A model generated the notes under the pieces. That model was not told the DNA's origin. It did not search any database and saw only the letters and a list, made by a program, of their open reading frames with translations. DNA of 64,000 nucleotides from Mycobacterium sp. EPa45. GTDB lineage: Bacteria > Actinomycetota > Actinomycetes > Mycobacteriales > Mycobacteriaceae. The translations under genes were made by a program, and so were the position numbers. Location of the stretch: positions 1,612,001-1,676,000 of the forward strand of contig NZ_CP011773.1 of the NCBI RefSeq assembly GCF_001021385.1, read 5' to 3'. Every line of letters starts with the position of its first letter. Position 1 is the stretch's first letter. Shown here piece by piece: positions 1 through 64,000 of the stretch.

Positions 1-314
1 CCCACCCACTCAGATCCCTGCCCCGGAAAGACGAACACCCTTCGTCCTGTCCGTCTGGCTCGGCCGGTGATGACGGTCGGCGACGGTGTGCCGGAGGCGA
101 GCGCCCTCAACCCGCTCAACAGCTCACCCCGGTTCGCTCCCACGATCACGGCGCGGTGCCCGAATGATGTCCCGGTGTTCGCCAATGAATACGCAACATC
201 GCCTGGATCGGTGTCGGGCTGTTCATCGAGGAGCCGCACCAGCGCAGCGGCTTGGCCGGCCAAGGCCGCCGCCGACTTCGCGGACAAGGCCCACGGCGTG
301 ATGCCGGCAGTCAT
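1..314 (-). CDS. Type I polyketide synthase, N-terminal part starting with an acyltransferase (runs off the left edge)
   Basis: Only the first 104 codons are in the window. They read directly into the linker that normally joins a ketosynthase to an acyltransferase (PWALSAKSAAALAGQAA, then GHRAVIVG) and then into the start of the AT domain (VFVFPGQGSEWVG). No ketosynthase precedes them. The ATG at 314-312 has a GAGAGGA ribosome site just upstream, so this looks like a real start and not an internal Met. Modular synthases such as DEBS1 begin in this way with a loading AT domain, which is known for that family. That this protein is a loading module is inference, because the rest lies outside the window. 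A LAL regulator and P450/ferredoxin genes lie just upstream on the same strand, as expected for a biosynthetic cluster. A 5'-truncated PKS is the alternative. Confidence 0.8.
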   Translation of the reverse strand, partial: MTAGITPWALSAKSAAALAGQAAALVRLLDEQPDTDPGDVAYSLANTGTSFGHRAVIVGANRGELLSGLRALASGTPSPTVITGRARRTGRRVFVFPGQGSEWV

Positions 315-356
315 GACGATTTCCTCTCGCAAGCCGCGCTGGTGGTGTGTGACGTG

Positions 357-387
357 ACTCCGGCCCGTCCCCGCCGCAGGCCGGAGT
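357..387. terminator. Perfect 9-bp inverted repeat between LAL regulator and PKS
   Basis: ACTCCGGCC at 357-365 and GGCCGGAGT at 379-387 pair perfectly around a 13-nt loop. It lies after the stop of the LAL gene and before the PKS start, both on the minus strand. There is no T-tract, so it may be a factor-dependent terminator, an attenuator, or an operator. A second 10-bp palindrome, GCAGTACTGC, lies at 428-437. Confidence 0.35.
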
Positions 388-459
388 CCCGGTAGGACGA
401 TCATCGTCGCGCCGGGTAGGAGAGCCTGCAGTACTGCACTACTGAAATTCGGCGCGACG

Positions 460-3063
460 TCAGGTGAGCAGTGCGGCAAGCTTTTCCCGGCTGTTGGTTC
501 CGGTTTTGCCCATTGCCCGATGAACATGGCTTTCGACCGTGCGGACCGACAGGTACAGACGCTCGGCTATGGCACGGTTGGACAAACCCTGGCGGATCAA
601 CATGACGATCTCGCGTTCGCGTTCGGTGAACGGCAGCGGCTCGGCGGTCTGGCGCAATGCGAGGGTGACCAATCCACCGCAGCGCTGGGCCAAGGCGGCG
701 GCACGGGTTGAGCCACTCAGAGCCGACCCGCGCTGGTCGTGCCGGCGATGAGTCAGGGCGGCGTGCGCAGCGGCGTCGGCCGCGGCGACCAAGTCGCCGA
801 GCTCCTCGAAGGCCTCCGACACCGACATCAGTTCGTGCGCGTCGCCGTCGCGCAACGCCGCGGCGAAGCGGGCCGCCACACCGACTCGCGGTCCTTCGAC
901 GATCCCGGCGAGCGCGTGCAGCCGGGGCGCACTGCCGCGGTCACCGAACTGCGTGGCCGTTTGCAGGCACAGCACTTCGGCGGCGAATTGGCCTTTGTTG
1001 CAGGCTCGTTCGGCGGCGGCCGATGCGATCGCGATCGCTTCGCTGACGGCACCCTGGCTTGCGACCACCCAGGCGCGCGCCAGGCTCACCTCGTAGTCCA
1101 GTGACCGGAAGGGTCGTCGTACACCGTCGAGTGCAGCGAGCGCCGCGGCCGCCTCGGCGGAATCGCCGTGCATTGCCAGCGCGTTCACGCGCACGACGTT
1201 GTAGCGATACCCCCAGCCCATGCCATGGCCGGCAGCCGACAAGCCGAGCGCGGCCTGCCCCAGCAGCCGGCAGGCGACGTCGAGTTTTCCGGCGCCCAGT
1301 TCGGCGCGGCCGGCCACCGCAGCGCCGAGCAGTTGAGCTTCCCCGGGCAGATCGGCGGCTTGCCTGCCGACTTCCTCGGCGATCTCACCGGCTTCGGTGA
1401 TCCGGCCGGCGAGCAGGAGCGCCGTCAGATGAGCGTCAGCGATGTTGAAGCGCATCTGCGGAGCGTCGAATCGGCGCGTGGCGGCCCGGTATCCGGCACC
1501 GGCGTGGGCCTCAGCGTCCGTGACCTGCCCCGCCTCACCTGAAACAACTGTCAACGCCCACGCGATCTCGGCCCCGACGACCGGCGGTAAGTCGTCGTGC
1601 ACGAGTTCATCTGCGGCTTCCAGCGCGGAGACCGGGTTGTCCGTGGCGAACCGATGCACCACACGAAAGGCGTCGAGATAGCTGCGCGCTTCGGTAGTCG
1701 TGACATCGGCCTGGCTCTCGACGATCTCGATCGCGCGGGCTGGGTCGCCGAGCGCCCACAGGAGGTTGCTCCCGCGATGAAAGGCCAGCCTGGCCCGATC
1801 GACATCGGTGAGCTCGCCGGCGGCCATGGCATCCAGCACAGCGTCGGCCTCGGCGCCGCGGGATAGCCACGAAAGGGCATGCGCACGGGCGAAATTCGCC
1901 TCCGGGCCGGCTCCCGCAGCCAATGCCGCCCCGGCAAGCCGGTCCGCCAGCGGCAGATCAGCCAGCCACACCGCGCCGTTGGCGGCGCGAACCAGCAGGT
2001 CCGCGTCGGGTGCGAGATCGGACTCCACGCTCAGCGTGGCTCTCTTCACCACCGCCCGAATGTCGTCGGAATCCTCGAGGCCGGCCAATTCGTCGGCGAC
2101 CAATCCACGCAGCCGCCGCAGCCGGGTCACGGACGCCCGTCGGCGGCGTACTTCGCTGTAGATCGGATGGGCGACTCGCGCTTGCACACTGGTGCCCGTT
2201 GCCTCCAGCGAGATCAGGCCACGGGTTTCGGCCTCTTCGATCGCCGCCGGATCGGCTATGCGCGCCAAGATCGGCAATTCCATTGGTTCGGCGACAGCCA
2301 GGACGTCGATCACGTCGCCGACCGGGGCCGGCAATGCGCCGATTCGGGACTCGACCAAGCCGATCAGGTCGGGCGGCAGGACCGGGTCGCCGGCCCACAA
2401 CCAAGTGTCACCGTGCTGTGCGAGCCGGCCGTCGGCGACCTCCTGCTCGACGATGTTGCGCAGATACAACGAGTTGCCGTGCGTCAGCTTCCAAAGACGT
2501 TGTGCTGAAGCGGGTTCGACGTGGCCAGACAGGACCGCCGTGAGCAGGGCGGTGGTCTCGTCGAGGGACAGTGGCACAACCTCCAGTCGCTCGAACCGGC
2601 CTGTCGTCCAGATCTCCTGAAGCGCAGTGGGAACCGGTTCGCGGTCCCGGATCGTCAGGATGACCTTCGCCGCGCTGCGTTGCACGAGCTGATGCAGGAC
2701 GAACACGGAGAGATCGTCGAGCAGCTGCGCATCGTCGACAGCCACGACCACATCCGCGGAGGAACGCGTGGCCGTCAACGACTCGATCACACCTCGCACC
2801 AGCTGAACGGTCTCGGTGGCGCCGCGCTGGGTCCAGGCGGTGAACGCGCCCAACGGAATCGACCGCGCCGACGACGCGCCGACGACCCACCGACCCTCGA
2901 ATCCCCGCGCTTCGGCAGCGCTCAGCGCCTCCCGGGCGATCCGGCTCTTGCCGACCCCCGCCTCGCCGGAGACGACGACTCCCGCCACCTCCGGAGTCGC
3001 GATCGCGGACGCGACGGTTTTCATCTCCCCGGTGCGGCCAATCAACGGCCATGATAAGCGCAC
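460..3063 (-). CDS. LuxR-family transcriptional regulator of the large ATP-binding (LAL) type
   Basis: This 867-residue protein has the LAL architecture. An N-terminal AAA/P-loop ATPase carries Walker A GEAGVGKS at residues 33-40 and a Walker B-like VVVAVDDAQ near 105-113. A long helical, TPR-like middle follows, then a C-terminal LuxR helix-turn-helix of about 60 residues (TEREREIVMLIRQGLSNRAIAERL, quoted here in outline only). LAL proteins (MalT/PikD-like) activate catabolic or polyketide genes on binding an inducer. The start is GTG at 3063, 25 bp after the annotated P450 stop on the same strand. The location between a P450/ferredoxin set and a PKS suggests it controls that cluster, which is inference. 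No ligand can be read from the sequence. Confidence 0.9.
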   Translation of the reverse strand: MRLSWPLIGRTGEMKTVASAIATPEVAGVVVSGEAGVGKSRIAREALSAAEARGFEGRWVVGASSARSIPLGAFTAWTQRGATETVQLVRGVIESLTATRSSADVVVAVDDAQLLDDLSVFVLHQLVQRSAAKVILTIRDREPVPTALQEIWTTGRFERLEVVPLSLDETTALLTAVLSGHVEPASAQRLWKLTHGNSLYLRNIVEQEVADGRLAQHGDTWLWAGDPVLPPDLIGLVESRIGALPAPVGDVIDVLAVAEPMELPILARIADPAAIEEAETRGLISLEATGTSVQARVAHPIYSEVRRRRASVTRLRRLRGLVADELAGLEDSDDIRAVVKRATLSVESDLAPDADLLVRAANGAVWLADLPLADRLAGAALAAGAGPEANFARAHALSWLSRGAEADAVLDAMAAGELTDVDRARLAFHRGSNLLWALGDPARAIEIVESQADVTTTEARSYLDAFRVVHRFATDNPVSALEAADELVHDDLPPVVGAEIAWALTVVSGEAGQVTDAEAHAGAGYRAATRRFDAPQMRFNIADAHLTALLLAGRITEAGEIAEEVGRQAADLPGEAQLLGAAVAGRAELGAGKLDVACRLLGQAALGLSAAGHGMGWGYRYNVVRVNALAMHGDSAEAAAALAALDGVRRPFRSLDYEVSLARAWVVASQGAVSEAIAIASAAAERACNKGQFAAEVLCLQTATQFGDRGSAPRLHALAGIVEGPRVGVAARFAAALRDGDAHELMSVSEAFEELGDLVAAADAAAHAALTHRRHDQRGSALSGSTRAAALAQRCGGLVTLALRQTAEPLPFTEREREIVMLIRQGLSNRAIAERLYLSVRTVESHVHRAMGKTGTNSREKLAALLT

Positions 3064-3088
3064 GTCAGAAGCCTAATAGCGGCAATCG

Positions 3089-4309
3089 TCAATTGACGAG
3101 AAATCCACCCAAAGATGTCGGGGTCCGCGGAACACCTGGTTTCGCCGATATGGCGGAGGGTCGACGACAAGGCGTGGCGTTGATCTCCAGCCGGGCCAGC
3201 GGCCCGCCGAAACAGGTGTGGATACCACTGCCAAAGCCGAGGTGCTCGTTGTCCTTTCGCGTCGGATCGAACCGATCGGGACTGTCGAAACGGCGGGGGT
3301 CGCGATTGGCTGCAGCCCAGACCAGGAACACCGCTGACCCCGCGGGGATGCGGGTTCCGCCGATCTCGATGTCCGCGGTGGCCCAACGGCTCGGGAAGAA
3401 CTGCACAGCGCCTTGAAGGCGTTGCACCTCCTCGACAGTGCCCGGAATGAGCTCGGGATTGTTGCGCACCAGTTCCCAGGAGCCTTGATTGCGCAGCAGT
3501 GTCATCACGCAGTTGCTGATGGTGTTGACCGTGGAGTCGTGGCCCGCCACCAGGAGTAACTGTGCGTTGGATTCTGCCTCGGCTTTCGACACCGGACCGT
3601 CCGGTCCGTCGTCGTGCAATGCCGCCGACAGCAAGCCGGGCGCAGGTTCGCGGCTGAGGCTCTCGACCAGATCGTGGACGTACGAGCTCAACTCGACCAT
3701 GCTCGAGGCGGCTTTCGCCGTCGCGGCACGGCCCTCGTCGGTGTCGCGCTCCGGTCCCACATCGGCGCCTTGCATGAAGTCGGTGACCCATCCGTGGAAC
3801 TTGGGCTCGTCGGCCATCGGCACGCCCAGCACCCGAAAGATCACCGACACCGGGATCGGGTAGGAGAAGTCGTCGACGACGTCCATCCGGGTGCCCCCAC
3901 GTGCCTTGACCTTGTCAAGCAGTTCGTTGGCCAGATCGGCGATCATCGTCGCCATGCCGGGAATCAGGTCGGGCGTGTGTGGCGGCCCGAAATGGCGCAT
4001 GAACTGCCTGCGCATCCTGTCGTGGTCGGGTGGGTCGGAGACCAACATGCTCGAATCGCGTGCCTGAGCGGCTTCTTCGGGCTCGAGGTGGGCCTGCTTC
4101 TCGCCGAATAGGCCGGACGGACTGCGGCTGATATCTGAGCTGACCCGCGGATCATGGGCGAGCGCAACGGCTTCGGGGTAACCCGTCACCACGTAGGTCT
4201 TCTCCGACACCTTGGCAACGGGCGTCGTGCGCAATTCGTCGAAGAAGGGGTACGGGTTTGCGCGGTTCTCGAACTTCATCGCCTCGGCCCAGGCGGTTGC
4301 GGCATCCAT
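3089..4309 (-). CDS. Cytochrome P450 with a frameshifted, shortened C-terminus
   Basis: A 406-residue P450. The I-helix (LLLVAGHDST), the ExxR of helix K (EEVQR), and the heme-cysteine loop (FGSGIHTCFGGPLARLE) are all present, so the heme site looks intact. After LARLEIN the frame changes. The usual P450 tail is still encoded, but in another frame: DPPPYRRNQVFRGPRHLWVDF is read from about 3162 and stops at 3073, while this frame ends early at 3089. Between the two about 20 residues are missing, so a small deletion plus frameshift is the simplest reading. The start ATG at 4309 has AAGGAG upstream. It lies 10 bp after the ferredoxin reductase and presumably takes electrons from the adjacent ferredoxin. 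Function may be reduced or lost. The substrate is unknown. Confidence 0.85.
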   Translation of the reverse strand: MDAATAWAEAMKFENRANPYPFFDELRTTPVAKVSEKTYVVTGYPEAVALAHDPRVSSDISRSPSGLFGEKQAHLEPEEAAQARDSSMLVSDPPDHDRMRRQFMRHFGPPHTPDLIPGMATMIADLANELLDKVKARGGTRMDVVDDFSYPIPVSVIFRVLGVPMADEPKFHGWVTDFMQGADVGPERDTDEGRAATAKAASSMVELSSYVHDLVESLSREPAPGLLSAALHDDGPDGPVSKAEAESNAQLLLVAGHDSTVNTISNCVMTLLRNQGSWELVRNNPELIPGTVEEVQRLQGAVQFFPSRWATADIEIGGTRIPAGSAVFLVWAAANRDPRRFDSPDRFDPTRKDNEHLGFGSGIHTCFGGPLARLEINATPCRRPSAISAKPGVPRTPTSLGGFLVN

Positions 4310-4319
4310 GGCGGTCTCC

Positions 4320-5720
4320 TTAAGCGCGCGGGCGGAACTGGGCGCTGCGGTCGGTGGGATCGTGTCCGGTCAGCACCACATCGGGATTACCCGCGGGCTC
4401 ACGTGGATCGGGGAAGCGGGCCGGCATCGGTTCGGCGTCTTCGGGCCGGTCGAAGCCCGGCGGCGGCGGGGGAAATGGCGCCGACTTCTCGATCAGCGAG
4501 GCGTAGTACGGCAACCATTTTCCGTGGTTGAAGGTGACCGCGCCGACGATTCGGCCGCGCTTGCCGTATGCGGCGGCGAACCGGCGCTCCGCCGGCGAAC
4601 CCTGCGTGAACACGATCTCGTCGCCGAACGAGCAAACCCCGACGCTTTTGATGTTCACCCCGAATTGCCCCGACCAGAAGGACGGCAGCGGCAGGTGGGG
4701 ACGACGGCCCACTTCCAGGTGAATCATGTTGTTGGCCGCCACCTCGGCGCCGAAAACTGCGTTGTCCCAATGCTCTTGGGACAGAAACTCGTACCCGTAA
4801 AGCACGTGTGGCGCGCGGGCGACGTCGCCGGCCACGAAGATGTGATCGGTCACGACCCCGTTGATGTCGAATGCCCGGCAGCCGGCATCGCACGCCACGC
4901 CCCACTGGCCGGCCGCCAGACCCGCATCGTCGAGCCACTCCACGTTGCGAATCGAGCCGAGCGAGGCCACCACCACGTCGACGTCGAGAGCCGTGCCATC
5001 GGACAGATGTGCCCGGCGGACATGCCCGGCACTGTCGCCGGACAGACCTTCCACCGCAACGCCGGTGCGCAGATCGACCCCGGCATCGCGCATCATGCCT
5101 GCGGCGATGTCGCTGATCACTCCGCCCAGTGCGCCGCGCAGCGGGCCCTTGCCTCGTTCCGCGACCGTGACGGGCAGATCGAGATCGCGGCACACAGAGG
5201 CGATTTCGGAACCGACGAAGCCCGAGCCCACAACCAGGACCCGCTTGGGGCGCGCTTTCAATGCGGCGGCCAGGCCGGCGGCGTCTTCGACGGTGCGTAC
5301 CGTGAAGACACCTTGGAGCGCGCCCTCGGCGGGGTTGGGCCAGGGGCGAGCCCGAGTGCCGGTCGCGATCAGCAGCCGGTCGTACCCGACGTCCTCGCCG
5401 TTGGCGAGCTTGACCACGTGGTTGGGTCGGTCCAAACCGACTGCCGCGACCCCCAGCTTCCAGTCGGCATCGACACGCCGTAGCCGTGGCAGCTTGGTGT
5501 GGTCGGCCGGTACCCAGCCCTTGAGAACCTGCTTCGACAGCGGCGGACGGTCGTAGGGCTCGTGCGGTTCGTCACCGACGATGGTCAACGAGCCGTTGAA
5601 CCCCCTCTCCCGCAACGCCTCCGCGGCGCGCAACCCCGCAAGTGAGGCGCCCACGATGGCAATGCGGCCCTCGGCCCGGAACTTCGCGACCACCTCGTCC
5701 AAGTTGTACGTACCGATCAT
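4320..5720 (-). CDS. NAD(P)H:ferredoxin reductase (putidaredoxin/rhodocoxin reductase type)
   Basis: A 466-residue FAD flavoprotein of the pyridine nucleotide-disulfide oxidoreductase fold. The FAD-binding motif GASLAG is at residues 24-29, the YDRPPLSK segment at 56-63, the ATG motif (ATGTRAR) at 119-125, and the NAD(P)H-binding GSGFVG at 165-170. Such enzymes pass electrons from NAD(P)H to a small ferredoxin that reduces a P450. The gene overlaps the upstream ferredoxin stop by four bases (ATGA at 5717-5720) and is followed at once by the P450, so the three form one translation-coupled electron-transfer unit. It is somewhat longer than the usual roughly 400-420 residues, with extra N-terminal (about 20) and proline-rich C-terminal sequence. 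Confidence 0.92.
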   Translation of the reverse strand: MIGTYNLDEVVAKFRAEGRIAIVGASLAGLRAAEALRERGFNGSLTIVGDEPHEPYDRPPLSKQVLKGWVPADHTKLPRLRRVDADWKLGVAAVGLDRPNHVVKLANGEDVGYDRLLIATGTRARPWPNPAEGALQGVFTVRTVEDAAGLAAALKARPKRVLVVGSGFVGSEIASVCRDLDLPVTVAERGKGPLRGALGGVISDIAAGMMRDAGVDLRTGVAVEGLSGDSAGHVRRAHLSDGTALDVDVVVASLGSIRNVEWLDDAGLAAGQWGVACDAGCRAFDINGVVTDHIFVAGDVARAPHVLYGYEFLSQEHWDNAVFGAEVAANNMIHLEVGRRPHLPLPSFWSGQFGVNIKSVGVCSFGDEIVFTQGSPAERRFAAAYGKRGRIVGAVTFNHGKWLPYYASLIEKSAPFPPPPPGFDRPEDAEPMPARFPDPREPAGNPDVVLTGHDPTDRSAQFRPRA

Positions 5721-5944
5721 GGCGTCTCGCGATCCGCAGGCGGATCCACCTCGACGATGATCGCCTGAACCGGGCAGGATGCCGCCGCCCGCAACACCTG
5801 CTGGCGTTGCGAATCATCCGGATTGGGGTCGTAAGCCAGGGCCTCTTCGCCGACCAGCTCGAGAACGTCCGGCGCCAGTGGCACACACTGCGCATAGCCC
5901 TGGCACTTGTTGAGATCGACTACCAGCCGCATGAGCGCAGACAC
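5717..5944 (-). CDS. Small 3Fe-4S-type ferredoxin
   Basis: A 75-residue acidic ferredoxin. The cysteine pattern KCQGYAQC ... SCPVQAI has three conserved cysteines, and the fourth position of the first cluster motif is not cysteine, as in the 3Fe-4S ferredoxins that serve actinobacterial P450s. It is the first gene of the minus-strand unit ferredoxin-reductase-P450-LAL. The start is GTG at 5944; an in-frame ATG at 5932 lacks a ribosome site. The divergent epoxide hydrolase starts only 60 bp away, so both promoters must share 5945-6004. Confidence 0.92.
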   Translation of the reverse strand: MSALMRLVVDLNKCQGYAQCVPLAPDVLELVGEEALAYDPNPDDSQRQQVLRAAASCPVQAIIVEVDPPADRETP

Positions 5945-6004
5945 TAGACCTGCGCATGCCCCGACTGGCTAGTATTGCGCCAACTTCAGACAGAGGCAGC
6001 GACA
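5945..6004. promoter_or_regulatory. Divergent promoter region, ferredoxin / epoxide hydrolase
   Basis: A 60-bp gap separates two divergent starts. TAGTAT at 5970-5975 resembles a -10 element on the plus strand (TANNNT), with AGAGG at 5992-5996 acting as ribosome site for the GTG at 6005. No clear -35 or operator was seen. Confidence 0.35.
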
Positions 6005-7135
6005 GTGACCGATATCCGTCCCTTTCGAATCGCGGTGCCCGACGAGACCCTCGCCGACCTGCGAGATCGGCTCACGCGCACTCGATGGCCCGACCAGGAA
6101 TGCGTGGCGGACTGGAGTCAGGGCATCCCGCTGACCTACACCCGGGAGCTGGCGGCGTACTGGGCCGACGAATACGACTGGCGCCACCGTGAGGCGGCGC
6201 TCAATCGGTTCGACCAGTACGTCACCGAGATCGACGGCCTGGACATCCATTTCATTCATCACCGGTCGTCGAATCCGGACGCCCTGCCGCTGGTCATCAC
6301 GCACGGTTGGCCCGGCTCGGTGGTCGAATTCACCAAGGTGATCGAACCGCTGACCGAAGACTTCCACGTGGTGTGCCCGTCGCTGCCCGGCTATGGATTC
6401 TCGGCCAAGCCGACGTCGACAGGCTGGGGGATCGAGAGGATCGCGCAAGCGTGGGACATGTTGATGGCCAAGCTCGGCTATCAGCACTACGGCGCCCAGG
6501 GCGGTGACTGGGGTGCGGCGGTGACCACGCAGATCGGCCGCAACGGGGGCGACCGGAGCCGGTCGGCCGGCGACATTGGCGGATGCATCGCCATCCACAC
6601 GAACATGCCGGTGGCCTTCCCGAGCGGCCCGCTGGACAATCCCACGCAGGAGGAAAAGGACGCGCTCGCCGCGGGCGAGTTCTACGCCAAATGGGATTCG
6701 GGCTACTCCAAGCAGCAGTCGACTCGCCCGCAGACACTCGGCTACGGGTTGGCCGACTCCCCGGTCGGACAGCTGGCCTGGATCGTCGAGAAGTTCTGGG
6801 CGTGGACCGACTGCGACGGGCACCCCGAGAACGCGCTCACCCGCGACGAGCTCCTCGACAACGTGATGCTGTACTGGGTGAACAACGCGGCGACGTCCTC
6901 AGCCCGCCTGTACTGGGAGAGCTTCCGGTTCTTCGGCGCCCAGGGCAGGGTCGAGGTGCCCACCGGGATCGCACGGTTCCCGAAGGAGATCATGCGCCCG
7001 CCGCGCAGCTGGTGCGAGAACAGCTACAACGTCACCCGCTGGACGGACATGCCGCGTGGCGGTCACTTCGGAGCGTTCGAGCAGCCCGAGCTGTTCGTCG
7101 ACGACGTGAAGGCCTTCTTCGCCACCGTCCGGTGA
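6005..7135 (+). CDS. Epoxide hydrolase (alpha/beta hydrolase with EHN domain)
   Basis: A 376-residue enzyme that would open epoxides to diols. The N-terminal epoxide-hydrolase domain (PFRIAVPDETLADLRDRLT) is followed by the hydrolase core, with the oxyanion motif HGWPGS at 100-105, the nucleophile Asp168 in GGDWG, and the base His near residue 354 in RGGHFGAFE. I chose GTG at 6005 because AGAGG lies 8 bases upstream; an in-frame TTG at 5975 would add ten residues without homology. It resembles the EphA/EphB-like enzymes of mycobacteria. It runs divergently from the ferredoxin-P450 unit, so it could act on an epoxide made by the P450, but this is inference. Confidence 0.9.
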   Translation: MTDIRPFRIAVPDETLADLRDRLTRTRWPDQECVADWSQGIPLTYTRELAAYWADEYDWRHREAALNRFDQYVTEIDGLDIHFIHHRSSNPDALPLVITHGWPGSVVEFTKVIEPLTEDFHVVCPSLPGYGFSAKPTSTGWGIERIAQAWDMLMAKLGYQHYGAQGGDWGAAVTTQIGRNGGDRSRSAGDIGGCIAIHTNMPVAFPSGPLDNPTQEEKDALAAGEFYAKWDSGYSKQQSTRPQTLGYGLADSPVGQLAWIVEKFWAWTDCDGHPENALTRDELLDNVMLYWVNNAATSSARLYWESFRFFGAQGRVEVPTGIARFPKEIMRPPRSWCENSYNVTRWTDMPRGGHFGAFEQPELFVDDVKAFFATVR

Positions 7136-7136
7136 G

Positions 7137-7793
7137 TCAGCGGCGGCCGGCCGCCTCGGCCAGAACCGTCGGGATGCCGGGCACCCGCACGATGGCATCG
7201 AGCAGGGCGTGAGCGCCGGAATCGGCGAGATGCTCGGCGTCGATCGACGGGTCGAGGACGCGCTGGCGGCACAGTTCGAAGGTGAAGGCCAGCCAGGCGT
7301 AGACGATGGCCCGCAGGTCACGCTCGACCTTGGAGTCCAACTCGCCCCGCACCACGTCGGTGATCGCGGCCATGATCCGTTGCATCTGGCGTTCGTTGTC
7401 GGTGTCGTCGATGCCGCGCAGGACCGGGTCGGTGCGCCCCATCCCGATGTACGCCGCCCACGCACCGTGCGGGTGCTCTTCGTCGTAGCGGATGTAGGCC
7501 ACCACGCCGGAGCGCAGCCGATTGAACAGGGTCTGACCTGCAGCCGCCGGGGTGTTGGTGGCCTCGAACAGCCGCTCGGTCTCGGCGCGCACCACGGCAG
7601 CGAAGAATGCCCGCTTGTCAGGGAAGTAGTGGTACATCAGTGCCCGCGAGACCCCGGCGCGCTCCGCGATCTCGTCGATGCGGACCTCGTCGTACGGGCG
7701 CTGCCCGAACACCTCGGCGCCCAATGCGAGAAGCTCGCTGCGCCGGTCTTGCGGAGACAGGCGGCGGCGGGCGGGTGTTTCCGGCATGGGCAC
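7137..7793 (-). CDS. TetR-family transcriptional regulator
   Basis: About 216-218 residues. The N-terminal helix-turn-helix reads IDEIAERAGVSRALMYHYFPDKRAFF at roughly residues 38-63, typical of TetR. The C-terminal ligand domain is unassigned. Start choice is GTG at 7793 or ATG at 7787; neither has a clear ribosome site. It converges on the epoxide hydrolase with a 1-bp gap and diverges from the SnoaL-like gene at 7842, which it most likely represses together with itself. Confidence 0.9.
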   Translation of the reverse strand: MPMPETPARRRLSPQDRRSELLALGAEVFGQRPYDEVRIDEIAERAGVSRALMYHYFPDKRAFFAAVVRAETERLFEATNTPAAAGQTLFNRLRSGVVAYIRYDEEHPHGAWAAYIGMGRTDPVLRGIDDTDNERQMQRIMAAITDVVRGELDSKVERDLRAIVYAWLAFTFELCRQRVLDPSIDAEHLADSGAHALLDAIVRVPGIPTVLAEAAGRR

Positions 7794-7841
7794 ATACTAG
7801 TTGGCACATGTACAACAACTTCTGACCAATCAAGGAGTCCG
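7794..7841. promoter_or_regulatory. TetR / SnoaL-like divergent promoter with weak inverted repeat
   Basis: The 48-bp gap contains AGTTG at 7799-7803 and its complement CAACT at 7816-7820, with an ACATGT core between them. This is the usual size of a TetR operator, but the inner bases match poorly. AAGGAG at 7832-7837 is the ribosome site of the plus-strand gene. Confidence 0.35.
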
Positions 7842-8288
7842 ATGATCAGCGACGACATGCGTCAGCGCCGGCTCGACGTGATCAGAGAACACATGGACAC
7901 CGAGGTCACCAAGGAGTTCGACCGCACCCTGGCGACCTTCAACGGACACCCGCGCTACGAGATCGTCCCGACCAAACAGGTCTTCGACGGCGACGACGAA
8001 GTGATGACGTACTACCGCACGACCCGTACCGCATTCCCCGACCAGCGCCACGAGAACGCCAGCTTTCACGTCACCGACGATGCGGTGATCGTCGAGTTCG
8101 ACCTACTGGGAACCAATCTCGGCGAGTTCTATGGGCTGCCCCCGACGGGCAAGGCATTCCGGGTGCCCGTCATCGCGGTGTTCTCCTTCGATGGCGACCG
8201 CATCACCAACGAGCGGATCTACTTCGACGCCGCCACGCTGGTCAATCAGATCGGCCGCAGCGAGCTGCTTTCCCTGCTGGGCAGTTAG
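7842..8288 (+). CDS. SnoaL-like / NTF2-fold protein
   Basis: A 148-residue protein of the SnoaL polyketide-cyclase/ester-cyclase type (NTF2-like fold). The repeated pattern of a helical N-terminus, YYRTTRTAFPD, and a C-terminal sheet with VIAVFSFDGDRITNERIYFD is characteristic. Members bind small hydrophobic ligands and are cyclases, isomerases or simple carriers, so the reaction cannot be named. A strong AAGGAG lies five bases before the ATG. The stop overlaps the convergent aldehyde dehydrogenase by four bases. It is probably controlled by the divergent TetR gene. Confidence 0.8.
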   Translation: MISDDMRQRRLDVIREHMDTEVTKEFDRTLATFNGHPRYEIVPTKQVFDGDDEVMTYYRTTRTAFPDQRHENASFHVTDDAVIVEFDLLGTNLGEFYGLPPTGKAFRVPVIAVFSFDGDRITNERIYFDAATLVNQIGRSELLSLLGS

Positions 8289-9841
8289 CCGAAGTGCACG
8301 CCCTGGGCCAGCGGAAGCTCCGAGGAGTAGTTGACGGTGTTGGTGGCCCGGCGCATGTAGGCCTTCCACGAGTCCGATCCCGATTCCCGACCACCGCCGG
8401 TCTCCTTCTCGCCGCCGAACGCCCCGCCGATCTCGGCGCCCGAGGTGCCGATGTTCACGTTGGCGATACCGCAGTCCGAGCCGTCGGCGGCCAGGAAGCG
8501 CTCGGCCTCCCGGACATCGGTGGTGAAAATCGCCGATGAGAGACCCTGTGGGACAGCGTTGTTGAGCTCGATCGCGTCCTCGAGCCTGTCGTAGGTCAGC
8601 ACGTAGAGGATCGGCGCGAACGTCTCGTGGTGTACGACCTCGGTCTGGGCGGGCATGCGCACCACGGCGGGCGTGACGTAGAAGGCCTCCGTCGCCTCGT
8701 CGCCGCCGACCTGAACGCGCTCGCCGCCGATGACCTGTCCGCCGTCGGCGCGTGCCTGTTCCAGGGCTCCCACCATGTCGCGGTAGGCGGTCTCATGGAT
8801 CAGCGGCCCGACGAGCGTTCCCTCGGCCGCCGGATCACCGATCGGGAGGCTGCGGTAGGCGGCGGCGATCCGTTCGACGAGGGCGTCGGCCACCGAGCTG
8901 TGCGCGATCAGCCGCCGCAGCGTGGTGCAGCGCTGCCCCGCCGTGCCGGCCGCGGAGAAGACGATGCCTCGCACCGCCAAATCCAGGTCGGCGGAAGGGG
9001 TTACGACGGCTGCGTTGTTGCCGCCGAGTTCCAGCAGCACCCGACCGAAGCGTTGTGCCACTCGCGGGCCGACCTGGCGGCCCATCCGCACCGAGCCGGT
9101 CGCCGATATCAGCGCCACCCGGGGATCGTCGACCAGGGCTTCGCCGACCTCGCGGCCGCCCAGTACCAGCCGGCTCACCGCGGCCGGCGCGCCCACGTCG
9201 GCAGCGGCCCGCTCGATGAGAGCCTGGCACGCCATCGCCGTCAACGGCGTGAGCTCCGAGGGCTTCCAGACCACCGTGTCTCCGCACACCAGCGCCACCG
9301 CGGTGTTCCACGCCCACACCGCGACCGGAAAGTTGAATGCGGTCACCACCCCGACCACCCCGAGCGGGTGCCAGTTCTCCATCAGCCGGTGCCCCGGGCG
9401 TTCGGAGGCGATCGTTCGCCCGTACAGCTGGCGGGAGAGCCCGACGGCGAAATCGCAGATGTCGATCATCTCCTGGACCTCGCCGAGGGCCTCTGAGGTG
9501 ATCTTGCCCGCCTCGACGGTGACCAGGGTGGCCAAGTCGGCCTTGTGCTCACGCAGTAGCTCACCCAGCCGTGCCACGAGCCGGCCCCGGACCGGGGCGG
9601 GTGTGGTGCGCCACGACGAAAACGCCTGGGCGGCTAAGGCAATGGCGGTTTGCGTCTGTTCGGGTGTGGCCGCGTCGACGGTGAACAGGATGGCACCGGT
9701 CACCGGCGTGCTGGCCGGCAGCCCCTGTCCACCCGGCTCGGCGAGATCAACCTGGGCCCCGATTGCGTCGAACGCTGTGCGGACGGCGGCGCGCAGATCC
9801 GCGGCAGTGGGTAGCGAAGCGGTGGTGATCGTGGTGCTCAT
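8285..9841 (-). CDS. pcd: Aldehyde dehydrogenase, L-piperidine-6-carboxylate / aminoadipate-semialdehyde type
   Basis: A 518-residue NAD(P)-dependent aldehyde dehydrogenase of the ALDH7 type. The catalytic cysteine sits in AGQRCTTLRR, the general base in LELGGNNAAV, and the cofactor segment in GVVTAFNFPVAVW. The family oxidises 2-aminoadipate-6-semialdehyde, the product of lysine 6-aminotransferase, to 2-aminoadipate. Its ATG at 9841 overlaps the stop of the DUF1338 gene (ATGA), and lat is close by. The same genes cluster in M. tuberculosis as pcd, Rv3292, lrpA and lat. The reading frame stays open upstream to 10114, but the MSTTITT start with translational coupling is better. Confidence 0.9.
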   Translation of the reverse strand: MSTTITTASLPTAADLRAAVRTAFDAIGAQVDLAEPGGQGLPASTPVTGAILFTVDAATPEQTQTAIALAAQAFSSWRTTPAPVRGRLVARLGELLREHKADLATLVTVEAGKITSEALGEVQEMIDICDFAVGLSRQLYGRTIASERPGHRLMENWHPLGVVGVVTAFNFPVAVWAWNTAVALVCGDTVVWKPSELTPLTAMACQALIERAAADVGAPAAVSRLVLGGREVGEALVDDPRVALISATGSVRMGRQVGPRVAQRFGRVLLELGGNNAAVVTPSADLDLAVRGIVFSAAGTAGQRCTTLRRLIAHSSVADALVERIAAAYRSLPIGDPAAEGTLVGPLIHETAYRDMVGALEQARADGGQVIGGERVQVGGDEATEAFYVTPAVVRMPAQTEVVHHETFAPILYVLTYDRLEDAIELNNAVPQGLSSAIFTTDVREAERFLAADGSDCGIANVNIGTSGAEIGGAFGGEKETGGGRESGSDSWKAYMRRATNTVNYSSELPLAQGVHFG

Positions 9842-11076
9842 GCGGGGGCCTCCTGGGCGGTCGCGTCGTAGAGGTCGTAAGGGTCGTGAATAGGGCGGCC
9901 GATGATGCCGGCCATCCGCTCGATGCCGTAACCGGATTCGTCCACGACGGCGGCGGCTTCGGTGTCGGCGTCGAGATTGGACCGGAAGATCCCGGCGGCC
10001 GAGGCCGGCAGGAAGTCCTCGTAGACCACGGGCGACGTGCTGTCGCCGCGGTGGTAGTACGCCAGGCCCTGGGAGGCCATTTCGTCGTCGGAATCGGGAA
10101 AGTAGTCGGCCCATATCGACGCGGGATCCGCGTGCGCCATCGCGGCGTCATAGCGTTCGCGGCCCTTGCGGGTCAGCGCGACACCGCGGGCTTCGACCTC
10201 ACCGAAGCGCACCCGCAGCGTGCCGTCGGTGACGCTGCCGTCGGGTTCGCGGAAGCGGCGCGGCTCGGCGAGGGCGCGAAACGAGGTCTGGCGCAACAAG
10301 ACAGCGAGGCCTTCAGCCGGGGGTGGGCCCTGAATGGCGTCGATCATCGCGATCCCGCGCTCACTCATCCGCCGGTACAGGTCGTCGATGTCGAGCACGC
10401 GCGGCGTCAAGTGATTGATGTGGGTGGTGGGCACCCCGGCGATATCGGCGGCGACGGCCGAGACGGCGGTCAATTCGGCATACCAGGTCCGGTCGACCGG
10501 CTCGCGGGACAGTGCGAACGCGGCCACCGCCCGAGCCACGAAATCCTCAGCCGCAGCGGCAGCACAGCCCCCGGCAGACGCGATCTGGCGGGCGTCCGCG
10601 ATCAGCTGTGGATCGAACAGGGAGCGTCTGTCCAGGAATTCGTCGACCCGCCGGCGCAGGTCGTTGTCGAAGAACCTGCCGTCGCGGGTCGCCAGCATCG
10701 AGGTGAACACCCGAAACGGGTTGTGCGCCAGCTCGACAGCGTCTATCGGGCGAAACGCCGTGGACACCACCGGAACCGGTGAGGCAGCCTCGCGCAGGTC
10801 GTAGTAACCGACCGGATACATGCCGAAGGCGCCGAAAAGGTCTGCCACATCGGTCAATTCCGCGGGGGTCCCGACGCGGATGGCGCCGTGGCGCTCTGTG
10901 GTGACCCGATCGATCGATCCGAGCCGCTCGGCGTGCGGATGACGGGCCACGTAGTCGCGATTGACGGCCTCGCTGACTTCGACGAGGGTCGTGTAGGCAG
11001 GCACCTCGGCGCCATACATCGCGGACAGCGCGGCGGCGAAGCGCGCTCGCAACTGCCAGATTTCGACATGACTCAC
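9838..11076 (-). CDS. DUF1338 family protein, probable 2-oxoadipate dioxygenase/decarboxylase (HglS-like)
   Basis: A 412-residue protein. ERHGAIRVG (His and Arg four apart), THINHLTPRVLD, and a later FGEVEARGVALT provide a His, His, Glu set matching the metal site of the DUF1338/HglS family. HglS is known to convert 2-oxoadipate to D-2-hydroxyglutarate in lysine breakdown. The neighbours (lat, pcd) supply exactly the preceding steps, except for an aminoadipate transaminase, which is not in the window. The start is GTG at 11076; the longer open frame to 11493 runs through the divergent lrp gene. Only 30 bp separate the two starts. The substrate assignment rests on family and context. Confidence 0.82.
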   Translation of the reverse strand: MSHVEIWQLRARFAAALSAMYGAEVPAYTTLVEVSEAVNRDYVARHPHAERLGSIDRVTTERHGAIRVGTPAELTDVADLFGAFGMYPVGYYDLREAASPVPVVSTAFRPIDAVELAHNPFRVFTSMLATRDGRFFDNDLRRRVDEFLDRRSLFDPQLIADARQIASAGGCAAAAAEDFVARAVAAFALSREPVDRTWYAELTAVSAVAADIAGVPTTHINHLTPRVLDIDDLYRRMSERGIAMIDAIQGPPPAEGLAVLLRQTSFRALAEPRRFREPDGSVTDGTLRVRFGEVEARGVALTRKGRERYDAAMAHADPASIWADYFPDSDDEMASQGLAYYHRGDSTSPVVYEDFLPASAAGIFRSNLDADTEAAAVVDESGYGIERMAGIIGRPIHDPYDLYDATAQEAPA

Positions 11077-11106
11077 CAGACACCACCGCTGAGATAGTGT
11101 GCGCCC

Positions 11107-11580
11107 ATGGCGGAGAGCGCGGACGCGACGCACGGTCTCGACGAGGTTGATCGCACGCTCGTGCGTGAACTCGTCGCCGACGGCAGGGCGACGTTGGCCG
11201 AACTGGCCGCCGCCACGGGACTGTCGGTGTCGGCGGTGCAGTCGCGGGTGCGTCGGCTGGAGACCCGTCGCGTGGTGACCGGGTACAGCGCCCGGGTGAA
11301 CCCCGAGGCCTTCGGGCACATGCTGTCGGCGTTCGTGGCGATCACCCCTCTCGATCCGTCCCAACCTGATGATGCCCCCGCGCGGCTGGAACACATCGCC
11401 GAAATCGAGGCGTGCTATTCGGTGGCCGGCGAGGAGAGCTATGTGCTGTTCGTGCGCGTCCCGTCGCCGCGAGCGCTGGAGGGTCTGCTGCAACAGATCC
11501 GCACCGCCGCCAACGTGCGCACTAGAAGCACCGTCATTCTAAACACATTTTACAGCGATCGCACGTATCTACCGGAATAA
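11107..11580 (+). CDS. Lrp/AsnC-family transcriptional regulator
   Basis: A 157-residue protein with an N-terminal winged helix (DRTLVRELVADGRATLAEL then GLSVSAVQSRVRRLE) and a C-terminal RAM/Lrp ligand domain. It corresponds in position to lrpA next to lat in M. tuberculosis, which is known to respond to amino acids. Here it is transcribed with lat and divergently from the DUF1338-pcd pair, so it can control both directions of the lysine pathway. The ATG is at 11107; the 30-bp divergent gap must hold both promoters. Confidence 0.92.
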   Translation: MAESADATHGLDEVDRTLVRELVADGRATLAELAAATGLSVSAVQSRVRRLETRRVVTGYSARVNPEAFGHMLSAFVAITPLDPSQPDDAPARLEHIAEIEACYSVAGEESYVLFVRVPSPRALEGLLQQIRTAANVRTRSTVILNTFYSDRTYLPE

Positions 11581-11604
11581 ATCCGCTCTGATCACAGTTC
11601 AACG

Positions 11605-11610
11605 TAAAAT
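11605..11610 (+). promoter_or_regulatory. Putative -10 element before lat
   Basis: TAAAAT at 11605-11610 fits the mycobacterial TANNNT consensus and lies 18 bp before the lat ATG in the only AT-rich part of the 48-bp gap. ACAG (11594-11597) and CTGT (11614-11617) flank it as a short inverted repeat. No convincing -35 is seen. Confidence 0.4.
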
Positions 11611-11628
11611 ATGCTGTAGGCTCGCGGC

Positions 11629-12963
11629 ATGACGGAACTCTTGTCGCGTGCCGCCCTTGGCATCGTCGAACCGGGAAATGTCCGCACGGTTCTGGCCCGC
11701 AGCATCCTCGCCGACGGTATGGACCTCGTTCTCGACCTGGACCGGTCTGCCGGCTCCTGGCTGGTCGATGCCCGCGACGGCACGAGGTACCTCGACATGT
11801 TCACGTTCTTCGCCTCGTCGGCGTTGGGCATGAACCATCCCGCACTGGCCGACGACGCGGCGTTCCGCGCGGAACTGGCCCAAGCCGCGATCAACAAACC
11901 ATCCAACTCCGACGTCTACACCGTCCCGATGGCGCGGTTCGTCGACACATTCCGCCGGGTGCTGGGCGATCCCGCGCTGCCGCATCTGTTCTTCGTCGAC
12001 GGCGGTGCCCTCGCCGTGGAGAACGCGCTGAAAGTCGCCTTCGACTGGAAGAGTCGCCACAACGAGGCGCGGGGGATCGACCCCAACCTCGGAACCCGAG
12101 TGTTGCACCTGCGCGGCGCTTTTCACGGGCGCAGCGGATACACGTTGTCGTTGACGAACACCGATCCGATCAAGGTGGCGCGCTTCCCGAAGTTCGACTG
12201 GCCGCGGATCGATGCGCCCTATCTGCGCCCCGGAGCCGATATGGACGCGCTGGAAGCCGAATCGATCCGACAGGCCCGCGCGGCATTCGAAGCGCATCCG
12301 CACGACATCGCCTGCTTCATCGCCGAACCCATCCAGGGCGAGGGCGGTGATCGGCATTTCCGTCCGCAGTTCTTCGCCGCGATGCGCCGGCTGTGCGATT
12401 CCTACGACGCGCTGATGATTGCCGACGAGGTGCAGACCGGGTGTGGGATCACCGGCACGGCCTGGGCCTACCAACAGCTCGACTTCGCCCCCGATATCGT
12501 CGCCTTCGGCAAGAAGACCCAGGTGTGCGGCATCATGGCCGGCCGGCGCGTCGACGAGGTCGCCGACAACGTCTTCGCGGTCAGCTCGCGGATCAACTCG
12601 ACGTGGGGCGGCAACCTCGTCGACATGGTCCGCTCGCGGCGGATCCTCGAGGTCGCCGAAGCCGAGGGGCTGTTCCAGCGGGCCGCCGACGTGGGCGCCT
12701 ATCTGCTTGCCGGGCTCGAGGACCTCGCTTGTGCGTGGCCCGGCGTCATCCGGGATGTGCGCGGCCGGGGCCTGATGTGCGCGTTGCGTCTGCCGAGCGG
12801 CCAGGCCCGCGACGCGGTGCTGGGGGCGCTGTGGGACCGCGGTGTGATCATGCTCGGCAGCGGTGCCGACAGTGTGCGGTTCCGGCCCGCGCTGACTGTG
12901 TCGCGCGCTGAGATCGACCGTGCATTGGCCACCTTGAGAGAGGTATTGCCCGCGGCGGTCTAG
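11629..12963 (+). CDS. lat: L-lysine 6-aminotransferase
   Basis: A 444-residue class III PLP aminotransferase that moves the epsilon-amino group of lysine to 2-oxoglutarate. DEVQTGCGITG at about 266-276 holds the PLP-ring aspartate, and FGKKTQVCG holds the Schiff-base lysine (Lys295 or 296). The segments FVDGGALAVENALKVAFDWK and FHGRSGYTLSLTNTDP are close to mycobacterial Lat. It starts 48 bp after lrp. In M. tuberculosis lat is strongly induced in persistence models (known from the literature). Its product feeds the adjacent pcd and DUF1338 enzymes. Confidence 0.95.
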   Translation: MTELLSRAALGIVEPGNVRTVLARSILADGMDLVLDLDRSAGSWLVDARDGTRYLDMFTFFASSALGMNHPALADDAAFRAELAQAAINKPSNSDVYTVPMARFVDTFRRVLGDPALPHLFFVDGGALAVENALKVAFDWKSRHNEARGIDPNLGTRVLHLRGAFHGRSGYTLSLTNTDPIKVARFPKFDWPRIDAPYLRPGADMDALEAESIRQARAAFEAHPHDIACFIAEPIQGEGGDRHFRPQFFAAMRRLCDSYDALMIADEVQTGCGITGTAWAYQQLDFAPDIVAFGKKTQVCGIMAGRRVDEVADNVFAVSSRINSTWGGNLVDMVRSRRILEVAEAEGLFQRAADVGAYLLAGLEDLACAWPGVIRDVRGRGLMCALRLPSGQARDAVLGALWDRGVIMLGSGADSVRFRPALTVSRAEIDRALATLREVLPAAV

Positions 12964-12973
12964 CATTCTTCGG

Positions 12974-13648
12974 ATGCGGCTGCCTGCGATTCTCGGTGCG
13001 GCGGCGGTGGTGCTGACCGGGTGTGCGCACACCGTCGCAGGCAGCGCGGTGTCCAACCCCGCCCAGGGGATCACGCCGTTGCGCGCCGATGACACCGAGC
13101 AGGTGCTGATCGGCGCCGCCCAGCTGCACGACATCGTCGGCGTCAAACTGCAGACCGACGCCGACCAGACCCGGCCGATCCCCGGCTCCTCGGCCGTGCC
13201 CGCGTGCTCGGCCCTGGACGCCGCCGGGATGGCCGCATTCCTCGGCGACAAATCGCTGGGCATGCACGTCATGCTCTTCACCGACGGCGACAAGCACGAC
13301 CATGTCGTGGCCGAGGCCGTCGCGATCTATCCCGATGCGGCCGGCGCGGCGGCCCAGTTCGCCACCGGCACCAAGAACGCGAAAGCCTGCGACGGGCAAC
13401 GTGCGCTGAGCACCGGCGGAGATGCGGCATGGAAGTTCGCCGTCCCCGAGATCAACGCCGACACCGTGCGATGGAACAAGCAACAGATCGGCATTCCGTT
13501 CGATTGGACCTGTTTCGCCGAGGCGCGGCTGCGCAACAACGCGATCGTGCAGGCGATGGCCTGCCAGGGTGACGACGGCGGCCAGGTGACGGTAACCACA
13601 ATGACAGACCGGATGTCGGCGAGCGTCTGGGAACTGTCCGGCCACTGA
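12974..13648 (+). CDS. Secreted lipoprotein with PknH-like sensor domain
   Basis: A 224-residue protein with a short signal peptide and lipobox VLTGC (lipid-attached Cys at residue 17). The rest matches the extracellular sensor domain seen at the C-terminus of the mycobacterial kinase PknH and in free lipoproteins. Typical features are an LHDIVGVKL start, a CSALDAAGM segment, and conserved cysteines in KACDGQ, DWTCFAEAR and AMACQG that probably form disulfides. It starts 10 bp after lat, possibly co-transcribed. The function of free PknH-sensor lipoproteins is not established. Confidence 0.85.
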   Translation: MRLPAILGAAAVVLTGCAHTVAGSAVSNPAQGITPLRADDTEQVLIGAAQLHDIVGVKLQTDADQTRPIPGSSAVPACSALDAAGMAAFLGDKSLGMHVMLFTDGDKHDHVVAEAVAIYPDAAGAAAQFATGTKNAKACDGQRALSTGGDAAWKFAVPEINADTVRWNKQQIGIPFDWTCFAEARLRNNAIVQAMACQGDDGGQVTVTTMTDRMSASVWELSGH

Positions 13649-13674
13649 GCCCCCAATGGCCCAGCGCGCCAACG

Positions 13675-13706
13675 ACAACGGCCCAGCCGCTTGGCTGGGC
13701 CGTTGT
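13675..13706. terminator. Strong bidirectional stem-loop terminator
   Basis: ACAACGGCCCAGCC at 13675-13688 pairs over 14 bp, without mismatch, with 13693-13706 around a 4-nt loop (GCTT). It sits between the convergent lipoprotein and csbD-like genes and ends in a short T-containing run on each side. Confidence 0.85.
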
Positions 13707-13718
13707 TGAAATCGGGTA

Positions 13719-13958
13719 CTACTGGTTGGCCTTCTGGCGCTCTTCGGCGGCCTTGGCGCCCGCGCGTGCGGCTTCGGCCTCGGCCTCCTTCTGCGCGGCG
13801 TCGCGCTGGGCGTCGGCCTTGTCCTGCTGAGCCTTGCCCTCGTTGACCAGATCATTGCGACCGGCCACGGTGCCGATGGCTTCCTTGGCCTTACCCTTGA
13901 CGTCCTCGACGACGCCCTTGATGGCCTCTTCCGGTCCGCTGTTGTGGTCGTCCGACAT
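13719..13958 (-). CDS. CsbD-family small stress protein
   Basis: A 79-residue, alanine/lysine/glutamate-rich protein. The N-terminal part GVVEDVKGKAKEAIGTVAGRN then DLVNEGKAQQ is the CsbD signature, and the C-terminal 35 residues are a charged helix likely to be coiled. CsbD proteins are general-stress proteins of unknown mechanism, controlled by sigma-B/sigma-F-type factors in other Gram-positives. Here it follows the Rho_N gene by 16 bp, under a putative SigF promoter, which fits that role. Confidence 0.85.
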   Translation of the reverse strand: MSDDHNSGPEEAIKGVVEDVKGKAKEAIGTVAGRNDLVNEGKAQQDKADAQRDAAQKEAEAEAARAGAKAAEERQKANQ

Positions 13959-13974
13959 GGAATTCCCTTCGGTG

Positions 13975-14157
13975 TCAATAACTACGGATCAGTGAGATCA
14001 GTTTTTCCTTGCTCAGGCCGGAATAGCCTGAGATCCCAAGTTGCTTGGCCCTTTTCTTGAGCTCAGCGACGGTCCAGCCTTCGTAGGCGCAGGACCGGCT
14101 TGGCCGAAAAAATCGGATGTCGTCGACATCCGATCTCGCCGCAGAGGCGCTCGACAT
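13975..14157 (-). CDS. Small Rho_N/SAP-like domain protein
   Basis: A 60-residue basic protein. The C-terminal half, WTVAELKKRAKQLGISGYS then LSKEKLISLIR, is a Rho-termination-factor N-terminal / SAP-like helix-extended-loop-helix, a nucleic-acid binding fold. The N-terminal 25 residues are unmatched. AAGGGGG lies about 10 bases before the ATG. It heads the two-gene unit with csbD. Confidence 0.75.
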   Translation of the reverse strand: MSSASAARSDVDDIRFFRPSRSCAYEGWTVAELKKRAKQLGISGYSGLSKEKLISLIRSY

Positions 14158-14202
14158 CTCCTACCCCCTTTGCTGAGGTTGCTGTTCCCCCGGTGAAACT
14201 TG

Positions 14203-14228
14203 TACCCAGAGCCCGCGCGGGGCCAAAC
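14203..14228 (-). promoter_or_regulatory. Putative SigF promoter for the Rho_N-csbD unit
   Basis: On the minus strand GTTT (14228-14225), a 17-nt spacer and GGGTA (14207-14203) match the mycobacterial SigF consensus. It lies about 46 bp upstream of the ATG at 14157, a suitable distance. Confidence 0.65.
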
Positions 14229-14238
14229 ATTCGCCTGA

Positions 14239-14451
14239 CTAGCGGAACTCGTCCTGGTCGGGAGTCTCGATGACCTGGCGTTGTTCCTGCCAATCCAATT
14301 CGTTGCTCTCCAGCGGTGCGGAGCCGTCGTCGATCGGCACCCACTCGTCGGGATCGACACTGTCGGGATCGCCGGACTCCGTCACCAGGCGGTTTTGCTC
14401 GACGGCGTCGGGGACGGGCACATCGTCGGGTATCGGGTCGTGCTCGATCAT
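14239..14451 (-). CDS. Small acidic hypothetical protein
   Basis: Seventy residues, strongly acidic, beginning MIEHDPIPDDVPVPDAVEQN and ending ETPDQDEFR. No membrane segment or signal is seen. The VPVPDAVEQ stretch resembles short conserved mycobacterial proteins of unknown function. The start at 14451 is the first Met after the promoter region; the open frame continues upstream but would run through the divergent gene. Function unknown. Confidence 0.65.
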   Translation of the reverse strand: MIEHDPIPDDVPVPDAVEQNRLVTESGDPDSVDPDEWVPIDDGSAPLESNELDWQEQRQVIETPDQDEFR

Positions 14452-14461
14452 TTCACTCAAC

Positions 14462-14483
14462 TTACCCCTTGGTGTTACCCCTT
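14462..14483. repeat. Tandem direct repeat of TTACCCCTT
   Basis: TTACCCCTT occurs at 14462-14470 and again at 14475-14483, 13 bp apart, in the gap between two divergent genes. On the minus strand each copy reads AAGGGGTAA, which contains a SigF-like -10 (GGGTA). No GTTT was found at the right distance. It may be a binding site for a regulator or an alternative -10. Confidence 0.4.
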
Positions 14484-14495
14484 TGTGCCACCGCC

Positions 14496-14520
14496 GTTTC
14501 GGTGAGCCGAGGGCGGGTAT
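14496..14520 (+). promoter_or_regulatory. Putative SigF promoter for the FAD/Rieske gene
   Basis: GTTT (14496-14499), a 15-nt spacer and GGGTAT (14515-14520) fit the SigF consensus. The predicted start of transcription (about 14527) is nearly at the ATG (14530), so the mRNA would be leaderless or almost so. Confidence 0.65.
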
Positions 14521-14529
14521 CGGCTTGCC

Positions 14530-16035
14530 ATGACTTCGTTGTGGCTCGACGGCGCCGACGTGCGCCAACCCGAAATTGACGGCAGCGCAACAAGAGAGGC
14601 TCCGAATGCGGAGGTGATCGTTGTCGGCGCAGGCATCACCGGACTCGTCACTGCCGTGCTGCTGGCCCGCGCAGGCAAGCGGGTCCTCGTCGTCGAGGCT
14701 CGCACGCCCGGCGCGGTCACCACCGGCAATACCACCGCGAAAGTCAGTCTGCTGCAAGGTAGTCGGCTGTCGACGATCTCCAAGAAGCACTCGGTCGACC
14801 TGGTTCGCCAGTACGTGGAGGGTAATCGCGAAGGCCAGGCCTGGCTGGAGCACTACTGCAGGGACCGCGAGATCGATCTGCAGTACGAGGACGCCTACAG
14901 CTATGCGCAAAGCGAACGCGGCCTGTCGACTGCCCGCGCCGAACTGGAAGCAGCGCAGGCGGCCGGTCTCGGCGTGAACTGGGTCGAGCGGTTGGACGTA
15001 CCGTTCGAGTTTCGCGGCGGCGTGCGATTGGCCGAGCAGATCCAGTTCGACCCGATGCCCTTTCTCGGCGCGCTGATCAACGAATTGCATGAGCGCGGAG
15101 GGCGACTGATGGCCGGTCAGCGCGTCCATGCGGCATCCACTGCCGGCGGCCGGGTCAGCCTGAAGCTGCGCGACGCCGACGGGCGCGAGCAGGTCGCGCA
15201 GGCCGATCACTGCATCCTGGCGACCGGGACACCCATCCTGGACCGTGGCGGCTTCTTCGCCAGGCTGCACCCGAGCCGTTCCTATTGCGTGGCCTTCGAC
15301 GTACCCGGGTCGCTGCCGCGGCCGATGATGCTCTCGGTCGACCAGCCGACGCGCTCGGTGCGTTACGCACCGACCGGCGGCGGGGAGAAATTGATCGTCG
15401 GCGGCGGCGGGCACACGGTCGGGCGCAAGGACAGCGAGCGCACCTCGTACGACGAGCTCGTCGGCTGGACCAAGCGGCACTTTCCGGGTGCGCAGCCCAC
15501 CCACTACTGGTCCGCACAGGACTACGTGCCTGTCGACGAGCTTCCCTATGTCGGGCGGTTGCTTCCAGGCTCCGATCAGTTCCTGGTGGCTACCGGCTTC
15601 GCCAAGTGGGGAATGACCAATGGCGTAGCCGCCGCGCTGTTGCTGGCAAAGCGCCTCCTCGGCGGTGAGCAGGCCCGTTGGGCGTCGGCCTTCGCCAGCT
15701 GGAGTCCGCACGAACTGACCGGTCTCACGACCGCCCTGAAAATCAACATGGAGGTGGGTTGGCACTTGGCCGCGGGCTGGGTGACGCCGGTCGCCCACCG
15801 CACAGGACAGCTTCGCGAGGGCGCCGGTTCGGTCAGTGGACCGCCGTGGCACATGGTGGCGCGCAGCGTCGTCGACGGGGTCGACCGGTGCGTCTCGCCG
15901 GTGTGCACGCACCTCGGTGGCGTGCTGGAGTGGAACGACGCCGAGAAGTCGTGGGACTGTCCGTTGCACGGCTCGCGATTCGCGCCCGATGGCGCCGTCT
16001 TGGAGGGGCCGGCCACCCGCGATCTGTCGAGGTGA
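14530..16035 (+). CDS. FAD-dependent oxidoreductase with C-terminal Rieske [2Fe-2S] domain
   Basis: A 501-residue fusion. Residues about 30-400 are a DAO/GlpD-type flavoprotein (VIVVGAGITGLVTAVLLARAG, then the TGNTTAKVSLLQG segment typical of this subfamily). Residues about 425-495 are a Rieske domain with cluster ligands in VCTHLGG (Cys, His) and CPLHGS (Cys, His). Such fusions occur in stress regulons of many bacteria, but the substrate is unknown. It carries its own SigF-type promoter immediately upstream. It converges on the topoisomerase gene with a 19-bp gap. Confidence 0.9.
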   Translation: MTSLWLDGADVRQPEIDGSATREAPNAEVIVVGAGITGLVTAVLLARAGKRVLVVEARTPGAVTTGNTTAKVSLLQGSRLSTISKKHSVDLVRQYVEGNREGQAWLEHYCRDREIDLQYEDAYSYAQSERGLSTARAELEAAQAAGLGVNWVERLDVPFEFRGGVRLAEQIQFDPMPFLGALINELHERGGRLMAGQRVHAASTAGGRVSLKLRDADGREQVAQADHCILATGTPILDRGGFFARLHPSRSYCVAFDVPGSLPRPMMLSVDQPTRSVRYAPTGGGEKLIVGGGGHTVGRKDSERTSYDELVGWTKRHFPGAQPTHYWSAQDYVPVDELPYVGRLLPGSDQFLVATGFAKWGMTNGVAAALLLAKRLLGGEQARWASAFASWSPHELTGLTTALKINMEVGWHLAAGWVTPVAHRTGQLREGAGSVSGPPWHMVARSVVDGVDRCVSPVCTHLGGVLEWNDAEKSWDCPLHGSRFAPDGAVLEGPATRDLSR

Positions 16036-16054
16036 TCGCTCGCCGCGGCGGGTT

Positions 16055-17074
16055 CTAGGAGCGGCTTTTGGCCACCTTCCGGATCATCGACGCGGTCGCC
16101 TTCTCGACGATGGCCTGCGCCCGGGTCTCGTTCTTCTCCTTGCGGGCCCGCCGCGCGGCGCTGGCGATGGTCGTTCCGTTGGCGTAGGCGGTCACCACCC
16201 GGGGGTCGACGTAGGAGCTGCGGGCGACGGCGGGGGTGTTGCCGAGTTCTTCGGACACCTCGCGCATCACGGCGGCCTCCACCCGTTTGCGCACGGTCTT
16301 GTTGACCGGCGGGTCGGCGTCGACGAAAGCGGTTGCGGCGAGCACGGTCCCGTGCCAGGTCCGTAAATCCTTGACGCTGTAGTCCGCGCCGAGGTGTTCC
16401 TTGAATTGGGCGTTGAGGTCCTCGGAGTGGATGTCGACCCAGCCGGAGTCGGTCTGGCAGACGAGAAGGCGTCCGCTCGGACTGCAGCGGCGCAGCTCTC
16501 GCACCACTTCCACCACGTCGGGATCCTCGATGGTCCAGTTCCGCTGAACCCCGCTCTTGGCCGGGTAGTCGAATACCACGGCGCCGCCGGAAACCGTCAC
16601 GTGCTCACACAGCAGCGTCGCGATGCCGTAGGAGTTGTTCTCCTCGGCGTATGCCTCGCCGCCGGCGCGGAAATAGCCGCGATCGAGCAGGTGCAGCGCC
16701 AGGGCCAGCACGCGGTCCCTGGTCAGGCCGTGACCGTGCAGATCCTCGGCGATGCGCGAGCGCAACTCGGGCAGTCCGGAGGACATCTGCAGCACCCGGT
16801 CGAACTTCTCCTCGCTGCGTTCCTCCTGCCACTTCTGGTGATAGAGGTATTGCCGCCGCCCGGCCGCATCGGTGCCGACGGCCTGGATGTGCCCATTGGC
16901 ATGTGGCGAGATCCACACCTTGCGCCACGCCGGTGGAATCACCAACTCTTTGATCCGCTGCACGGTCTTCTCGTCGGTCAGTAACTCACCGTCAGCGGTG
17001 TAATAGGAGAAGCCCTTGCCCCGGCGGACACGACGGAGGCCCGGTCCGTTCACCGAGCTGCGCCGAAGTCTCAT
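16055..17074 (-). CDS. DNA topoisomerase IB
   Basis: A 339-residue poxvirus/bacterial-type topoisomerase IB that relaxes supercoils via a 3'-phosphotyrosine. The N-terminal domain GKGFSYYTADGELLTDEKT, then ELVIPPAWRKVWISPHANGH, the pentad-type KDLRTWHGTVLAA, and the probable catalytic tyrosine in ARSSYVDPRV are present. The start ATG at 17074 (MRLRRSSVNGPG) matches the family. A longer frame from 17146 has a good AGGAAG site, but would run through the SigF promoter on the other strand and adds unmatched residues. These enzymes are scattered in mycobacteria and probably help under stress. Confidence 0.9.
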   Translation of the reverse strand: MRLRRSSVNGPGLRRVRRGKGFSYYTADGELLTDEKTVQRIKELVIPPAWRKVWISPHANGHIQAVGTDAAGRRQYLYHQKWQEERSEEKFDRVLQMSSGLPELRSRIAEDLHGHGLTRDRVLALALHLLDRGYFRAGGEAYAEENNSYGIATLLCEHVTVSGGAVVFDYPAKSGVQRNWTIEDPDVVEVVRELRRCSPSGRLLVCQTDSGWVDIHSEDLNAQFKEHLGADYSVKDLRTWHGTVLAATAFVDADPPVNKTVRKRVEAAVMREVSEELGNTPAVARSSYVDPRVVTAYANGTTIASAARRARKEKNETRAQAIVEKATASMIRKVAKSRS

Positions 17075-17104
17075 CGATCGCCGAACAAGAATTTGCGGCA
17101 AGCA

Positions 17105-17131
17105 GGTTTGAACCCTGGGGTCGGGTGGGTA
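17105..17131 (+). promoter_or_regulatory. Putative autoregulatory SigF promoter of rsbW-sigF
   Basis: GGTTT at 17105-17109, a 17-nt spacer and GGGTA at 17127-17131 match the SigF consensus almost exactly. It lies about 155 bp before rsbW. Autoregulation of usfX/rsbW-sigF from such a promoter is established in M. tuberculosis, so this is a strong call. Confidence 0.75.
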
Positions 17132-17286
17132 CGAGGGTGCCACCATGACGACGACTTCCTGGGTTGTGCTGCGCACGCTTCCGGCCTCATGCGCACCGGT
17201 TACCCGGCCAACCCGGTCACCACACGACCGTGGTTAGCACGCCTGTGGACTGGAGTAGTGTCGGGTCGACATTGCCAGGAGGCCAG

Positions 17287-17724
17287 ATGACGGACGGCGA
17301 AAGCCAAGGCGGCGCGCACCAACGAGGTGATAGCGCCGTCGAATTGAGGGTTGCTGCCAGGTTGGAGAACTTGGCCGTACTGCGCACCGTGGTCGGCGCG
17401 GTCGGCACGTTCGAAGACCTGGATTTCGATGCCGTCGCGGACTTGCGACTGGCCGTCGACGAGGCGTGCACCCGCCTGATCCGTTCGGCGTCGCCGGAGG
17501 CCACGCTGGTGGTCGTCGTCGACGCACACGATGACGTGGTGGTGGTCGAAGCGTCGACGACCTGCGACACCTACGACGTCGTCACCCCTGGGAGCTTCAG
17601 CTGGCACGTGCTGAGCTCGTTGACCGACGATGTGCAGACATTCCACAACGGTCACGAGTCCAGTAGCGACGGGCAGGTCTTCGGCATCACCCTGACCACG
17701 AGGCGGGCGGGCTCCGGGCGGTGA
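17287..17724 (+). CDS. rsbW: Anti-sigma-F factor RsbW (UsfX)
   Basis: A 145-residue protein of the GHKL anti-sigma family that binds and silences SigF. The LRVAARLENLAVLRTVVGAV N-terminus and the ATP-site region DLRLAVDEACTRLIRSA fit RsbW; the canonical N-box Asn is replaced, as is usual in mycobacterial UsfX. AGGAGG at 17278-17283 precedes the ATG. Its stop overlaps the sigF GTG (GTGA), so the anti-sigma and sigma factors are translationally coupled. Release of SigF depends on STAS-domain antagonists such as the one at 18483-18923. Confidence 0.93.
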   Translation: MTDGESQGGAHQRGDSAVELRVAARLENLAVLRTVVGAVGTFEDLDFDAVADLRLAVDEACTRLIRSASPEATLVVVVDAHDDVVVVEASTTCDTYDVVTPGSFSWHVLSSLTDDVQTFHNGHESSSDGQVFGITLTTRRAGSGR

Positions 17725-18512
17725 CTCCCCGAGCCACGGATGGTTCGCCCAAACGGACGAACTCGGAGTACGCCGACGTCCCGGACATGTTCCGGGAGCT
17801 GGCCAAGCTCGACACCGACTCCCCGCAATTTCAGCGACAGCGCGACCGCATCGTCGAACGGTGCCTTCCGCTGGCCGACCACATCGCCCGCCGATTCGAC
17901 GGCCGCGGTGAACCTCGCGACGACCTGGTGCAGGTAGCCCGCGTAGGTCTGGTCAATGCGGTGATCCGCTACGACGTGGAGACCGGCTCGGACTTCGTCT
18001 CGTTCGCGGTCCCCACGATCATGGGCGAGGTCCGCCGGCACTTCCGCGACAACAGCTGGTCGGTCAAGGTGCCCCGCCGGCTCAAGGAACTGCACCTGCG
18101 GCTGGGTGCGGCGACCTCGGAGCTGTCCCAGCGGTTGGGGCGCGCGCCGACCGCCTCCGAGCTCGCCGTCGAACTCGGCATGGAGCGCGAAGAGGTCATC
18201 GAGGGTCTGGTCGCGGGTAGTTCCTACAACACGCTGTCGATCGACAGCGGCGGAAGCGGCAGCGACGAAGACGCCCCGGCGATCATGGACACCCTGGGCG
18301 ACGTTGACCTGAGCCTGGATCAGATCGAGAACCGCGAGGCGTTGCGCCCGCTGCTGGCGGCGCTGCCAGAGCGGGAACGCACCGTTTTGCTGTTGCGCTT
18401 CTTCGAGTCGCTGACCCAGACGCAGATCGCCGAGCGCGTCGGCATCTCACAGATGCACGTGTCGCGCCTGCTGGCGAAGTCGCTAACTCGGCTCCGGGAC
18501 CAGCTGCAGTAG
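17721..18512 (+). CDS. sigF: RNA polymerase sigma factor SigF
   Basis: A 263-residue group 3 sigma factor of the SigB/SigF/SpoIIAC type. Region 2 (DDLVQVARVGLVNAVIRYD then FVSFAVPTIMGEVRRHFRD), region 3 (LGRAPTASELAVELGM) and region 4 (QIAERVGISQMHVSRLLAKSL) are complete. It directs general stress and stationary-phase genes in mycobacteria. The start is GTG at 17721. The last 30 bp overlap the 3' end of the convergent STAS gene. Several nearby genes have matching promoters. Confidence 0.96.
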   Translation: MTPRATDGSPKRTNSEYADVPDMFRELAKLDTDSPQFQRQRDRIVERCLPLADHIARRFDGRGEPRDDLVQVARVGLVNAVIRYDVETGSDFVSFAVPTIMGEVRRHFRDNSWSVKVPRRLKELHLRLGAATSELSQRLGRAPTASELAVELGMEREEVIEGLVAGSSYNTLSIDSGGSGSDEDAPAIMDTLGDVDLSLDQIENREALRPLLAALPERERTVLLLRFFESLTQTQIAERVGISQMHVSRLLAKSLTRLRDQLQ

Positions 18513-18923
18513 GCGGCGGGGTTCGCCGTCGAGCAGTTCGACGGCTTCCCGCACCGAATCGACGACAGGCAGTGTGTGGTCGGGATCGCAGACCCGCAAG
18601 AGCCGGGCCACCGCGTCGCCGGCCACCATCGCCCATCGGGCCGAGGCATTGGCGCAGCGGACGTTGATGGTGTGGAGCGCCGAGAATCCGGCGGTTCCGA
18701 AGAACGCCAGCGGGCTGAGGTCCAAGACCAGATGGCTGCCGGTGCCGGCGCACTCGTCGACATGGTCGGCGAATGCGATCGCGTTGCTCGCGTCGAGCTC
18801 GCCCTGGACGGTGATGATCCCGACGGTGTCGTCGGGCCAAATAGTGGTGAACCGAGCGGTGTGGCAATCGACAGAATGCGACACAGCCGAGCGCTCGGGA
18901 TGTGCTGTACGGATGACAGACAT
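18483..18923 (-). CDS. STAS-domain protein, possible anti-anti-sigma factor
   Basis: A 146-residue protein with a STAS domain at about 33-135 (GIITVQGELDASNAIAF, LVLDLSPLAFFGTAGFSAL). The usual phosphorylated DSSG is replaced by GTAG, so only Thr77 could be modified; regulation by kinase is uncertain. It has four cysteines (20, 58, 90, 112). Mycobacterial SigF is released by STAS proteins RsfA and RsfB, one of them redox-controlled, and position next to rsbW-sigF suggests the same role. GGAG precedes the ATG. The 3' end is antisense to the last 30 bp of sigF. Confidence 0.85.
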   Translation of the reverse strand: MSVIRTAHPERSAVSHSVDCHTARFTTIWPDDTVGIITVQGELDASNAIAFADHVDECAGTGSHLVLDLSPLAFFGTAGFSALHTINVRCANASARWAMVAGDAVARLLRVCDPDHTLPVVDSVREAVELLDGEPRRLLQLVPEPS

Positions 18924-19409
18924 AGTGACTCCATCAGTGAACGAGTATTCGTACTGTGGATCACGCCAGAGTGGGTAGGCCCGTATAGTGCGGGAGCTCG
19001 CGCGCCTCGCACGTCTTTGACGTATTTCCGGGCGGCTGTGAACTCAACCTGAGACGAACTGTACGCCACTTGTCCGACCGGTGGACAGCAATAGCGGCGG
19101 GTTCTAATAATCCTCAGAATTGGTGGATGCCTTTTTGCCGTGCCGGCGCCGCTGGACAGCGCGCGGAGCCGACACGCCGTCCGTCGATCTGTCAAAATTG
19201 TCACGAATTGCCTTGATTCCATTGAAATCCCGCTGATTCTTGTGTCCGGTCCGCGCATCGGTGGGGCCGGGGTCGGCGGCCGACGACAGTGCCTCGTGTC
19301 CGTGCCGCGACGGCCGGCCATCGGGGTGCAAGTTTGCTGAAAGGTGCTGACCCGGTTGCGAAACGGGGCCGGAAAGCGGCCGCGAACCCGACCGGTTCAC
19401 ACTGGTCAC
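18924..19409. other. 486-bp stretch without a convincing gene
   Basis: No reading frame here has a ribosome site or recognisable product. It must contain the promoters of the STAS gene (minus) and of the nucleotidyltransferase gene (plus). A near-perfect 17-bp palindrome, TGTCCGACCGGTGGACA, lies at 19071-19087. An AT-rich block lies at about 19190-19245. Confidence 0.5.
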
Positions 19410-19967
19410 ATGTCGACGTTCGGTGAGCCCGCCGGTGTGCTGCTGGCCGCCGGCGCGGGCACTCGCTACGGCATGCCGAAAGTGCTTGCCGCCCAAGGTG
19501 CGTGGTTGCGCTCGGCGGTAGCGGCTCTGGCGGGCGGCGGCTGCCGTGACGTGGTGGTGGTGCTGGGCGCGGCGATCGTCGACGTCCCGGCACCGGCCCG
19601 CGCGGTGGTGGCCGACGACTGGCAGCAGGGGATGGGAGTTTCCCTGCAAACAGGACTGGCGGCTATTTCGCATGCCGGCTACGCGGTGATCCTCACCGTC
19701 GACACCCCCGATATCGGCCCCGACGTGGTCGGTCGAGTACTCGCGGCGGCGCGTTCGTCGCCGTCCGGGATCGCGCGCGCCGTCTATGACGGGCGTCCCG
19801 GTCATCCGGTCGCGGTCGCCCGCGGCCATTGGCCGGCGCTGCTGGCGACCCTGCACGGCGACGAGGGCGCCCGTCGCTTTCTGGCGGCCCGCTCCGACGT
19901 GGTCGCGGTCGACTGCGCGGATCTGGCCACCGGACGCGACGTCGATACGGCTACACCGACAGATTGA
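19410..19967 (+). CDS. MobA/MocA-like nucleotidyltransferase
   Basis: A 185-residue NTP-transferase of the molybdenum-cofactor cytidylyl/guanylyltransferase type. The nucleotide-binding start GVLLAAGAGTRYGMPKVL and the metal-binding TVDTPDIGPDV are visible; in the typical family the second motif is DMP, here DTP. MocA attaches CMP to molybdopterin for xanthine-dehydrogenase-type enzymes, but no such enzyme is in the window, so the substrate is open. The ATG at 19410 gives the family-like N-terminus; an upstream in-frame start at 19344 adds unmatched residues. Its 3' end overlaps the convergent small GNAT-like gene by 17 bp. Confidence 0.82.
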   Translation: MSTFGEPAGVLLAAGAGTRYGMPKVLAAQGAWLRSAVAALAGGGCRDVVVVLGAAIVDVPAPARAVVADDWQQGMGVSLQTGLAAISHAGYAVILTVDTPDIGPDVVGRVLAAARSSPSGIARAVYDGRPGHPVAVARGHWPALLATLHGDEGARRFLAARSDVVAVDCADLATGRDVDTATPTD

Positions 19968-20277
19968 GCGCGCCCGCGGCGAAGCGGCGCACCGAGGTCG
20001 CCGCCACCGAGGCCGCCGCGTCATGACCGGGCCTGGCTCGTGTCGACAGGGTTGCGGTGTGCGGATCGACGGTGACCTCGGCCAGCAGCTCACCCGTCGT
20101 CGGTTCGCACACCGCCCATGAGTAGCCGGTGTCGGTGGCCCATTGATCGAGGCGCTTGGTCACGTACTCCGGGTCGGTCTCGCCGAGATCGGCCAGCGCG
20201 GGCCGGTCGTCGATCCGTTCGTCGGCGCGTAGCGCACGCAAATACCAACTGCCGGCGTTGATTTCGACGGGGTCCAC
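19951..20277 (-). CDS. Short GNAT-like hypothetical protein
   Basis: A 108-residue protein. INAGSWYLRALRADERIDDRP and YSWAVCEPTTGELLAEVTVD match the N-terminal half of RimJ/RimL-like N-acetyltransferases. The acetyl-CoA binding half (Q/RxxGxG/A) is absent, so it is either a truncated relic or a short family on its own. It follows the DUF1707 gene with no gap on the same strand. Confidence 0.6.
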   Translation of the reverse strand: MDPVEINAGSWYLRALRADERIDDRPALADLGETDPEYVTKRLDQWATDTGYSWAVCEPTTGELLAEVTVDPHTATLSTRARPGHDAAASVAATSVRRFAAGALNLSV

Positions 20278-20278
20278 G

Positions 20279-20641
20279 TCAGCGGCGACCGTAGAGCAGC
20301 ATGCCGAGGACCGGCAGCGCCAACCAGGCCAGCCAGCCGTGCGGCACCAGGATGGTGAAGCCCAACGCGACCAGCGGGATGAGCGCCATCACGATGGCGC
20401 GCCAGTCGCGGGCGCGAACGATGTCCGGTGTGCTGTCTGTGCCGGGCTTGGCAGGCAGGTCCGCGAAGATCGGCGCGAGGTCGGCGCGGGTCACCGCGGC
20501 CGCGACCGCAGCGCTGCGCTCGGAGAATTCGTCGGGGTTCAGCCTGCCTTCGGAGAACTGCCGGCTGAGCAGCGCCTGCGCCTCATCCCGTTCGGCGGTG
20601 CCGATCCGGACCCCCTCGTCTTCGTTCATGCGATCCATCAT
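20279..20641 (-). CDS. DUF1707 membrane protein
   Basis: A 120-residue protein. The N-terminal DUF1707 domain (VRIGTAERDEAQALLSRQF then EGRLNPDEFSER, about residues 10-60) is a SHOCT-like module. Two closely spaced hydrophobic segments at about 82-117 form a membrane hairpin, and the end is LLYGRR. The start lies 10 bp from the divergent SDR gene; ATG codons at 20641, 20638 and 20629 are all possible. DUF1707 proteins are small actinobacterial membrane proteins of unknown role. Confidence 0.8.
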   Translation of the reverse strand: MMDRMNEDEGVRIGTAERDEAQALLSRQFSEGRLNPDEFSERSAAVAAAVTRADLAPIFADLPAKPGTDSTPDIVRARDWRAIVMALIPLVALGFTILVPHGWLAWLALPVLGMLLYGRR

Positions 20642-20650
20642 GCTGGACGG

Positions 20651-21373
20651 ATGCGCATCACCGTATTGGGAGCCAGCGGACAGATCGGCAGCCAGGTCGT
20701 CGAGCTACTCGTCGGGGAGGGACACGACGTGGTGGCGGCGTCGCGCCAGTCGGGTGTCGACGTGTTGACCGGAGAAGGTGTCGCCGACGCACTGCGCGAC
20801 GCGCGCGTACTCGTCGATGTGCTCAACTCGCCGTCGTACGAGGACGATCCGGTGCTCGAGTTCTTCAGCACCGCCACCCGCACCCTCGTGAAGGCGGCTC
20901 GCGCTGCCGGGGTGGCCCACTATGTCGCGCTGTCGATCGTCGGGGTCACCCGGCTGCCCGACAGCGGTTACATGCGGGCCAAAGTGGCACAGGAAACGTT
21001 GATCGAGGCGTCCGGGCTGCCGTACACGATCGTGCGCGCCACCCAGTTCATCGAGTTCGCCGACATGATCGTCGCCGGCCTGACCGACGGCGACGTGGTG
21101 CGGGTACCCGACGCGCTCATCCAGCCGGTCGCGGCTGCCGAAGTCGCGGCACACGTGGCGCGGGCCGCAGTCGGCTCACCGGTCGGCATCGTCGAACTCG
21201 GGGGCCCCGACATGATCACCTTCGCCGAGCTCGCCCAGCGCGTGCTGGCCCGTCGGGGCGAGCAGCGCACCGTCGTCGTCGATCCGACCGCGACCTACTT
21301 CGGCGCCCGGCTCGACAACACCAGCCTGGTCACCGGTGACGGCGCCGTACTGGGAACGACCAGGTTTACTTGA
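20651..21373 (+). CDS. Atypical SDR / NmrA-like NAD(P)-binding protein
   Basis: A 240-residue Rossmann protein, [20 protein letters not shown], with the GxxGxxG dinucleotide motif at residues 7-13. [24 protein letters not shown] and [12 protein letters not shown] are typical of the NAD(P)H-binding, NmrA-like group of atypical SDRs. Such proteins are often redox sensors or quinone/sugar reductases, so the substrate cannot be named. The ATG at 20651 is chosen on the family start; the frame is open further upstream only through the divergent gene. Its last 8 bp overlap the convergent accA3. Confidence 0.85.
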
Positions 21374-23153
21374 TCTCCGCCAGCACGGTGCCCTGGGTGA
21401 TCGCTGCACCCGGCTCGACGGCCAGGCCGGTGATCACGCCGTCCTTGTGTGCGGTCACCGGGTTCTCCATCTTCATGGCCTCGAGCACCACGACGAGATC
21501 GCCGGCAGCCACCGTCTGACCCTCTTCGACGGCGACCTTCACCACGGTGCCCTGCATCGGCGCGGTCACCGCGTCACCCGAGGCGGCGGCACCGGCCTGC
21601 GAGCCCCGCTTGCGCGGCTTCGGCTTCTTGCGGATGGCGCCGGACTCGGCGTGCCCCCCGCCATTGCCCAACGCAAGGTCACCGGGCAGCGAGACCTCGA
21701 CACGACGGCCGCCGACCTCCACGACCACCTTCTGGCGCTGCTGGGGCTCTTCCTCGTCGACCTGGCCGCCGCCGGTGAACGGCTCGATGGTGTTGTCCCA
21801 CTCGGTCTCGATCCAGCGGGTGTGAACGGTGAACGAGTTGCCGTCACCGATGAACGCCGGGTCGCTGACGACCGCACGGTGGAACGGGATGACCGTGGCC
21901 AGACCTTCGACGTGGAATTCGTCCAGCGCCCGGCGGGACCGCGCCAGTGCCTCGTCGCGGGTGGCGCCGTACACGATGAGCTTGGACAGCATCGAGTCGA
22001 ACTGGCCACCGATCACCGAACCGGCCTCGACACCGGAATCCAGCCGGACGCCGGGGCCCGTCGGGATGTCGTAGCGGGTGACCGGGCCGGGTGCGGGCAG
22101 GAAGCCGCGGCCGGCGTCCTCGCCGTTGATCCGGAACTCGATCGCGTGGCCGCGGGGAGTCGGGTCCTCGGTGAGGTCGAGCTTCTCGCCGTTGGCAATC
22201 TTGAACTGCTGCAGTACCAGGTCGATGCCCGCGGTCTCCTCGGTGACCGGGTGTTCCACCTGCAGGCGGGTGTTGACCTCGAGGAAGGAGATCAGCCCGT
22301 CCTGGCCGACCAGGTACTCCACGGTTCCGGCGCCGTAGTAGCCGGCCTCCTTGCAGATTCGCTTGGCCGACTCGTGGATCTCCTTGCGCTGCGCGTCGGT
22401 GAGGAACGGTGCGGGGGCCTCCTCGACGAGCTTCTGGAACCGGCGCTGCAGCGAGCAGTCGCGGGTGCCTGCGACGATGACATTGCCGTGGGTGTCGGCG
22501 ATGACCTGAGCCTCGACGTGGCGCGGCTTGTCCAGGTAGCGCTCGACGAAGCACTCACCGCGGCCGAACGCCGCGATCGCCTCGCGGGTGGCCGACTCGA
22601 ACAGCTCGGGAATCTCTTCGATGGTGCGGGCGACCTTCATGCCGCGACCGCCGCCACCGAACGCGGCCTTGATCGCCACCGGCACGCCGTACTCCTTGGC
22701 GAAGGCCACCACCTCGTCGGCGTCCTTGACCGGGTCCGGGGTGCCGGGCACCAGCGGCGCCTGGGCGCGCGCGGCGATGTGGCGGGCGGTGACCTTGTCA
22801 CCGAGGTCGCGGATGGACTGCGGGCTCGGGCCGATCCAGATCAGTCCGGCGTCGAGGACGGCCTGGGCGAAGTCGGCGTTCTCGCTCAGGAAGCCGTAGC
22901 CGGGGTGGATGGCGTTGGCGCCGGACTTGGCCGCGGCGTCGAGGATCTTGGCGAAGTCCAGGTAGGACTCCGCGGACGTCTGCCCGCCCAGCGCGAACGC
23001 TTCGTCAGCCAACCGGACGTGCGGCGCGTCCGCATCGGGCTCGGCGTAGACCGCCACGCTGGCCAGTCCCGCGTCCCGCGCCGCCCGGATCACCCGGACC
23101 GCGATTTCACCACGGTTGGCGACGAGGACTTTGGAGATGGTCTGACTGGGCAC
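21366..23153 (-). CDS. accA3: Acyl-CoA carboxylase alpha subunit AccA3 (biotin carboxylase + biotin carrier)
   Basis: A 595-residue subunit. The N-terminal biotin carboxylase carries the ATP-grasp loop [10 protein letters not shown] and [15 protein letters not shown]; the C-terminal carrier has the biotinylated lysine in EAMKMENPV. In mycobacteria AccA3 serves the AccD4, AccD5 and AccD6 carboxyltransferases, giving malonyl-, methylmalonyl- and long-chain carboxyacyl-CoA for fatty and mycolic acids. The GTG start has AGGAGG upstream. A 12-bp perfect palindrome lies in its promoter (23179-23190). Beta and epsilon subunits lie in the same direction a few genes upstream. Confidence 0.97.
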
Positions 23154-23178
23154 CGCGCCTCCTGCTTTGCGTGACTCT

Positions 23179-23190
23179 AAGAACGTTCTT
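23179..23190. promoter_or_regulatory. 12-bp perfect palindrome in the accA3 promoter
   Basis: AAGAACGTTCTT is a perfect palindrome 26-37 bp upstream of the accA3 start, next to an AT-rich run (TTTTTA on the minus strand) that could be the -10. This is the place for a repressor operator. It does not fit KstR (AACnnGTT) or LexA (GAAC-N4-GTTC). Confidence 0.55.
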
Positions 23191-23267
23191 TAAAAATAGG
23201 TTCGCACGGCAGTGTAAGCGTCGCTGCTTAGGCACGAATCAGCTGGTACCCCTACCAATGAGTAAGT

Positions 23268-24488
23268 TCAGCTTCCGCCCAGCAATCGGATCGGGTCTGT
23301 GCGGATCGCCTCCGCGGCTTCGTGCACTACGTGAGGGTCGTGCACGGTGCCGTGATAGGAGAGGGTGACCGCGCGTTCACGGCCGATGGTGGAACTGAAG
23401 GCCGAAATATCCGACGGGTCCCACGGCTGCAACCCGGCGTGCAGCGATGGCGGACGGTCCGTCGACCACGGCAGTTTCTCGAACGGAACGAGGCGGCCGA
23501 GGTCTGAGAAACCCAGCTGGCACGTCGCGTTCGACGGCACGGAGTTCTGCCGGTTCGCCCGCAGCGCCGCGGTGAGACCGAGCGCCGATGCGGAGGCCAT
23601 CGCCAGCAACGGCAGGCCGGCTTCGAGGTCCGCTCGGACGTCGGCGTCGATTGCGCGGACGTTTCGGCCTGCGGGCGCGTGGACGCGCAGCCCCGCGATG
23701 AAGTTCGCGTTGACCCGGTCATCCGGGCGTAGGTAGCGGCGTCCGTCGACGATGAGCCGGGCGGTGTCCGACAACGGCACCCCGGCCTGGATCAGCGCCG
23801 TGTGGACGATGACGAGCCACGTGACCGCCCGGCTGGTGCTCGGCGAATCGGCGGCTCGCCACGCGTCCACTTCGCGTTCGACGGTCTGGTCGACGTGGAT
23901 TACTTCGACAGCGGGGGAGTGCGACCCGGGCGCGGTTGCCGGCGGCGCGGCCCGGGTGATGGGACGACGTCGAGCCTCGGCCACGGCATCGCGAATACCG
24001 CCTGGGCTGGCGAATGTGTGAAACAGGGCGCGCAGCAACGGGTTTGGGGTGTCCGGCTCGGTGAGCCAGCTCGAGCTGTTTGCCTGGATCACGTCGAAAA
24101 TCGTTGTGATGCAATCGACGTAGAGGTGGGCGTCGCCGAGTCCGTGATCGACGTCCAATGCCATGTGCCGGTCGGAGAGATAGACCTCCACCGGCGGCCG
24201 GGGGCCGGTGCGCTGGTTGATGTAGTCCAGGACCCCGTGCGACCCGCGATCCGCGACGTCGGCGGGCAGCTCATGAATCGCGGGCGCCGCCTGCGCGTCC
24301 CACGTCCACCTCAGGGCCCGGGGATCGGGGCGCAGGCCCAGTCGCGTGTGCGGTCCCGCCCGGGTGATGGTGTCCAATGCCTGGGCCACCAGTTCGCGCG
24401 GCGGAACGACGACGCCCTCGAGACAGCCCACATACCGGGTGCCCGCCATGAACCGATCGAGGCCATGGGAGTTGCTGCGCCGAAGCAC
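23268..24488 (-). CDS. Condensation/CoA-acyltransferase-fold protein, function unknown
   Basis: A 406-residue protein. HMALDVDHGLGDAHLY contains an HxxxD (His-Gly-Leu-Gly-Asp) like the active site of the condensation/CAT acyltransferase superfamily (HHxxxDG), and the general layout of two lobes of about 200 residues agrees. PapA proteins and wax ester synthases belong there, but the rest does not match either closely. The N-terminal lobe binds position RWTWDAQAAPAIHELPADVADRG. It sits inside the acyl-CoA carboxylase operon, between accA3 and the sufE-like gene, so a lipid-related acyl transfer is likely. I do not recall a gene at this place in M. tuberculosis. Confidence 0.6.
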   Translation of the reverse strand: MLRRSNSHGLDRFMAGTRYVGCLEGVVVPPRELVAQALDTITRAGPHTRLGLRPDPRALRWTWDAQAAPAIHELPADVADRGSHGVLDYINQRTGPRPPVEVYLSDRHMALDVDHGLGDAHLYVDCITTIFDVIQANSSSWLTEPDTPNPLLRALFHTFASPGGIRDAVAEARRRPITRAAPPATAPGSHSPAVEVIHVDQTVEREVDAWRAADSPSTSRAVTWLVIVHTALIQAGVPLSDTARLIVDGRRYLRPDDRVNANFIAGLRVHAPAGRNVRAIDADVRADLEAGLPLLAMASASALGLTAALRANRQNSVPSNATCQLGFSDLGRLVPFEKLPWSTDRPPSLHAGLQPWDPSDISAFSSTIGRERAVTLSYHGTVHDPHVVHEAAEAIRTDPIRLLGGS

Positions 24489-24501
24489 TGGCTGACCTCC
24501 G

Positions 24502-24921
24502 CTACGTCGTGTCCCGCAGACGTCGTTTGATCCTGGCCAGCATCGCAGACATGCCGCGCAGCCGAAGCGGACTGATCAGCGCCGCCAGACCGAGGTCAGA
24601 ATAGAAGTCGTCGGGCACGGCGAGGATGTCGGCCTTCGGCTGGCCGTCGAGCCCGGCGGCCAGAATCGAGGCGAAGCCCCGGGTGGTCGGCGCCTCGGCG
24701 GGGGCGCTGAAGAACAGCCGCACGTGGTCGCTGTCGGAGGCGTCGACATGCAGGAAGAGCGGCGACTGGCATTCCGGCACCGGTTCCATGGCCGCCTCCT
24801 CGAGGTCGGCGGGCAGCTCCGGCAGGTCGTCGGCGAACTCGAGCAGCAGCTTGAGCTTGTCCTGGCCCTGCACGTCGGCGAAGTCGGACACGACCTCGGC
24901 GAGCGCACTGGGCATGCTCAT
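24502..24921 (-). CDS. SufE-family protein
   Basis: A 139-residue protein of the SufE/Rv3284 type. [36 protein letters not shown] (the conserved sulfur-accepting Cys) and [16 protein letters not shown] are typical. SufE accepts sulfane sulfur from cysteine desulfurases. Its ATG at 24921 overlaps the stop of the rhodanese gene (ATGA), so it is coupled to another sulfur-transfer protein. A longer in-frame start at 25002 lies inside the rhodanese gene and was not used. Confidence 0.9.
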
Positions 24922-25820
24922 GCTGATGCGGATCCCGGCACGGATCCTGGTTTGTCGCCGGCCACGATCGGCACCCGCACGGTGTTGCCCCATTCGGTCC
25001 ACGAGCCGTCGTAGTTGCGGACACCGGGGATGCCCAGCAGGTAGGTGAGCACGAACCAGGTGTGGCTGGAGCGCTCGCCGATGCGGCAGTACGCGATGAT
25101 GTCGTCACCGGGCTCGACGAAGGAGTAGACGTCCTCGAGTTCGGCGCGATTCCGGAAGCGGCCGCTGTCGTCGGCGGCCTTGGCCCACGGCACCGACACC
25201 GCGGTGGGGATGTGACCGCCGCGCAGTGCGCCCTCTTCGGGATAGTCGGGCATATGGGTGCGTTCGCCGGTGTACTCCTGAGGCGAACGCACGTCGATCA
25301 GCGTCGAATGCCCAAGGGAGGCAAGCACATCGTCCTTGTACGCCCGGATCGCGGCGTCGTTGCGTTCGACCACCGGGTAGCCGGAACCGGACTTGCTCGG
25401 TACGTCGAGGGTGGTGTCGCGGCCGTCGGAGATCCACAGGTCCCGTCCGCCGTTGAGCAGCCGGACGTCCTGATGGCCGAAGAGCGTGAACACCCACAGC
25501 GCGTAGGCGGCCCACCAGTTGCTCTTGTCGCCGTAGATGACGACGGTGTCGTCGCGGGCGATACCTTTGCGGTTCATCAGCTCGGCGAACTGCGCACCGC
25601 TGACGTAGTCGCGCACCTGCTGATCGTTGAGGTCGGTGTGCCAGTCGATCTTGACCGCGCCCGGAATGTGGCCGATGTCGTAGAGCAACACGTCTTCGTC
25701 GGACTCCACGATGGCCAGCCCGGGCGTGCCGAGGTGCGCCGACAGCCAGTCGGCGGTGACCAGGCGCTCCGGGTGGGCGTAGTCCTTCAGGGTGGGGCTG
25801 GGGTCTGCGGGAAGCGGCAC
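24918..25820 (-). CDS. sseA: Thiosulfate sulfurtransferase (tandem rhodanese)
   Basis: A 300-residue protein with two rhodanese domains. The first is catalytically inactive ([21 protein letters not shown]). The second contains the active cysteine in [14 protein letters not shown], the loop consensus of SseA. The enzyme transfers sulfur from thiosulfate or 3-mercaptopyruvate to acceptors. The order maf-sseA-sufE-like matches Rv3282-Rv3284. It overlaps sufE by four bases, which suggests a working partnership. Confidence 0.93.
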
Positions 25821-25840
25821 GACGACGAGCCTACCGCTGA

Positions 25841-26485
25841 TCAGCGGACCGGATTAGCCGCCCACAGGTCGCCGATCGTCAGCCCGACGTCGCCCAGGAG
25901 CCGACGTGTCACCGACAGGCCCAGGCCCACCACGTTGGACGGGTCGCCGTCGATGCCGTCGATGAACCAGCCGCCCAGCCCGTCGAGCGTGAACGCACCG
26001 GCGACCTGCAGTGGCTCACCGCTGGCCACGTAGGCCGCCAAGTCGGCGGCGCTGGGACTGGCGAACCGGACCCGGGTGACCGCCGCCTGTGTTGCGGTGT
26101 GTGCGGCCGCGCCGTGCAGCACCCGGATTGCGCAGTGCCCGGTGTAGAGCAGTCCCTCCCGGCCGGCCATTGAATTCCATTGCAGGACAGCCTGTTCGGC
26201 AGTGCCCGGTTTCCCGCGGAGCTGCCCGTCGAGGTAAAGCATCGAATCACAGCCGATCACAACGCAATCCGCGGCGACGCCGGATTCCAAAGCGTGATGG
26301 ACGGCACCGGCTTTCGCCTGCGCCAGTGCGGTGACGACGTCGCCGGGTTCGGCGTCGGTACCCAGGTTGGCGACGATGGCGTCCTCGTCGACACCCGAAA
26401 CCACGACCAGCGGATCGATGCCTGCGTTGCGCAGGACGCGCAGTCGACCAGTCGAGGCCGAGCCCAAGACCACCCGGGTGGTCAT
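25841..26485 (-). CDS. maf: Maf-family nucleoside triphosphate pyrophosphatase
   Basis: A 214-residue protein. [19 protein letters not shown] is the Maf substrate-binding start and [13 protein letters not shown] the acid motif. Maf enzymes hydrolyse dTTP/UTP or modified nucleotides. The ATG at 26485 overlaps the accE5 stop (ATGA); an in-frame start at 26569 would lie inside accE5. The order accE5-maf-sseA is conserved in mycobacteria (Rv3281-Rv3283). Confidence 0.92.
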
Positions 26486-26760
26486 CGGCGCATGTGGGTC
26501 CGTTCCAGCAAGGTCACGCGGTGCCAGCTGTGGATCGGGTAGCGCAGCTTGTCGACCGGGTGGCCCCACAGGTTGAGCTCCTGCGGGCCCGGCGCGGCGT
26601 TGCCGCCGCTGGCCGCGGCCAGCACGGTGACCAGAGCGGCGATGTCCTCGTCGCTCGGATTGCCCTTTTCGATGCGGATCTCGGGCTGCAGCGGCTCCGG
26701 GTTGTCGAGCGTGATGTCCCGCGGGTCGCTGAGTTCGGTGATGTCTTCGTGTTTGGTCAT
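26482..26760 (-). CDS. accE5: Acyl-CoA carboxylase epsilon subunit AccE5
   Basis: A 92-residue protein. The C-terminal half, [19 protein letters not shown], then [15 protein letters not shown], is the AccE/PF13822 signature. It stabilises the AccA3-AccD5 complex in M. tuberculosis. It follows accD5 by 16 bp and is coupled to maf by ATGA. Confidence 0.92.
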
Positions 26761-26776
26761 CGGCGGCAGCCCCTTG

Positions 26777-28855
<2,079 letters not shown>

Positions 28856-30139
28856 GTGGAGTGCGGACCGAATCGAGGTTGCGTGCGTTGTCGTCTGTGC
28901 GGCTCTAACCGACTCATCAGTGTTCTCGACCTGGGTGCCACGCCGCCATGTGAGCGGTTCCTGGGTGCCGACGACCTCGATGCGCCGGAGCCGACCTACC
29001 CGCTGCATCTGCGGCTCTGCGAAGGGTGTCTGCTGCTGCAGATCCCAGCCCTGATCACACCGGAGGACACCTTCACCGAGTACGCGTACTTCTCGTCCTT
29101 TTCCGACAGCTGGGTTCGGCACGCCGCGACCTTCGTCGGCGGCGCCGCCGAACGGCTTGGCCTCGGTCCGGAATCGTTTGTCGTCGAAGTGGCCAGCAAC
29201 GACGGCTACCTGCTGCAGCACGTGGTGGCAGCGGGAATCCCCTGCCTGGGCATCGAACCATCACACAACGTCGGAGCCGCGGCCCGCGACCGCGGGGTGC
29301 CGACTCGAACCGACTTCCTCGACGAGCAGGTGGCGCGGGCGGTAGTGCGCGAGCACGGCACCGCAGACCTCGTCGTCGCCAACAACGTCTACGCCCACGT
29401 GCCCGACATCGCAGGTTTCGGCCGGGCGCTGCGGATCCTGCTCGCCGACGACGGCTGGCTGAGCATCGAGGTCCACCACGCGCTGAACCTGGTGACGCTC
29501 GGCCAGTTCGACACCATCTACCACGAGCACTTCCAGTACTACACCGTGCTCACGGCGACCAGAGCCCTTGCCGCCGCCGGTCTCACCGTCGTCGACGCCG
29601 AGCTGATCCCCACGCACGGCGGATCGATTCGATTGTGGGCGCGGCCGGATTCGGTTGGCGCTGAACCGACGTCGCGCTTCTTCGACATCCTCGGTATGGA
29701 GCAACGGGCCGGGCTGCACGACACTGCCGGGTATCTCGGTCTGCGGTCCCGTACCGAAACGGTGCGCCACGAACTGCTGAGGTTCCTCCTGGACTGTAAG
29801 GCGGCGAACCGGCGCGTCGTCGGCTACGGCGCCCCCGGCAAGGGCAACACCCTGCTGAACTACTGCGGAATCCGCAGCGACCTCGTGGACTACACGGTGG
29901 ATCGCAACCCGTACAAGCATGGCCGATTCACGCCGGGCGCCCGCATTCCGATCCGCGAGCCCGCGGTCATCGACGAGGACCGTCCCGATGTCGTGCTGGT
30001 ACTGCCGTGGAATTTGGAAGCCGAGCTGACCGCACAGCTCTCGTACGTCACCGACTGGGGTGGCCAACTTGTCTACCCCCTGCCGAACCTTCATGTGATC
30101 AGTGGGAAGCCGGAAGTGGTTGGGGGTCAAAGTCGATGA
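28856..30139 (+). CDS. Zinc-finger SAM-dependent C-methyltransferase (NDP-sugar C-methyltransferase type)
   Basis: A 427-residue protein in three parts. An N-terminal zinc-binding region has two cysteine pairs (CRLCGS, CEGCLLL). A class I methyltransferase core carries VVEVASNDGYLL as the SAM motif and FDTIYHEHFQYYT, the Tyr-His-Glu-His catalytic signature of TylC3/TcaB9-like enzymes. A C-terminal Rossmann domain has VVGYGAPGKGNTLLNY. The family methylates carbon 3 of dTDP-4-keto-sugars. The start is GTG at 28856, though GTG at 28883 (VRCRLCGS) gives a more usual N-terminus. It heads the operon; its stop overlaps the next gene by four bases. Confidence 0.88.
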   Translation: MECGPNRGCVRCRLCGSNRLISVLDLGATPPCERFLGADDLDAPEPTYPLHLRLCEGCLLLQIPALITPEDTFTEYAYFSSFSDSWVRHAATFVGGAAERLGLGPESFVVEVASNDGYLLQHVVAAGIPCLGIEPSHNVGAAARDRGVPTRTDFLDEQVARAVVREHGTADLVVANNVYAHVPDIAGFGRALRILLADDGWLSIEVHHALNLVTLGQFDTIYHEHFQYYTVLTATRALAAAGLTVVDAELIPTHGGSIRLWARPDSVGAEPTSRFFDILGMEQRAGLHDTAGYLGLRSRTETVRHELLRFLLDCKAANRRVVGYGAPGKGNTLLNYCGIRSDLVDYTVDRNPYKHGRFTPGARIPIREPAVIDEDRPDVVLVLPWNLEAELTAQLSYVTDWGGQLVYPLPNLHVISGKPEVVGGQSR

Positions 30140-30918
30140 AAGTGGTCCTGTTCTGCGGCGGGTACGGCATGCGGATGCGCAACACCGTGGCCGACGACGT
30201 TCCCAAGCCCATGCAGATGGTCGGGCCCCGGCCGCTGCTGTGGCATGTGATGCGCTACTACGCTCACTTCGGGCACAAGGAGTTCATCCTCTGCCTGGGC
30301 TACGGGGCGTCGCGCATCAAGGACTACTTCCTGGAGTATCGGGAGACCGAGTCGAACGACTTCGTGATGCGCGACGGCGAGATCCAATTGCTGGACAACG
30401 ACATCAGCGACTGGACGATCACCTTCGTCGACACCGGACTGGAGTCGCCCATCGGCGAGCGGTTGCGGCGGGTGCGTGAGCACCTCGACGGTGACGAATA
30501 CTTCCTCGCCAACTACGCCGATGTGCTGACCGATGCACGGCTCGATGACATCGTGGACGCCTTCCACGCCTCCGGCGCCGCGGTGTCGATGATGCTCGTG
30601 CCGCCACAGCAGTCGTTTCACTGTGTCGCGGTCAAAGACTCCGGCGAGGTCAAGGAAATCGTGCCCGTCGCGAACTTCCCGATCTGGATCAACGGCGGCT
30701 TCTTCGTTCTCTCCCAAGAGGTTTTCGACTATCTGCCTGCCGGCGGCGACCTGGTCGCCGATGCGTGTGAAGCCCTGGCCGGACAGGGCCGGCTGTTCGG
30801 CTATCGGCACGAGGGTTTCTGGAAGCCGGCCGACACCTTCAAGGAGCGCGCCGAACTGGACGAGGGCTACCGCCACGGGAATCGGCCCTGGGCATTGTGG
30901 GAGCCCGCCCATGCGTGA
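30136..30918 (+). CDS. Sugar-1-phosphate nucleotidyltransferase (glucose-1-phosphate cytidylyltransferase-like)
   Basis: A 260-residue nucleotidyltransferase. MKVVLFCGGYGMRMR is the NTP loop, VPKPMQMVGPRPLLWHVM the substrate lysine region, and EFILCLGYGASRIKDYF is typical of RfbF-like cytidylyltransferases. NYADVLTD holds the metal-binding Asp, in place of the more common NGDGL. It would activate a hexose-1-phosphate as CDP- or dTDP-sugar for the C-methyltransferase upstream. ATGA overlap with the previous gene and an 8-bp overlap with the next show tight coupling. The actual nucleotide is uncertain. Confidence 0.85.
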   Translation: MKVVLFCGGYGMRMRNTVADDVPKPMQMVGPRPLLWHVMRYYAHFGHKEFILCLGYGASRIKDYFLEYRETESNDFVMRDGEIQLLDNDISDWTITFVDTGLESPIGERLRRVREHLDGDEYFLANYADVLTDARLDDIVDAFHASGAAVSMMLVPPQQSFHCVAVKDSGEVKEIVPVANFPIWINGGFFVLSQEVFDYLPAGGDLVADACEALAGQGRLFGYRHEGFWKPADTFKERAELDEGYRHGNRPWALWEPAHA

Positions 30919-31561
30919 ACTGCTGGCCGACAATGTCGAAGAGATCGCGGTGGCCGGGGCGCACTGCGACGACATCGCCATCGGAATGGGCGGCACGTTG
31001 TTGGCGCTGTCGGCGGACACGCCGGGGCTTCGCGTGCATGCGCTGGTGCTCTCAGGCGGCGGTAGCGAGCGTGAGTCCGAGGAGCGGGCCGCGCTCGACG
31101 CGTTCTGCCCGGGCGCTTCGGTGCGGGTCACCGTGCTGGACATCCCGGACGGCCGTTCACCGGCACACTGGCAGGAGGTGAAGGCAGCCCTGCACGAATT
31201 CCGCCAATCCTGCGACCCGGCAATTGTTTTCGGTCCGCAGCGGCATGACGCCCACCAGGACCACCGGCTGCTCGCGGAGCTGCTGCCGACCGAGTTCCGC
31301 GACCATCTGATTCTCGGGTACGAAATCTTGAAGTGGGAAACCGACACTCCGCAGCCGAATCTGTTTCACCCGCTGCCGCACGGGGTCGCCGAGAAGAAGG
31401 CCCACCTCCTGGGTAAGCACTACCCGTCGCAGGCGATGCACGACTGGTTCGACGAGGAGGCCTTCCTCGGCTTGTCACGGTTGCGTGGGATCCAGTGCCG
31501 CAGCCGGCACGCGGAGGCGTTCACCGCAGAAAAAATGTCAATCGGATTCGGAGGTCGTTGA
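30911..31561 (+). CDS. PIG-L family deacetylase
   Basis: A 216-residue zinc deacetylase of the LmbE/PIG-L family. The metal motif AHCDDIAIGMGG (AHxDD) is near residues 17-28, and the second part RHDAHQDHR holds the third histidine. Family members remove N-acetyl groups from GlcNAc-containing intermediates, such as MshB. In this setting it probably exposes an amine on a sugar or lipid-linked glycan (inference). It overlaps the nucleotidyltransferase by 8 bp, and the next gene begins at the following base. Confidence 0.88.
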   Translation: MRELLADNVEEIAVAGAHCDDIAIGMGGTLLALSADTPGLRVHALVLSGGGSERESEERAALDAFCPGASVRVTVLDIPDGRSPAHWQEVKAALHEFRQSCDPAIVFGPQRHDAHQDHRLLAELLPTEFRDHLILGYEILKWETDTPQPNLFHPLPHGVAEKKAHLLGKHYPSQAMHDWFDEEAFLGLSRLRGIQCRSRHAEAFTAEKMSIGFGGR

Positions 31562-32602
31562 GTGCGCGTCCTCGTCACCGGTCACCAGGGGTACCTCGGC
31601 ACGGTCATGGTCGGCGTTCTGCGATCGGCGGGGCATGACGTCGTCGGTGTCGACGCAGGCTATTTCGCCGACTGCGTGCTGGGTCCCATGCCTGTCGACC
31701 CGGTCCAGATCCGCGGGGGAGGCCCGGTGGATCTGCGTGATGTCACCACCGATGATCTGGTCGGGGTGGATGCCGTCGTCCACCTGGCGGCGTTGTCCAA
31801 CGACCCGCTCGGCGATCTCGCCCCCGACGTCACCTTCGAGATCAACCACCGGGCGTCGGTACGACTGGCGCACGCGGCCAAAGCGGCCGGCGTGTCCCGC
31901 TTCCTGTATGCCTCGACGTGTTCGGTGTACGGATCGGCCGGCGACGACCTGGTCGACGAGCAAGCGCCCCTTCGTCCGCTGACGCCGTATGCGGAGAGCA
32001 AAGTCCGGGTGGAGGACGACCTGGTCGCGATCGCCGACTCCGGATTCGCACCCGTATTCCTGCGGAATGCAACGGCTTTCGGCTTCTCACCGCGGCTTCG
32101 TGCCGACATCGTTCTCAACAATCTGGTCGGGCACGCGGTGCTCACCGGTGTGGTGAAGGTGCTCTCCGACGGCACACCGTGGCGGCCGCTGGTCCACGCC
32201 CAGGACATCGCCGAGGCGTTCCTGCTGTGCCTGACCGCGCCGGTTCAGGCCATCTGGTGCCAGGCGTTCAACGTCGGCGCCGAGGCCAACAACCTCACGG
32301 TGGCCGAGATCGCGCAGGCCGTGGTCGACGTCGTCCCGGCCGCGGAACTGCATATCACCGGGGAGACCGGTGCCGATCCGCGTTCCTACCGAGTCGATTT
32401 CGCGAAGGTCCGCGACCGCCTGGGATTCCAGCCGCAATGGAGCGTGGAGGCCGGTGCTGCGGAGCTGTATGCCACCTACACCAACCATGAGCTGACCCAC
32501 GACGGTTTCGCCGGCCGGTTTACTCGGCTGGCCCGGCTGAAGGAGCTTCGCGAATCCGGTGTGCTCGACGCGACTATGTATCAGGCCGGTCGAGTTGGCT
32601 GA
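31562..32602 (+). CDS. NAD-dependent sugar epimerase/dehydratase (extended SDR)
   Basis: A 346-residue extended SDR. MRVLVTGHQGYLGTVMVGVL gives the GxxGxxG, SNDPLGDLAPDVTFEINHRAS and STCSVYGSAG the substrate region, and TPYAESKVRVE the catalytic Tyr and Lys. Such enzymes epimerise or dehydrate nucleotide sugars. The GTG is directly after the deacetylase stop. The 3' end overlaps the inverted epimerase gene by 29 bp. With the methyltransferases and the RmlC-like gene it likely builds a modified deoxy-sugar. Confidence 0.88.
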   Translation: MRVLVTGHQGYLGTVMVGVLRSAGHDVVGVDAGYFADCVLGPMPVDPVQIRGGGPVDLRDVTTDDLVGVDAVVHLAALSNDPLGDLAPDVTFEINHRASVRLAHAAKAAGVSRFLYASTCSVYGSAGDDLVDEQAPLRPLTPYAESKVRVEDDLVAIADSGFAPVFLRNATAFGFSPRLRADIVLNNLVGHAVLTGVVKVLSDGTPWRPLVHAQDIAEAFLLCLTAPVQAIWCQAFNVGAEANNLTVAEIAQAVVDVVPAAELHITGETGADPRSYRVDFAKVRDRLGFQPQWSVEAGAAELYATYTNHELTHDGFAGRFTRLARLKELRESGVLDATMYQAGRVG

Positions 32603-33140
32603 CCAAATCGCGCCAGCTGCCCGCCGCCCGGTCGCGTGCCGAGACGGCCGTGGGAGCAATCGGCCACGCTATGGCGAGATCGGGGTCGTCGAAGGCGACC
32701 GCGAGGTCTTCGCCCGGATCGTGCGGACGGTCGATCCGGTAGCAGACATCGGCGGTCGGCGTCAGGGCCTGGAAGCCGTGCAGGAATCCGCGCGGCACGA
32801 AGAGGTGGCGAAAGTCGGTGTCGTCGAGGACGACCGACGCCTGCTGGCCGAACGTCGGCGATTGACGCCGGATATCGACGACGACATCGTGCACGGCGCC
32901 GTTGGCGCACCGAATCAATTTCGATTCACCGTGCCCCGAGCGGCCGTGCATGCCACGGATCGTTCCCCGCACCGAGCGCGACTGGGAATCCTGGATGAAC
33001 GATGCGCTGAGACCCGGCGCGCCAAGGTGGTTGTCGAAGACATCGGCGTCGAAGGTGCGGGTGAAGAAACCGCGGTCGTCGAAGAACGGCTGGGGGACGA
33101 GCACCAGCAGGCCGGCGATATCGGTTTGCTTGATCTCCAC
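32574..33140 (-). CDS. dTDP-4-dehydrorhamnose 3,5-epimerase family protein (RmlC-like)
   Basis: A 188-residue cupin of the RmlC family. RGMHGRSGHGESKLIRCANG and FVPRGFLHGFQAL are the standard motifs, with the catalytic His in the first and a conserved His in the second. The usual H-Y-Q after RG(L/M)H is changed to HGR, so the substrate may differ from dTDP-4-keto-6-deoxyglucose. The start is GTG at 33140, the only starting codon in this frame near the divergent gene at 33155. It is the sole minus-strand gene among the coupled plus-strand enzymes and overlaps the SDR end by 29 bp. Confidence 0.86.
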   Translation of the reverse strand: MEIKQTDIAGLLVLVPQPFFDDRGFFTRTFDADVFDNHLGAPGLSASFIQDSQSRSVRGTIRGMHGRSGHGESKLIRCANGAVHDVVVDIRRQSPTFGQQASVVLDDTDFRHLFVPRGFLHGFQALTPTADVCYRIDRPHDPGEDLAVAFDDPDLAIAWPIAPTAVSARDRAAGSWRDLVSQLDRPDT

Positions 33141-33154
33141 GAGGCCATGCTGCC

Positions 33155-34288
33155 ATGAGCCGTTGCCGAGGGTGTCGTGGTCCGGGCCTGGTGCCCGTGT
33201 TGGATCTGGGACGCGTTCCCGCCCAGGACTTCTTCCCGTCCGCCGCCGATCCCGTTGCGCCGGATGAATCGGCGCACCCATTGGCGATGGTCATGTGCAC
33301 GACGTGCGGCCTGGCCCAACTGGCCGATGACGACACCGTGACCGACGAACCGCGCGGCGTCGAGCCGCAGGCGCTTCAACGCCAGGCGGCCGACGCGGTG
33401 GCCCGGGTGGCCGCAGCGCACCTGCTGCGGGGCTCGACGGTGCGTGAGTTCGGCAGTCCGCACGGGGGCACCTGGCTGCCGTTGCTCGCCGAACGCGGGT
33501 TCGCCCCGGCCGAGGTGGGCGACGTGGTCCTAGACAGCTTCGGCCTCATGCACGAGCCCGACCAGCTGAACGCGTTCACGCGCCGCGCACTGGCGACGGC
33601 CAAAGACGGTGTGCTGCTTGTCCAGTACCACTCACTGGCGACGATCGTCGGCAAGCACCAGTGGAACGCCCTGCGGCACGGCCACTACGCCTACTACTCG
33701 ACGACCGCGTTGCTCGGACTGCTGAAGCAGGTGGGGATGAGCGCGGTCGAGGCGTGGGAATTCGACCTGTACGGCGGAACGGTGTTGGTTGCCGCGCGGC
33801 ACGGTCATCTCGCCCCGCCCGCCTCGGTGCGCCGTATTCTCGCCGGCGAGAAGGCGATCACCGATCCCGCGGCTGTCGGAAGGCTGCAGCAGGCCACCGA
33901 CGCTCACTGTCGACGGTTGCGGGAGTGGCTGGAACTCCAGGCTGCGCAGCGGCGCCGGGTCTTCGCCTACGGTGCGGCATCGCGTGCGGTGGCGTTGTTT
34001 GCACTCGCCGAAGTGACCACTGCGCTCGTCGCCGCGGTCGCCGATGCCTCCCCGGCCAAGCAGGGACGACGGATGCCCGGCACCGACGTGCCGATCATCG
34101 CGCCTGCCGAACTCCTGGCCGCCGAACCGGATTGTGTCCTGCTCACCCTGCCCGACCTCCTCGCCGAGGTCACGGCAGCCTACCCCCAACTCACCGGTCG
34201 ATGGGTCAGTGACGACCGCTTCATGACAAACGAATTATCGACAACCCCTGCGCAACAACAGATGTACCGAGAGGAATCACGCATATGA
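33155..34288 (+). CDS. Degenerate zinc-finger C-methyltransferase paralogue
   Basis: A 377-residue relative of the protein at 28856. The N-terminal cysteine pairs (CRGCRG, CTTCGLA) and the C-terminal Rossmann domain (VFAYGAASRAVALFAL) are kept. The SAM-binding motif is eroded (VREFGSPHGGTWLPLL where the paralogue has VASNDGYLL), and the catalytic YHEHFQYY has become RHGHYAYY. It may therefore be a non-catalytic partner or an enzyme of changed chemistry. The ATG lies 15 bp from the divergent epimerase start; the stop overlaps the next gene (ATGA). Confidence 0.75.
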   Translation: MSRCRGCRGPGLVPVLDLGRVPAQDFFPSAADPVAPDESAHPLAMVMCTTCGLAQLADDDTVTDEPRGVEPQALQRQAADAVARVAAAHLLRGSTVREFGSPHGGTWLPLLAERGFAPAEVGDVVLDSFGLMHEPDQLNAFTRRALATAKDGVLLVQYHSLATIVGKHQWNALRHGHYAYYSTTALLGLLKQVGMSAVEAWEFDLYGGTVLVAARHGHLAPPASVRRILAGEKAITDPAAVGRLQQATDAHCRRLREWLELQAAQRRRVFAYGAASRAVALFALAEVTTALVAAVADASPAKQGRRMPGTDVPIIAPAELLAAEPDCVLLTLPDLLAEVTAAYPQLTGRWVSDDRFMTNELSTTPAQQQMYREESRI

Positions 34289-35148
34289 GTAACGTCGTCG
34301 GAATCTGGGAAGCGATGCCGCACTCGACGCGTCGGCCCACCATCTCGGTGGTGATACCGGCGCTGAACGAGGAGCGCAACCTGGCCTACCTCGCGTCGCG
34401 GCTGCCGCACGACGTCGACGAAATCGTGTTCGTCGACGGAGATTCTGCGGACAACACCGCGTTGGTGGCGCGCGAACTGTGGCCCAACGGTGTTCACCTG
34501 CGACAAACCCGGAAGGGTAAGGGCAACGCGCTGGCGTGTGGATTCGAGGCTGCCACCGGCGACATCGTGGTGATGATCGACGCCGACGGGAGCACCGACC
34601 CAGCCGAGATCCCGCGCTTCGTCGGCGCGCTCATCTCGGGCAAGGACTTCGCCAAGGGGTCCCGGTTCGTCCAGGGGGGCGGCAGCAGTGACATCACCCG
34701 TCTCCGGCGGGTGGGTAATTGGGGTCTCAACACCTTGGTCAACACGTTATTTGCCACCAAGTACACCGATCTGTGTTACGGGTACAACGCGTTCTGGCGG
34801 GACTGCCTCGAGGTCATGGACCTGCCCGCCACCGAGACTCGGGACGCGCAGTGGGGCGACGGCTTCGAGATCGAGTCCTTGATCAACGTGCGGGTGGCCG
34901 CGAGCGGTATGCAGATCGCCGAGGTCAGCAGCTACGAGCTCGACCGCATTCACGGTGCCAGCAATCTCAACGCCGCCAAGGACGGCCTGCGCATCCTGTG
35001 GACCATCCTGGCCGAATTCCAGCGGGCGCGCCGGCGCGGATGGCGGCGCAGCGTGCGCAACAACGAGGTCACCGAGGCTGTGGGTTCGCGGCTGCGCCGG
35101 GTTGCCGAGTCGCACGACCAATCGTTACCAGACGTGCGGCACGCGTGA
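34285..35148 (+). CDS. GT2 glycosyltransferase (polyprenyl-phosphate sugar transferase type)
   Basis: A 287-residue GT-A transferase. ISVVIPALNEERNLAYL, DEIVFVDGDSADNT and MIDADGSTDPAEIPRFV (DxD) are present, close to dolichyl/polyprenyl-phosphate mannosyl- and glucosyltransferases (DPM1-like). There is no clear membrane segment. It may charge a polyprenyl-phosphate for the GT-C-like membrane protein further down, which is inference. ATGA overlap with the previous gene. Confidence 0.88.
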   Translation: MSNVVGIWEAMPHSTRRPTISVVIPALNEERNLAYLASRLPHDVDEIVFVDGDSADNTALVARELWPNGVHLRQTRKGKGNALACGFEAATGDIVVMIDADGSTDPAEIPRFVGALISGKDFAKGSRFVQGGGSSDITRLRRVGNWGLNTLVNTLFATKYTDLCYGYNAFWRDCLEVMDLPATETRDAQWGDGFEIESLINVRVAASGMQIAEVSSYELDRIHGASNLNAAKDGLRILWTILAEFQRARRRGWRRSVRNNEVTEAVGSRLRRVAESHDQSLPDVRHA

Positions 35149-35176
35149 GATGGCCGACGGGACGGGGGATTGAGCT

Positions 35177-36079
35177 GTGTGCCAGGCTATTTCGTCAGAG
35201 TGCCATACCGAGCGGGGCAGTGAGACCAGACGGCCGAAGGTCTCGCTGTGTATACCCGCCTTCCAAGCCGGCCAGTATCTGCGGGACACCCTCGACAGTG
35301 TGCTGGCACAGGAGTTCCCGGACCTCGAGGTCGTCGTCGTCGACAACAACAGCTCCGATGAGACACCGGCGATCCTGGACGCGATCACCGACGACCGTGT
35401 CCGGGTGGTCCGCAACGAGACCACCCTGTCGGCCGAGGACAACCACAACCTGGCGGTCAGGCTCAGCCGAGGTGAGTTCGTGAAAGTGATCAGTGCCGAT
35501 GACACGCTCAAGTACAACTGCGTCGCGGCGCAGGCTGCCGTCCTGCAGAGCAACCCGGACGTGACCGTGGTGGCCAGCCGAACAGATTTCATCGATGATG
35601 CGGGTGCCCTTCTCTTCGCTGCCCGGGGTTTACGGGGGATTCTGGGTCGGCAAACCGGTGAGCGGGTGATCCGGCAAATGGTTCGCAGCGCCAAGAACCC
35701 GGTCGGCGCTCCGGTGTCGGTGATGTTCCGGCGCAGTGATTTCGATCGGTGCGGTGGCTTCCGTGGCCCGCACCTGTTCACGCTCGACATGGACCTGTGG
35801 ACCCGGCTGTTGAGCTTTGGGCATTTCTACGGCATGCCCGAGACCCTGGCTGCCTACCGCATCCGAGGCGGCTCGCTGACCGCGCTGACCTCAGCGCGAT
35901 CGCAGCTGGTGCAACAGGACACGTTCTCCCGCAGGCTGATCGACGATCCGCGCTGGGACATCCCCTATGTGGACCGGCTACTGGGCAAGTTGAACCGATA
36001 TGACGTCCTGCTGAAACGGGTGATGCTGTTCAAGTTGAGCAGTGTGCGGACGTCGCGGCGACGATCATGGGCAGGCTGA
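35177..36079 (+). CDS. GT2 family glycosyltransferase
   Basis: A 300-residue GT-A transferase. VSLCIPAFQAGQYLRDTL, LEVVVVDNNSSDETPAIL, and VKVISADDTLKYNCVA (DxD-like ADD) are typical; the acceptor side contains SVMFRRSDFDRCGGF and FTLDMDLWTRLL. The donor cannot be predicted. The start is GTG at 35177, 28 bp after the previous stop, with a GGGGG run upstream. The next gene starts 1 bp after its stop. Confidence 0.86.
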   Translation: MCQAISSECHTERGSETRRPKVSLCIPAFQAGQYLRDTLDSVLAQEFPDLEVVVVDNNSSDETPAILDAITDDRVRVVRNETTLSAEDNHNLAVRLSRGEFVKVISADDTLKYNCVAAQAAVLQSNPDVTVVASRTDFIDDAGALLFAARGLRGILGRQTGERVIRQMVRSAKNPVGAPVSVMFRRSDFDRCGGFRGPHLFTLDMDLWTRLLSFGHFYGMPETLAAYRIRGGSLTALTSARSQLVQQDTFSRRLIDDPRWDIPYVDRLLGKLNRYDVLLKRVMLFKLSSVRTSRRRSWAG

Positions 36080-36080
36080 C

Positions 36081-37055
36081 ATGACGCGTGAGCGCAATCT
36101 CGCCACCGCCCCGCGCGACACCGTGACGGTGTCGGTGGTGATCTGTGCGTACACCACCGAGCGCTGGGAGCGGCTGCGCCAGGCGGTGGAGTCGGTGCTG
36201 ATCGGCGGCGACACGCCGGTTGATCTGATCGTGGTGATCGACCACTGCGATGAATTGCTGGCCGCCGCACAGCGGCTCTTCGGTTCCGACCCGCGAGTCC
36301 GGGTGATTCCGAACACCGAGACGCGCGGGCTGTCCGGGGCGCGCAACACCGGGGTCCGCGCCGCACATGGCGATGTGGTGGCCTTCCTCGACGACGACGC
36401 GGTGGCTCAGCCGGGGTGGGCCGAAGACCTCAGTGACCACTACCGAGACGAGACGGTCGTGGGGGTGGGTGGCTACGCCAGCCCGGTGTGGCCGGCTGCC
36501 CGGCCCAGCTGGATGCCCCCGGAATTTGACTGGGTAGTCGGGTGTAGCTACATCGGGCAGCCGAAACAGACTGCGCCGGTGCGTAATCCGATTGGGTGCA
36601 ACATGTCACTGCGGCGCTCGGTGCTGGACGAGGTGGGCGGCTTCCGATCCGAGGTGGGCCGAGTCGGCGCCACGCCGGTCGGCTGTGAGGAAACCGAGCT
36701 GTTCATCCGGGTCCGTGCGGCACAGGCCGCCAACCAGGTGCTGTTCGATCCCGACATCCGGGTCGAGCATTATGTCTCCGAAGACCGTACGACGCTGCGG
36801 TATTTCGTGCGCAGGTGTTATCACGAAGGCCTGTCGAAGGCCGTGGTGACCGAGATGGCCGGCACAGCAGCAGGATTGAGTAGCGAACGCTCCTATGTGA
36901 GTAGGGTGCTGCCGATGGCGGTCGCGCGGGAATTGAGATCGATGACCATCGACGGACTTGCCCGGGCCCTGACGATCTGTCTTGGGCTGGCCGCCACCAC
37001 CGCCGGATTCGCCCGGGCCAAGGTCGGTCGCGGCTTGTCCGGGGGCGCGCGATGA
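36081..37055 (+). CDS. GT2 family glycosyltransferase
   Basis: A 324-residue transferase. VSVVICAYTTERWERLRQAV, RGLSGARNTGVRAAHGDVVAF and LDDDAVAQPGWAEDL (DDD) mark the GT-A fold; GCEETELFIRVRAAQ is the ED-type acceptor motif. A weakly hydrophobic stretch at about 293-315 may attach it to the membrane. Its N-terminus and GARNTG segment resemble the protein encoded directly downstream, so the two probably arose by duplication. It is coupled to that gene by ATGA. Confidence 0.87.
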   Translation: MTRERNLATAPRDTVTVSVVICAYTTERWERLRQAVESVLIGGDTPVDLIVVIDHCDELLAAAQRLFGSDPRVRVIPNTETRGLSGARNTGVRAAHGDVVAFLDDDAVAQPGWAEDLSDHYRDETVVGVGGYASPVWPAARPSWMPPEFDWVVGCSYIGQPKQTAPVRNPIGCNMSLRRSVLDEVGGFRSEVGRVGATPVGCEETELFIRVRAAQAANQVLFDPDIRVEHYVSEDRTTLRYFVRRCYHEGLSKAVVTEMAGTAAGLSSERSYVSRVLPMAVARELRSMTIDGLARALTICLGLAATTAGFARAKVGRGLSGGAR

Positions 37056-38386
37056 ACGCCGGCGATTCCGTCTGCCTGACGCTCGAGCCGGTGTTGCCGA
37101 ATCCCGACCGGCCGAGCTGGGCCGGGGCGATCTGGATCGGCGAAGTGTCGCTCGACGCCGTCGCTTCCGCCGACAAGGCCAGCGCGGACTGTGGCACACC
37201 CGCGCAGTGCCGACTCCAGAACGCCGAGGGATTCTCCAAAGCGCGACTACTGGTCCGCGATCGGGATCGTGCGGTCGGGTTCGTCGATGTCGCCGTCACC
37301 GACGGGCAGGTGGTCTTCGCCGAGCTGCGGGATCAAGTTGGCGCGCAACGGCTCTGCCCATCACCACCGGTGCCGGTCAGGGAAGGTATTGCATCGACCG
37401 AACTTCCTCACGTGACCGTGGTCGTGTGCACCAGGGATCGCACCGACCTGCTGAAGTCGGCGGTGGCATCGGTCCTTGCCGCCGACTACCCGGACTTCGA
37501 TGTGCTCATCGTGGACAACGCGCCACGCACCGACGCCACCCGTGAGTACGTCACAAGCCTCGCCGACAATCGAGTGCGACTGCTCACCGAACCGGTTCCC
37601 GGTCTGTCCCGGGCCAGGAACACCGGTCTGCTGGCCGCCACCGGGACCATCGTTGCCTTTGTCGACGACGATGTCGTCATGGACCCAGCCTGGCTCAGTG
37701 TCCTGGTCAAGGGATTCACGTATGGCGACTCGGTGGCGTGTGTGTCCGGTATGGTGCCCGCCGGTGAACTGCGCACCCCCGCACAGGCTTACTTCGAGAA
37801 CCGCGCGGGCTGGACGGAATCGGCGCACGTTCGGGTCTTCGAGTGGTCGCACGCGCCGCAGGATGTTCCGTTGTTTCCCTTCGAAGTCCGGCACTACGGG
37901 ACCGGCGCCAACTTCGCCGTCGACCGCCAGGTGGTGATGAGTCTGGGCGGCTTCGACGAACGGCTCGGCGCCGGGACGAAGGTGAGCGGCGGAGAAGACA
38001 TCGACATGTTCTTCCGCATTCTGCGGTCCGGGCGTCAGCTCGTGCGCGAGCCCGGCGCGATCGCCTGGCATCGGCATCGGGCCACGGCTGATGACCTGCG
38101 TGCCCAGACCAGGGGCTACGGCTTGGGCTTGGGGGCCTGGCTGGCGAAGATCGCGTCGGACCCGCCGATGGCAATGCTCGCGCTGAAGACGATCGCCCGT
38201 CGCCGGCCGGCAATGGTTCGCCATCTGCGGTCCACGGCCGAGCGGGCGGCACCGTCGACGACCGTGAAATTCGATCTACCTGCCGATATCGGCAGCGGCA
38301 CGTTGCGATTCATCGTGACCGGGGCGTGGGTGTACCTCGTTGCAGCGTCGCGGCGCCGACTGTCGAAGGTCGGCGGCTCATGGTGA
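37052..38386 (+). CDS. GT2 glycosyltransferase with 115-residue N-terminal extension
   Basis: A 444-residue protein. The GT-A domain starts near residue 117 (HVTVVVCTRDRTDLL) with DVLIVDNAPRTDATREYV, GLSRARNTGLLAATG and FVDDDVVMDPAWL (DDD), followed by GGEDIDMFFRILRSG. The N-terminal 115 residues (SVCLTLEPVLPNPD, WAGAIWIGEVSLD) contain beta-type segments but match nothing I know. A hydrophobic segment at about 415-430 near the end may contact the membrane. ATGA overlap with the previous GT and a 7-bp overlap with the flippase. Confidence 0.86.
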   Translation: MNAGDSVCLTLEPVLPNPDRPSWAGAIWIGEVSLDAVASADKASADCGTPAQCRLQNAEGFSKARLLVRDRDRAVGFVDVAVTDGQVVFAELRDQVGAQRLCPSPPVPVREGIASTELPHVTVVVCTRDRTDLLKSAVASVLAADYPDFDVLIVDNAPRTDATREYVTSLADNRVRLLTEPVPGLSRARNTGLLAATGTIVAFVDDDVVMDPAWLSVLVKGFTYGDSVACVSGMVPAGELRTPAQAYFENRAGWTESAHVRVFEWSHAPQDVPLFPFEVRHYGTGANFAVDRQVVMSLGGFDERLGAGTKVSGGEDIDMFFRILRSGRQLVREPGAIAWHRHRATADDLRAQTRGYGLGLGAWLAKIASDPPMAMLALKTIARRRPAMVRHLRSTAERAAPSTTVKFDLPADIGSGTLRFIVTGAWVYLVAASRRRLSKVGGSW

Positions 38387-39648
38387 CCACCGAGGTTGTG
38401 CCGCCCGCCGCTGGGCGCAACATGACGGTCAACTCACTGGCGTTGATCGCCTCCAGTCTGCTGACCGGGATGTTGGGTCTGGTCTTCTGGGGAGTTGCCG
38501 GACGGCTTTATCCCGCAACGGAAGTGGGTGTGGCGGCGGCGCTGATCACCTCGGCGCTGATGCTGTCGATGATGTCGATGTTGAGCATCGACAACATCTA
38601 CGAACGCTTCCTGCCGGTGGCCGGCGAGAAGGCCGGCTCACTGATCAAACGGGGATATCTGGTCGTCGCGGGCACGAGCCTGCTCGCCGGCTGGGCGCTG
38701 GTGGTGTTCGGTCCGCGCGACGAATTGTTCACGTCGGGCTGGGCGATGGTCTGTTATCCGTTGCTGGTGATGGTGCTGGCGGTGTTCACGTTGTTGGACA
38801 AGACCGCCGTCGGTCTCGGCGTGACGAAGTGGTCTGCGGCGAAGAACCTGATTCATGCCGTCGTCAAGCTGGCGGCGCTGTTCGGTCTGGTCTGGACTGG
38901 CAGCGGTGCGTCTATCGTGCTGGCCTGGGGCGCGACTGCGGCCGCTGGAATTCTGTTCGTGCTGGCCGCGATGCGCCGGCGGTGGCGGACGCATGCTCAG
39001 TTCCGCCGGCCGTCCGAGCTTCCGGCCCAACGACATCTGCTGTCGTATGTCGGGTCCTCGTTCGGGATCACCACGCTGTGGCTCATCGGGCCACTCGTAG
39101 TGCCGCTGATCGTCGTCAGCCGATTCGGAGCGGCGGCCAACGCGCACTTCGCCGTGGCATGGGCGATCATCAATGCGCTGTACTTCGCGGTACACCTGGT
39201 GATGAGTCCATTCGTCGCGGAGGTGGCGGCCCACCCCGACAAGGTGGCAGCGCTGTCCACCCGGATGGTGCAGATGATGGCCGTGGTATCAATCATCGGC
39301 GCGCTCGGGCTGGTCGGGGTCGGACCGTATGTCCTCGGCCTCATCGGCTCTGACTATCGAGCGCAAGGGCAGGGGCTGCTCGTGCTGGCGGCGGTGTTCG
39401 TGCCGCTGTCTGCGGTGAGTGCGATCTACGAGGGATTCGCACGCGTCAGCCGAAAGATGACCCTGATGGTCGTGATGCGGTGCGTGTCGACTGTGACCGT
39501 GGTCGCGGGAACGGTACTGATCACGCCGCACACCGGAGTGGTCGGTGTGGGCTGGGCATACCTTGCGGCCGAAGCGATTCCGGCGCTCGTCTTGTTGCCG
39601 CCGGCGATTCGCTGGCTGCGCCGGGCACGCGCGAACAGCGCGGGTTAA
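38380..39648 (+). CDS. Polysaccharide flippase (Wzx-like, MOP superfamily)
   Basis: A 422-residue membrane protein with about twelve hydrophobic segments from residue 17 to 415. The N-terminal SLLTGMLGLVFWGVAGRLYPATEVGVAAAL is the common start of oligosaccharide flippases (the Ala-Thr-Glu-x-Gly pattern after the first helix). It would move a lipid-linked repeat unit across the membrane. The ATG at 38380 lies within the end of the preceding transferase gene. Its 3' end overlaps the convergent GH16 gene by four bases. Confidence 0.87.
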   Translation: MVTTEVVPPAAGRNMTVNSLALIASSLLTGMLGLVFWGVAGRLYPATEVGVAAALITSALMLSMMSMLSIDNIYERFLPVAGEKAGSLIKRGYLVVAGTSLLAGWALVVFGPRDELFTSGWAMVCYPLLVMVLAVFTLLDKTAVGLGVTKWSAAKNLIHAVVKLAALFGLVWTGSGASIVLAWGATAAAGILFVLAAMRRRWRTHAQFRRPSELPAQRHLLSYVGSSFGITTLWLIGPLVVPLIVVSRFGAAANAHFAVAWAIINALYFAVHLVMSPFVAEVAAHPDKVAALSTRMVQMMAVVSIIGALGLVGVGPYVLGLIGSDYRAQGQGLLVLAAVFVPLSAVSAIYEGFARVSRKMTLMVVMRCVSTVTVVAGTVLITPHTGVVGVGWAYLAAEAIPALVLLPPAIRWLRRARANSAG

Positions 39649-40418
39649 AGCGGATACTGGCGGGCCCAGTCGACCGTCATGGATGCACCGCTGCTCAGGT
39701 CCGCGCCGAAGTTGTCGAGCTGAATGCACAGGTGCATCGGGCCCGGCGGCAGTTCGGCCGGGTTGGTGGTCTCCCACCACTGAACGCCGTCGACGAACAT
39801 CGCCACCCGCGCAGGCGTCCATTCGACCGCCCAGCTGTGCCACTGCGTCGCATCGATCCGCACTGCGCTCGACTGGCGCTCGTCGTTCGGGCCGTAATGC
39901 AGCCAGCCCTCGACCGACTGCCGCGTGGGATCACCGATCTCCATGAAGTCGACTTCACCACCGACGGGCCAGTTTTCGGCGTCGGGCCACAGCAGCAACA
40001 AGCTGTGGTAGTCGGGACCCGATGGCGAGGACTTGACGCAGGCCTCCCAGCGGCCATGCAATTGACCGGGGAGCCACGCCATCCCACCCGAGTTTCCCTG
40101 AGCATCGCCGGTGAGGGTCAGCCTGTCGTCGGCGACGGAAACCGCACCCCGGGTGCGTCGGCCGTTGCCATTGTGGCCCGGTCCGTCATAGATCGACCAC
40201 TGGCGCAGTGACCCGGGTTCGGTGAAGTCGTCGACGCGGTTGGGGGCGCCCCACCCCTGGGTGGCGGCGGCCGTGGTGGGGCAGTTGCCGTTGCCGGTCT
40301 GCGCGCCGGCGACCGGGCGCAACAGGGCGGAGGAACCCACGTTGAGTGCGAGGACGCTGGCCGCCACGATGGCCATAGACATCACCACACGAGCGGCTCG
40401 CGAAATGGCGGCAGGCAT
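39645..40418 (-). CDS. Secreted glycoside hydrolase family 16 (beta-glucanase-type)
   Basis: A 257-residue enzyme with a signal peptide (residues 1-39, hydrophobic core VVMSMAIVAASVLALNVGSS, cleavage after VAGAQ likely). The catalytic ExDxxE motif is GGEVDFMEIGD, with Glu155, Asp157, Glu160. GH16 enzymes cleave or transglycosylate beta-1,3/1,4-glucans. GGGAG precedes the ATG. It is transcribed against the operon and converges on the flippase. Beside a flippase and glycosyltransferases it probably trims or remodels the exported polymer, which is inference. Confidence 0.9.
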   Translation of the reverse strand: MPAAISRAARVVMSMAIVAASVLALNVGSSALLRPVAGAQTGNGNCPTTAAATQGWGAPNRVDDFTEPGSLRQWSIYDGPGHNGNGRRTRGAVSVADDRLTLTGDAQGNSGGMAWLPGQLHGRWEACVKSSPSGPDYHSLLLLWPDAENWPVGGEVDFMEIGDPTRQSVEGWLHYGPNDERQSSAVRIDATQWHSWAVEWTPARVAMFVDGVQWWETTNPAELPPGPMHLCIQLDNFGADLSSGASMTVDWARQYPL

Positions 40419-40456
40419 GTGCTCCCTTGGTCCCGACCCGGGAACTGCCAGTTTAC

Positions 40457-40651
40457 CTAGCCATCGGACCGGTCGCCTCGGCCCATCGATGTGATCCAGC
40501 CCAGCGCTGTGCTGACGGGTCCCGGCCCCCGGAATCGACCGCATGGACACAGCCCGCAATCCGTTCCGCCCCGGTAGTGTTCGTGTGCCGAACGGTCGTG
40601 CCCGCATTTACACAGCCGATCTCGCATAAGTCCGGAACCATACGCTGCCAC
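40457..40651 (-). CDS. Small Cys/His-rich (probable zinc-binding) protein
   Basis: A protein of 56-64 residues with the pattern CKCGHDRSAHEHYRGGTDCG then LCPCGRFRGPG, i.e. CxCxH-x4-HxHY-x5-C-x2-CxC. I recall similar short mycobacterial proteins of unknown function (CGHxxxAHEHYRxGxxC). The start may be GTG at 40651 or ATG at 40627, and neither has a clear ribosome site. It sits between the two GH16 genes, upstream of the first on the same strand (39-bp gap). Confidence 0.55.
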   Translation of the reverse strand: MAAYGSGLMRDRLCKCGHDRSAHEHYRGGTDCGLCPCGRFRGPGPVSTALGWITSMGRGDRSDG

Positions 40652-40913
40652 AGGGTGTCCCGGTCCCGATTGCCTGGGCCGATCGGGTGCTTGTCGAGGC
40701 GCACCGCTGGTCGACGCATGACCGGAATGTGGATCGCGATTCTGAATTGCGCTGGGAACTAAGCGAATTGAGGAGCCTGCTGAGCAGATCAGTACCCGAT
40801 CGCTTCCGGCCGATCGTTACCAAAGTGATAGGTCGGCCCAATACGGAAAGTGATTTTGCCCACATAGCGTGGTCTTCGCGCTCGCCGAGCGCCTTCGACG
40901 CGATGGAGCCGCG
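40652..40913. promoter_or_regulatory. 262-bp gap upstream of the second GH16 gene
   Basis: No convincing gene. The stretch from 40730 to 40870 is relatively AT-rich and probably carries the promoter of the plus-strand gene at 40914. CGATCG occurs twice (40797-40802 and 40812-40817), giving a short inverted arrangement. The ribosome site GGAG for 40914 lies at 40903-40906. Confidence 0.4.
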
Positions 40914-42134
40914 ATGTTCCGGTGGTGCTCGGCGAGTGTGATGGCGATGGCGGTCGCCTGCGGCGTGGTCCTGGCTGTGGCACCGCCGGCGCCGGCCGCC
41001 GACGCGACGTCGATCGAAGCCGAGACGATGAGCCTCTCGACGACCAAGGGCGCCAAGATCGTCACCGACGCAGGCGCATCCGGTGGAACCGCGCTCAGCT
41101 TGACCGGCGCTGTGACGCTGTCGACGACCCTTGCGTTGCCGCAATCGATCAAAGTCGTCATGCGTGCCAGGGGGCTGCAATGTTTTGGTGCGCCCGTCGC
41201 CGCGGTGCTCGTCGACGGCGTGGTGATCGGCCGGAGCCCGATCACGGCGACCACATGGACCGACTACACCGCGACCGCCAACATCCCGGCGGGAACGCAC
41301 GCGATCGGGATCACTTTCACCAATCCGCAGTGGTTCTTCTGTGTACGCACGTTGTACGTCGACACGGTCAGCGTCGTGGCGTCGACGACCTCGCAACCCG
41401 CTGATCTGACCCAGGCGCCGCTGGCCGACCTTCCGGGGTGGAAACACATCCTCGCCGACAACTTCACCAAGGACGCCGCGCCGGGAAGCTGGGCCAACCC
41501 CGCGGATCCGGCCAAAGTCGTCTACGTGGGCGCCGACGGCCAGCAGTGGCTGACCTATCCGCAGACGTTCACCGACACCTACCAACATCGCCCGTATCGC
41601 GCCGACCAGGTACTCAGTGTCAGCAACGGCACGCTGAACTATTACCTGCACAATGTCGACGGCCAGCCGGCGGGCGCCAGCCCGTCCCCGATCCTGCCGA
41701 ACGGCACCCAGTACCAGACCTACGGTCGCTATTCGGTGCGGCTCAAAGTCGACACCGCCGCGCTGGCCGAGTATCACATCGCATTCCTGCTGTGGCCGCA
41801 GTCCGAACTCTGGCCGACCGACGGCGAGGAGGATTTTCCGGAGGGCGCGTTGTCCTCGACCGCCAAAGCGTTCGCGCACTACGCCCGTTCGACCGGCGGC
41901 CAAGACGGGGTGGACACCGGCAAGACGTTCACCGACTGGCATGTGTACACCGTCGAGTGGCTGCCCGGCCATGTCCGGTTCTATCTCGACGACGCTCTGG
42001 TGCTGGACAGCACCAAGTATGTACCCAGCAAGCCGATGCGCTGGCAACTGCAGGTCGAGACCAACGGGAGCGGGACCAATAGCGGTCATGTGCTGGTCGA
42101 CTGGATTTCCATCTGGTCGTACACAGGAAGTTGA
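40914..42134 (+). CDS. Secreted GH16-like glycoside hydrolase with N-terminal carbohydrate-binding module
   Basis: A 406-residue exported protein. The signal peptide (residues 1-29) ends at APAAD. Residues about 33-155 form a CBM35/CBM6-like beta module (SIEAETMSLSTTKGAKIV, then a VRTLYVDTVSVV end). Residues about 175-405 are GH16-like, with GEEDFPEGAL giving Glu305, Asp307, Glu310 as an ExDxxE catalytic motif. The spacing is right, but FPE in place of the common F/I-M-E is unusual. The ATG at 40914 has GGAG 7 bases upstream; an earlier GTG at 40869 is poorer. The next gene follows in 40 bp. Confidence 0.85.
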   Translation: MFRWCSASVMAMAVACGVVLAVAPPAPAADATSIEAETMSLSTTKGAKIVTDAGASGGTALSLTGAVTLSTTLALPQSIKVVMRARGLQCFGAPVAAVLVDGVVIGRSPITATTWTDYTATANIPAGTHAIGITFTNPQWFFCVRTLYVDTVSVVASTTSQPADLTQAPLADLPGWKHILADNFTKDAAPGSWANPADPAKVVYVGADGQQWLTYPQTFTDTYQHRPYRADQVLSVSNGTLNYYLHNVDGQPAGASPSPILPNGTQYQTYGRYSVRLKVDTAALAEYHIAFLLWPQSELWPTDGEEDFPEGALSSTAKAFAHYARSTGGQDGVDTGKTFTDWHVYTVEWLPGHVRFYLDDALVLDSTKYVPSKPMRWQLQVETNGSGTNSGHVLVDWISIWSYTGS

Positions 42135-42174
42135 CACCTGCACGTGCGACGTCAGCTAACGGTAGGCTGGGTCG

Positions 42175-44385
42175 GTGCTGCAAAGCGTCGTGAGCTCCCC
42201 GGCACCGCCGGCTCGCCGGACGCCACTGCCGCCCTGGTTCCCTCTGGCCGTCGTCGCCTCGGCCGCCCTGATCACCGCCTCACTGATCGTCACCGTGCTC
42301 GCCCGGGTGGGCGTGGCCGATGTGCTGCCGCCGTCGCTGCGCGCCGTCGTGGGAGTTCTGGCGGTGTTCACCGTCCCCGGGCTCCCGGTCGCTGCGCTGC
42401 TGCGATTGCCGAACGGGTTGTTCACCGCCGTTGCGGTGTCGGTGTCACTCTCGGTCAACATCCTTGTCGCTCAATTCAATTACGCGGGTGACTTTCATCG
42501 GCCGTACGCCGCCCAATACGTGGTGTTGATGCTGGGGGTGGTGGCCACTGCGGTGCTGGCGAGCCAGTGGTATCGCTGCCCGGAGCCGACGCCCGCGGCG
42601 GGCGTACTGCGCTGGGCGCGAAGCGGATTGGCGCCGACCGGAGACCGGCGAGTCAGCGCGATCCTGCTGCTGACCGCGGTGGTGTTGTTCTCCACCGCTG
42701 TTTATCGGCTCGATGTGCAAGCGGCGGGCGCCCTGGGACTGGTCGGCATCCTCGGTGTCGACTACTGGGCCGGGCTGGTGCTGCTGTGCGTCGTCTTCGT
42801 GATCGAATACCGCCGCGCCGCACTCGACCGGCTCACGATCGCCGTCGCCAACGTCGTACTCACCGCGTACATCACCATGCCGGTCGCGTGGTCGTTGGGC
42901 ACTGCGCCGTTCGTGACCGGCTACGTACACCGCATGATCACCAACTGGCTGATCACCGCCGGTACCCTGCCGCCGCCGGTCGATGCCCGCATCAGCTGGG
43001 CGGGTTTCTTCTCGGCGGCGGCCAATCTGATCACCACCACCGGCCTGTACGACAGCGTGATCCTCGTGGTCAGCGCCTCACTGGTTTTCTGCGTCCTGCT
43101 GATGTTCCCGGTGTATTCGATCGGCCTGTCGATTACCGGGAGCCGGCGGGTTGCCTGGCTCGGCGTCACGATGCTCACCCTGTTCAACTGGTACCAGCAG
43201 GACTATTTCGCCCCGCAGGCCGTCGCGATGCAGTTCTACGCCACGATCCTGGCCGTAATGCTGTGGCAGTTGCGCACATCGAACGTGCCGGTCCTCGCGG
43301 GTGGTCTGCGCAAGCGCTTGACGACGGCATGGCGGCGGCTGCCGGGATGGGCGGCCGGCCGCGATGCGCGGTGGACGCTGGCGGTCGAGGCGACGTTGGT
43401 GGTCATCCTGGCTGCGATGGTGGTGGAGCATCAGTTGACACCACTGTCGGCGATCGGCGCGCTGGTGGTCTTCGCGGTCGCCGGCCTGACGCGCTACAAG
43501 CTGTTGTGGCTGGCGGCCTTCGTGATGTTCATCTTCTGGTTTCGCTATGGTGCGACCGCATACTGGACGGGCCACCTCGGCCAGGTGATCGCCGACATTG
43601 GTGGCGTTGATCAGAATCTGAATTCCAGTGTCTCGCAGAAGATCACGGGCGATCCCACCTATCGTCGCATGCAGTTGCTCAGGCTCGTCTCCGCGGTGGT
43701 GGTCATGGCGATGGCCGGCCTCGGATGGCTGCGGCTGCGCCGAATGCCGCGCAGCCGGCCGTGGCTCATGGCGGCGCTGGCTCTGGGGCCGTTCGGTCTG
43801 GTGTTGCTCCAGAGCTATGGCGGCGAAGTGGCGATCCGCGCCTTTCTCTATGGGTCACCGATCCTTTCGCCGCTGGCCGCATTGAGCATCGTGACGTTGC
43901 TGCGTCCGCGCAGCGGCCGCGTCGTAGCGCGGCGGGTGACCGCGGCGGCGGCGGGCTTCGTACTGTTCGCCACCGCCCTGCTGGTGACCGCGAACCGTGG
44001 ACTCAACATCTCATTCGAGCGAACGACACCGCACGAGTTGGCAATCGGTACCGAACTGGTCGACAAGATCGGCGACGCCGGGCTCGGGTATTGGGGACAG
44101 GGTGCCCTCTACGGGGTGCCGCGAAAGTTCGAACTGAAGACCTCGTGCTTCGAGACCGCCGAGCACCTGGCCGACTGTACGGCCCAGCCCGAAGTCCAAT
44201 ACTTCTCGAACACCCAGCAGGACGAGAACTTCGTCCGCTACAGCGCCGGGGTCAGCCGCGAGATCACGCATCGCGCGCTGGAGCTGCTGCAGACCGAGAA
44301 GGGTTATCAGAAGATCTACGACTCCGGCGGCGTGCTGGTGCTCAAGCGGCCCGAGGTCCGGGACGTCCGATTGGGAGGCAACTGA
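42175..44385 (+). CDS. Large polytopic membrane protein (possible GT-C transferase or polysaccharide polymerase)
   Basis: A 736-residue protein with about 13-15 membrane segments up to residue 605, then a soluble C-terminal domain of about 130 residues (GLNISFERTTPHELAIG, LGYWGQGALYGVPRKF). A large outer loop (WSLGTAPFVTGYVHRM, WLITAGTLPPPVDARISW) resembles those of GT-C or Wzy-type proteins. No GT-C Asp/Glu motif near the first loop can be pointed to with certainty, so the enzyme class is open. The start is GTG at 42175. Its stop overlaps the small membrane gene (TGATG). In the cluster it is the only candidate for polymerase. Confidence 0.7.
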   Translation: MLQSVVSSPAPPARRTPLPPWFPLAVVASAALITASLIVTVLARVGVADVLPPSLRAVVGVLAVFTVPGLPVAALLRLPNGLFTAVAVSVSLSVNILVAQFNYAGDFHRPYAAQYVVLMLGVVATAVLASQWYRCPEPTPAAGVLRWARSGLAPTGDRRVSAILLLTAVVLFSTAVYRLDVQAAGALGLVGILGVDYWAGLVLLCVVFVIEYRRAALDRLTIAVANVVLTAYITMPVAWSLGTAPFVTGYVHRMITNWLITAGTLPPPVDARISWAGFFSAAANLITTTGLYDSVILVVSASLVFCVLLMFPVYSIGLSITGSRRVAWLGVTMLTLFNWYQQDYFAPQAVAMQFYATILAVMLWQLRTSNVPVLAGGLRKRLTTAWRRLPGWAAGRDARWTLAVEATLVVILAAMVVEHQLTPLSAIGALVVFAVAGLTRYKLLWLAAFVMFIFWFRYGATAYWTGHLGQVIADIGGVDQNLNSSVSQKITGDPTYRRMQLLRLVSAVVVMAMAGLGWLRLRRMPRSRPWLMAALALGPFGLVLLQSYGGEVAIRAFLYGSPILSPLAALSIVTLLRPRSGRVVARRVTAAAAGFVLFATALLVTANRGLNISFERTTPHELAIGTELVDKIGDAGLGYWGQGALYGVPRKFELKTSCFETAEHLADCTAQPEVQYFSNTQQDENFVRYSAGVSREITHRALELLQTEKGYQKIYDSGGVLVLKRPEVRDVRLGGN

Positions 44386-44579
44386 TGATCGAACTCGCAT
44401 TGTTCGCCGCGGCGGGGTTGCTGTACGCGCTGGCCGGTTATCGGCGCGAGCGGGCGGTGCCAGGGGACGGGACGCGTCGAATCGACCGGACCACCGCGAT
44501 CGTCATGATCGAGGCGGGGTGCATGGCGGTGGCTGCCGTCGTGGCCGCGATGCTCTACATGGTGACCGTGGTCTCGTGA
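44385..44579 (+). CDS. Small membrane protein coupled to the polytopic protein
   Basis: A 64-residue protein with two hydrophobic segments (residues 2-18, LALFAAAGLLYALAG, and 39-62, VMIEAGCMAVAAVVAAMLYMV) separated by a charged loop. TGATG overlap with the 736-residue protein suggests equal production and a complex. No family was recognised. A small hairpin (AGCCGCC/GGCGGCT, 44579-44593) covers the stop codon. Confidence 0.6.
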   Translation: MIELALFAAAGLLYALAGYRRERAVPGDGTRRIDRTTAIVMIEAGCMAVAAVVAAMLYMVTVVS

Positions 44580-44615
44580 GCCGCCGGGCGGCTGCGATAG
44601 CGTGATGCCGGGATC

Positions 44616-45428
44616 ATGGAGGATCAACTGGACGTGGCGGCGCAGGGGCGGTCTAACAGGACGGCGGTGACCTGCGCCAATGGCCATGAGAACCCGGCGG
44701 GGCAGTATTTCTGCGGCGAGTGCGGAGACTTGCTGGAGCCGGGCTTGCTCATCTGCCTGTCCGGTCACGCCAATCCCGCCGACCGGCGCTTCTGCGGCGA
44801 CTGCGGTGCACCTCTGGTCGCACCGCAGGGCGTCGAGCCGGCGACCTCGACCGCACGTTGGTCGGTCGATCCCACCGGCCGGCATCAATGCCGTTATTGG
44901 GACGGCGTGCGGTGGACGCGGCATGTGGCCGACGGCGGAACCCTCGGCGTCGACCGCGCCCGGCCGTCGGGCGGGCGGGCGGATTCCTGGATCGCGCTGG
45001 TCGCCGGGCTGATCACCGTTGCCCTGCTGGCCGGTGCGGGCGCCGATATCTGGGTTCAGCTGTCCCGCGCGAAGGACAACGCGAGGGAGAAACAGGCAGC
45101 GGCTCAGAGCACGACCGCGACGACCACCTCCGCTGAAGCGTCGTCGACGAGCACCGAAGCCCCGCCGGCCGAGCCGCCCGCCGCGCCGTCGCCCGTTGTC
45201 ATCGCGACCGCGTGCCAGCCCGGCGGCCTGACCGGCGTCGCGGCCGACGGTTCCCCCACCTACTGTGAGCGACTCGCCGACACCGACACCTACCTCTGGT
45301 CGCTGTCGCCTGGCGACATCCCCATGCCCGACGTGGCGCAGGGCGGCGACCCGGCGGTCGGAGTGTGTATGGCCCAGACCGGCCGCACCGAAGCCGACTG
45401 CGTCGAATATCTCCAACGCGCTCGGTGA
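44616..45428 (+). CDS. Zinc-ribbon / DUF2510 membrane protein
   Basis: A 270-residue protein. Two zinc-ribbon units (CANGHENPAGQYFCGECG, then CLSGHANPADRRFCGDCG) occupy residues 20-65, then a DUF2510 WW-like domain (RYWDGVRWTRHV) near 92-103, one membrane segment at about 124-145 (WIALVAGLITVALLAGAGA), a Ser/Thr/Ala/Pro linker, and an outside domain with four cysteines. Such layouts are common in actinobacteria and of unknown role, perhaps envelope sensing. It is separated from the glycan cluster by 36 bp. Confidence 0.75.
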   Translation: MEDQLDVAAQGRSNRTAVTCANGHENPAGQYFCGECGDLLEPGLLICLSGHANPADRRFCGDCGAPLVAPQGVEPATSTARWSVDPTGRHQCRYWDGVRWTRHVADGGTLGVDRARPSGGRADSWIALVAGLITVALLAGAGADIWVQLSRAKDNAREKQAAAQSTTATTTSAEASSTSTEAPPAEPPAAPSPVVIATACQPGGLTGVAADGSPTYCERLADTDTYLWSLSPGDIPMPDVAQGGDPAVGVCMAQTGRTEADCVEYLQRAR

Positions 45429-45455
45429 TCGGGGCAACTAGGTAATCTTCCGCGC

Positions 45456-45974
45456 GTGGGCTATCCCGAGAACGTGCTGGCCGCGGGCGAACAGGTCGTG
45501 CTGCACCGCCACCCGCATTGGAAACGACTGGTCGGTCCGATCCTCGTGCTGCTGATCGCCACGATCCTGGCCGCATTCGTGGCCGCGCTCGTGAACAACA
45601 CCAGCTGGGACCCCACCGCGAAGAAGGTGCTCTTCGGCGTCATCGCGGCAATCTGGTTGATCCTGGTCGGCTGGCTTACGTTGTGGAAGTTCTTGAATTG
45701 GCTCACAACGCATTTCGTGATCACTGACCGCCGAGTCATGTTCCGTCACGGGCTGCTGACCCGGTCGGGTATCGATATCCCGCTGGCGCGCATCAACAGT
45801 GTGGAGTTCCGGCACGGGCTGTTCGATCGCATGTTGCGTACCGGCACGCTGATCATCGAGTCGGCGAGCCAAGACCCGCTTGAGTTCCACGACATTCCCC
45901 GCGTGGAGCGGGTGCACTCACTGCTGTATCACGAAGTCTTCGACACCCTGGGCTCCGAAGAGTCGCCCAGCTGA
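45456..45974 (+). CDS. PH-domain (bPH2) membrane protein
   Basis: A 172-residue protein. Two membrane segments at about 24-47 and 56-83 precede a bacterial pleckstrin-like domain (FVITDRRVMFRHGLLTRSG, IDIPLARINSVEFRHGLFDRM). It corresponds to Rv3278c of M. tuberculosis. Its role is unknown. The start is GTG at 45456. The 3' end overlaps the convergent GtrA gene by 46 bp. Confidence 0.87.
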   Translation: MGYPENVLAAGEQVVLHRHPHWKRLVGPILVLLIATILAAFVAALVNNTSWDPTAKKVLFGVIAAIWLILVGWLTLWKFLNWLTTHFVITDRRVMFRHGLLTRSGIDIPLARINSVEFRHGLFDRMLRTGTLIIESASQDPLEFHDIPRVERVHSLLYHEVFDTLGSEESPS

Positions 45975-46579
45975 CGCGGAGTCCGGCGGCGCCGCAGTGG
46001 GGTGACGGTGCCATTGGCCTCGTACTCGTCCTCCAGGGCCTCGGCGAAGCCGCCGCCGGTGAGCGTGGACTCCAGCCCCTTGTCGTGGCTGGGCCCGAAC
46101 TCGTCGGGGAAGACCCAACGGCGGAAGGCCCAGAACCGGAACGCCATCTGCAGCAAGTTGCCCAGGACATAGGCGGACACGAAGTCGGCGATGTTCTCGA
46201 TCGTCAGCGAGACGTGTGGGACACGCAGTTCCAGCACGTAGCTCGAGAACCACAGCGGGGCCATGCTCAGCAGCACGCCGACACCGCTGACCCCAAAGAA
46301 CAGCAGAGCCTCGTGGTGACGTTCACGGCCACCGCGGTTACGGAAGCTCCATTCCCGGTTCAGCACGTAGGAGGCGATGACCGCGACGATGCCCGCGATC
46401 ACTTTGGCGGTGACCGGCTTGGGCTCGAGGATCGTCAGCTTCAGGGTGTAGAAGATCGCGGAGTCGATGACGAACGTCGTTGCACCGACGATCGCGAACT
46501 TGATGAGCTCGTGATGCCGCTCGGCGAAGGGCTGGATCGGTCGGGGGAGCCGAGCGATGGTGGCATCAGCGAAAGACAC
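45929..46579 (-). CDS. GtrA-family membrane protein
   Basis: A 216-residue protein with four membrane segments. LIKFAIVGATTFVIDSAIFY and ASYVLNREWSFRNRGG are the GtrA signature, and FRFWAFRRWVF closes the domain. A cytoplasmic tail of about 60 residues follows. GtrA proteins help transfer polyprenyl-linked sugars to cell-surface polymers; the orthologue is Rv3277. The start is GTG at 46579, or TTG at 46588; no ribosome site is obvious. Confidence 0.88.
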   Translation of the reverse strand: MSFADATIARLPRPIQPFAERHHELIKFAIVGATTFVIDSAIFYTLKLTILEPKPVTAKVIAGIVAVIASYVLNREWSFRNRGGRERHHEALLFFGVSGVGVLLSMAPLWFSSYVLELRVPHVSLTIENIADFVSAYVLGNLLQMAFRFWAFRRWVFPDEFGPSHDKGLESTLTGGGFAEALEDEYEANGTVTPLRRRRTPRQLGDSSEPRVSKTS

Positions 46580-46636
46580 AAGGAGCAAGTCTACGGAAGT
46601 CACCGCAGGTGTGCGTACTCCCGCAGGTCTGACACC

Positions 46637-47845
46637 ATGATGGCCGTGTCGAACAGACCCAGACCTCCTATCGTCGCCATGGTCGGCGGCGGGCAACTGG
46701 CCCGAATGACCCACCAGGCCGCGATCGCCCTCGGCCAGAGCCTGCGGGTGCTGGCCGTCAGCCCCGACGACCCGGCCGCTGCGGTGACTCCCGATGTCGT
46801 CATCGGCGCACACACCGACCTCGATGCGCTGCGACGCGCGGCCGCGGGAGCAGCCGTGTTGACCTTCGACCACGAGCATGTGCCGACCGAGCTGCTCGAC
46901 ACTCTGGTCGCCGAGGGGGTCACGGTCGCACCACCTCCCGAAGCCTTGGTGCACGCACAGGACAAGCTGGTGATGCGACGCAAGCTGGAGAACCTCGGCG
47001 CGCCCATCCCTCGGTACACGGCGGTGTCGACCGTCGACGACGTCGACGCATTCTCGACTGCGGTCGGCGGTCCGGTGGTGATCAAGACCGTGCGCGGCGG
47101 GTACGACGGCCGCGGCGTCGTGCTCGCCCGTGATCTTGCCCACGCTCGAGATGTGGTCGCCGGGTACCTCGCCGACGACGTGCCGGTGCTGCTCGAGGAA
47201 CGCGTGGCGATGCGGCGCGAATTGTCGGCGCTGGTGGCTCGCTCACCGTTCGGACAGGGCGCGGCGTGGCCGATCGTGGAGACGGTGCAGCGCGACGGCA
47301 TCTGCGTCACCGTCGTCGCACCCGCGACCGGGCTGTCGGAGGACCGGGCCGCCGAAGCCGAGCAGTTGGGGCTGCGACTGGCCGGCGAGCTCGGCGTGGT
47401 CGGGGTGTTGGCGGTCGAGCTGTTCGAAACCACCGAGGGCGCGCTGCTGGTCAACGAACTGGCGATGCGGCCGCACAACTCCGGGCACTGGACCATGGAC
47501 GGCGCGGTGACCAGCCAGTTCGAACAGCACGTCCGCGCGGTCCTGGACTATCCGCTGGGTGACACCCGGCCGATCGCGCCGGTGACCGTGATGGCCAACG
47601 TGCTGGGCGCCGCCGAGGCACCCGCCATGACCGTCGACGAGCGGCTGCACCACCTGTTCGGCCGCATTCCGGAGGCGAAGGTGCACCTGTACGGCAAGGC
47701 CGAACGGCCGGGCCGCAAGGTGGGGCACGTCAACATCGTCGGCGCGGTGGATTGTGACGTGGATCGGGTACGTGAACGCGCCGAACGGGCGGCACACTGG
47801 TTATCGCACGCGCAGTGGACTGACGGATGGGACGGGCATGCCTAA
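46637..47845 (+). CDS. purK: N5-carboxyaminoimidazole ribonucleotide synthase
   Basis: A 402-residue ATP-grasp enzyme that carboxylates AIR with bicarbonate and ATP in purine synthesis. [43 protein letters not shown] and [18 protein letters not shown] are diagnostic of PurK. ATG at 46637, another at 46640. The stop overlaps the start of purE by 8 bp, so the two subsequent enzymes are coupled. Confidence 0.96.
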
Positions 47846-48344
47846 CGCTCCTCGGGTCGGACTGATCATGGGCTCCGACAGCGACTGGCCCGTCATGGAA
47901 GCGGCCGCCGAGGCGCTGGCCGAGTTCGAGGTGCCGTTCGAGGTCGGCGTGGTGTCGGCGCACCGCACGCCTGCTCGGATGCTGGAGTACGCGCGAGACG
48001 CGGCTGGGCGCGACATTCGGGTGATCATCGCCGGCGCGGGCGGGGCGGCTCACCTGCCCGGGATGGTGGCTTCGGCCACGCCGTTGCCGGTGATCGGGGT
48101 GCCGGTGCCGCTGGCCAAGCTCGACGGGTTGGATTCGCTGCTGTCGATCGTGCAGATGCCGGCGGGAGTGCCGGTGGCCACCGTGTCGATCGGCGGTGCC
48201 CGCAACGCCGGGCTGCTGGCCGTGCGAATCCTGGGCGCCTCGGACGTGGCGCTCCGCAAGCGGATGCAGAGCTTTCAGGATGATCTGGAAGCCCAGGTGC
48301 TGGCCAAGGACCGCGCGTTGCGCGAGCGATTACTCGGTGAGTGA
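47838..48344 (+). CDS. purE: N5-carboxyaminoimidazole ribonucleotide mutase
   Basis: A 168-residue class I Pur[33 protein letters not shown] and [15 protein letters not shown] are invariant parts of the active site (Ser, Asp, His). It converts N5-CAIR to CAIR. The ATG at 47838 lies within purK. The short gap to fadE25 (41 bp) carries only the ribosome site of the latter. Confidence 0.96.
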
Positions 48345-48385
48345 CGATCCGGGTAAAGTTACCGGTGAGTAGCAAGGAGGCTGTG

Positions 48386-49543
48386 ATGGCTGGAAACCCG
48401 GATTTCGACGTATTCAAGTTGCCCGAGGAGCACGACGAGCTGCGGGCAGCGATCCGCGCACTGGCGGAGAAAGAGATCGCTCCCCACGCCGCGGACGTCG
48501 ACGAGAACTCGCGCTTTCCCTCCGAGGCCCTGGACGCGCTGAACGCTTCGGGGTTCAACGCCGTCCACGTGCCGGAGGAGTACGGCGGGCAGGGCGCGGA
48601 CTCGGTGGCGGCGTGCATCGTCATCGAGGAGGTTGCGCGGGTCGACGCGTCGGCGTCGCTGATTCCCGCCGTGAACAAGCTCGGCACGATGGGCTTGATC
48701 CTGCGGGGGTCGGACGAACTGAAGAAGCAGGTGCTGCCGCAGATCGCCGAGGGCGCGATGGCCTCCTACGGGCTGAGCGAACGCGAGGCCGGCAGCGATG
48801 CGGCGTCGATGAAGACCCGCGCCAAGGCCGACGGCGACGACTGGATCCTCAATGGCGCGAAAGCCTGGATCACCAACGGCGGCAAGTCATCCTGGTACAC
48901 CGTGATGGCCGTGACCGATCCGGACAAGGGTGCGAACGGCATCTCGTCGTTCATGGTCCACCTCGACGACGAGGGTTTCACGATCGGCCCCAAGGAGCGC
49001 AAGCTCGGCATCAAGGGTTCGCCGACCACCGAGTTGTACTTCGAGAACTGCCGCATTCCCGGTGACCGGATGATCGGTGAGCCCGGTACCGGTTTCAAGA
49101 CCGCGCTGGCCACCCTCGACCACACCCGCCCGACCATCGGCGCACAGGCTGTCGGTATCGCACAGGGCGCGCTGGACGCGGCAATCGCATACACCAAGGA
49201 CCGCAAGCAGTTCGGCACCTCGATCTCGGAATTCCAGGGTGTGCAATTCATGCTCGCCGACATGGCGATGAAGGTCGAGGCGGCCCGGTTGATGGTGTAC
49301 TCCGCGGCAGCCCGCGCCGAACGCGGTGAGCCCAACCTCGGGTTCATCTCGGCGGCCTCGAAGTGCTTCGCCTCCGATGTCGCCATGGAAGTGACCACCG
49401 ATGCCGTGCAGCTGTTCGGCGGTGCCGGTTACACCGTGGACTTCCCGGTGGAGCGAATGATGCGTGACGCCAAGATCACTCAGATCTATGAGGGCACCAA
49501 CCAGATTCAGCGGGTTGTGATGTCGCGAGCGTTGCTGCGCTGA
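48386..49543 (+). CDS. fadE25: Acyl-CoA dehydrogenase FadE25
   Basis: A 385-residue flavin dehydrogenase. The N-terminal helices, SYGLSEREAGSDAASMKTRAK (FAD/substrate loop), WITNGGKSSWY, and the C-terminal catalytic Glu in QIYEGTNQIQRVVMSR are complete. It oxidises acyl-CoA to enoyl-CoA; the cofactor acceptor is electron-transfer flavoprotein. AAGGAGG at 48374-48380 fixes the ATG at 48386 and excludes the in-frame start at 48341. The position after purE matches Rv3274c. Confidence 0.95.
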   Translation: MAGNPDFDVFKLPEEHDELRAAIRALAEKEIAPHAADVDENSRFPSEALDALNASGFNAVHVPEEYGGQGADSVAACIVIEEVARVDASASLIPAVNKLGTMGLILRGSDELKKQVLPQIAEGAMASYGLSEREAGSDAASMKTRAKADGDDWILNGAKAWITNGGKSSWYTVMAVTDPDKGANGISSFMVHLDDEGFTIGPKERKLGIKGSPTTELYFENCRIPGDRMIGEPGTGFKTALATLDHTRPTIGAQAVGIAQGALDAAIAYTKDRKQFGTSISEFQGVQFMLADMAMKVEAARLMVYSAAARAERGEPNLGFISAASKCFASDVAMEVTTDAVQLFGGAGYTVDFPVERMMRDAKITQIYEGTNQIQRVVMSRALLR

Positions 49544-49544
49544 T

Positions 49545-50330
49545 CTAGTCGGCGGGGCGCAGGTGGGTGATGTCGCCTGCCGACACCGTCACGACCTCGG
49601 CGCCGGTGTCGATGCGAAGCCGGCCGAGGTCGTCGACATCGACTGCGGTACCGGTGATTTCGTGCCCTCCGGGCATCAGCGCCCGTACCCGGTTGCCGAG
49701 GGTGGCGCTTCGTCGTCGGTAGTCTTCGATGAGCGTCGGGTCGGGTCCCGCTGCGTCCTGCCACTTTTGGATGCGGGCGGTCAATTCACGCAGGATCGCT
49801 GCGGTCACGACGTCGCGGTCCAGCTGTGAGGCGCCGAGCATTTGCAGTGAGGTGGCCCTCGGGTCCGGAGCCTCCTCGGCGGTGAGGGTGACGTTGAGCC
49901 CCAGGCCGACCACGATGACCGGATCGGGCGCGGCCACTTCGGCCAGGATGCCGGCGAGCTTGCCGGTGCCCACGAGCACGTCGTTGGGCCACTTCACGCC
50001 CGCCTCGATTCCGGTCGTGGCCTTGACGGCGTCGACCAGCGCGACGCCGGTGAGCAGCGGCAGCCACCCCCAGCCCTCCGGCGGGACGGCGTCGGCGCCG
50101 ACGCCGATCGACAGGGCGATCTGGGAGCGTGCCGGCGCCGACCAGCTGCGGCCATTGCGGCCGCGGCCGGCGCTCTGGTGTTCGGCGAGCAGCACGGCGC
50201 CGCGGATGTCCTCGCCCGCCCCGTGGCGGGCCAGCAGGTCGGCGTTTGTCGACCCGGTCGTCTCGACGACGTCGATGCGTTGCAACGGAAGTTCGGCCAG
50301 CGACGCGACGTTCAAGGGGGCACGGTTCAC
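49545..50330 (-). CDS. birA: Biotin-protein ligase
   Basis: A 261-residue ligase without the DNA-binding domain of E. coli BirA. AEHQSAGRGRNGRSW is the biotinyl-AMP site and VKWPNDVLVGTGKLAGIL the second active-site part; a small C-terminal SH3-like domain follows. It biotinylates AccA3. In M. tuberculosis birA stands next to accD5, whereas here it lies after fadE25 in opposite relative direction. The start is GTG at 50330. Confidence 0.93.
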   Translation of the reverse strand: MNRAPLNVASLAELPLQRIDVVETTGSTNADLLARHGAGEDIRGAVLLAEHQSAGRGRNGRSWSAPARSQIALSIGVGADAVPPEGWGWLPLLTGVALVDAVKATTGIEAGVKWPNDVLVGTGKLAGILAEVAAPDPVIVVGLGLNVTLTAEEAPDPRATSLQMLGASQLDRDVVTAAILRELTARIQKWQDAAGPDPTLIEDYRRRSATLGNRVRALMPGGHEITGTAVDVDDLGRLRIDTGAEVVTVSAGDITHLRPAD

Positions 50331-50354
50331 CCCAGCGAGCCTAGTGGCCCCTGC

Positions 50355-51062
50355 TCACAGGTCGCGGGACACCTTTTCGGTCACCCGCCGCCGCTCCAGC
50401 GCCGCGGGATCGGGATTGACCACCTGAACCAGTGAGGCGCCCGCGACGAAAACCGCGAGCAGGTTGGCGACGGCGTCGTCCGCGGTGGACCACGGCAATG
50501 ACGACATCACCCGGTCGCCGGCCGCCAGGCCCGATGCGGCAGCGCAGTTCGCAGCGGCGGCAAGCACGTCATCGACCGAGCGGCCCTCCAGCGCCGCACC
50601 CGGTCGCAACTCGGCGCTGTACTGGTCACCGTGCACTCGCACCGCGGTCGCGTAATCGGTGACGCCGATCGGCAGATCGGGTGCCGGCTTCCCGAACGGA
50701 TCGAGCGACAGGACGGCGACCTCACCGCCGGCCACCGCCTCGTCGGCCTCGTCCAGTCGCTCCGATGTGCACAACGCCAGATCCGCCGCCCCCGACAACA
50801 CGACTTCGGCGCCGATCCACCACGCGCCCAGCAGAACTGCCGCCGTCTGCCAGTGCGCAGGCAAGAGCACCGCGACCCGAGTGCCCGGCCCGGCGCCGAG
50901 CTCGTCGCGTAGCAGGTTGGCGGTCTTGGCCGCCCAATTGGCCAGTGTCACTGTCGACAGCTCGATACGCTCGCCGGTCGCGTCGTCGTAGTACGTGATC
51001 CGCGGACCCATGGGGTCGGCCTTCAGCAGCGGATCTAGCACCGCCGCAGTCAGATTGGTCAT
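50355..51062 (-). CDS. TIGR03089 family protein (Rv3268-like)
   Basis: A 235-residue protein that looks like the N-terminal part of an acyl-adenylating enzyme (PRITYYDDATGERIELSTVTLANWAAK, TRVAVLLPAHWQTAAVLLG) but lacks the ATP-binding and catalytic core. The family is actinobacterial and its role is unknown. The ATG at 51062 overlaps the stop of lcp1 (ATGA), which suggests a cell-wall connection. Confidence 0.85.
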   Translation of the reverse strand: MTNLTAAVLDPLLKADPMGPRITYYDDATGERIELSTVTLANWAAKTANLLRDELGAGPGTRVAVLLPAHWQTAAVLLGAWWIGAEVVLSGAADLALCTSERLDEADEAVAGGEVAVLSLDPFGKPAPDLPIGVTDYATAVRVHGDQYSAELRPGAALEGRSVDDVLAAAANCAAASGLAAGDRVMSSLPWSTADDAVANLLAVFVAGASLVQVVNPDPAALERRRVTEKVSRDL

Positions 51063-52558
51063 CAGTTGACGCACTTGGGGTCGTCGGACCCCGCGGTGAT
51101 GATCGGCGACGGCGGGGGAGCCGTCCCGTCGCCGGCCTGACCGGCGGCCTGGTCGACTTTCGCCGATGTCGGCAGCGACCCTTCCAGGCCTGAACCCGGG
51201 CCGGTGTAGTCACTGGCCAGCACCACGCGCACGCTCCCGGCGGGTATCGATGCGTCGGCCACCACCGGCAATCCGCCGAGTTCCTTGGCGACGGCCTGCG
51301 CGCCGAGGTCGTCCGCCTTTGCGGCCTGCACCTGGCTGCGGACAACGTGGTCTTTGTCGTTGTTGCCTATGTTGCCTGCCCCGAAGCCCTTGGCGCTCAG
51401 CACTTCTGACACAGCGCCGGCAAGCCCGTTGATGTCAGTGTCGTTGACCACGTCGGCCTTGGTCTGCTCGGGGGAGTAGGCGATCTGCTCGGTCTTGCCC
51501 TCGGCCTGATCGTGCAGCAGGCTGTCCACCCACTCCTGCACCTGGCTGGGGTCGACCCGAACCACCGACTGCATGCCGTCGTCACTCCAGCCGGCCTCGT
51601 CGAGAACAGGGATCGTCGCGAACGCCACGTTGCCGCCTGCGAGGTTCTCCAGCTGCTTGATGAAATCCATGATGTCCCAGCCCGACGAGAGGACCACGGA
51701 ACGCTGGATGGCGTCCTGCAGCCTGTTCAAGGTCGACGGGCTGGTCAGTGTCTTACCCGAAATCACCTGATGCGCCAGGGAAGCCATCACCACCTGTTGG
51801 CGCACCACCCGGTCCAGGTCGCCGCGGGGGAGGTCATGGCGCTGCCGGACGAAACTCAAGGCCTGCGGGCCATTGAGCTTCTGCCAGCCGGCCGGGAAGT
51901 CGGCACCGGAAAGTGGTTCGTAGACAGCGTCTTTGAGGCACACATTGACACCACCGAGCGCGTCGGTGATCAGCGAGAAACCGAGCAGTCCGATCTCGGC
52001 ATAGTGGTCGACCGTCACGCCGGTCAGGTCGGCGACGGTCTTGATCAGTGCCTCACGGCCGGCCTCGACCGCCTTGGGTTCGGCCTCGGCCGGATCCATG
52101 CCCTGCTGCTCGACGAGTTGCTTCATCTTCTGCAGCTTCACCTGGCCGTAGACGCCGTTGATTTTCGTCTTGTCCAGCCCGGGCGCCTTGACGTAGGAGT
52201 CCCGGGGGATCGAGATCGCCGTCGCCGACTTCCCGTTGTTGGGGATGCGGACCAAGATGATCGTGTCGGTGTTCGTCGACACATCATCACCGGCATGCAG
52301 GGCAGCGAGTTCATCTTCGGACAGCGGGTTGCCGTGCGCATCGGTGCGGCTGTCCATCCCGACCAGCAGGATGTCGATCGCGCCGTCCTGGCCGCCGCCG
52401 CCGAGCGCGGCCGTGCTCATGTGGAAGATGCCGTCCTCGAAGGACCGGATCTTGCCCCAGGCGACACCGGTGCTGACCATCACGGTCACAGCAATCAACG
52501 CGAGCACGGTTCGGACCACCCGCTGGGCGCCCGTCCGTGCTTCGGTGTCAGCAGGCAT
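51062..52558 (-). CDS. lcp1: LytR-CpsA-Psr phosphotransferase (Lcp1-like)
   Basis: A 498-residue protein with one N-terminal membrane segment (residues 14-31) and an outside LCP domain at about 60-290 (ILLVGMDSRTDAHGN, ISIPRDSYVKAPG, FSLITDALGGVNVCL, and the Arg-rich FVRQRHDLPRGDLDR). The C-terminal LytR_C domain lies at about 375-470 (INGLAGAVSEVLSAKGF). In M. tuberculosis Rv3267/Lcp1 links arabinogalactan to peptidoglycan. The adjacent divergent rmlD and wbbL make the linker unit it transfers. Confidence 0.92.
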   Translation of the reverse strand: MPADTEARTGAQRVVRTVLALIAVTVMVSTGVAWGKIRSFEDGIFHMSTAALGGGGQDGAIDILLVGMDSRTDAHGNPLSEDELAALHAGDDVSTNTDTIILVRIPNNGKSATAISIPRDSYVKAPGLDKTKINGVYGQVKLQKMKQLVEQQGMDPAEAEPKAVEAGREALIKTVADLTGVTVDHYAEIGLLGFSLITDALGGVNVCLKDAVYEPLSGADFPAGWQKLNGPQALSFVRQRHDLPRGDLDRVVRQQVVMASLAHQVISGKTLTSPSTLNRLQDAIQRSVVLSSGWDIMDFIKQLENLAGGNVAFATIPVLDEAGWSDDGMQSVVRVDPSQVQEWVDSLLHDQAEGKTEQIAYSPEQTKADVVNDTDINGLAGAVSEVLSAKGFGAGNIGNNDKDHVVRSQVQAAKADDLGAQAVAKELGGLPVVADASIPAGSVRVVLASDYTGPGSGLEGSLPTSAKVDQAAGQAGDGTAPPPSPIITAGSDDPKCVN

Positions 52559-52625
52559 CAGCCCAGGCTACTGGCGAGACGGGCGCATCCCTGGTAGCCC
52601 AAACCGGCGTGCCAGACTCGTAATC

Positions 52626-53504
52626 GTGTTGGGGAAGATCGTGATTACCGGTGCCAGCGGCCAGGTGGGACGTTTTCTTGCAGGTGAGGCGGCCAGGCGG
52701 GGCCTCGACGTCAGCGCTTTGACGCATGCGCAATGCGACATCACCGATCCCGGCGCGGCCCAGCGGTTCGTCGCGGAATCGGATCTGGTGGTCAACTGCG
52801 CGGCGATCGCAGGAGTCGACGTCGCCGAGGCCGACCCCGATACCGCCTACGCCGTCAACGCCACCGGCGCGGAGAACGTCGCACACGCCTGTGCCCGGGT
52901 CGGCGCGTCGTTGGTGCACATTTCTACCGACTACGTCTTCGGTGGTGAGCAACGCCGCCCGTATGACGTCGGTGACGCGACCGGGCCGGTGGGCGTCTAT
53001 GGACGCACCAAGCTCGCCGGTGAAATCGCCGTGCTGGCCGCCATGCCCGACGCACACGTCGTGCGGACCTCGTGGGTTTACACCGGCGACGGCGGCAACG
53101 ATTTCGTGTCGGGCCTGCGTCGGCTGGCCGGCACCGATCGCACCACCGATGCGGTCGACGACCAGGTCGGTTCACCGACCTACGTCAAAGACCTGGCCGA
53201 CGCGGTGTTCGAGATCGGCGAGGGCCGCATACGGGAGCCGATCCTGCATGTCGCCAATGAAGGCGCCTGCACCCGCTTCCAGCTGGCGCAGGCAGTGTTC
53301 GAGGAGCTCGGCGCCGACCCGAGGCGGGTTCGGCCGGTGAGCACCGCGCAGGCCGGCCGGCCGGCGCCGCGTCCGGCCTATTCGGCGCTGTCGATGGCGA
53401 TGTCGGTGCGGGCCGGGCTCAAGCCGCCGCGGCCGTGGCGTGAGGCTTTGGCCGAGGCGCTGGCCCAACCCATTACCGACCGACAGTTACCCTCTACGCC
53501 GTGA
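52626..53504 (+). CDS. rmlD: dTDP-4-dehydrorhamnose reductase
   Basis: A 292-residue reductive SDR. IVITGASGQVGRFLAGEAA, NCAAIAGVDVAEADP, HISTDYVFGGE and VYGRTKLAGE (catalytic Tyr, Lys) identify RmlD, which makes dTDP-L-rhamnose. The start is GTG at 52626; the frame is open upstream, but only through the divergent lcp1. Its stop overlaps wbbL (GTGA). It supplies the donor for the next gene. Confidence 0.95.
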   Translation: MLGKIVITGASGQVGRFLAGEAARRGLDVSALTHAQCDITDPGAAQRFVAESDLVVNCAAIAGVDVAEADPDTAYAVNATGAENVAHACARVGASLVHISTDYVFGGEQRRPYDVGDATGPVGVYGRTKLAGEIAVLAAMPDAHVVRTSWVYTGDGGNDFVSGLRRLAGTDRTTDAVDDQVGSPTYVKDLADAVFEIGEGRIREPILHVANEGACTRFQLAQAVFEELGADPRRVRPVSTAQAGRPAPRPAYSALSMAMSVRAGLKPPRPWREALAEALAQPITDRQLPSTP

Positions 53505-54388
53505 CGTCGAGCCGACCCCTGACCGTGGTGACGGTGACGTACTCCCCGGGTTCACATCTGGATCGGTTCCTGTCGTCGTTGACGGTGGCCACCGACCGGC
53601 CGGTCACGGTGGTGTTGGCCGATAACGGCTCCACCGACGGAACACCGGAGGAGGCGGTGGAGCGCTATCCCGGCACCCGCCTCGTGCGTACGGGCGGCAA
53701 CCTCGGTTACGGCAGCGCCGCCAACCGCGGTGTGGCGACCGTTCCCGTCGACGACGAGTTCGTGATCGTCGCCAACCCCGACGTGGTGTGGGGTCCGAAC
53801 AGCATCGACGAACTGCTGGCGGCCGCCGACCGCTGGCCCCGCGCCGCGGCCCTGGGGCCGCTGATCCGCGACCCCGACGGCTCGGTCTACCCGTCGGCAC
53901 GTCACCTGCCCAGCCTGGTGCGCGGCGGCATGCATGCGGTGGTGGGCTTCGTCTGGAAGACCAACCCGTGGACGAAGGCCTACCGACAGGAATACCTGGA
54001 GCCGACGGAGCGGCCGGTGGGCTGGCTGTCGGGATCGTGCCTGCTCATCCGGCGCGCGGCATTCGATCAGGTCGGTGGCTTCGACGAGCGGTACTTCATG
54101 TATATGGAAGACGTCGACCTCGGCGAGCGGCTGGGCCGGGCCGGGTGGCTCAACGTCTACGTGCCGTCCGCGGAGATACTGCACGCCAAGGGGCATTCGA
54201 CCGGCCGCGACCCGGCCAGCAACCTGCGCGCACATCACGAAAGCACCTACATTTATCTTTCCGATCGCCATTTTGGCTGGTGGCGTGCGCCGCTTCGATG
54301 GACGATGAAGGGCGCGCTGAAGGTCAGGTCGCGCGCGGCGGTACGCAAGTCCCGCCGCGAGCTGGCGAAAAGTAGGGGGATCCGGTGA
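53501..54388 (+). CDS. wbbL: Rhamnosyltransferase WbbL (cell-wall linker)
   Basis: A 295-residue GT2 enzyme. LTVVTVTYSPGSHLDRFL, VVLADNGSTDGTPEEAV, RTGGNLGYGSAANRG and IVANPDVVW are present, with SGSCLLIRRAAFDQVGGFDE as the acceptor part. It transfers rhamnose to GlcNAc-PP-decaprenol in the arabinogalactan linker (known for Rv3265c). Coupled at both ends by 4-bp overlaps (rmlD, manB). Confidence 0.93.
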   Translation: MTSSRPLTVVTVTYSPGSHLDRFLSSLTVATDRPVTVVLADNGSTDGTPEEAVERYPGTRLVRTGGNLGYGSAANRGVATVPVDDEFVIVANPDVVWGPNSIDELLAAADRWPRAAALGPLIRDPDGSVYPSARHLPSLVRGGMHAVVGFVWKTNPWTKAYRQEYLEPTERPVGWLSGSCLLIRRAAFDQVGGFDERYFMYMEDVDLGERLGRAGWLNVYVPSAEILHAKGHSTGRDPASNLRAHHESTYIYLSDRHFGWWRAPLRWTMKGALKVRSRAAVRKSRRELAKSRGIR

Positions 54389-55470
54389 GTGAAATTGACC
54401 CGTCGAAAGTCGATGCGGTGGTGCTGGTCGGGGGAAAGGGCACCCGCCTGCGGCCGCTGACCGTGTCGGCGGCCAAACCGATGCTGCCGACCGCGGGGCT
54501 ACCGTTTCTGACTCATCTGCTGTCCCGCATCGCGGCCGCCGGCATCGAACACGTCATCCTCGGCACCTCGTTCAAGGCGGCGACGTTCGAGAACGAGTTC
54601 GGCGACGGGTCCAAGCTCGGCCTGCAGATCGAGTACGTCGTCGAGGATCAACCGATGGGCACCGGCGGCGGGATCGCCAACGTGATTCCGAAGCTGCGCA
54701 ACGACACGGTGATGGTGTTCAACGGTGACGTGCTGTCCGGCATGGACCTGCGCCAGATGTTGTCCAGCCACCACGAGTCGCAGGCAGATCTGACCCTGCA
54801 TCTGGTGCGCGTCAGCGATCCGCGGGCGTTCGGCTGCGTGCCCACCGACGCCGACGGTCGCGTGGAAGCGTTCCTGGAGAAGACCGAAGATCCGCCGTCG
54901 GATCAGATCAACGCAGGCACCTACATCTTCAAGCGCGAGATCCTCGATCAGATCCCGCGCGGACGTGAGGTGTCGGTGGAGCGCGAGGTGTTCCCGGCCC
55001 TGCTGGCCGAGGGGGTGAAGGTCTGCGGCTATGTCGACGCCAGTTACTGGCGGGACATGGGCACGCCGGAGGACTTCGTCCGCGGCTCGGCCGATCTGGT
55101 TCGTGGACTCGCGCCGTCCCCGGCGCTCGGCGGACGGCGCGGAGAATTCCTGGTGCACGACGGTGCTTCGGTGTCGGCCGGCGCGGTGATGGTCGGCGGG
55201 ACGGTGGTCGGTCGCGGCGCGGAGATCGGCCCTGGCGTCCGGTTGGACGGCGCGGTCGTCTTCGACGGGGCGCACATCGAGGCGGGTTCGGTCGTGGAGC
55301 GTTCGATCATCGGCGCCGGAGCCCGCATCGGACCGCGTGCGTTACTGCGTGACGCCATCATCGGCGACGGCGCGAACATCGGCGCGCGCTGCGAACTCCT
55401 GCGCGGTGCGCGGGTGTGGCCGGGAGTTGTCATCCCGGACTGCGGGGTTCGCTACTCGTCCGACATCTAG
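54385..55470 (+). CDS. manB: Mannose-1-phosphate guanylyltransferase
   Basis: A 361-residue protein. The N-terminal nucleotidyltransferase has LVGGKGTRLRPLTVSAAKPM and VFNGDVLSG; the C-terminal third is a left-handed beta-helix of hexapeptide repeats (from about residue 255, VHDGASVSAGAVMVGG onward). It is the orthologue of Rv3264c, named manB there (earlier rmlA2), and would make GDP-mannose from the products of the mutase and ManA encoded further right. The start is GTG at 54385. The 3' end overlaps the convergent NUDIX gene by 4 bp. Confidence 0.92.
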   Translation: MSEIDPSKVDAVVLVGGKGTRLRPLTVSAAKPMLPTAGLPFLTHLLSRIAAAGIEHVILGTSFKAATFENEFGDGSKLGLQIEYVVEDQPMGTGGGIANVIPKLRNDTVMVFNGDVLSGMDLRQMLSSHHESQADLTLHLVRVSDPRAFGCVPTDADGRVEAFLEKTEDPPSDQINAGTYIFKREILDQIPRGREVSVEREVFPALLAEGVKVCGYVDASYWRDMGTPEDFVRGSADLVRGLAPSPALGGRRGEFLVHDGASVSAGAVMVGGTVVGRGAEIGPGVRLDGAVVFDGAHIEAGSVVERSIIGAGARIGPRALLRDAIIGDGANIGARCELLRGARVWPGVVIPDCGVRYSSDI

Positions 55471-56015
55471 CTCCGCGAGCGGCCGACGGCCACCAGGTGT
55501 TCGACTGCGGCATCGGTGCCGTCGGGCAGCGCGTCGACGGGCCACCACCGCAAGTCCAGTGACTCGTCACTGATCGCGATGTGCGCATCGTCGGGCGCAC
55601 GGGCGATGAACTGCAGATCCAGATGGCGCGTGGGCACTCCCAGTGAGCAGGTGAGTGCGTGAACGTGGATGGCGCCCAACGACGCGTCGAGGCGCAGGCC
55701 CTCGATCCCGGACTCTTCGGTCGCCTCACGCATCGCGGCGGCGACGATGTCGGTGTCGGAGTCCTCGCAGTGCCCACCGAGCTGAACCCAGCGCCCCAAT
55801 CGTGGATGCAGGGTCAGCAACACTTGGTCGCCGGCATAGTTGAGCACCAACGCGGAAGCGGTGATATGGCCTGGAACGCAGGCCCGCTCGCAGGCGTCGG
55901 TGCGGGCAAGCAAGAAGGCCAAGACGGCTTGGCGCAACGCATCCTGGCCGGCGTCGGGCACGTCCCAGTCCGTCAGCAACTCGATCGCCGATTCGCGGAC
56001 ACCCAGGTACGTCAC
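55467..56015 (-). CDS. NUDIX hydrolase
   Basis: A 182-residue protein. The Nudix box [26 protein letters not shown] is complete in outline (G-x5-E-x7-REUxEExGU, residues about 77-100). Substrate is unknown. The last bases overlap the manB stop, and the ATG at 56015 overlaps the stop of fbiB (ATGA), so it is the third gene of the fbiA-fbiB-NUDIX unit. Confidence 0.9.
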
Positions 56016-57385
56016 CGCCGCACCAGCAGATCACCGACCGGCGGCGGGTCGCGAGGCGCGGGGGGCTCGACCGGATAGCCGATCGCGACCGCACCCAGCG
56101 GCTCCCAATCCGGCGGCAGGTCAAGGGTTTCGCGGACAAGCTCGGCGGCGAAGATGGTCGAGCCGATCCAGCAGCTGCCGACTCCGCGCACGGCCAGCGC
56201 GACCAGGAGGGCCTGCACCGCCGCGCCGACCGCGACGGTGAACATCGTGTGTTCGGCCTCGGTGCGAGCCGGGTCGGGATAGTCGTGCGCGCCCTCGGGC
56301 ACCAGGAACGGGATGACGACCTCGGGCGCGTCATAGAGGATTTGGCCGCGGGCTACGCGACGTTCGACGGCATCGGCCGGCTTGCCGTCACCGCTCAGGT
56401 CGGCACGCCAGGCGTCCTTCATCCGGTCCAGTAGTGCGGTGCGACGCATCCGGTCCTGCAACCACACGAACCGCACCGGTCGCGTGTGATGGGGAGCCGG
56501 TGCGGTGAGCGCCTCGGCGACCGCCGCCTCGATGAGTGTGGGATCGACCGATTCGGCCGCGAACTGGCGCACCGAGCGGCGCAACAGTTGGGCCTGACGG
56601 CGGCCGAGTTCCAGCGACTCGGCGGTGCCCAGCCAGAACAGGTCGTCCTCACCGCCGCGCAGCAGCCGTGCGGCGGTGGAGCCGTCATCGTCGAGCTCGA
56701 GGCCGCGGACCACCGCGACCGGTACCGCGGTCAGTTTGCCCTTCACAAGGTCTGCGGCGGCGGCGATTTCATCGGCGACGGCTACCTCGGTGACCAACAG
56801 TTCGTTGCCATGCCGGTCGACGGCGCCGGCGTAACCGTAGAGAACCGGCAGTCCGGCCGAACCGATTGCGGCGTCGGTCTGCCCGTTACGCCAGGCGCGG
56901 CCCATCGTGTCGGTGACGAGTACCGCGACAGTCACACCCAGCCGCTCGTGCAGTGCCCTGCGCAGTGCGGCAGCGCTTCCGTCGGGATCGACCGGTAGCA
57001 GGGCCAATTCGGTAGACCCGACGTTCGAACCGTCGACGCCCGCGGCCGCCTGCACGATGCCGTTGCGGTTCTCGGTGATCAGCGTGCGGCCCTTGCGGGC
57101 CAGCACTCGCACCGCCTCCCTGTCGATGAGTCTGCGGCGCAGTGCATCCCGTTCGTCGGGATCTGCGGGTGCGGCGACAATGCGGCCCTCACATTTGGAC
57201 ATCACCTTGCTGGTGACCACGACGATGTCGCCGTCGCGCAACCAGGGGGCGGCTGTGATGAGGGCGGCGGCAAGATCGTCGCCGGGGCGGAACTCCGGAA
57301 GTCCGGGCACCGGCAGGATTTCGACGGGAGCCGCGGAACCGTGGTCGCCGCCGGGCGGCGCCGTTGGACTCGAGCCGACTGTCAC
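56012..57385 (-). CDS. fbiB: Coenzyme F420:L-glutamate ligase / dehydro-F420 reductase FbiB
   Basis: A 457-residue two-domain protein. Residues about 20-250 are the glutamate ligase (CofE): [52 protein letters not shown]. Residues about 260-457 are the FMN/nitroreductase domain ([29 protein letters not shown]). It attaches glutamates to F420-0 and, with FMN, reduces dehydro-F420. The GTG start overlaps the fbiA stop (GTGA). A longer frame is open upstream into fbiA and was not used. Confidence 0.95.
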
Positions 57386-58383
57386 GGCATCACACCCGTG
57401 AGTGCCAGCCCGGCACGAACCATCTCGGCGGTGGCCGTCGGGTCGGACATCAGCAGGGGTACCGATTTGACGGTGATTCCCGGGATTTCGGCGTGGTCGC
57501 CCTCGGAGACCATCCAGTAGTCCAGGATCCCGGTCGCCGACCGTGCGCCGTAGTGATGGGCGACGGCCTGTGAGGAGGTTTCCACCCCGATCACCGACAG
57601 GCATTCGTCGGCCATGCCGCGCAACGGCTTTCCGCCGATGATGGGGGAGTAGCCGATGACCGGGGCTGGTGTGGAGCGCAGCGCCGCGCGCACGCCGGGG
57701 ATCGCCAGGATTGCACCGATGCTCACCACCGGGTTCGACGGCGCCAAGATCACGACGTCGGCGTCGGTGATCGCGTCCACGACACCGGGTCCGGCAGTGG
57801 CGTTTTCGGAGCCCACGAACGCGAAGCTGTGAGTGGTCACCTGGGCGCGATAACGCACCCACCACTCCTGGAAGTGAATGGCCTTGCGGTCGCCGGTGTC
57901 CGGATCGTCGATCACCACATGGGTTTCGCACCGGTCGTCGCTCGCGGGGAGCAGGGTGGCGCCGGGAGTCCAGCGGTGGCACAGCGCCTCGGTCACCTGG
58001 GACAGCGGATATCCGGCGCGCAGCATTTGGCTTCGCACCAGATGCGTGGCCAGATCCCGGTCGCCCAACCCGAACCAATCCGGTTGCACGCCGTAGGCCG
58101 CCAATTCCTCTTTGGCATGCCACGTCTCGTTGCGATGTCCCCAGCCACGCTCGGGGTCGATACCTCCACCTAAGGTGTACATGCAGGTGTCAAGGTCGGG
58201 ACAGATGCGCACGCCGTGCATCCACGCGTCGTCGCCGATGTTGACCACGGCGGTCAGCACGTGATCAAGATCGCCTGTGGCTCCGGAAATTTGGCGGGCG
58301 AACTGGCCCAGTCCGAGCAGTCGCTGCACTCCCAGCAGGAAGCGGGCGCCCCCGACGCCGCCGACCAGAACGGTGATCTTCAC
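57382..58383 (-). CDS. fbiA: Phosphoenolpyruvyl/2-phospho-L-lactate transferase FbiA
   Basis: A 333-residue CofD-family enzyme. [38 protein letters not shown] and [20 protein letters not shown] are invariant. It joins the phosphoenolpyruvyl (or lactyl) moiety to Fo to make dehydro-F420-0. The GTG at 58383 gives the family start. Its promoter must lie in 58384-58682, shared with divergent whiB2. Confidence 0.95.
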
Positions 58384-58682
58384 ACCGACCGACACTAGGC
58401 GGTCGGCCCTCTCGGCGACGCACGCGGTCACGATCGGGTCACTCTCAAGACACGCCGGGGCATCGACTCGCCGGATTTTCCAAGGAAAATGGTATTAATT
58501 TCGGTTCATTCGCTTGCGCGAAGCACCTTCGAAGTGTCTAATCACATCAGTGTCATTTCCCGGTCGGACCAGCCGGTTTCGGTGTCTCAGACCGCGATTC
58601 GACCAAGTGTTCGAACGAGTTGGGCACACTTCAATAGTGGGCGACATGCAAAAGATCTACGAAACCAGGTGAGGAGGCGGAA
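58384..58682. promoter_or_regulatory. 299-bp divergent regulatory region, fbiA / whiB2
   Basis: No gene is seen. ATTTTCC (58475-58481) and GGAAAAT (58484-58490) form a 7-bp inverted repeat with a 2-nt gap, next to an AT-rich run (GGTATTAATTT). GTTCGAAC, a palindrome, lies near 58609-58616. The whiB2 ribosome site GGAGG is just before its ATG. Confidence 0.5.
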
Positions 58683-59042
58683 ATGTCCTATGAGCACGTC
58701 ATCGGCGCGATGGGGATGCCGCAGTCCATTCCCGGATCGCAGACGATGGGGGTAATGGCACGCGCTCACTTGAGTTTGGTGCCAGACCCGATCATCGATG
58801 CGACCCCGGAGTCAATCGACGAGGAGGACCAGTGGCAGGAGCGCGCGCTGTGCGCGCAGACCGATCCTGAAGCGTTCTTCCCCGAAAAGGGTGGTTCCAC
58901 CCGTGAGGCCAAGCGCATCTGCTTGGGCTGTGAAGTCAAGGACGCGTGCCTCGAGTACGCCTTGGCCAACGATGAGCGCTTCGGTATCTGGGGCGGGCTC
59001 TCCGAGCGGGAGCGTCGTCGCCTCAAGCGCGGCATCATCTAG
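58683..59042 (+). CDS. whiB2: WhiB2 iron-sulfur regulator
   Basis: A 119-residue WhiB protein. The four cluster cysteines are Cys57, Cys80, Cys83 and Cys89 (CLGCEVKDACLEYAL), followed by the G-W turn FGIWGGLSERER at 100-111 and a basic tail. WhiB2/WhmD is essential for cell division and septation in mycobacteria. The N-terminal 50 residues are longer than in small WhiBs, as is usual for WhiB2. GGAGG lies before the ATG. Confidence 0.96.
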   Translation: MSYEHVIGAMGMPQSIPGSQTMGVMARAHLSLVPDPIIDATPESIDEEDQWQERALCAQTDPEAFFPEKGGSTREAKRICLGCEVKDACLEYALANDERFGIWGGLSERERRRLKRGII

Positions 59043-59078
59043 TACGACATCTGACAAGACACCTAGTTCCATGACGAC

Positions 59079-59097
59079 GCGGGCCCTCGAGGCCCGC
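59079..59097. terminator. Bidirectional stem-loop terminator
   Basis: GCGGGCC (59079-59085) pairs with GGCCCGC (59091-59097) around CTCGA. GACGAC (59073-59078) and GTCGTC (59101-59106) add an outer stem with a 3-nt bulge. It lies between the convergent whiB2 and metallopeptidase-like genes and touches the stop codon of the latter. Confidence 0.7.
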
Positions 59098-59592
59098 TTA
59101 GTCGTCTTCGAGGCTCGGGTCGATGACTGACGGCTCGACCCCGAGATAAGTGGCCACCTGCGCGACCAGAATGTCGTGCAAGAGATCGGTCAGATCGATC
59201 GAGTCCTTGGCCCGCCGCTCGATCGGCTTGCGAAACAGCACTATTCGGGCGCGCGTCGAGTTACCGCGGACATCCACCCCGGCAGGAATCAGCCGGGCCA
59301 ATGCGATCGGCCCATCGGCCACCACCTCGGCCGGCCACTGCACACTGTCCGGATCCTTCGGCGCGATGCGCGGGATCTCGTCGACGGCAACGTCCAGGCC
59401 GGTGAGCCGTTGTTGCCAGCGCCGCTCGATCGGCTCGTAAGCCTCCAGCACCGCCATGTCGAATCGCTCCGCGCGACTGCGCCAGCCCGGCACCGTCGGA
59501 GGCAGCAACGGCCCCCGCATCTCACGCCCCCGGCGCGATCCCGGGCTGCCACCGGACCGGCCACCTCGCCGGGAGCTGCGGGAATCGGCCAC
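59098..59592 (-). CDS. Metallopeptidase-family protein with a lost zinc motif (Rv3259-like)
   Basis: A 164-residue protein. RSSRRGGRSGG is a basic tail, then RGPLLPPTVPGWRSRAERFD and VLEAYEPIERRW match the actinobacterial zincin-like family. The place of the HExxH motif reads LLHDILVAQVATYLGV, so zinc hydrolysis is not expected. The start is GTG at 59592 (VADSRSSRR), the usual beginning in mycobacteria; the frame is open far upstream, but there it opposes the DUF3499 gene. The position matches Rv3259. Confidence 0.8.
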   Translation of the reverse strand: MADSRSSRRGGRSGGSPGSRRGREMRGPLLPPTVPGWRSRAERFDMAVLEAYEPIERRWQQRLTGLDVAVDEIPRIAPKDPDSVQWPAEVVADGPIALARLIPAGVDVRGNSTRARIVLFRKPIERRAKDSIDLTDLLHDILVAQVATYLGVEPSVIDPSLEDD

Positions 59593-59682
59593 GGATGTGA
59601 TCGTAACGGTTGGGAATCGGCCGCCCGGCGGCTGCGCGTGTCCCCGGCCAACGTGTGAATGAACCGCGATAACCTCACGGAC

Positions 59683-60108
59683 GTGAATGTTCCTCGTCGC
59701 TGCTGCCGGCCTGGATGCCCCCACTATGCGGTGGCGACGCTGACGTTCGTCTACTCCGATTCCACTGCCGTCGTCGGCCCGCTGGCAACGTCCCGCGAAC
59801 CGCATTCGTGGGACCTGTGCATCGGTCATGCCAACCGGATCACCGCCCCGCGCGGTTGGGAGCTGGTTCGCCACGCCGGGCCGTTGCCGGAGTTCCCGGA
59901 CGAGGACGACCTCGTCGCGCTCGCCGACGCTGTGCGGGAAGGTCGCGAAGTGCCCGTGCGGGCACCGATCGCCGGTTTCTCCGATCCCAGCGGCGCCGCG
60001 CACGCGCCCGCGACGGGAACTCCGATCATGCCGTCGGCCGCACATCGACCCGCCACTGCCGGGCGCCGCCGTGGGCACCTGCGGGTACTGCCGGACCCCA
60101 CCGACTGA
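59683..60108 (+). CDS. DUF3499 family protein (Rv3258c-like)
   Basis: A 141-residue protein. VNVPRRCCRPGCPHYAVATL, FVYSDSTAVVGPLAT and SWDLCIGHANRITAPRGWEL are the family core, with Cys/His residues that could bind zinc; the C-terminus is disordered. I chose GTG at 59683 because the family begins there, and TAACCT at 59670-59675 would make a -10 for a leaderless mRNA. An in-frame ATG at 59659 is the alternative. Confidence 0.8.
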   Translation: MNVPRRCCRPGCPHYAVATLTFVYSDSTAVVGPLATSREPHSWDLCIGHANRITAPRGWELVRHAGPLPEFPDEDDLVALADAVREGREVPVRAPIAGFSDPSGAAHAPATGTPIMPSAAHRPATAGRRRGHLRVLPDPTD

Positions 60109-60185
60109 CGCGATAGCCGCTCTTGCCGGGAGCCCGGAACAGATAGGCTGGCGGCCAAGAGTCCCTCTCGGTCAGGAGATCTGTC

Positions 60186-61577
60186 ATGTCGAGGCCCGCC
60201 GACGCGGTTCGCCGTGTGATCAAGGCTTATGACCTGCGCGGGTTGGTCGGACGCGAGATCGACGACGCGTTCGTCTCCGACGTCGCCGCCGCGTTCGCCC
60301 GCCTGATCCGTGGGGAGGGCGGCGACCGGATCGCGATCGGTTACGACATGCGCGAGAGCTCGCCGGCACTGGCCGCGGCGTTCGCCGAGGGCGTCACCGC
60401 GCAGGGCCTCGATGTCGTGCGTATCGGGCTGGCGTCGACCGACCAGCTCTACTTTGCTTCCGGCTTCCTCGGCTGCGCCGGCGCGATGTTCACGGCGAGC
60501 CATAATCCGGCCGCCTACAACGGCATCAAGTTGTGCCGCGCCGGTGCCAAACCGGTCGGCGAGGAGACCGGCCTGGCAGTCGTCCGCGATGAGGTGATCG
60601 CCGGAGTGCCCGGCTATGACGGCCCGCGTGGGCAGGTGCGGGATCAGGATGTGCTGGCCGACTACGGCCAATTTCTTCGTTCGCTGGTCGACCTGGCCGA
60701 ACTGCGTCCGCTGCGGGTGGCCGTCGACGCCGGCAACGGCATGGCCGGGCACACCACGCCCGCGGTCCTCGGGCCCATCGAGTCGTTGACGGTACTGCCG
60801 TTGTTCTTCGAACTCGACGGTTCCTTCCCGAACCATGAGGCCAATCCGCTGGAGCCGGCCAATCTGGTCGACCTGCAGAAATTCGTGGTGGAGACCGGTG
60901 CCGACCTAGGCCTGGCATTCGACGGCGACGCCGATCGTTGTTTCGTCGTCGACGAACGTGGCGCCCCCGTTTCGCCGTCGGCGGTCACCGCGCTGGTCGC
61001 CGGCCGCGAACTGACCCGGGAGATCGGCGCGACGGTCATCCATAACCTGATCACCTCACGCGCGGTGCCCGAGCTGGTCGTCGAACGGGGCGGAACGCCA
61101 GTGCGTTCGCGCGTCGGCCACTCCTACATCAAGGCGCTGATGGCCGAGACCGGGGCGATCTTCGGTGGCGAGCATTCGGCCCACTATTACTTCCGCGACT
61201 TCTGGGGTGCCGACTCCGGCATGCTGGCCGCGCTGCACGTGCTCGCCGCACTCGGCGAACAGGACCGGCCGCTGTCGGAACTGATGGCGAACTACCAGCG
61301 TTACGAAGCCTCCGGGGAGATCAACTTCCGGGTGGCCGATGCGCCGATGTGCGTCGAATCGGTTCTGAAAACCTTTGGTCGCCAGACTGTTTCGCTGGAC
61401 CATCTGGATGGTGTGACGGTCGACCTCGGCGACGGCGCCTGGTTCAACCTGCGCACCTCCAACACCGAACCGCTGCTGCGGCTCAACGTCGAAGCGCGCA
61501 GCGTCGAGGAGATCGACGACATCGTCCGGCGGGTCTCCGAGGACATCGCGGCCCAGCCGAGTCAGGCGGCGCCATGA
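60186..61577 (+). CDS. pmmA: Phosphomannomutase/phosphoglucomutase
   Basis: A 463-residue alpha-D-phosphohexomutase. The phosphoserine loop TASHNPAAYNGIK has the catalytic Ser105; FDGDADRCFVVDE is the metal loop, GGEHSAHYYFRDF the sugar-binding loop, and RTSNTEPLLRLNVE the phosphate loop. It converts mannose-6-P to mannose-1-P (Rv3257c). AGGAG lies about seven bases before the ATG. The stop overlaps the next gene (ATGA). Confidence 0.94.
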   Translation: MSRPADAVRRVIKAYDLRGLVGREIDDAFVSDVAAAFARLIRGEGGDRIAIGYDMRESSPALAAAFAEGVTAQGLDVVRIGLASTDQLYFASGFLGCAGAMFTASHNPAAYNGIKLCRAGAKPVGEETGLAVVRDEVIAGVPGYDGPRGQVRDQDVLADYGQFLRSLVDLAELRPLRVAVDAGNGMAGHTTPAVLGPIESLTVLPLFFELDGSFPNHEANPLEPANLVDLQKFVVETGADLGLAFDGDADRCFVVDERGAPVSPSAVTALVAGRELTREIGATVIHNLITSRAVPELVVERGGTPVRSRVGHSYIKALMAETGAIFGGEHSAHYYFRDFWGADSGMLAALHVLAALGEQDRPLSELMANYQRYEASGEINFRVADAPMCVESVLKTFGRQTVSLDHLDGVTVDLGDGAWFNLRTSNTEPLLRLNVEARSVEEIDDIVRRVSEDIAAQPSQAAP

Positions 61578-62650
61578 GCGCTGCGCACGCCACCGTCGAT
61601 CTCGACGACACCGAGGGCTTGTTGGAAGCCGACCGTGACGGATTGCTGCGGGCCGCAGCGATGGCCGGCGCTCAGGTTCGGGCCACCGCAGCCGCTGTCG
61701 ACGAGGGTGGGTTGGCGCTGCTGTCGTCTGACTACCGGCCGCGGACCGTCATCTGGGTCGCCGGGCGCGGCGCGGCCGAGAGTGCGGGCTCGATGCTGGC
61801 CGCCACCCTCGGCGGGGTCGCCGGTGAGCCGATCGTGGTGGCGTCGGAATCGCCGCCCTGGATAGGCCCGCTCGACGTTCTCGTCGTGGCCGGAGACGAC
61901 GCCGGGGATCCGGCGCTGGTGACCGCCGCCGCGACGGCCGTCCGGCGCGGCGCCCGGGTGGTGGTGGCGGCCCCGTACGAGGGACCTCTTCGCGACGCGA
62001 CCGCCGGACGTACCGCGGTACTGGAGCCCCGGGTGTGGGCGCCCGACGAATTCGGGCTGAGCCGCTACCTGGCGGCCGGGCTCGCGACGTTGCAGGCCGT
62101 CGACCCGGCGCTGCAGACCGATCTGGCCAGCCTGGCCGACGAGCTCGACGCGGAGGCGTTGCGCAACAGCGCCGGTCGCGAAGTATTCACCAATCCGGCG
62201 AAAGCGTTGGCCGAGAAGATGTCTGGCCGGCAGGTGGTGCTCGCCGGTGACAACCCGGCCACCCTGGGGCTGGCCAGGCACGCCGCGGCGGTGTTACTGC
62301 GGCTGGCCGGGCAGGCGGTGGCCGCCGCCGGGCTCGCCGACGCCCTCGTCGCAGTACGTAGTGGGATCGCCAACCAGTTCGGCGATCCGGCGGACGCGTT
62401 GTTTCACGACGACGAGCTCGACGGCCCGCTGGCCAAGGGCCCGCGGGTGCTGGCGTTGACACTGCACGACGAACGTCCGGTGCTCGCCGCGCGAGTGAGC
62501 GGTCTGGACGGCGTCGATTTGGTCGGAGCCGAAGACATCGGGGAGGCGGGGTCGGTTCAGGCTCCGGCCGGGCGGCCGGAACAGCAGCTCGCCACGCTGG
62601 CCGTGCGATTACAGATGGCGGCGGTTTACCTCAGGTTGGTGGGGGGATAA
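61574..62650 (+). CDS. SIS-domain-like protein (Rv3256c-like)
   Basis: A 358-residue protein. Two lobes are seen, the first with VIWVAGRGAAESAGSML and LDVLVVAGDDAGDPALV, similar to sugar isomerase (SIS) domains of the PGI/PMI type. The C-terminal part, VRSGIANQFGDPADALFHDDELDG, is typical of the actinobacterial family. Catalytic residues cannot be confirmed. It is coupled to pmmA by ATGA, and manA follows in 7 bp, so it acts with mannose metabolism. Confidence 0.85.
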   Translation: MSAAHATVDLDDTEGLLEADRDGLLRAAAMAGAQVRATAAAVDEGGLALLSSDYRPRTVIWVAGRGAAESAGSMLAATLGGVAGEPIVVASESPPWIGPLDVLVVAGDDAGDPALVTAAATAVRRGARVVVAAPYEGPLRDATAGRTAVLEPRVWAPDEFGLSRYLAAGLATLQAVDPALQTDLASLADELDAEALRNSAGREVFTNPAKALAEKMSGRQVVLAGDNPATLGLARHAAAVLLRLAGQAVAAAGLADALVAVRSGIANQFGDPADALFHDDELDGPLAKGPRVLALTLHDERPVLAARVSGLDGVDLVGAEDIGEAGSVQAPAGRPEQQLATLAVRLQMAAVYLRLVGG

Positions 62651-62657
62651 CGTCACA

Positions 62658-63884
62658 GTGGAGTTGCTACGTGGTGCGATACGCACCTATGCATGGGGAT
62701 CTCGGACGGCCATCGCGGAATTCACCGGAAGACCCTCGCCGACAGCACATCCCGAAGCCGAGCTGTGGCTCGGCGCCCACCCTGGCGATCCGGCCTTTCT
62801 GGAAACTCCCGACGGTGAGACGTCTTTGCTCGCAGCGGTGCAATCGGATCCGGACGGCCAGTTGGGGCCGGCGGTGCGGGGTCGCTACGGCGATGTCCTG
62901 CCGTTCCTGGTGAAGGTGCTGGCCGCCGAGGAACCGCTCTCGCTGCAAGCTCATCCCAGCGCCGAGCAGGCCGTCGAGGGTTGCGTGCGGGAGGACCGCA
63001 TCGGCGTGCCGCTCAACTCGCCGATCCGGAACTACCGCGACCGCAACCACAAACCCGAACTACTGGTCGCACTAAGCGAATTCGATGCACTCGGCGGCTT
63101 TCGACCGGTCGCGCAAACGGTCGAGCTGATGCGTGCACTGGGAGTGCCGGACCTCGACCCGTTCATCGCATTGCTGACCGGGCAGCCCGATGCCGACGGC
63201 CTGCGCGCCCTGTTCACCACCTGGATCACCGCACCGCAGCCAGATCTGGACGTGCTGATCCCCGCGGTTCTCGACGGCGCGGTCGACTATGTGCGCTCCG
63301 GGGCAACGGAATTCGCCGACGAAGCCAAGACGTTGCTGGAGCTGGGGGAGCGTTATCCCGGTGATGCGGGCGTGTTGGCGGCCATGCTGCTCAATCGGAT
63401 CACACTCGCACCCGGTGAGGCGATCTTCATGCCGGCAGGCAACCTGCACAGTTACATCCACGGCGTGGGCATGGAGGTGATGGCCAACTCCGACAACGTG
63501 CTTCGTGGTGGCCTCACCCCCAAGCACGTCGACGTGCCCGAGCTGCTGCGGGTGCTGGATTTCCGGCCTGCCGACGAGGCGACACTGCGCGCGCCCACCC
63601 ATCGTGAGGGCATCGAACTGGTCTACGAGACCCCCGCACAGGAGTTCGCCACCTGCGTCCTCATGCTCGACGGCGACAATCTCGGTCACGAGATCGACGC
63701 TCCGTCCCGCCATGACGGTCCGCAGATCCTGGTCTGCACCGAGGGCTCAGTCGTCGTTCGTGCGAAGTCGGACGTGGTCAAGCTGGATCGCGGGTATGCA
63801 GCCTGGGTGGCCGCCGACGACGGTCCGATCAGGCTGGAGGCGACTGCGCCCGCCAAGCTGTTTCGGGCTACGGTTGGCATTTGA
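62658..63884 (+). CDS. manA: Mannose-6-phosphate isomerase
   Basis: A 408-residue type I isomerase, a zinc cupin. VLAAEEPLSLQAHPSAEQA (Gln, His), RNHKPELLVAL (Glu) and PAGNLHSYIHGVGMEVMANSDNV (His) supply the metal ligands. It converts fructose-6-P to mannose-6-P. The start is GTG at 62658. The three genes pmmA, SIS and manA form a mannose-supply operon. Confidence 0.95.
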   Translation: MELLRGAIRTYAWGSRTAIAEFTGRPSPTAHPEAELWLGAHPGDPAFLETPDGETSLLAAVQSDPDGQLGPAVRGRYGDVLPFLVKVLAAEEPLSLQAHPSAEQAVEGCVREDRIGVPLNSPIRNYRDRNHKPELLVALSEFDALGGFRPVAQTVELMRALGVPDLDPFIALLTGQPDADGLRALFTTWITAPQPDLDVLIPAVLDGAVDYVRSGATEFADEAKTLLELGERYPGDAGVLAAMLLNRITLAPGEAIFMPAGNLHSYIHGVGMEVMANSDNVLRGGLTPKHVDVPELLRVLDFRPADEATLRAPTHREGIELVYETPAQEFATCVLMLDGDNLGHEIDAPSRHDGPQILVCTEGSVVVRAKSDVVKLDRGYAAWVAADDGPIRLEATAPAKLFRATVGI

Positions 63885-63910
63885 GTAACTGAGCCTGGGG
63901 AGGACACCGA

Positions 63911-64000
63911 ATGTCGACCGAGGGCAGCACCAAGGCGATCCTCGCGGCGCTTGCCGCCAACGCGGGCATCGCGGTCGCGAAGTTCGTCGGATTCCTGATC
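63911..64000 (+). CDS. Cation diffusion facilitator transporter, N-terminal part (runs off the right edge)
   Basis: Only 30 codons are present: MSTEGSTKAILAALAANAGI then AVAKFVGFLI. This is the usual beginning of CDF transporters before the first membrane helix. GGGGAGG lies 8 bases upstream of the ATG. The metal cannot be predicted. Confidence 0.7.
   Translation, partial: MSTEGSTKAILAALAANAGIAVAKFVGFLI

Follow-up and report, generated by a model that had tools for sequence, protein, structure and literature searches.

The window analysed here is a 64,000-nucleotide stretch (bases 1612001-1676000) of the 6.18-Mb single-contig genome of an environmental mycobacterium, whose nearest named relatives in the locus comparison are Mycolicibacterium. 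Between accD5 (26777-28405, minus strand), which diverges from the cluster, and a gene with a bPH_2 match in Pfam (45456-45974; hereafter PH), it carries 16 genes, all but two of which lie on the plus strand; together they span about 17 kb, from 28856 to about 45428. A sequence-only reading of this DNA had placed a polysaccharide pathway at 28856-44579; its gene content holds, the set itself reaching further, and the activities that it had claimed are all found there by Pfam, NCBIfam, PDB sequence, or fold matches. To its list can be added an RmlC-like epimerase, a 64-residue membrane ORF and a zinc-ribbon/DUF2510 protein. Several genes overlap, a feature that it had described: under our chosen starts, which at 30136, 30911, 33140 and 38383 lie inside longer ORFs, same-strand neighbors overlap by 4 bp at four junctions and by 8 and 38 bp at two. 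Next to accD5, a 450-bp stretch without a recognized gene (28406-28855, no strand assigned) is a possible control region; the DNA at 28500-29000 is AT-richer (57% GC versus 67% overall), and the stretch holds two promoter-like matches, on both strands (mean of 0.2 in shuffles), which are no evidence of function.

The first gene of the set, CMT1 (28856-30139, plus strand; PF08421, PF13489, and PF08484), encodes a predicted NDP-sugar 3-C-methyltransferase of the TcaB9/D-mycarose methyltransferase type. It matches such enzymes in the PDB over its full length (4rv9, E 1.8e-77; 3ndi, E 9.6e-67) and displays both the three-domain architecture and the YHEH catalytic motif that are the marks of NDP-sugar 3-C-methyltransferases. 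While D-mycarose and TcaB9 enzymes serve antibiotic sugars, CMT1 adjoins envelope glycan genes, and its full-length relationship to solved antibiotic-sugar 3-C-methyltransferases makes a C-methyl branch on the sugar made by the cassette likely. C-methylation had been part of the sequence-only reading, and this stands for CMT1, but not for CMT2 (33155-34288, plus; C-methyltransferase-like, Methyltransf_13/14 in Pfam). In the latter, both the SAM-binding stretch and YHEH are missing, not only in the window but also in all four aligned orthologues (alignment including CMT1; a 100-base row from locus L040 was left out of the reading); it is a conserved protein, probably not a methyltransferase, with a possible new role.

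Four other genes of this group encode putative sugar-activating or sugar-modifying enzymes. NTPt (30136-30918, plus) is a sugar-1-phosphate nucleotidyltransferase whose nearest relative is glucose-1-phosphate cytidylyltransferase, or CDP-glucose synthase (PDB 1tzf, E 7.6e-45), but it lies far under the family cut-off (TIGR02623, 192 bits against 300), so the nucleotide may be a different one. It is followed by PIGL (30911-31561, plus), a PIG-L/LmbE-type deacetylase (PF02585, E 9.8e-12 in the longer ORF 30623-31561), and EPI (31562-32602, plus), an NAD-dependent sugar epimerase/ketoreductase (PF01370, E 1.5e-42) in which YxxxK is present and for which the best NCBIfam model is galE, with a score below cut-off. 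On the strand opposite to its neighbors lies the gene for an RmlC-like dTDP-sugar 3,5-epimerase (32574-33140, minus; PF00908, E 1.2e-53; TIGR01221, 159 bits in the longer ORF, cut-off 155.75). Since no gene of the set matches a 4,6-dehydratase at its NCBIfam cut-off, a housekeeping 4,6-dehydratase may feed EPI.

Four GT2 glycosyltransferases come next, all on the plus strand: GT_A (34285-35148), GT_B (35177-36079; PF00535, E 5.5e-26), GT_C (36042-37055; Pfam), and GT_D (37052-38386; PF00535 at 122-249), the last with an extra N-terminal portion of about 120 residues. In L079 and L080, a GT_C relative shares its ORF with flippase and GT-C parts; in L049 it does so with a relative of GT_D. GT_A, for which we made a 16-member alignment, is of the AglJ/dolichol-phosphate mannose synthase (DPMS) type, with DPMS 5mlz as its best PDB match and 120 bits against the AglJ model (cut-off 325). 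AglJ acts in dolichol-P-initiated haloarchaeal N-glycosylation. A tblastn search with the genome's three PGTs, all encoded elsewhere (E 1e-3, no positive control), gave no match at the locus in any of 53 sequences, that is, the window and 52 loci, several genomes being represented twice and one sequence being the empty-site locus L127. Given this result and its AglJ/DPMS-like character, GT_A is the likeliest starter of the chain and would transfer the first sugar onto polyprenyl phosphate. The three PGTs also make a start in trans possible.

The next product, FLIP (38383-39648, plus; 421 residues), has no Pfam match itself; PF01943 matches 8 of 22 members of its family at E values up to 0.1 (best, 8.8e-8). 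Its AF2 model (pLDDT 88.5) was compared with known structures using Foldseek, which returned MurJ (E 1.4e-7), the lipid III flippase WzxE (TM 0.76, the nearest by this score), and MATE transporters (TM 0.65). The predicted MOP fold is secure, but this superfamily also covers MATE transporters, and the fold alone does not single out Wzx; it is from the neighboring genes that we infer a lipid-linked glycan flippase of the Wzx/MurJ type. A transporter of this kind is also relevant to the idea that the locus is an already described glycolipid pathway of mycobacteria (LOS, GPL, or trehalose polyphleate) at an unusual place. LOS pathways, too, combine several glycosyltransferases with unusual branched sugars, but mycobacterial LOS and GPL loci carry PKS, NRPS, acyltransferase, and MmpL genes, and none of these domains was found among the cluster proteins (Pfam; NCBIfam for ten ORFs), which have a MOP flippase instead. 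We therefore regard this explanation as highly improbable, in agreement with the earlier opinion that the set is neither GPL nor LOS.

The remaining genes encode two GH16 enzymes, a large membrane protein, and two smaller proteins. GH16a (39645-40607, minus; PF00722; active-site motif EVDFME) has an export-like segment, a hydrophobic stretch at about 68-96, whose position suggests that the true start is later than called. GH16b (40869-42134, plus; PF16841 and PF00722; motif EEDFPE) combines CBM60 and GH16 domains with a signal-like segment (hydrophobic stretch 20-38), and ExDxxE is kept in both enzymes. GH16 genes beside glycan assembly genes are likewise found at the succinoglycan locus, where the ExoK and ExsH glycanases are encoded with the exopolysaccharide they cleave, although the assembly proteins are unrelated. 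M736 (42175-44385, plus), the large membrane protein, is a predicted GT-C glycosyltransferase of oligosaccharyltransferase-like fold. Its last base is overlapped by the start of a 64-residue protein (44385-44579, plus) with two hydrophobic stretches and no Pfam match, which is conserved with M736 (tblastn matches at 19 of the 45 loci L036-L080, several genomes appearing twice). Finally, ZnR (44616-45428, plus; Pfam) has a double zinc ribbon, a DUF2510, and one hydrophobic helix; it still adjoins M736 at L044, L045, and L073 (L044 and L073 being one genome), where PH has no match in the stretch retrieved. Beyond PH lies a GtrA gene (45929-46570), which has PH as its neighbor in cluster-free genomes, too.

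The gene-neighborhood search that the sequence-only reading had proposed finds the full order at the same site in seven other genomes (L065-L071; the ends of L065, L070, and L071 were read from L036, L040, and L043, at the same positions), which excludes chance. Cluster-gene identities at these loci are mostly 70-97%, the low values being those of GH16a (down to 57-60%), ZnR (down to 57% at L041, the same species as L070), and GH16b of L071 (46% over only 78 of 421 residues), and at L070 the flippase and GH16a are about 3.4 kb further apart. Within the genus, M736 relatives occur in 36 of 198 genomes by single-sequence search (E below 1e-200 in 11, including this genome, 5e-21 to 2e-42 in 6, and weaker in the rest) and in 28 of 198 by profile search. 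FLIP relatives, searched for separately, are found in 56 of 198. A flippase lies within 20 kb at 38 of 42 M736 loci, counted after merging gene fragments by hand and corresponding to 34 of 36 genomes, and M736 lies within the same distance at 39 of 68 flippase loci.

This association extends well beyond close relatives. Twenty-nine named loci with M736 come from Mycolicibacterium/Mycobacterium, Rhodococcus, Rhodococcoides, Gordonia, Kitasatospora, Phytohabitans, Modestobacter, Nocardioides, and Lolliginicoccus. They show matches to GH16 (29/29), GT_C type (28/29), GT_D type (28/29), the flippase (22/29), and GT_A (20/29), counts that are not independent for the GT2s or the GH16s since queries within each group cross-match; GT_A, the flippase, and a further GT2 occur together at 19. 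The stretches cover 10 kb or less per side, and a missing FLIP or GT_A may lie beyond them; in the L044 genome, for example, the next stretch (L125) holds FLIP, GT_A, and GT_D matches. At six diverged core loci (L075-L080), GT_A, GT_C, flippase, and GT-C matches are present and none has a GH16 match. Two of these provide natural fusions (L079:6391-11553 and L080:6497-11725), single ORFs of at least 1721 and at least 1743 residues in which flippase, APH-family kinase, GT2, and GT-C parts are joined, the GT2 and kinase being recognized by Pfam and the other two by tblastn at 25-30% identity. The fusions and the co-localization of the core argue that flippase, GT2, and GT-C act as one machine, and, judged by these matches, the assembly core is shared by actinobacteria beyond mycobacteria.

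The sugar genes, by comparison, vary. In one 70% complete genome (G008), in which the cluster is split over two contigs (L072 and L126), CMT1 and NTPt lead straight to GT_A, and neither contig has a PIG-L, EPI, RmlC, or CMT2 match; birA lies there between the two GH16 genes, and the second contig ends with PH, GtrA, purK, purE, and fadE25, as in the window. Elsewhere, L074 has a DegT aminotransferase and a GT4, and L057 has a pyruvyl transferase nearby. Capsule and O-antigen loci are organized in this way, with an assembly core that stays constant and sugar genes that are exchanged. The site can also be empty: in two relatives without the cluster, the gap between accD5 and PH is only 87 bp (L127, PH 91% identical) or 86 bp (L128, 93%).

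Central to the interpretation is M736, which has no match in Pfam and resembles neither STT3 models nor PDB chains in sequence. Pfam finds STT3 in none of its 24 family members, and neither Wzy nor O-antigen ligase in these or in the cluster proteins. Its model nevertheless exhibits a GT-C fold with a C-terminal domain, as in the GT66 oligosaccharyltransferases STT3, AglB, and PglB, which are its nearest structural relatives; AftA, Emb, and ArnT are fold matches as well. In contrast to GT66 enzymes, M736 has an N terminus that is longer by about 130 residues and contains helices, as well as invariant motifs of its own (FNWYQQDY and Y-x-GE...R), and the WWDxG motif of oligosaccharyltransferases is absent in 24/24 members. 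The usual polymer-building enzyme appears to be replaced by a protein shaped like archaeal and eukaryotic protein-glycosylating enzymes, and we propose that M736 is a repeat-unit polymerase or transferase. The fold likeness, together with the parallel between an AglJ-like first glycosyltransferase plus MOP flippase and the layout of haloarchaeal N-glycosylation, would also suit an enzyme that hands the oligosaccharide over en bloc, the acceptor being a protein or an envelope glycan or lipid already in place, with no long polymer made. We consider this unlikely, because neither WWDxG nor an STT3 match is found in any member and because GH16 at every named locus points to a polymer, even though the six diverged core loci are without it.

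The accessible part of PMC10920833 places bacterial polysaccharide polymerases either in GT-CB or in clans that have been given no structural class. Its GT-CA group comprises GT53, GT83, GT39, and GT57, which use lipid-P-monosaccharides, and GT66, the only one to use lipid-PP-oligosaccharides; a GT-CA polymerase would be new to the scheme as set out there. The substrates of those four families, the presence of AftA, Emb, and ArnT among the fold matches, and the DPMS-like GT_A are all compatible with GT_A making a polyprenyl-P-sugar that FLIP flips and M736 adds, as a single-sugar branch, to a polymer built elsewhere. The known three-component systems use small GtrA-type flippases, however, whereas FLIP is nearest WzxE; moreover, further GT2s travel with the core and, in two genomes, GT2, flippase, and GT-C share one ORF, so that we rate single-sugar addition, too, as a rather poor prospect.

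We instead favor, with slightly more than even confidence, a strain-variable surface polysaccharide pathway. NTPt, CMT1, the RmlC-like epimerase, EPI, PIGL, and perhaps CMT2 would produce an activated deoxysugar with a C-methyl branch; GT_A would place the first sugar onto polyprenyl phosphate, and GT_B, GT_C, and GT_D would extend it to an oligosaccharide. FLIP would then turn the lipid-linked oligosaccharide to the outer face, where M736 would take it as donor and most likely link repeat units, the role otherwise played by Wzy, and the two secreted GH16 enzymes would cut or trim the polymer. The outline of the sequence-only reading, a lipid-linked branched-sugar unit that is flipped, polymerized, and trimmed, fits these data and is the best reading of the locus, supported by the MOP and GT-C folds, the natural fusions, and the conserved core; its polymerization step and the identity of the sugar we infer, as we do each reaction and the linkage to lipid monophosphate.

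Such a pathway would resemble the Wzx/Wzy-dependent one in its cytoplasmic glycosyltransferases, MOP flippase, polytopic extracytoplasmic transferase, and nearby glycosidase, but the locus has no PGT match, a GT-C protein instead of Wzy, and no match to Wzz, for which the only genome matches lie at 1143930 and, below cut-off, at 3228478. Actinoplanes missouriensis offers two Wzx/Wzy-dependent examples, imp and wps (PMC12691653, PMC13390465). As far as the available text of the former goes, ImpE, a GT-C-like protein of the Alg6_Alg8 superfamily that is proposed as Wzy, is the nearest precedent for M736 in the literature seen; the rest of the imp enzymes differ, with three GT4 and one GT2 adjoining a GH5 against four GT2 and GH16 here. 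In haloarchaeal dolichol-P-initiated glycans, a DPMS-type GT2 is the proposed initiator of an extracellular glycan, as GT_A would be, and for an exopolysaccharide with a dolichol-P-sugar step there is an archaeal precedent, AepG (PMC9943897, in its accessible part), but the present locus is bacterial and GT_A scores under the AglJ cut-off. Among the open-access matches listed, subscription literature being outside the scope, we recognized no paper describing a pathway with the same gene order.

The gene set of this environmental mycobacterium resembles a full production line for a polymer of the outer surface that contains a rare branched sugar. Mycobacterial envelopes are usually seen as arabinogalactan, LAM, glycolipids, and an alpha-glucan capsule. 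A Wzx-type heteropolysaccharide that is modular and differs between strains would supply a further layer, comparable to O-antigen, with a bearing on the adsorption of phages, on biofilms, and on the form of colonies. Should M736 be the polymerase, it would bring an oligosaccharyltransferase-like fold into polysaccharide polymerization and represent a glycosyltransferase family for which Pfam has no entry. We put forward more tentatively, as a doubtful extension, a widespread actinobacterial system that pairs an AglJ-type start on polyprenyl monophosphate with a GT-CA oligosaccharyltransferase-like polymerase outside the membrane. If true, this polymerase class would stand outside GT-CB and other described bacterial families and would link protein N-glycosylation with capsule assembly structurally.

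The sequence-only reading had also contrasted this site with that of M. tuberculosis, whose birA we take to be at the corresponding position. In 30 PH neighborhoods (about 3.5 kb each, from 31 genomes), PH adjoins birA in 19, the cluster end in 3 (window included), accD5 in 3, and neither in 5. The single birA of the window (49545-50330) lies behind fadE25 instead of beside PH, and the same is true of L127, which lacks the cluster; the birA move and the presence of the cluster are therefore separate events, and the contrast carries no weight for the interpretation. Outside the window, a PGT (1113062) and a Wzz (1143930) lie about 31 kb apart (G000:C1:1113062-1144166; L129 and L130), with no homologues of the cluster genes there, which suggests a second, conventional polysaccharide locus around this region. 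Open frames of 1220-1375 residues occur at 11 of 68 flippase loci. In the three whose domain content was read, all related loci of other mycobacterial genomes (L121:10297-14187, L122:2222-6145, and L124:1391-5284), one ORF of about 1300 residues joins the flippase to adenylation, carrier, and thioesterase domains, in effect a single NRPS-like module, which suggests that the glycan receives an activated acid.
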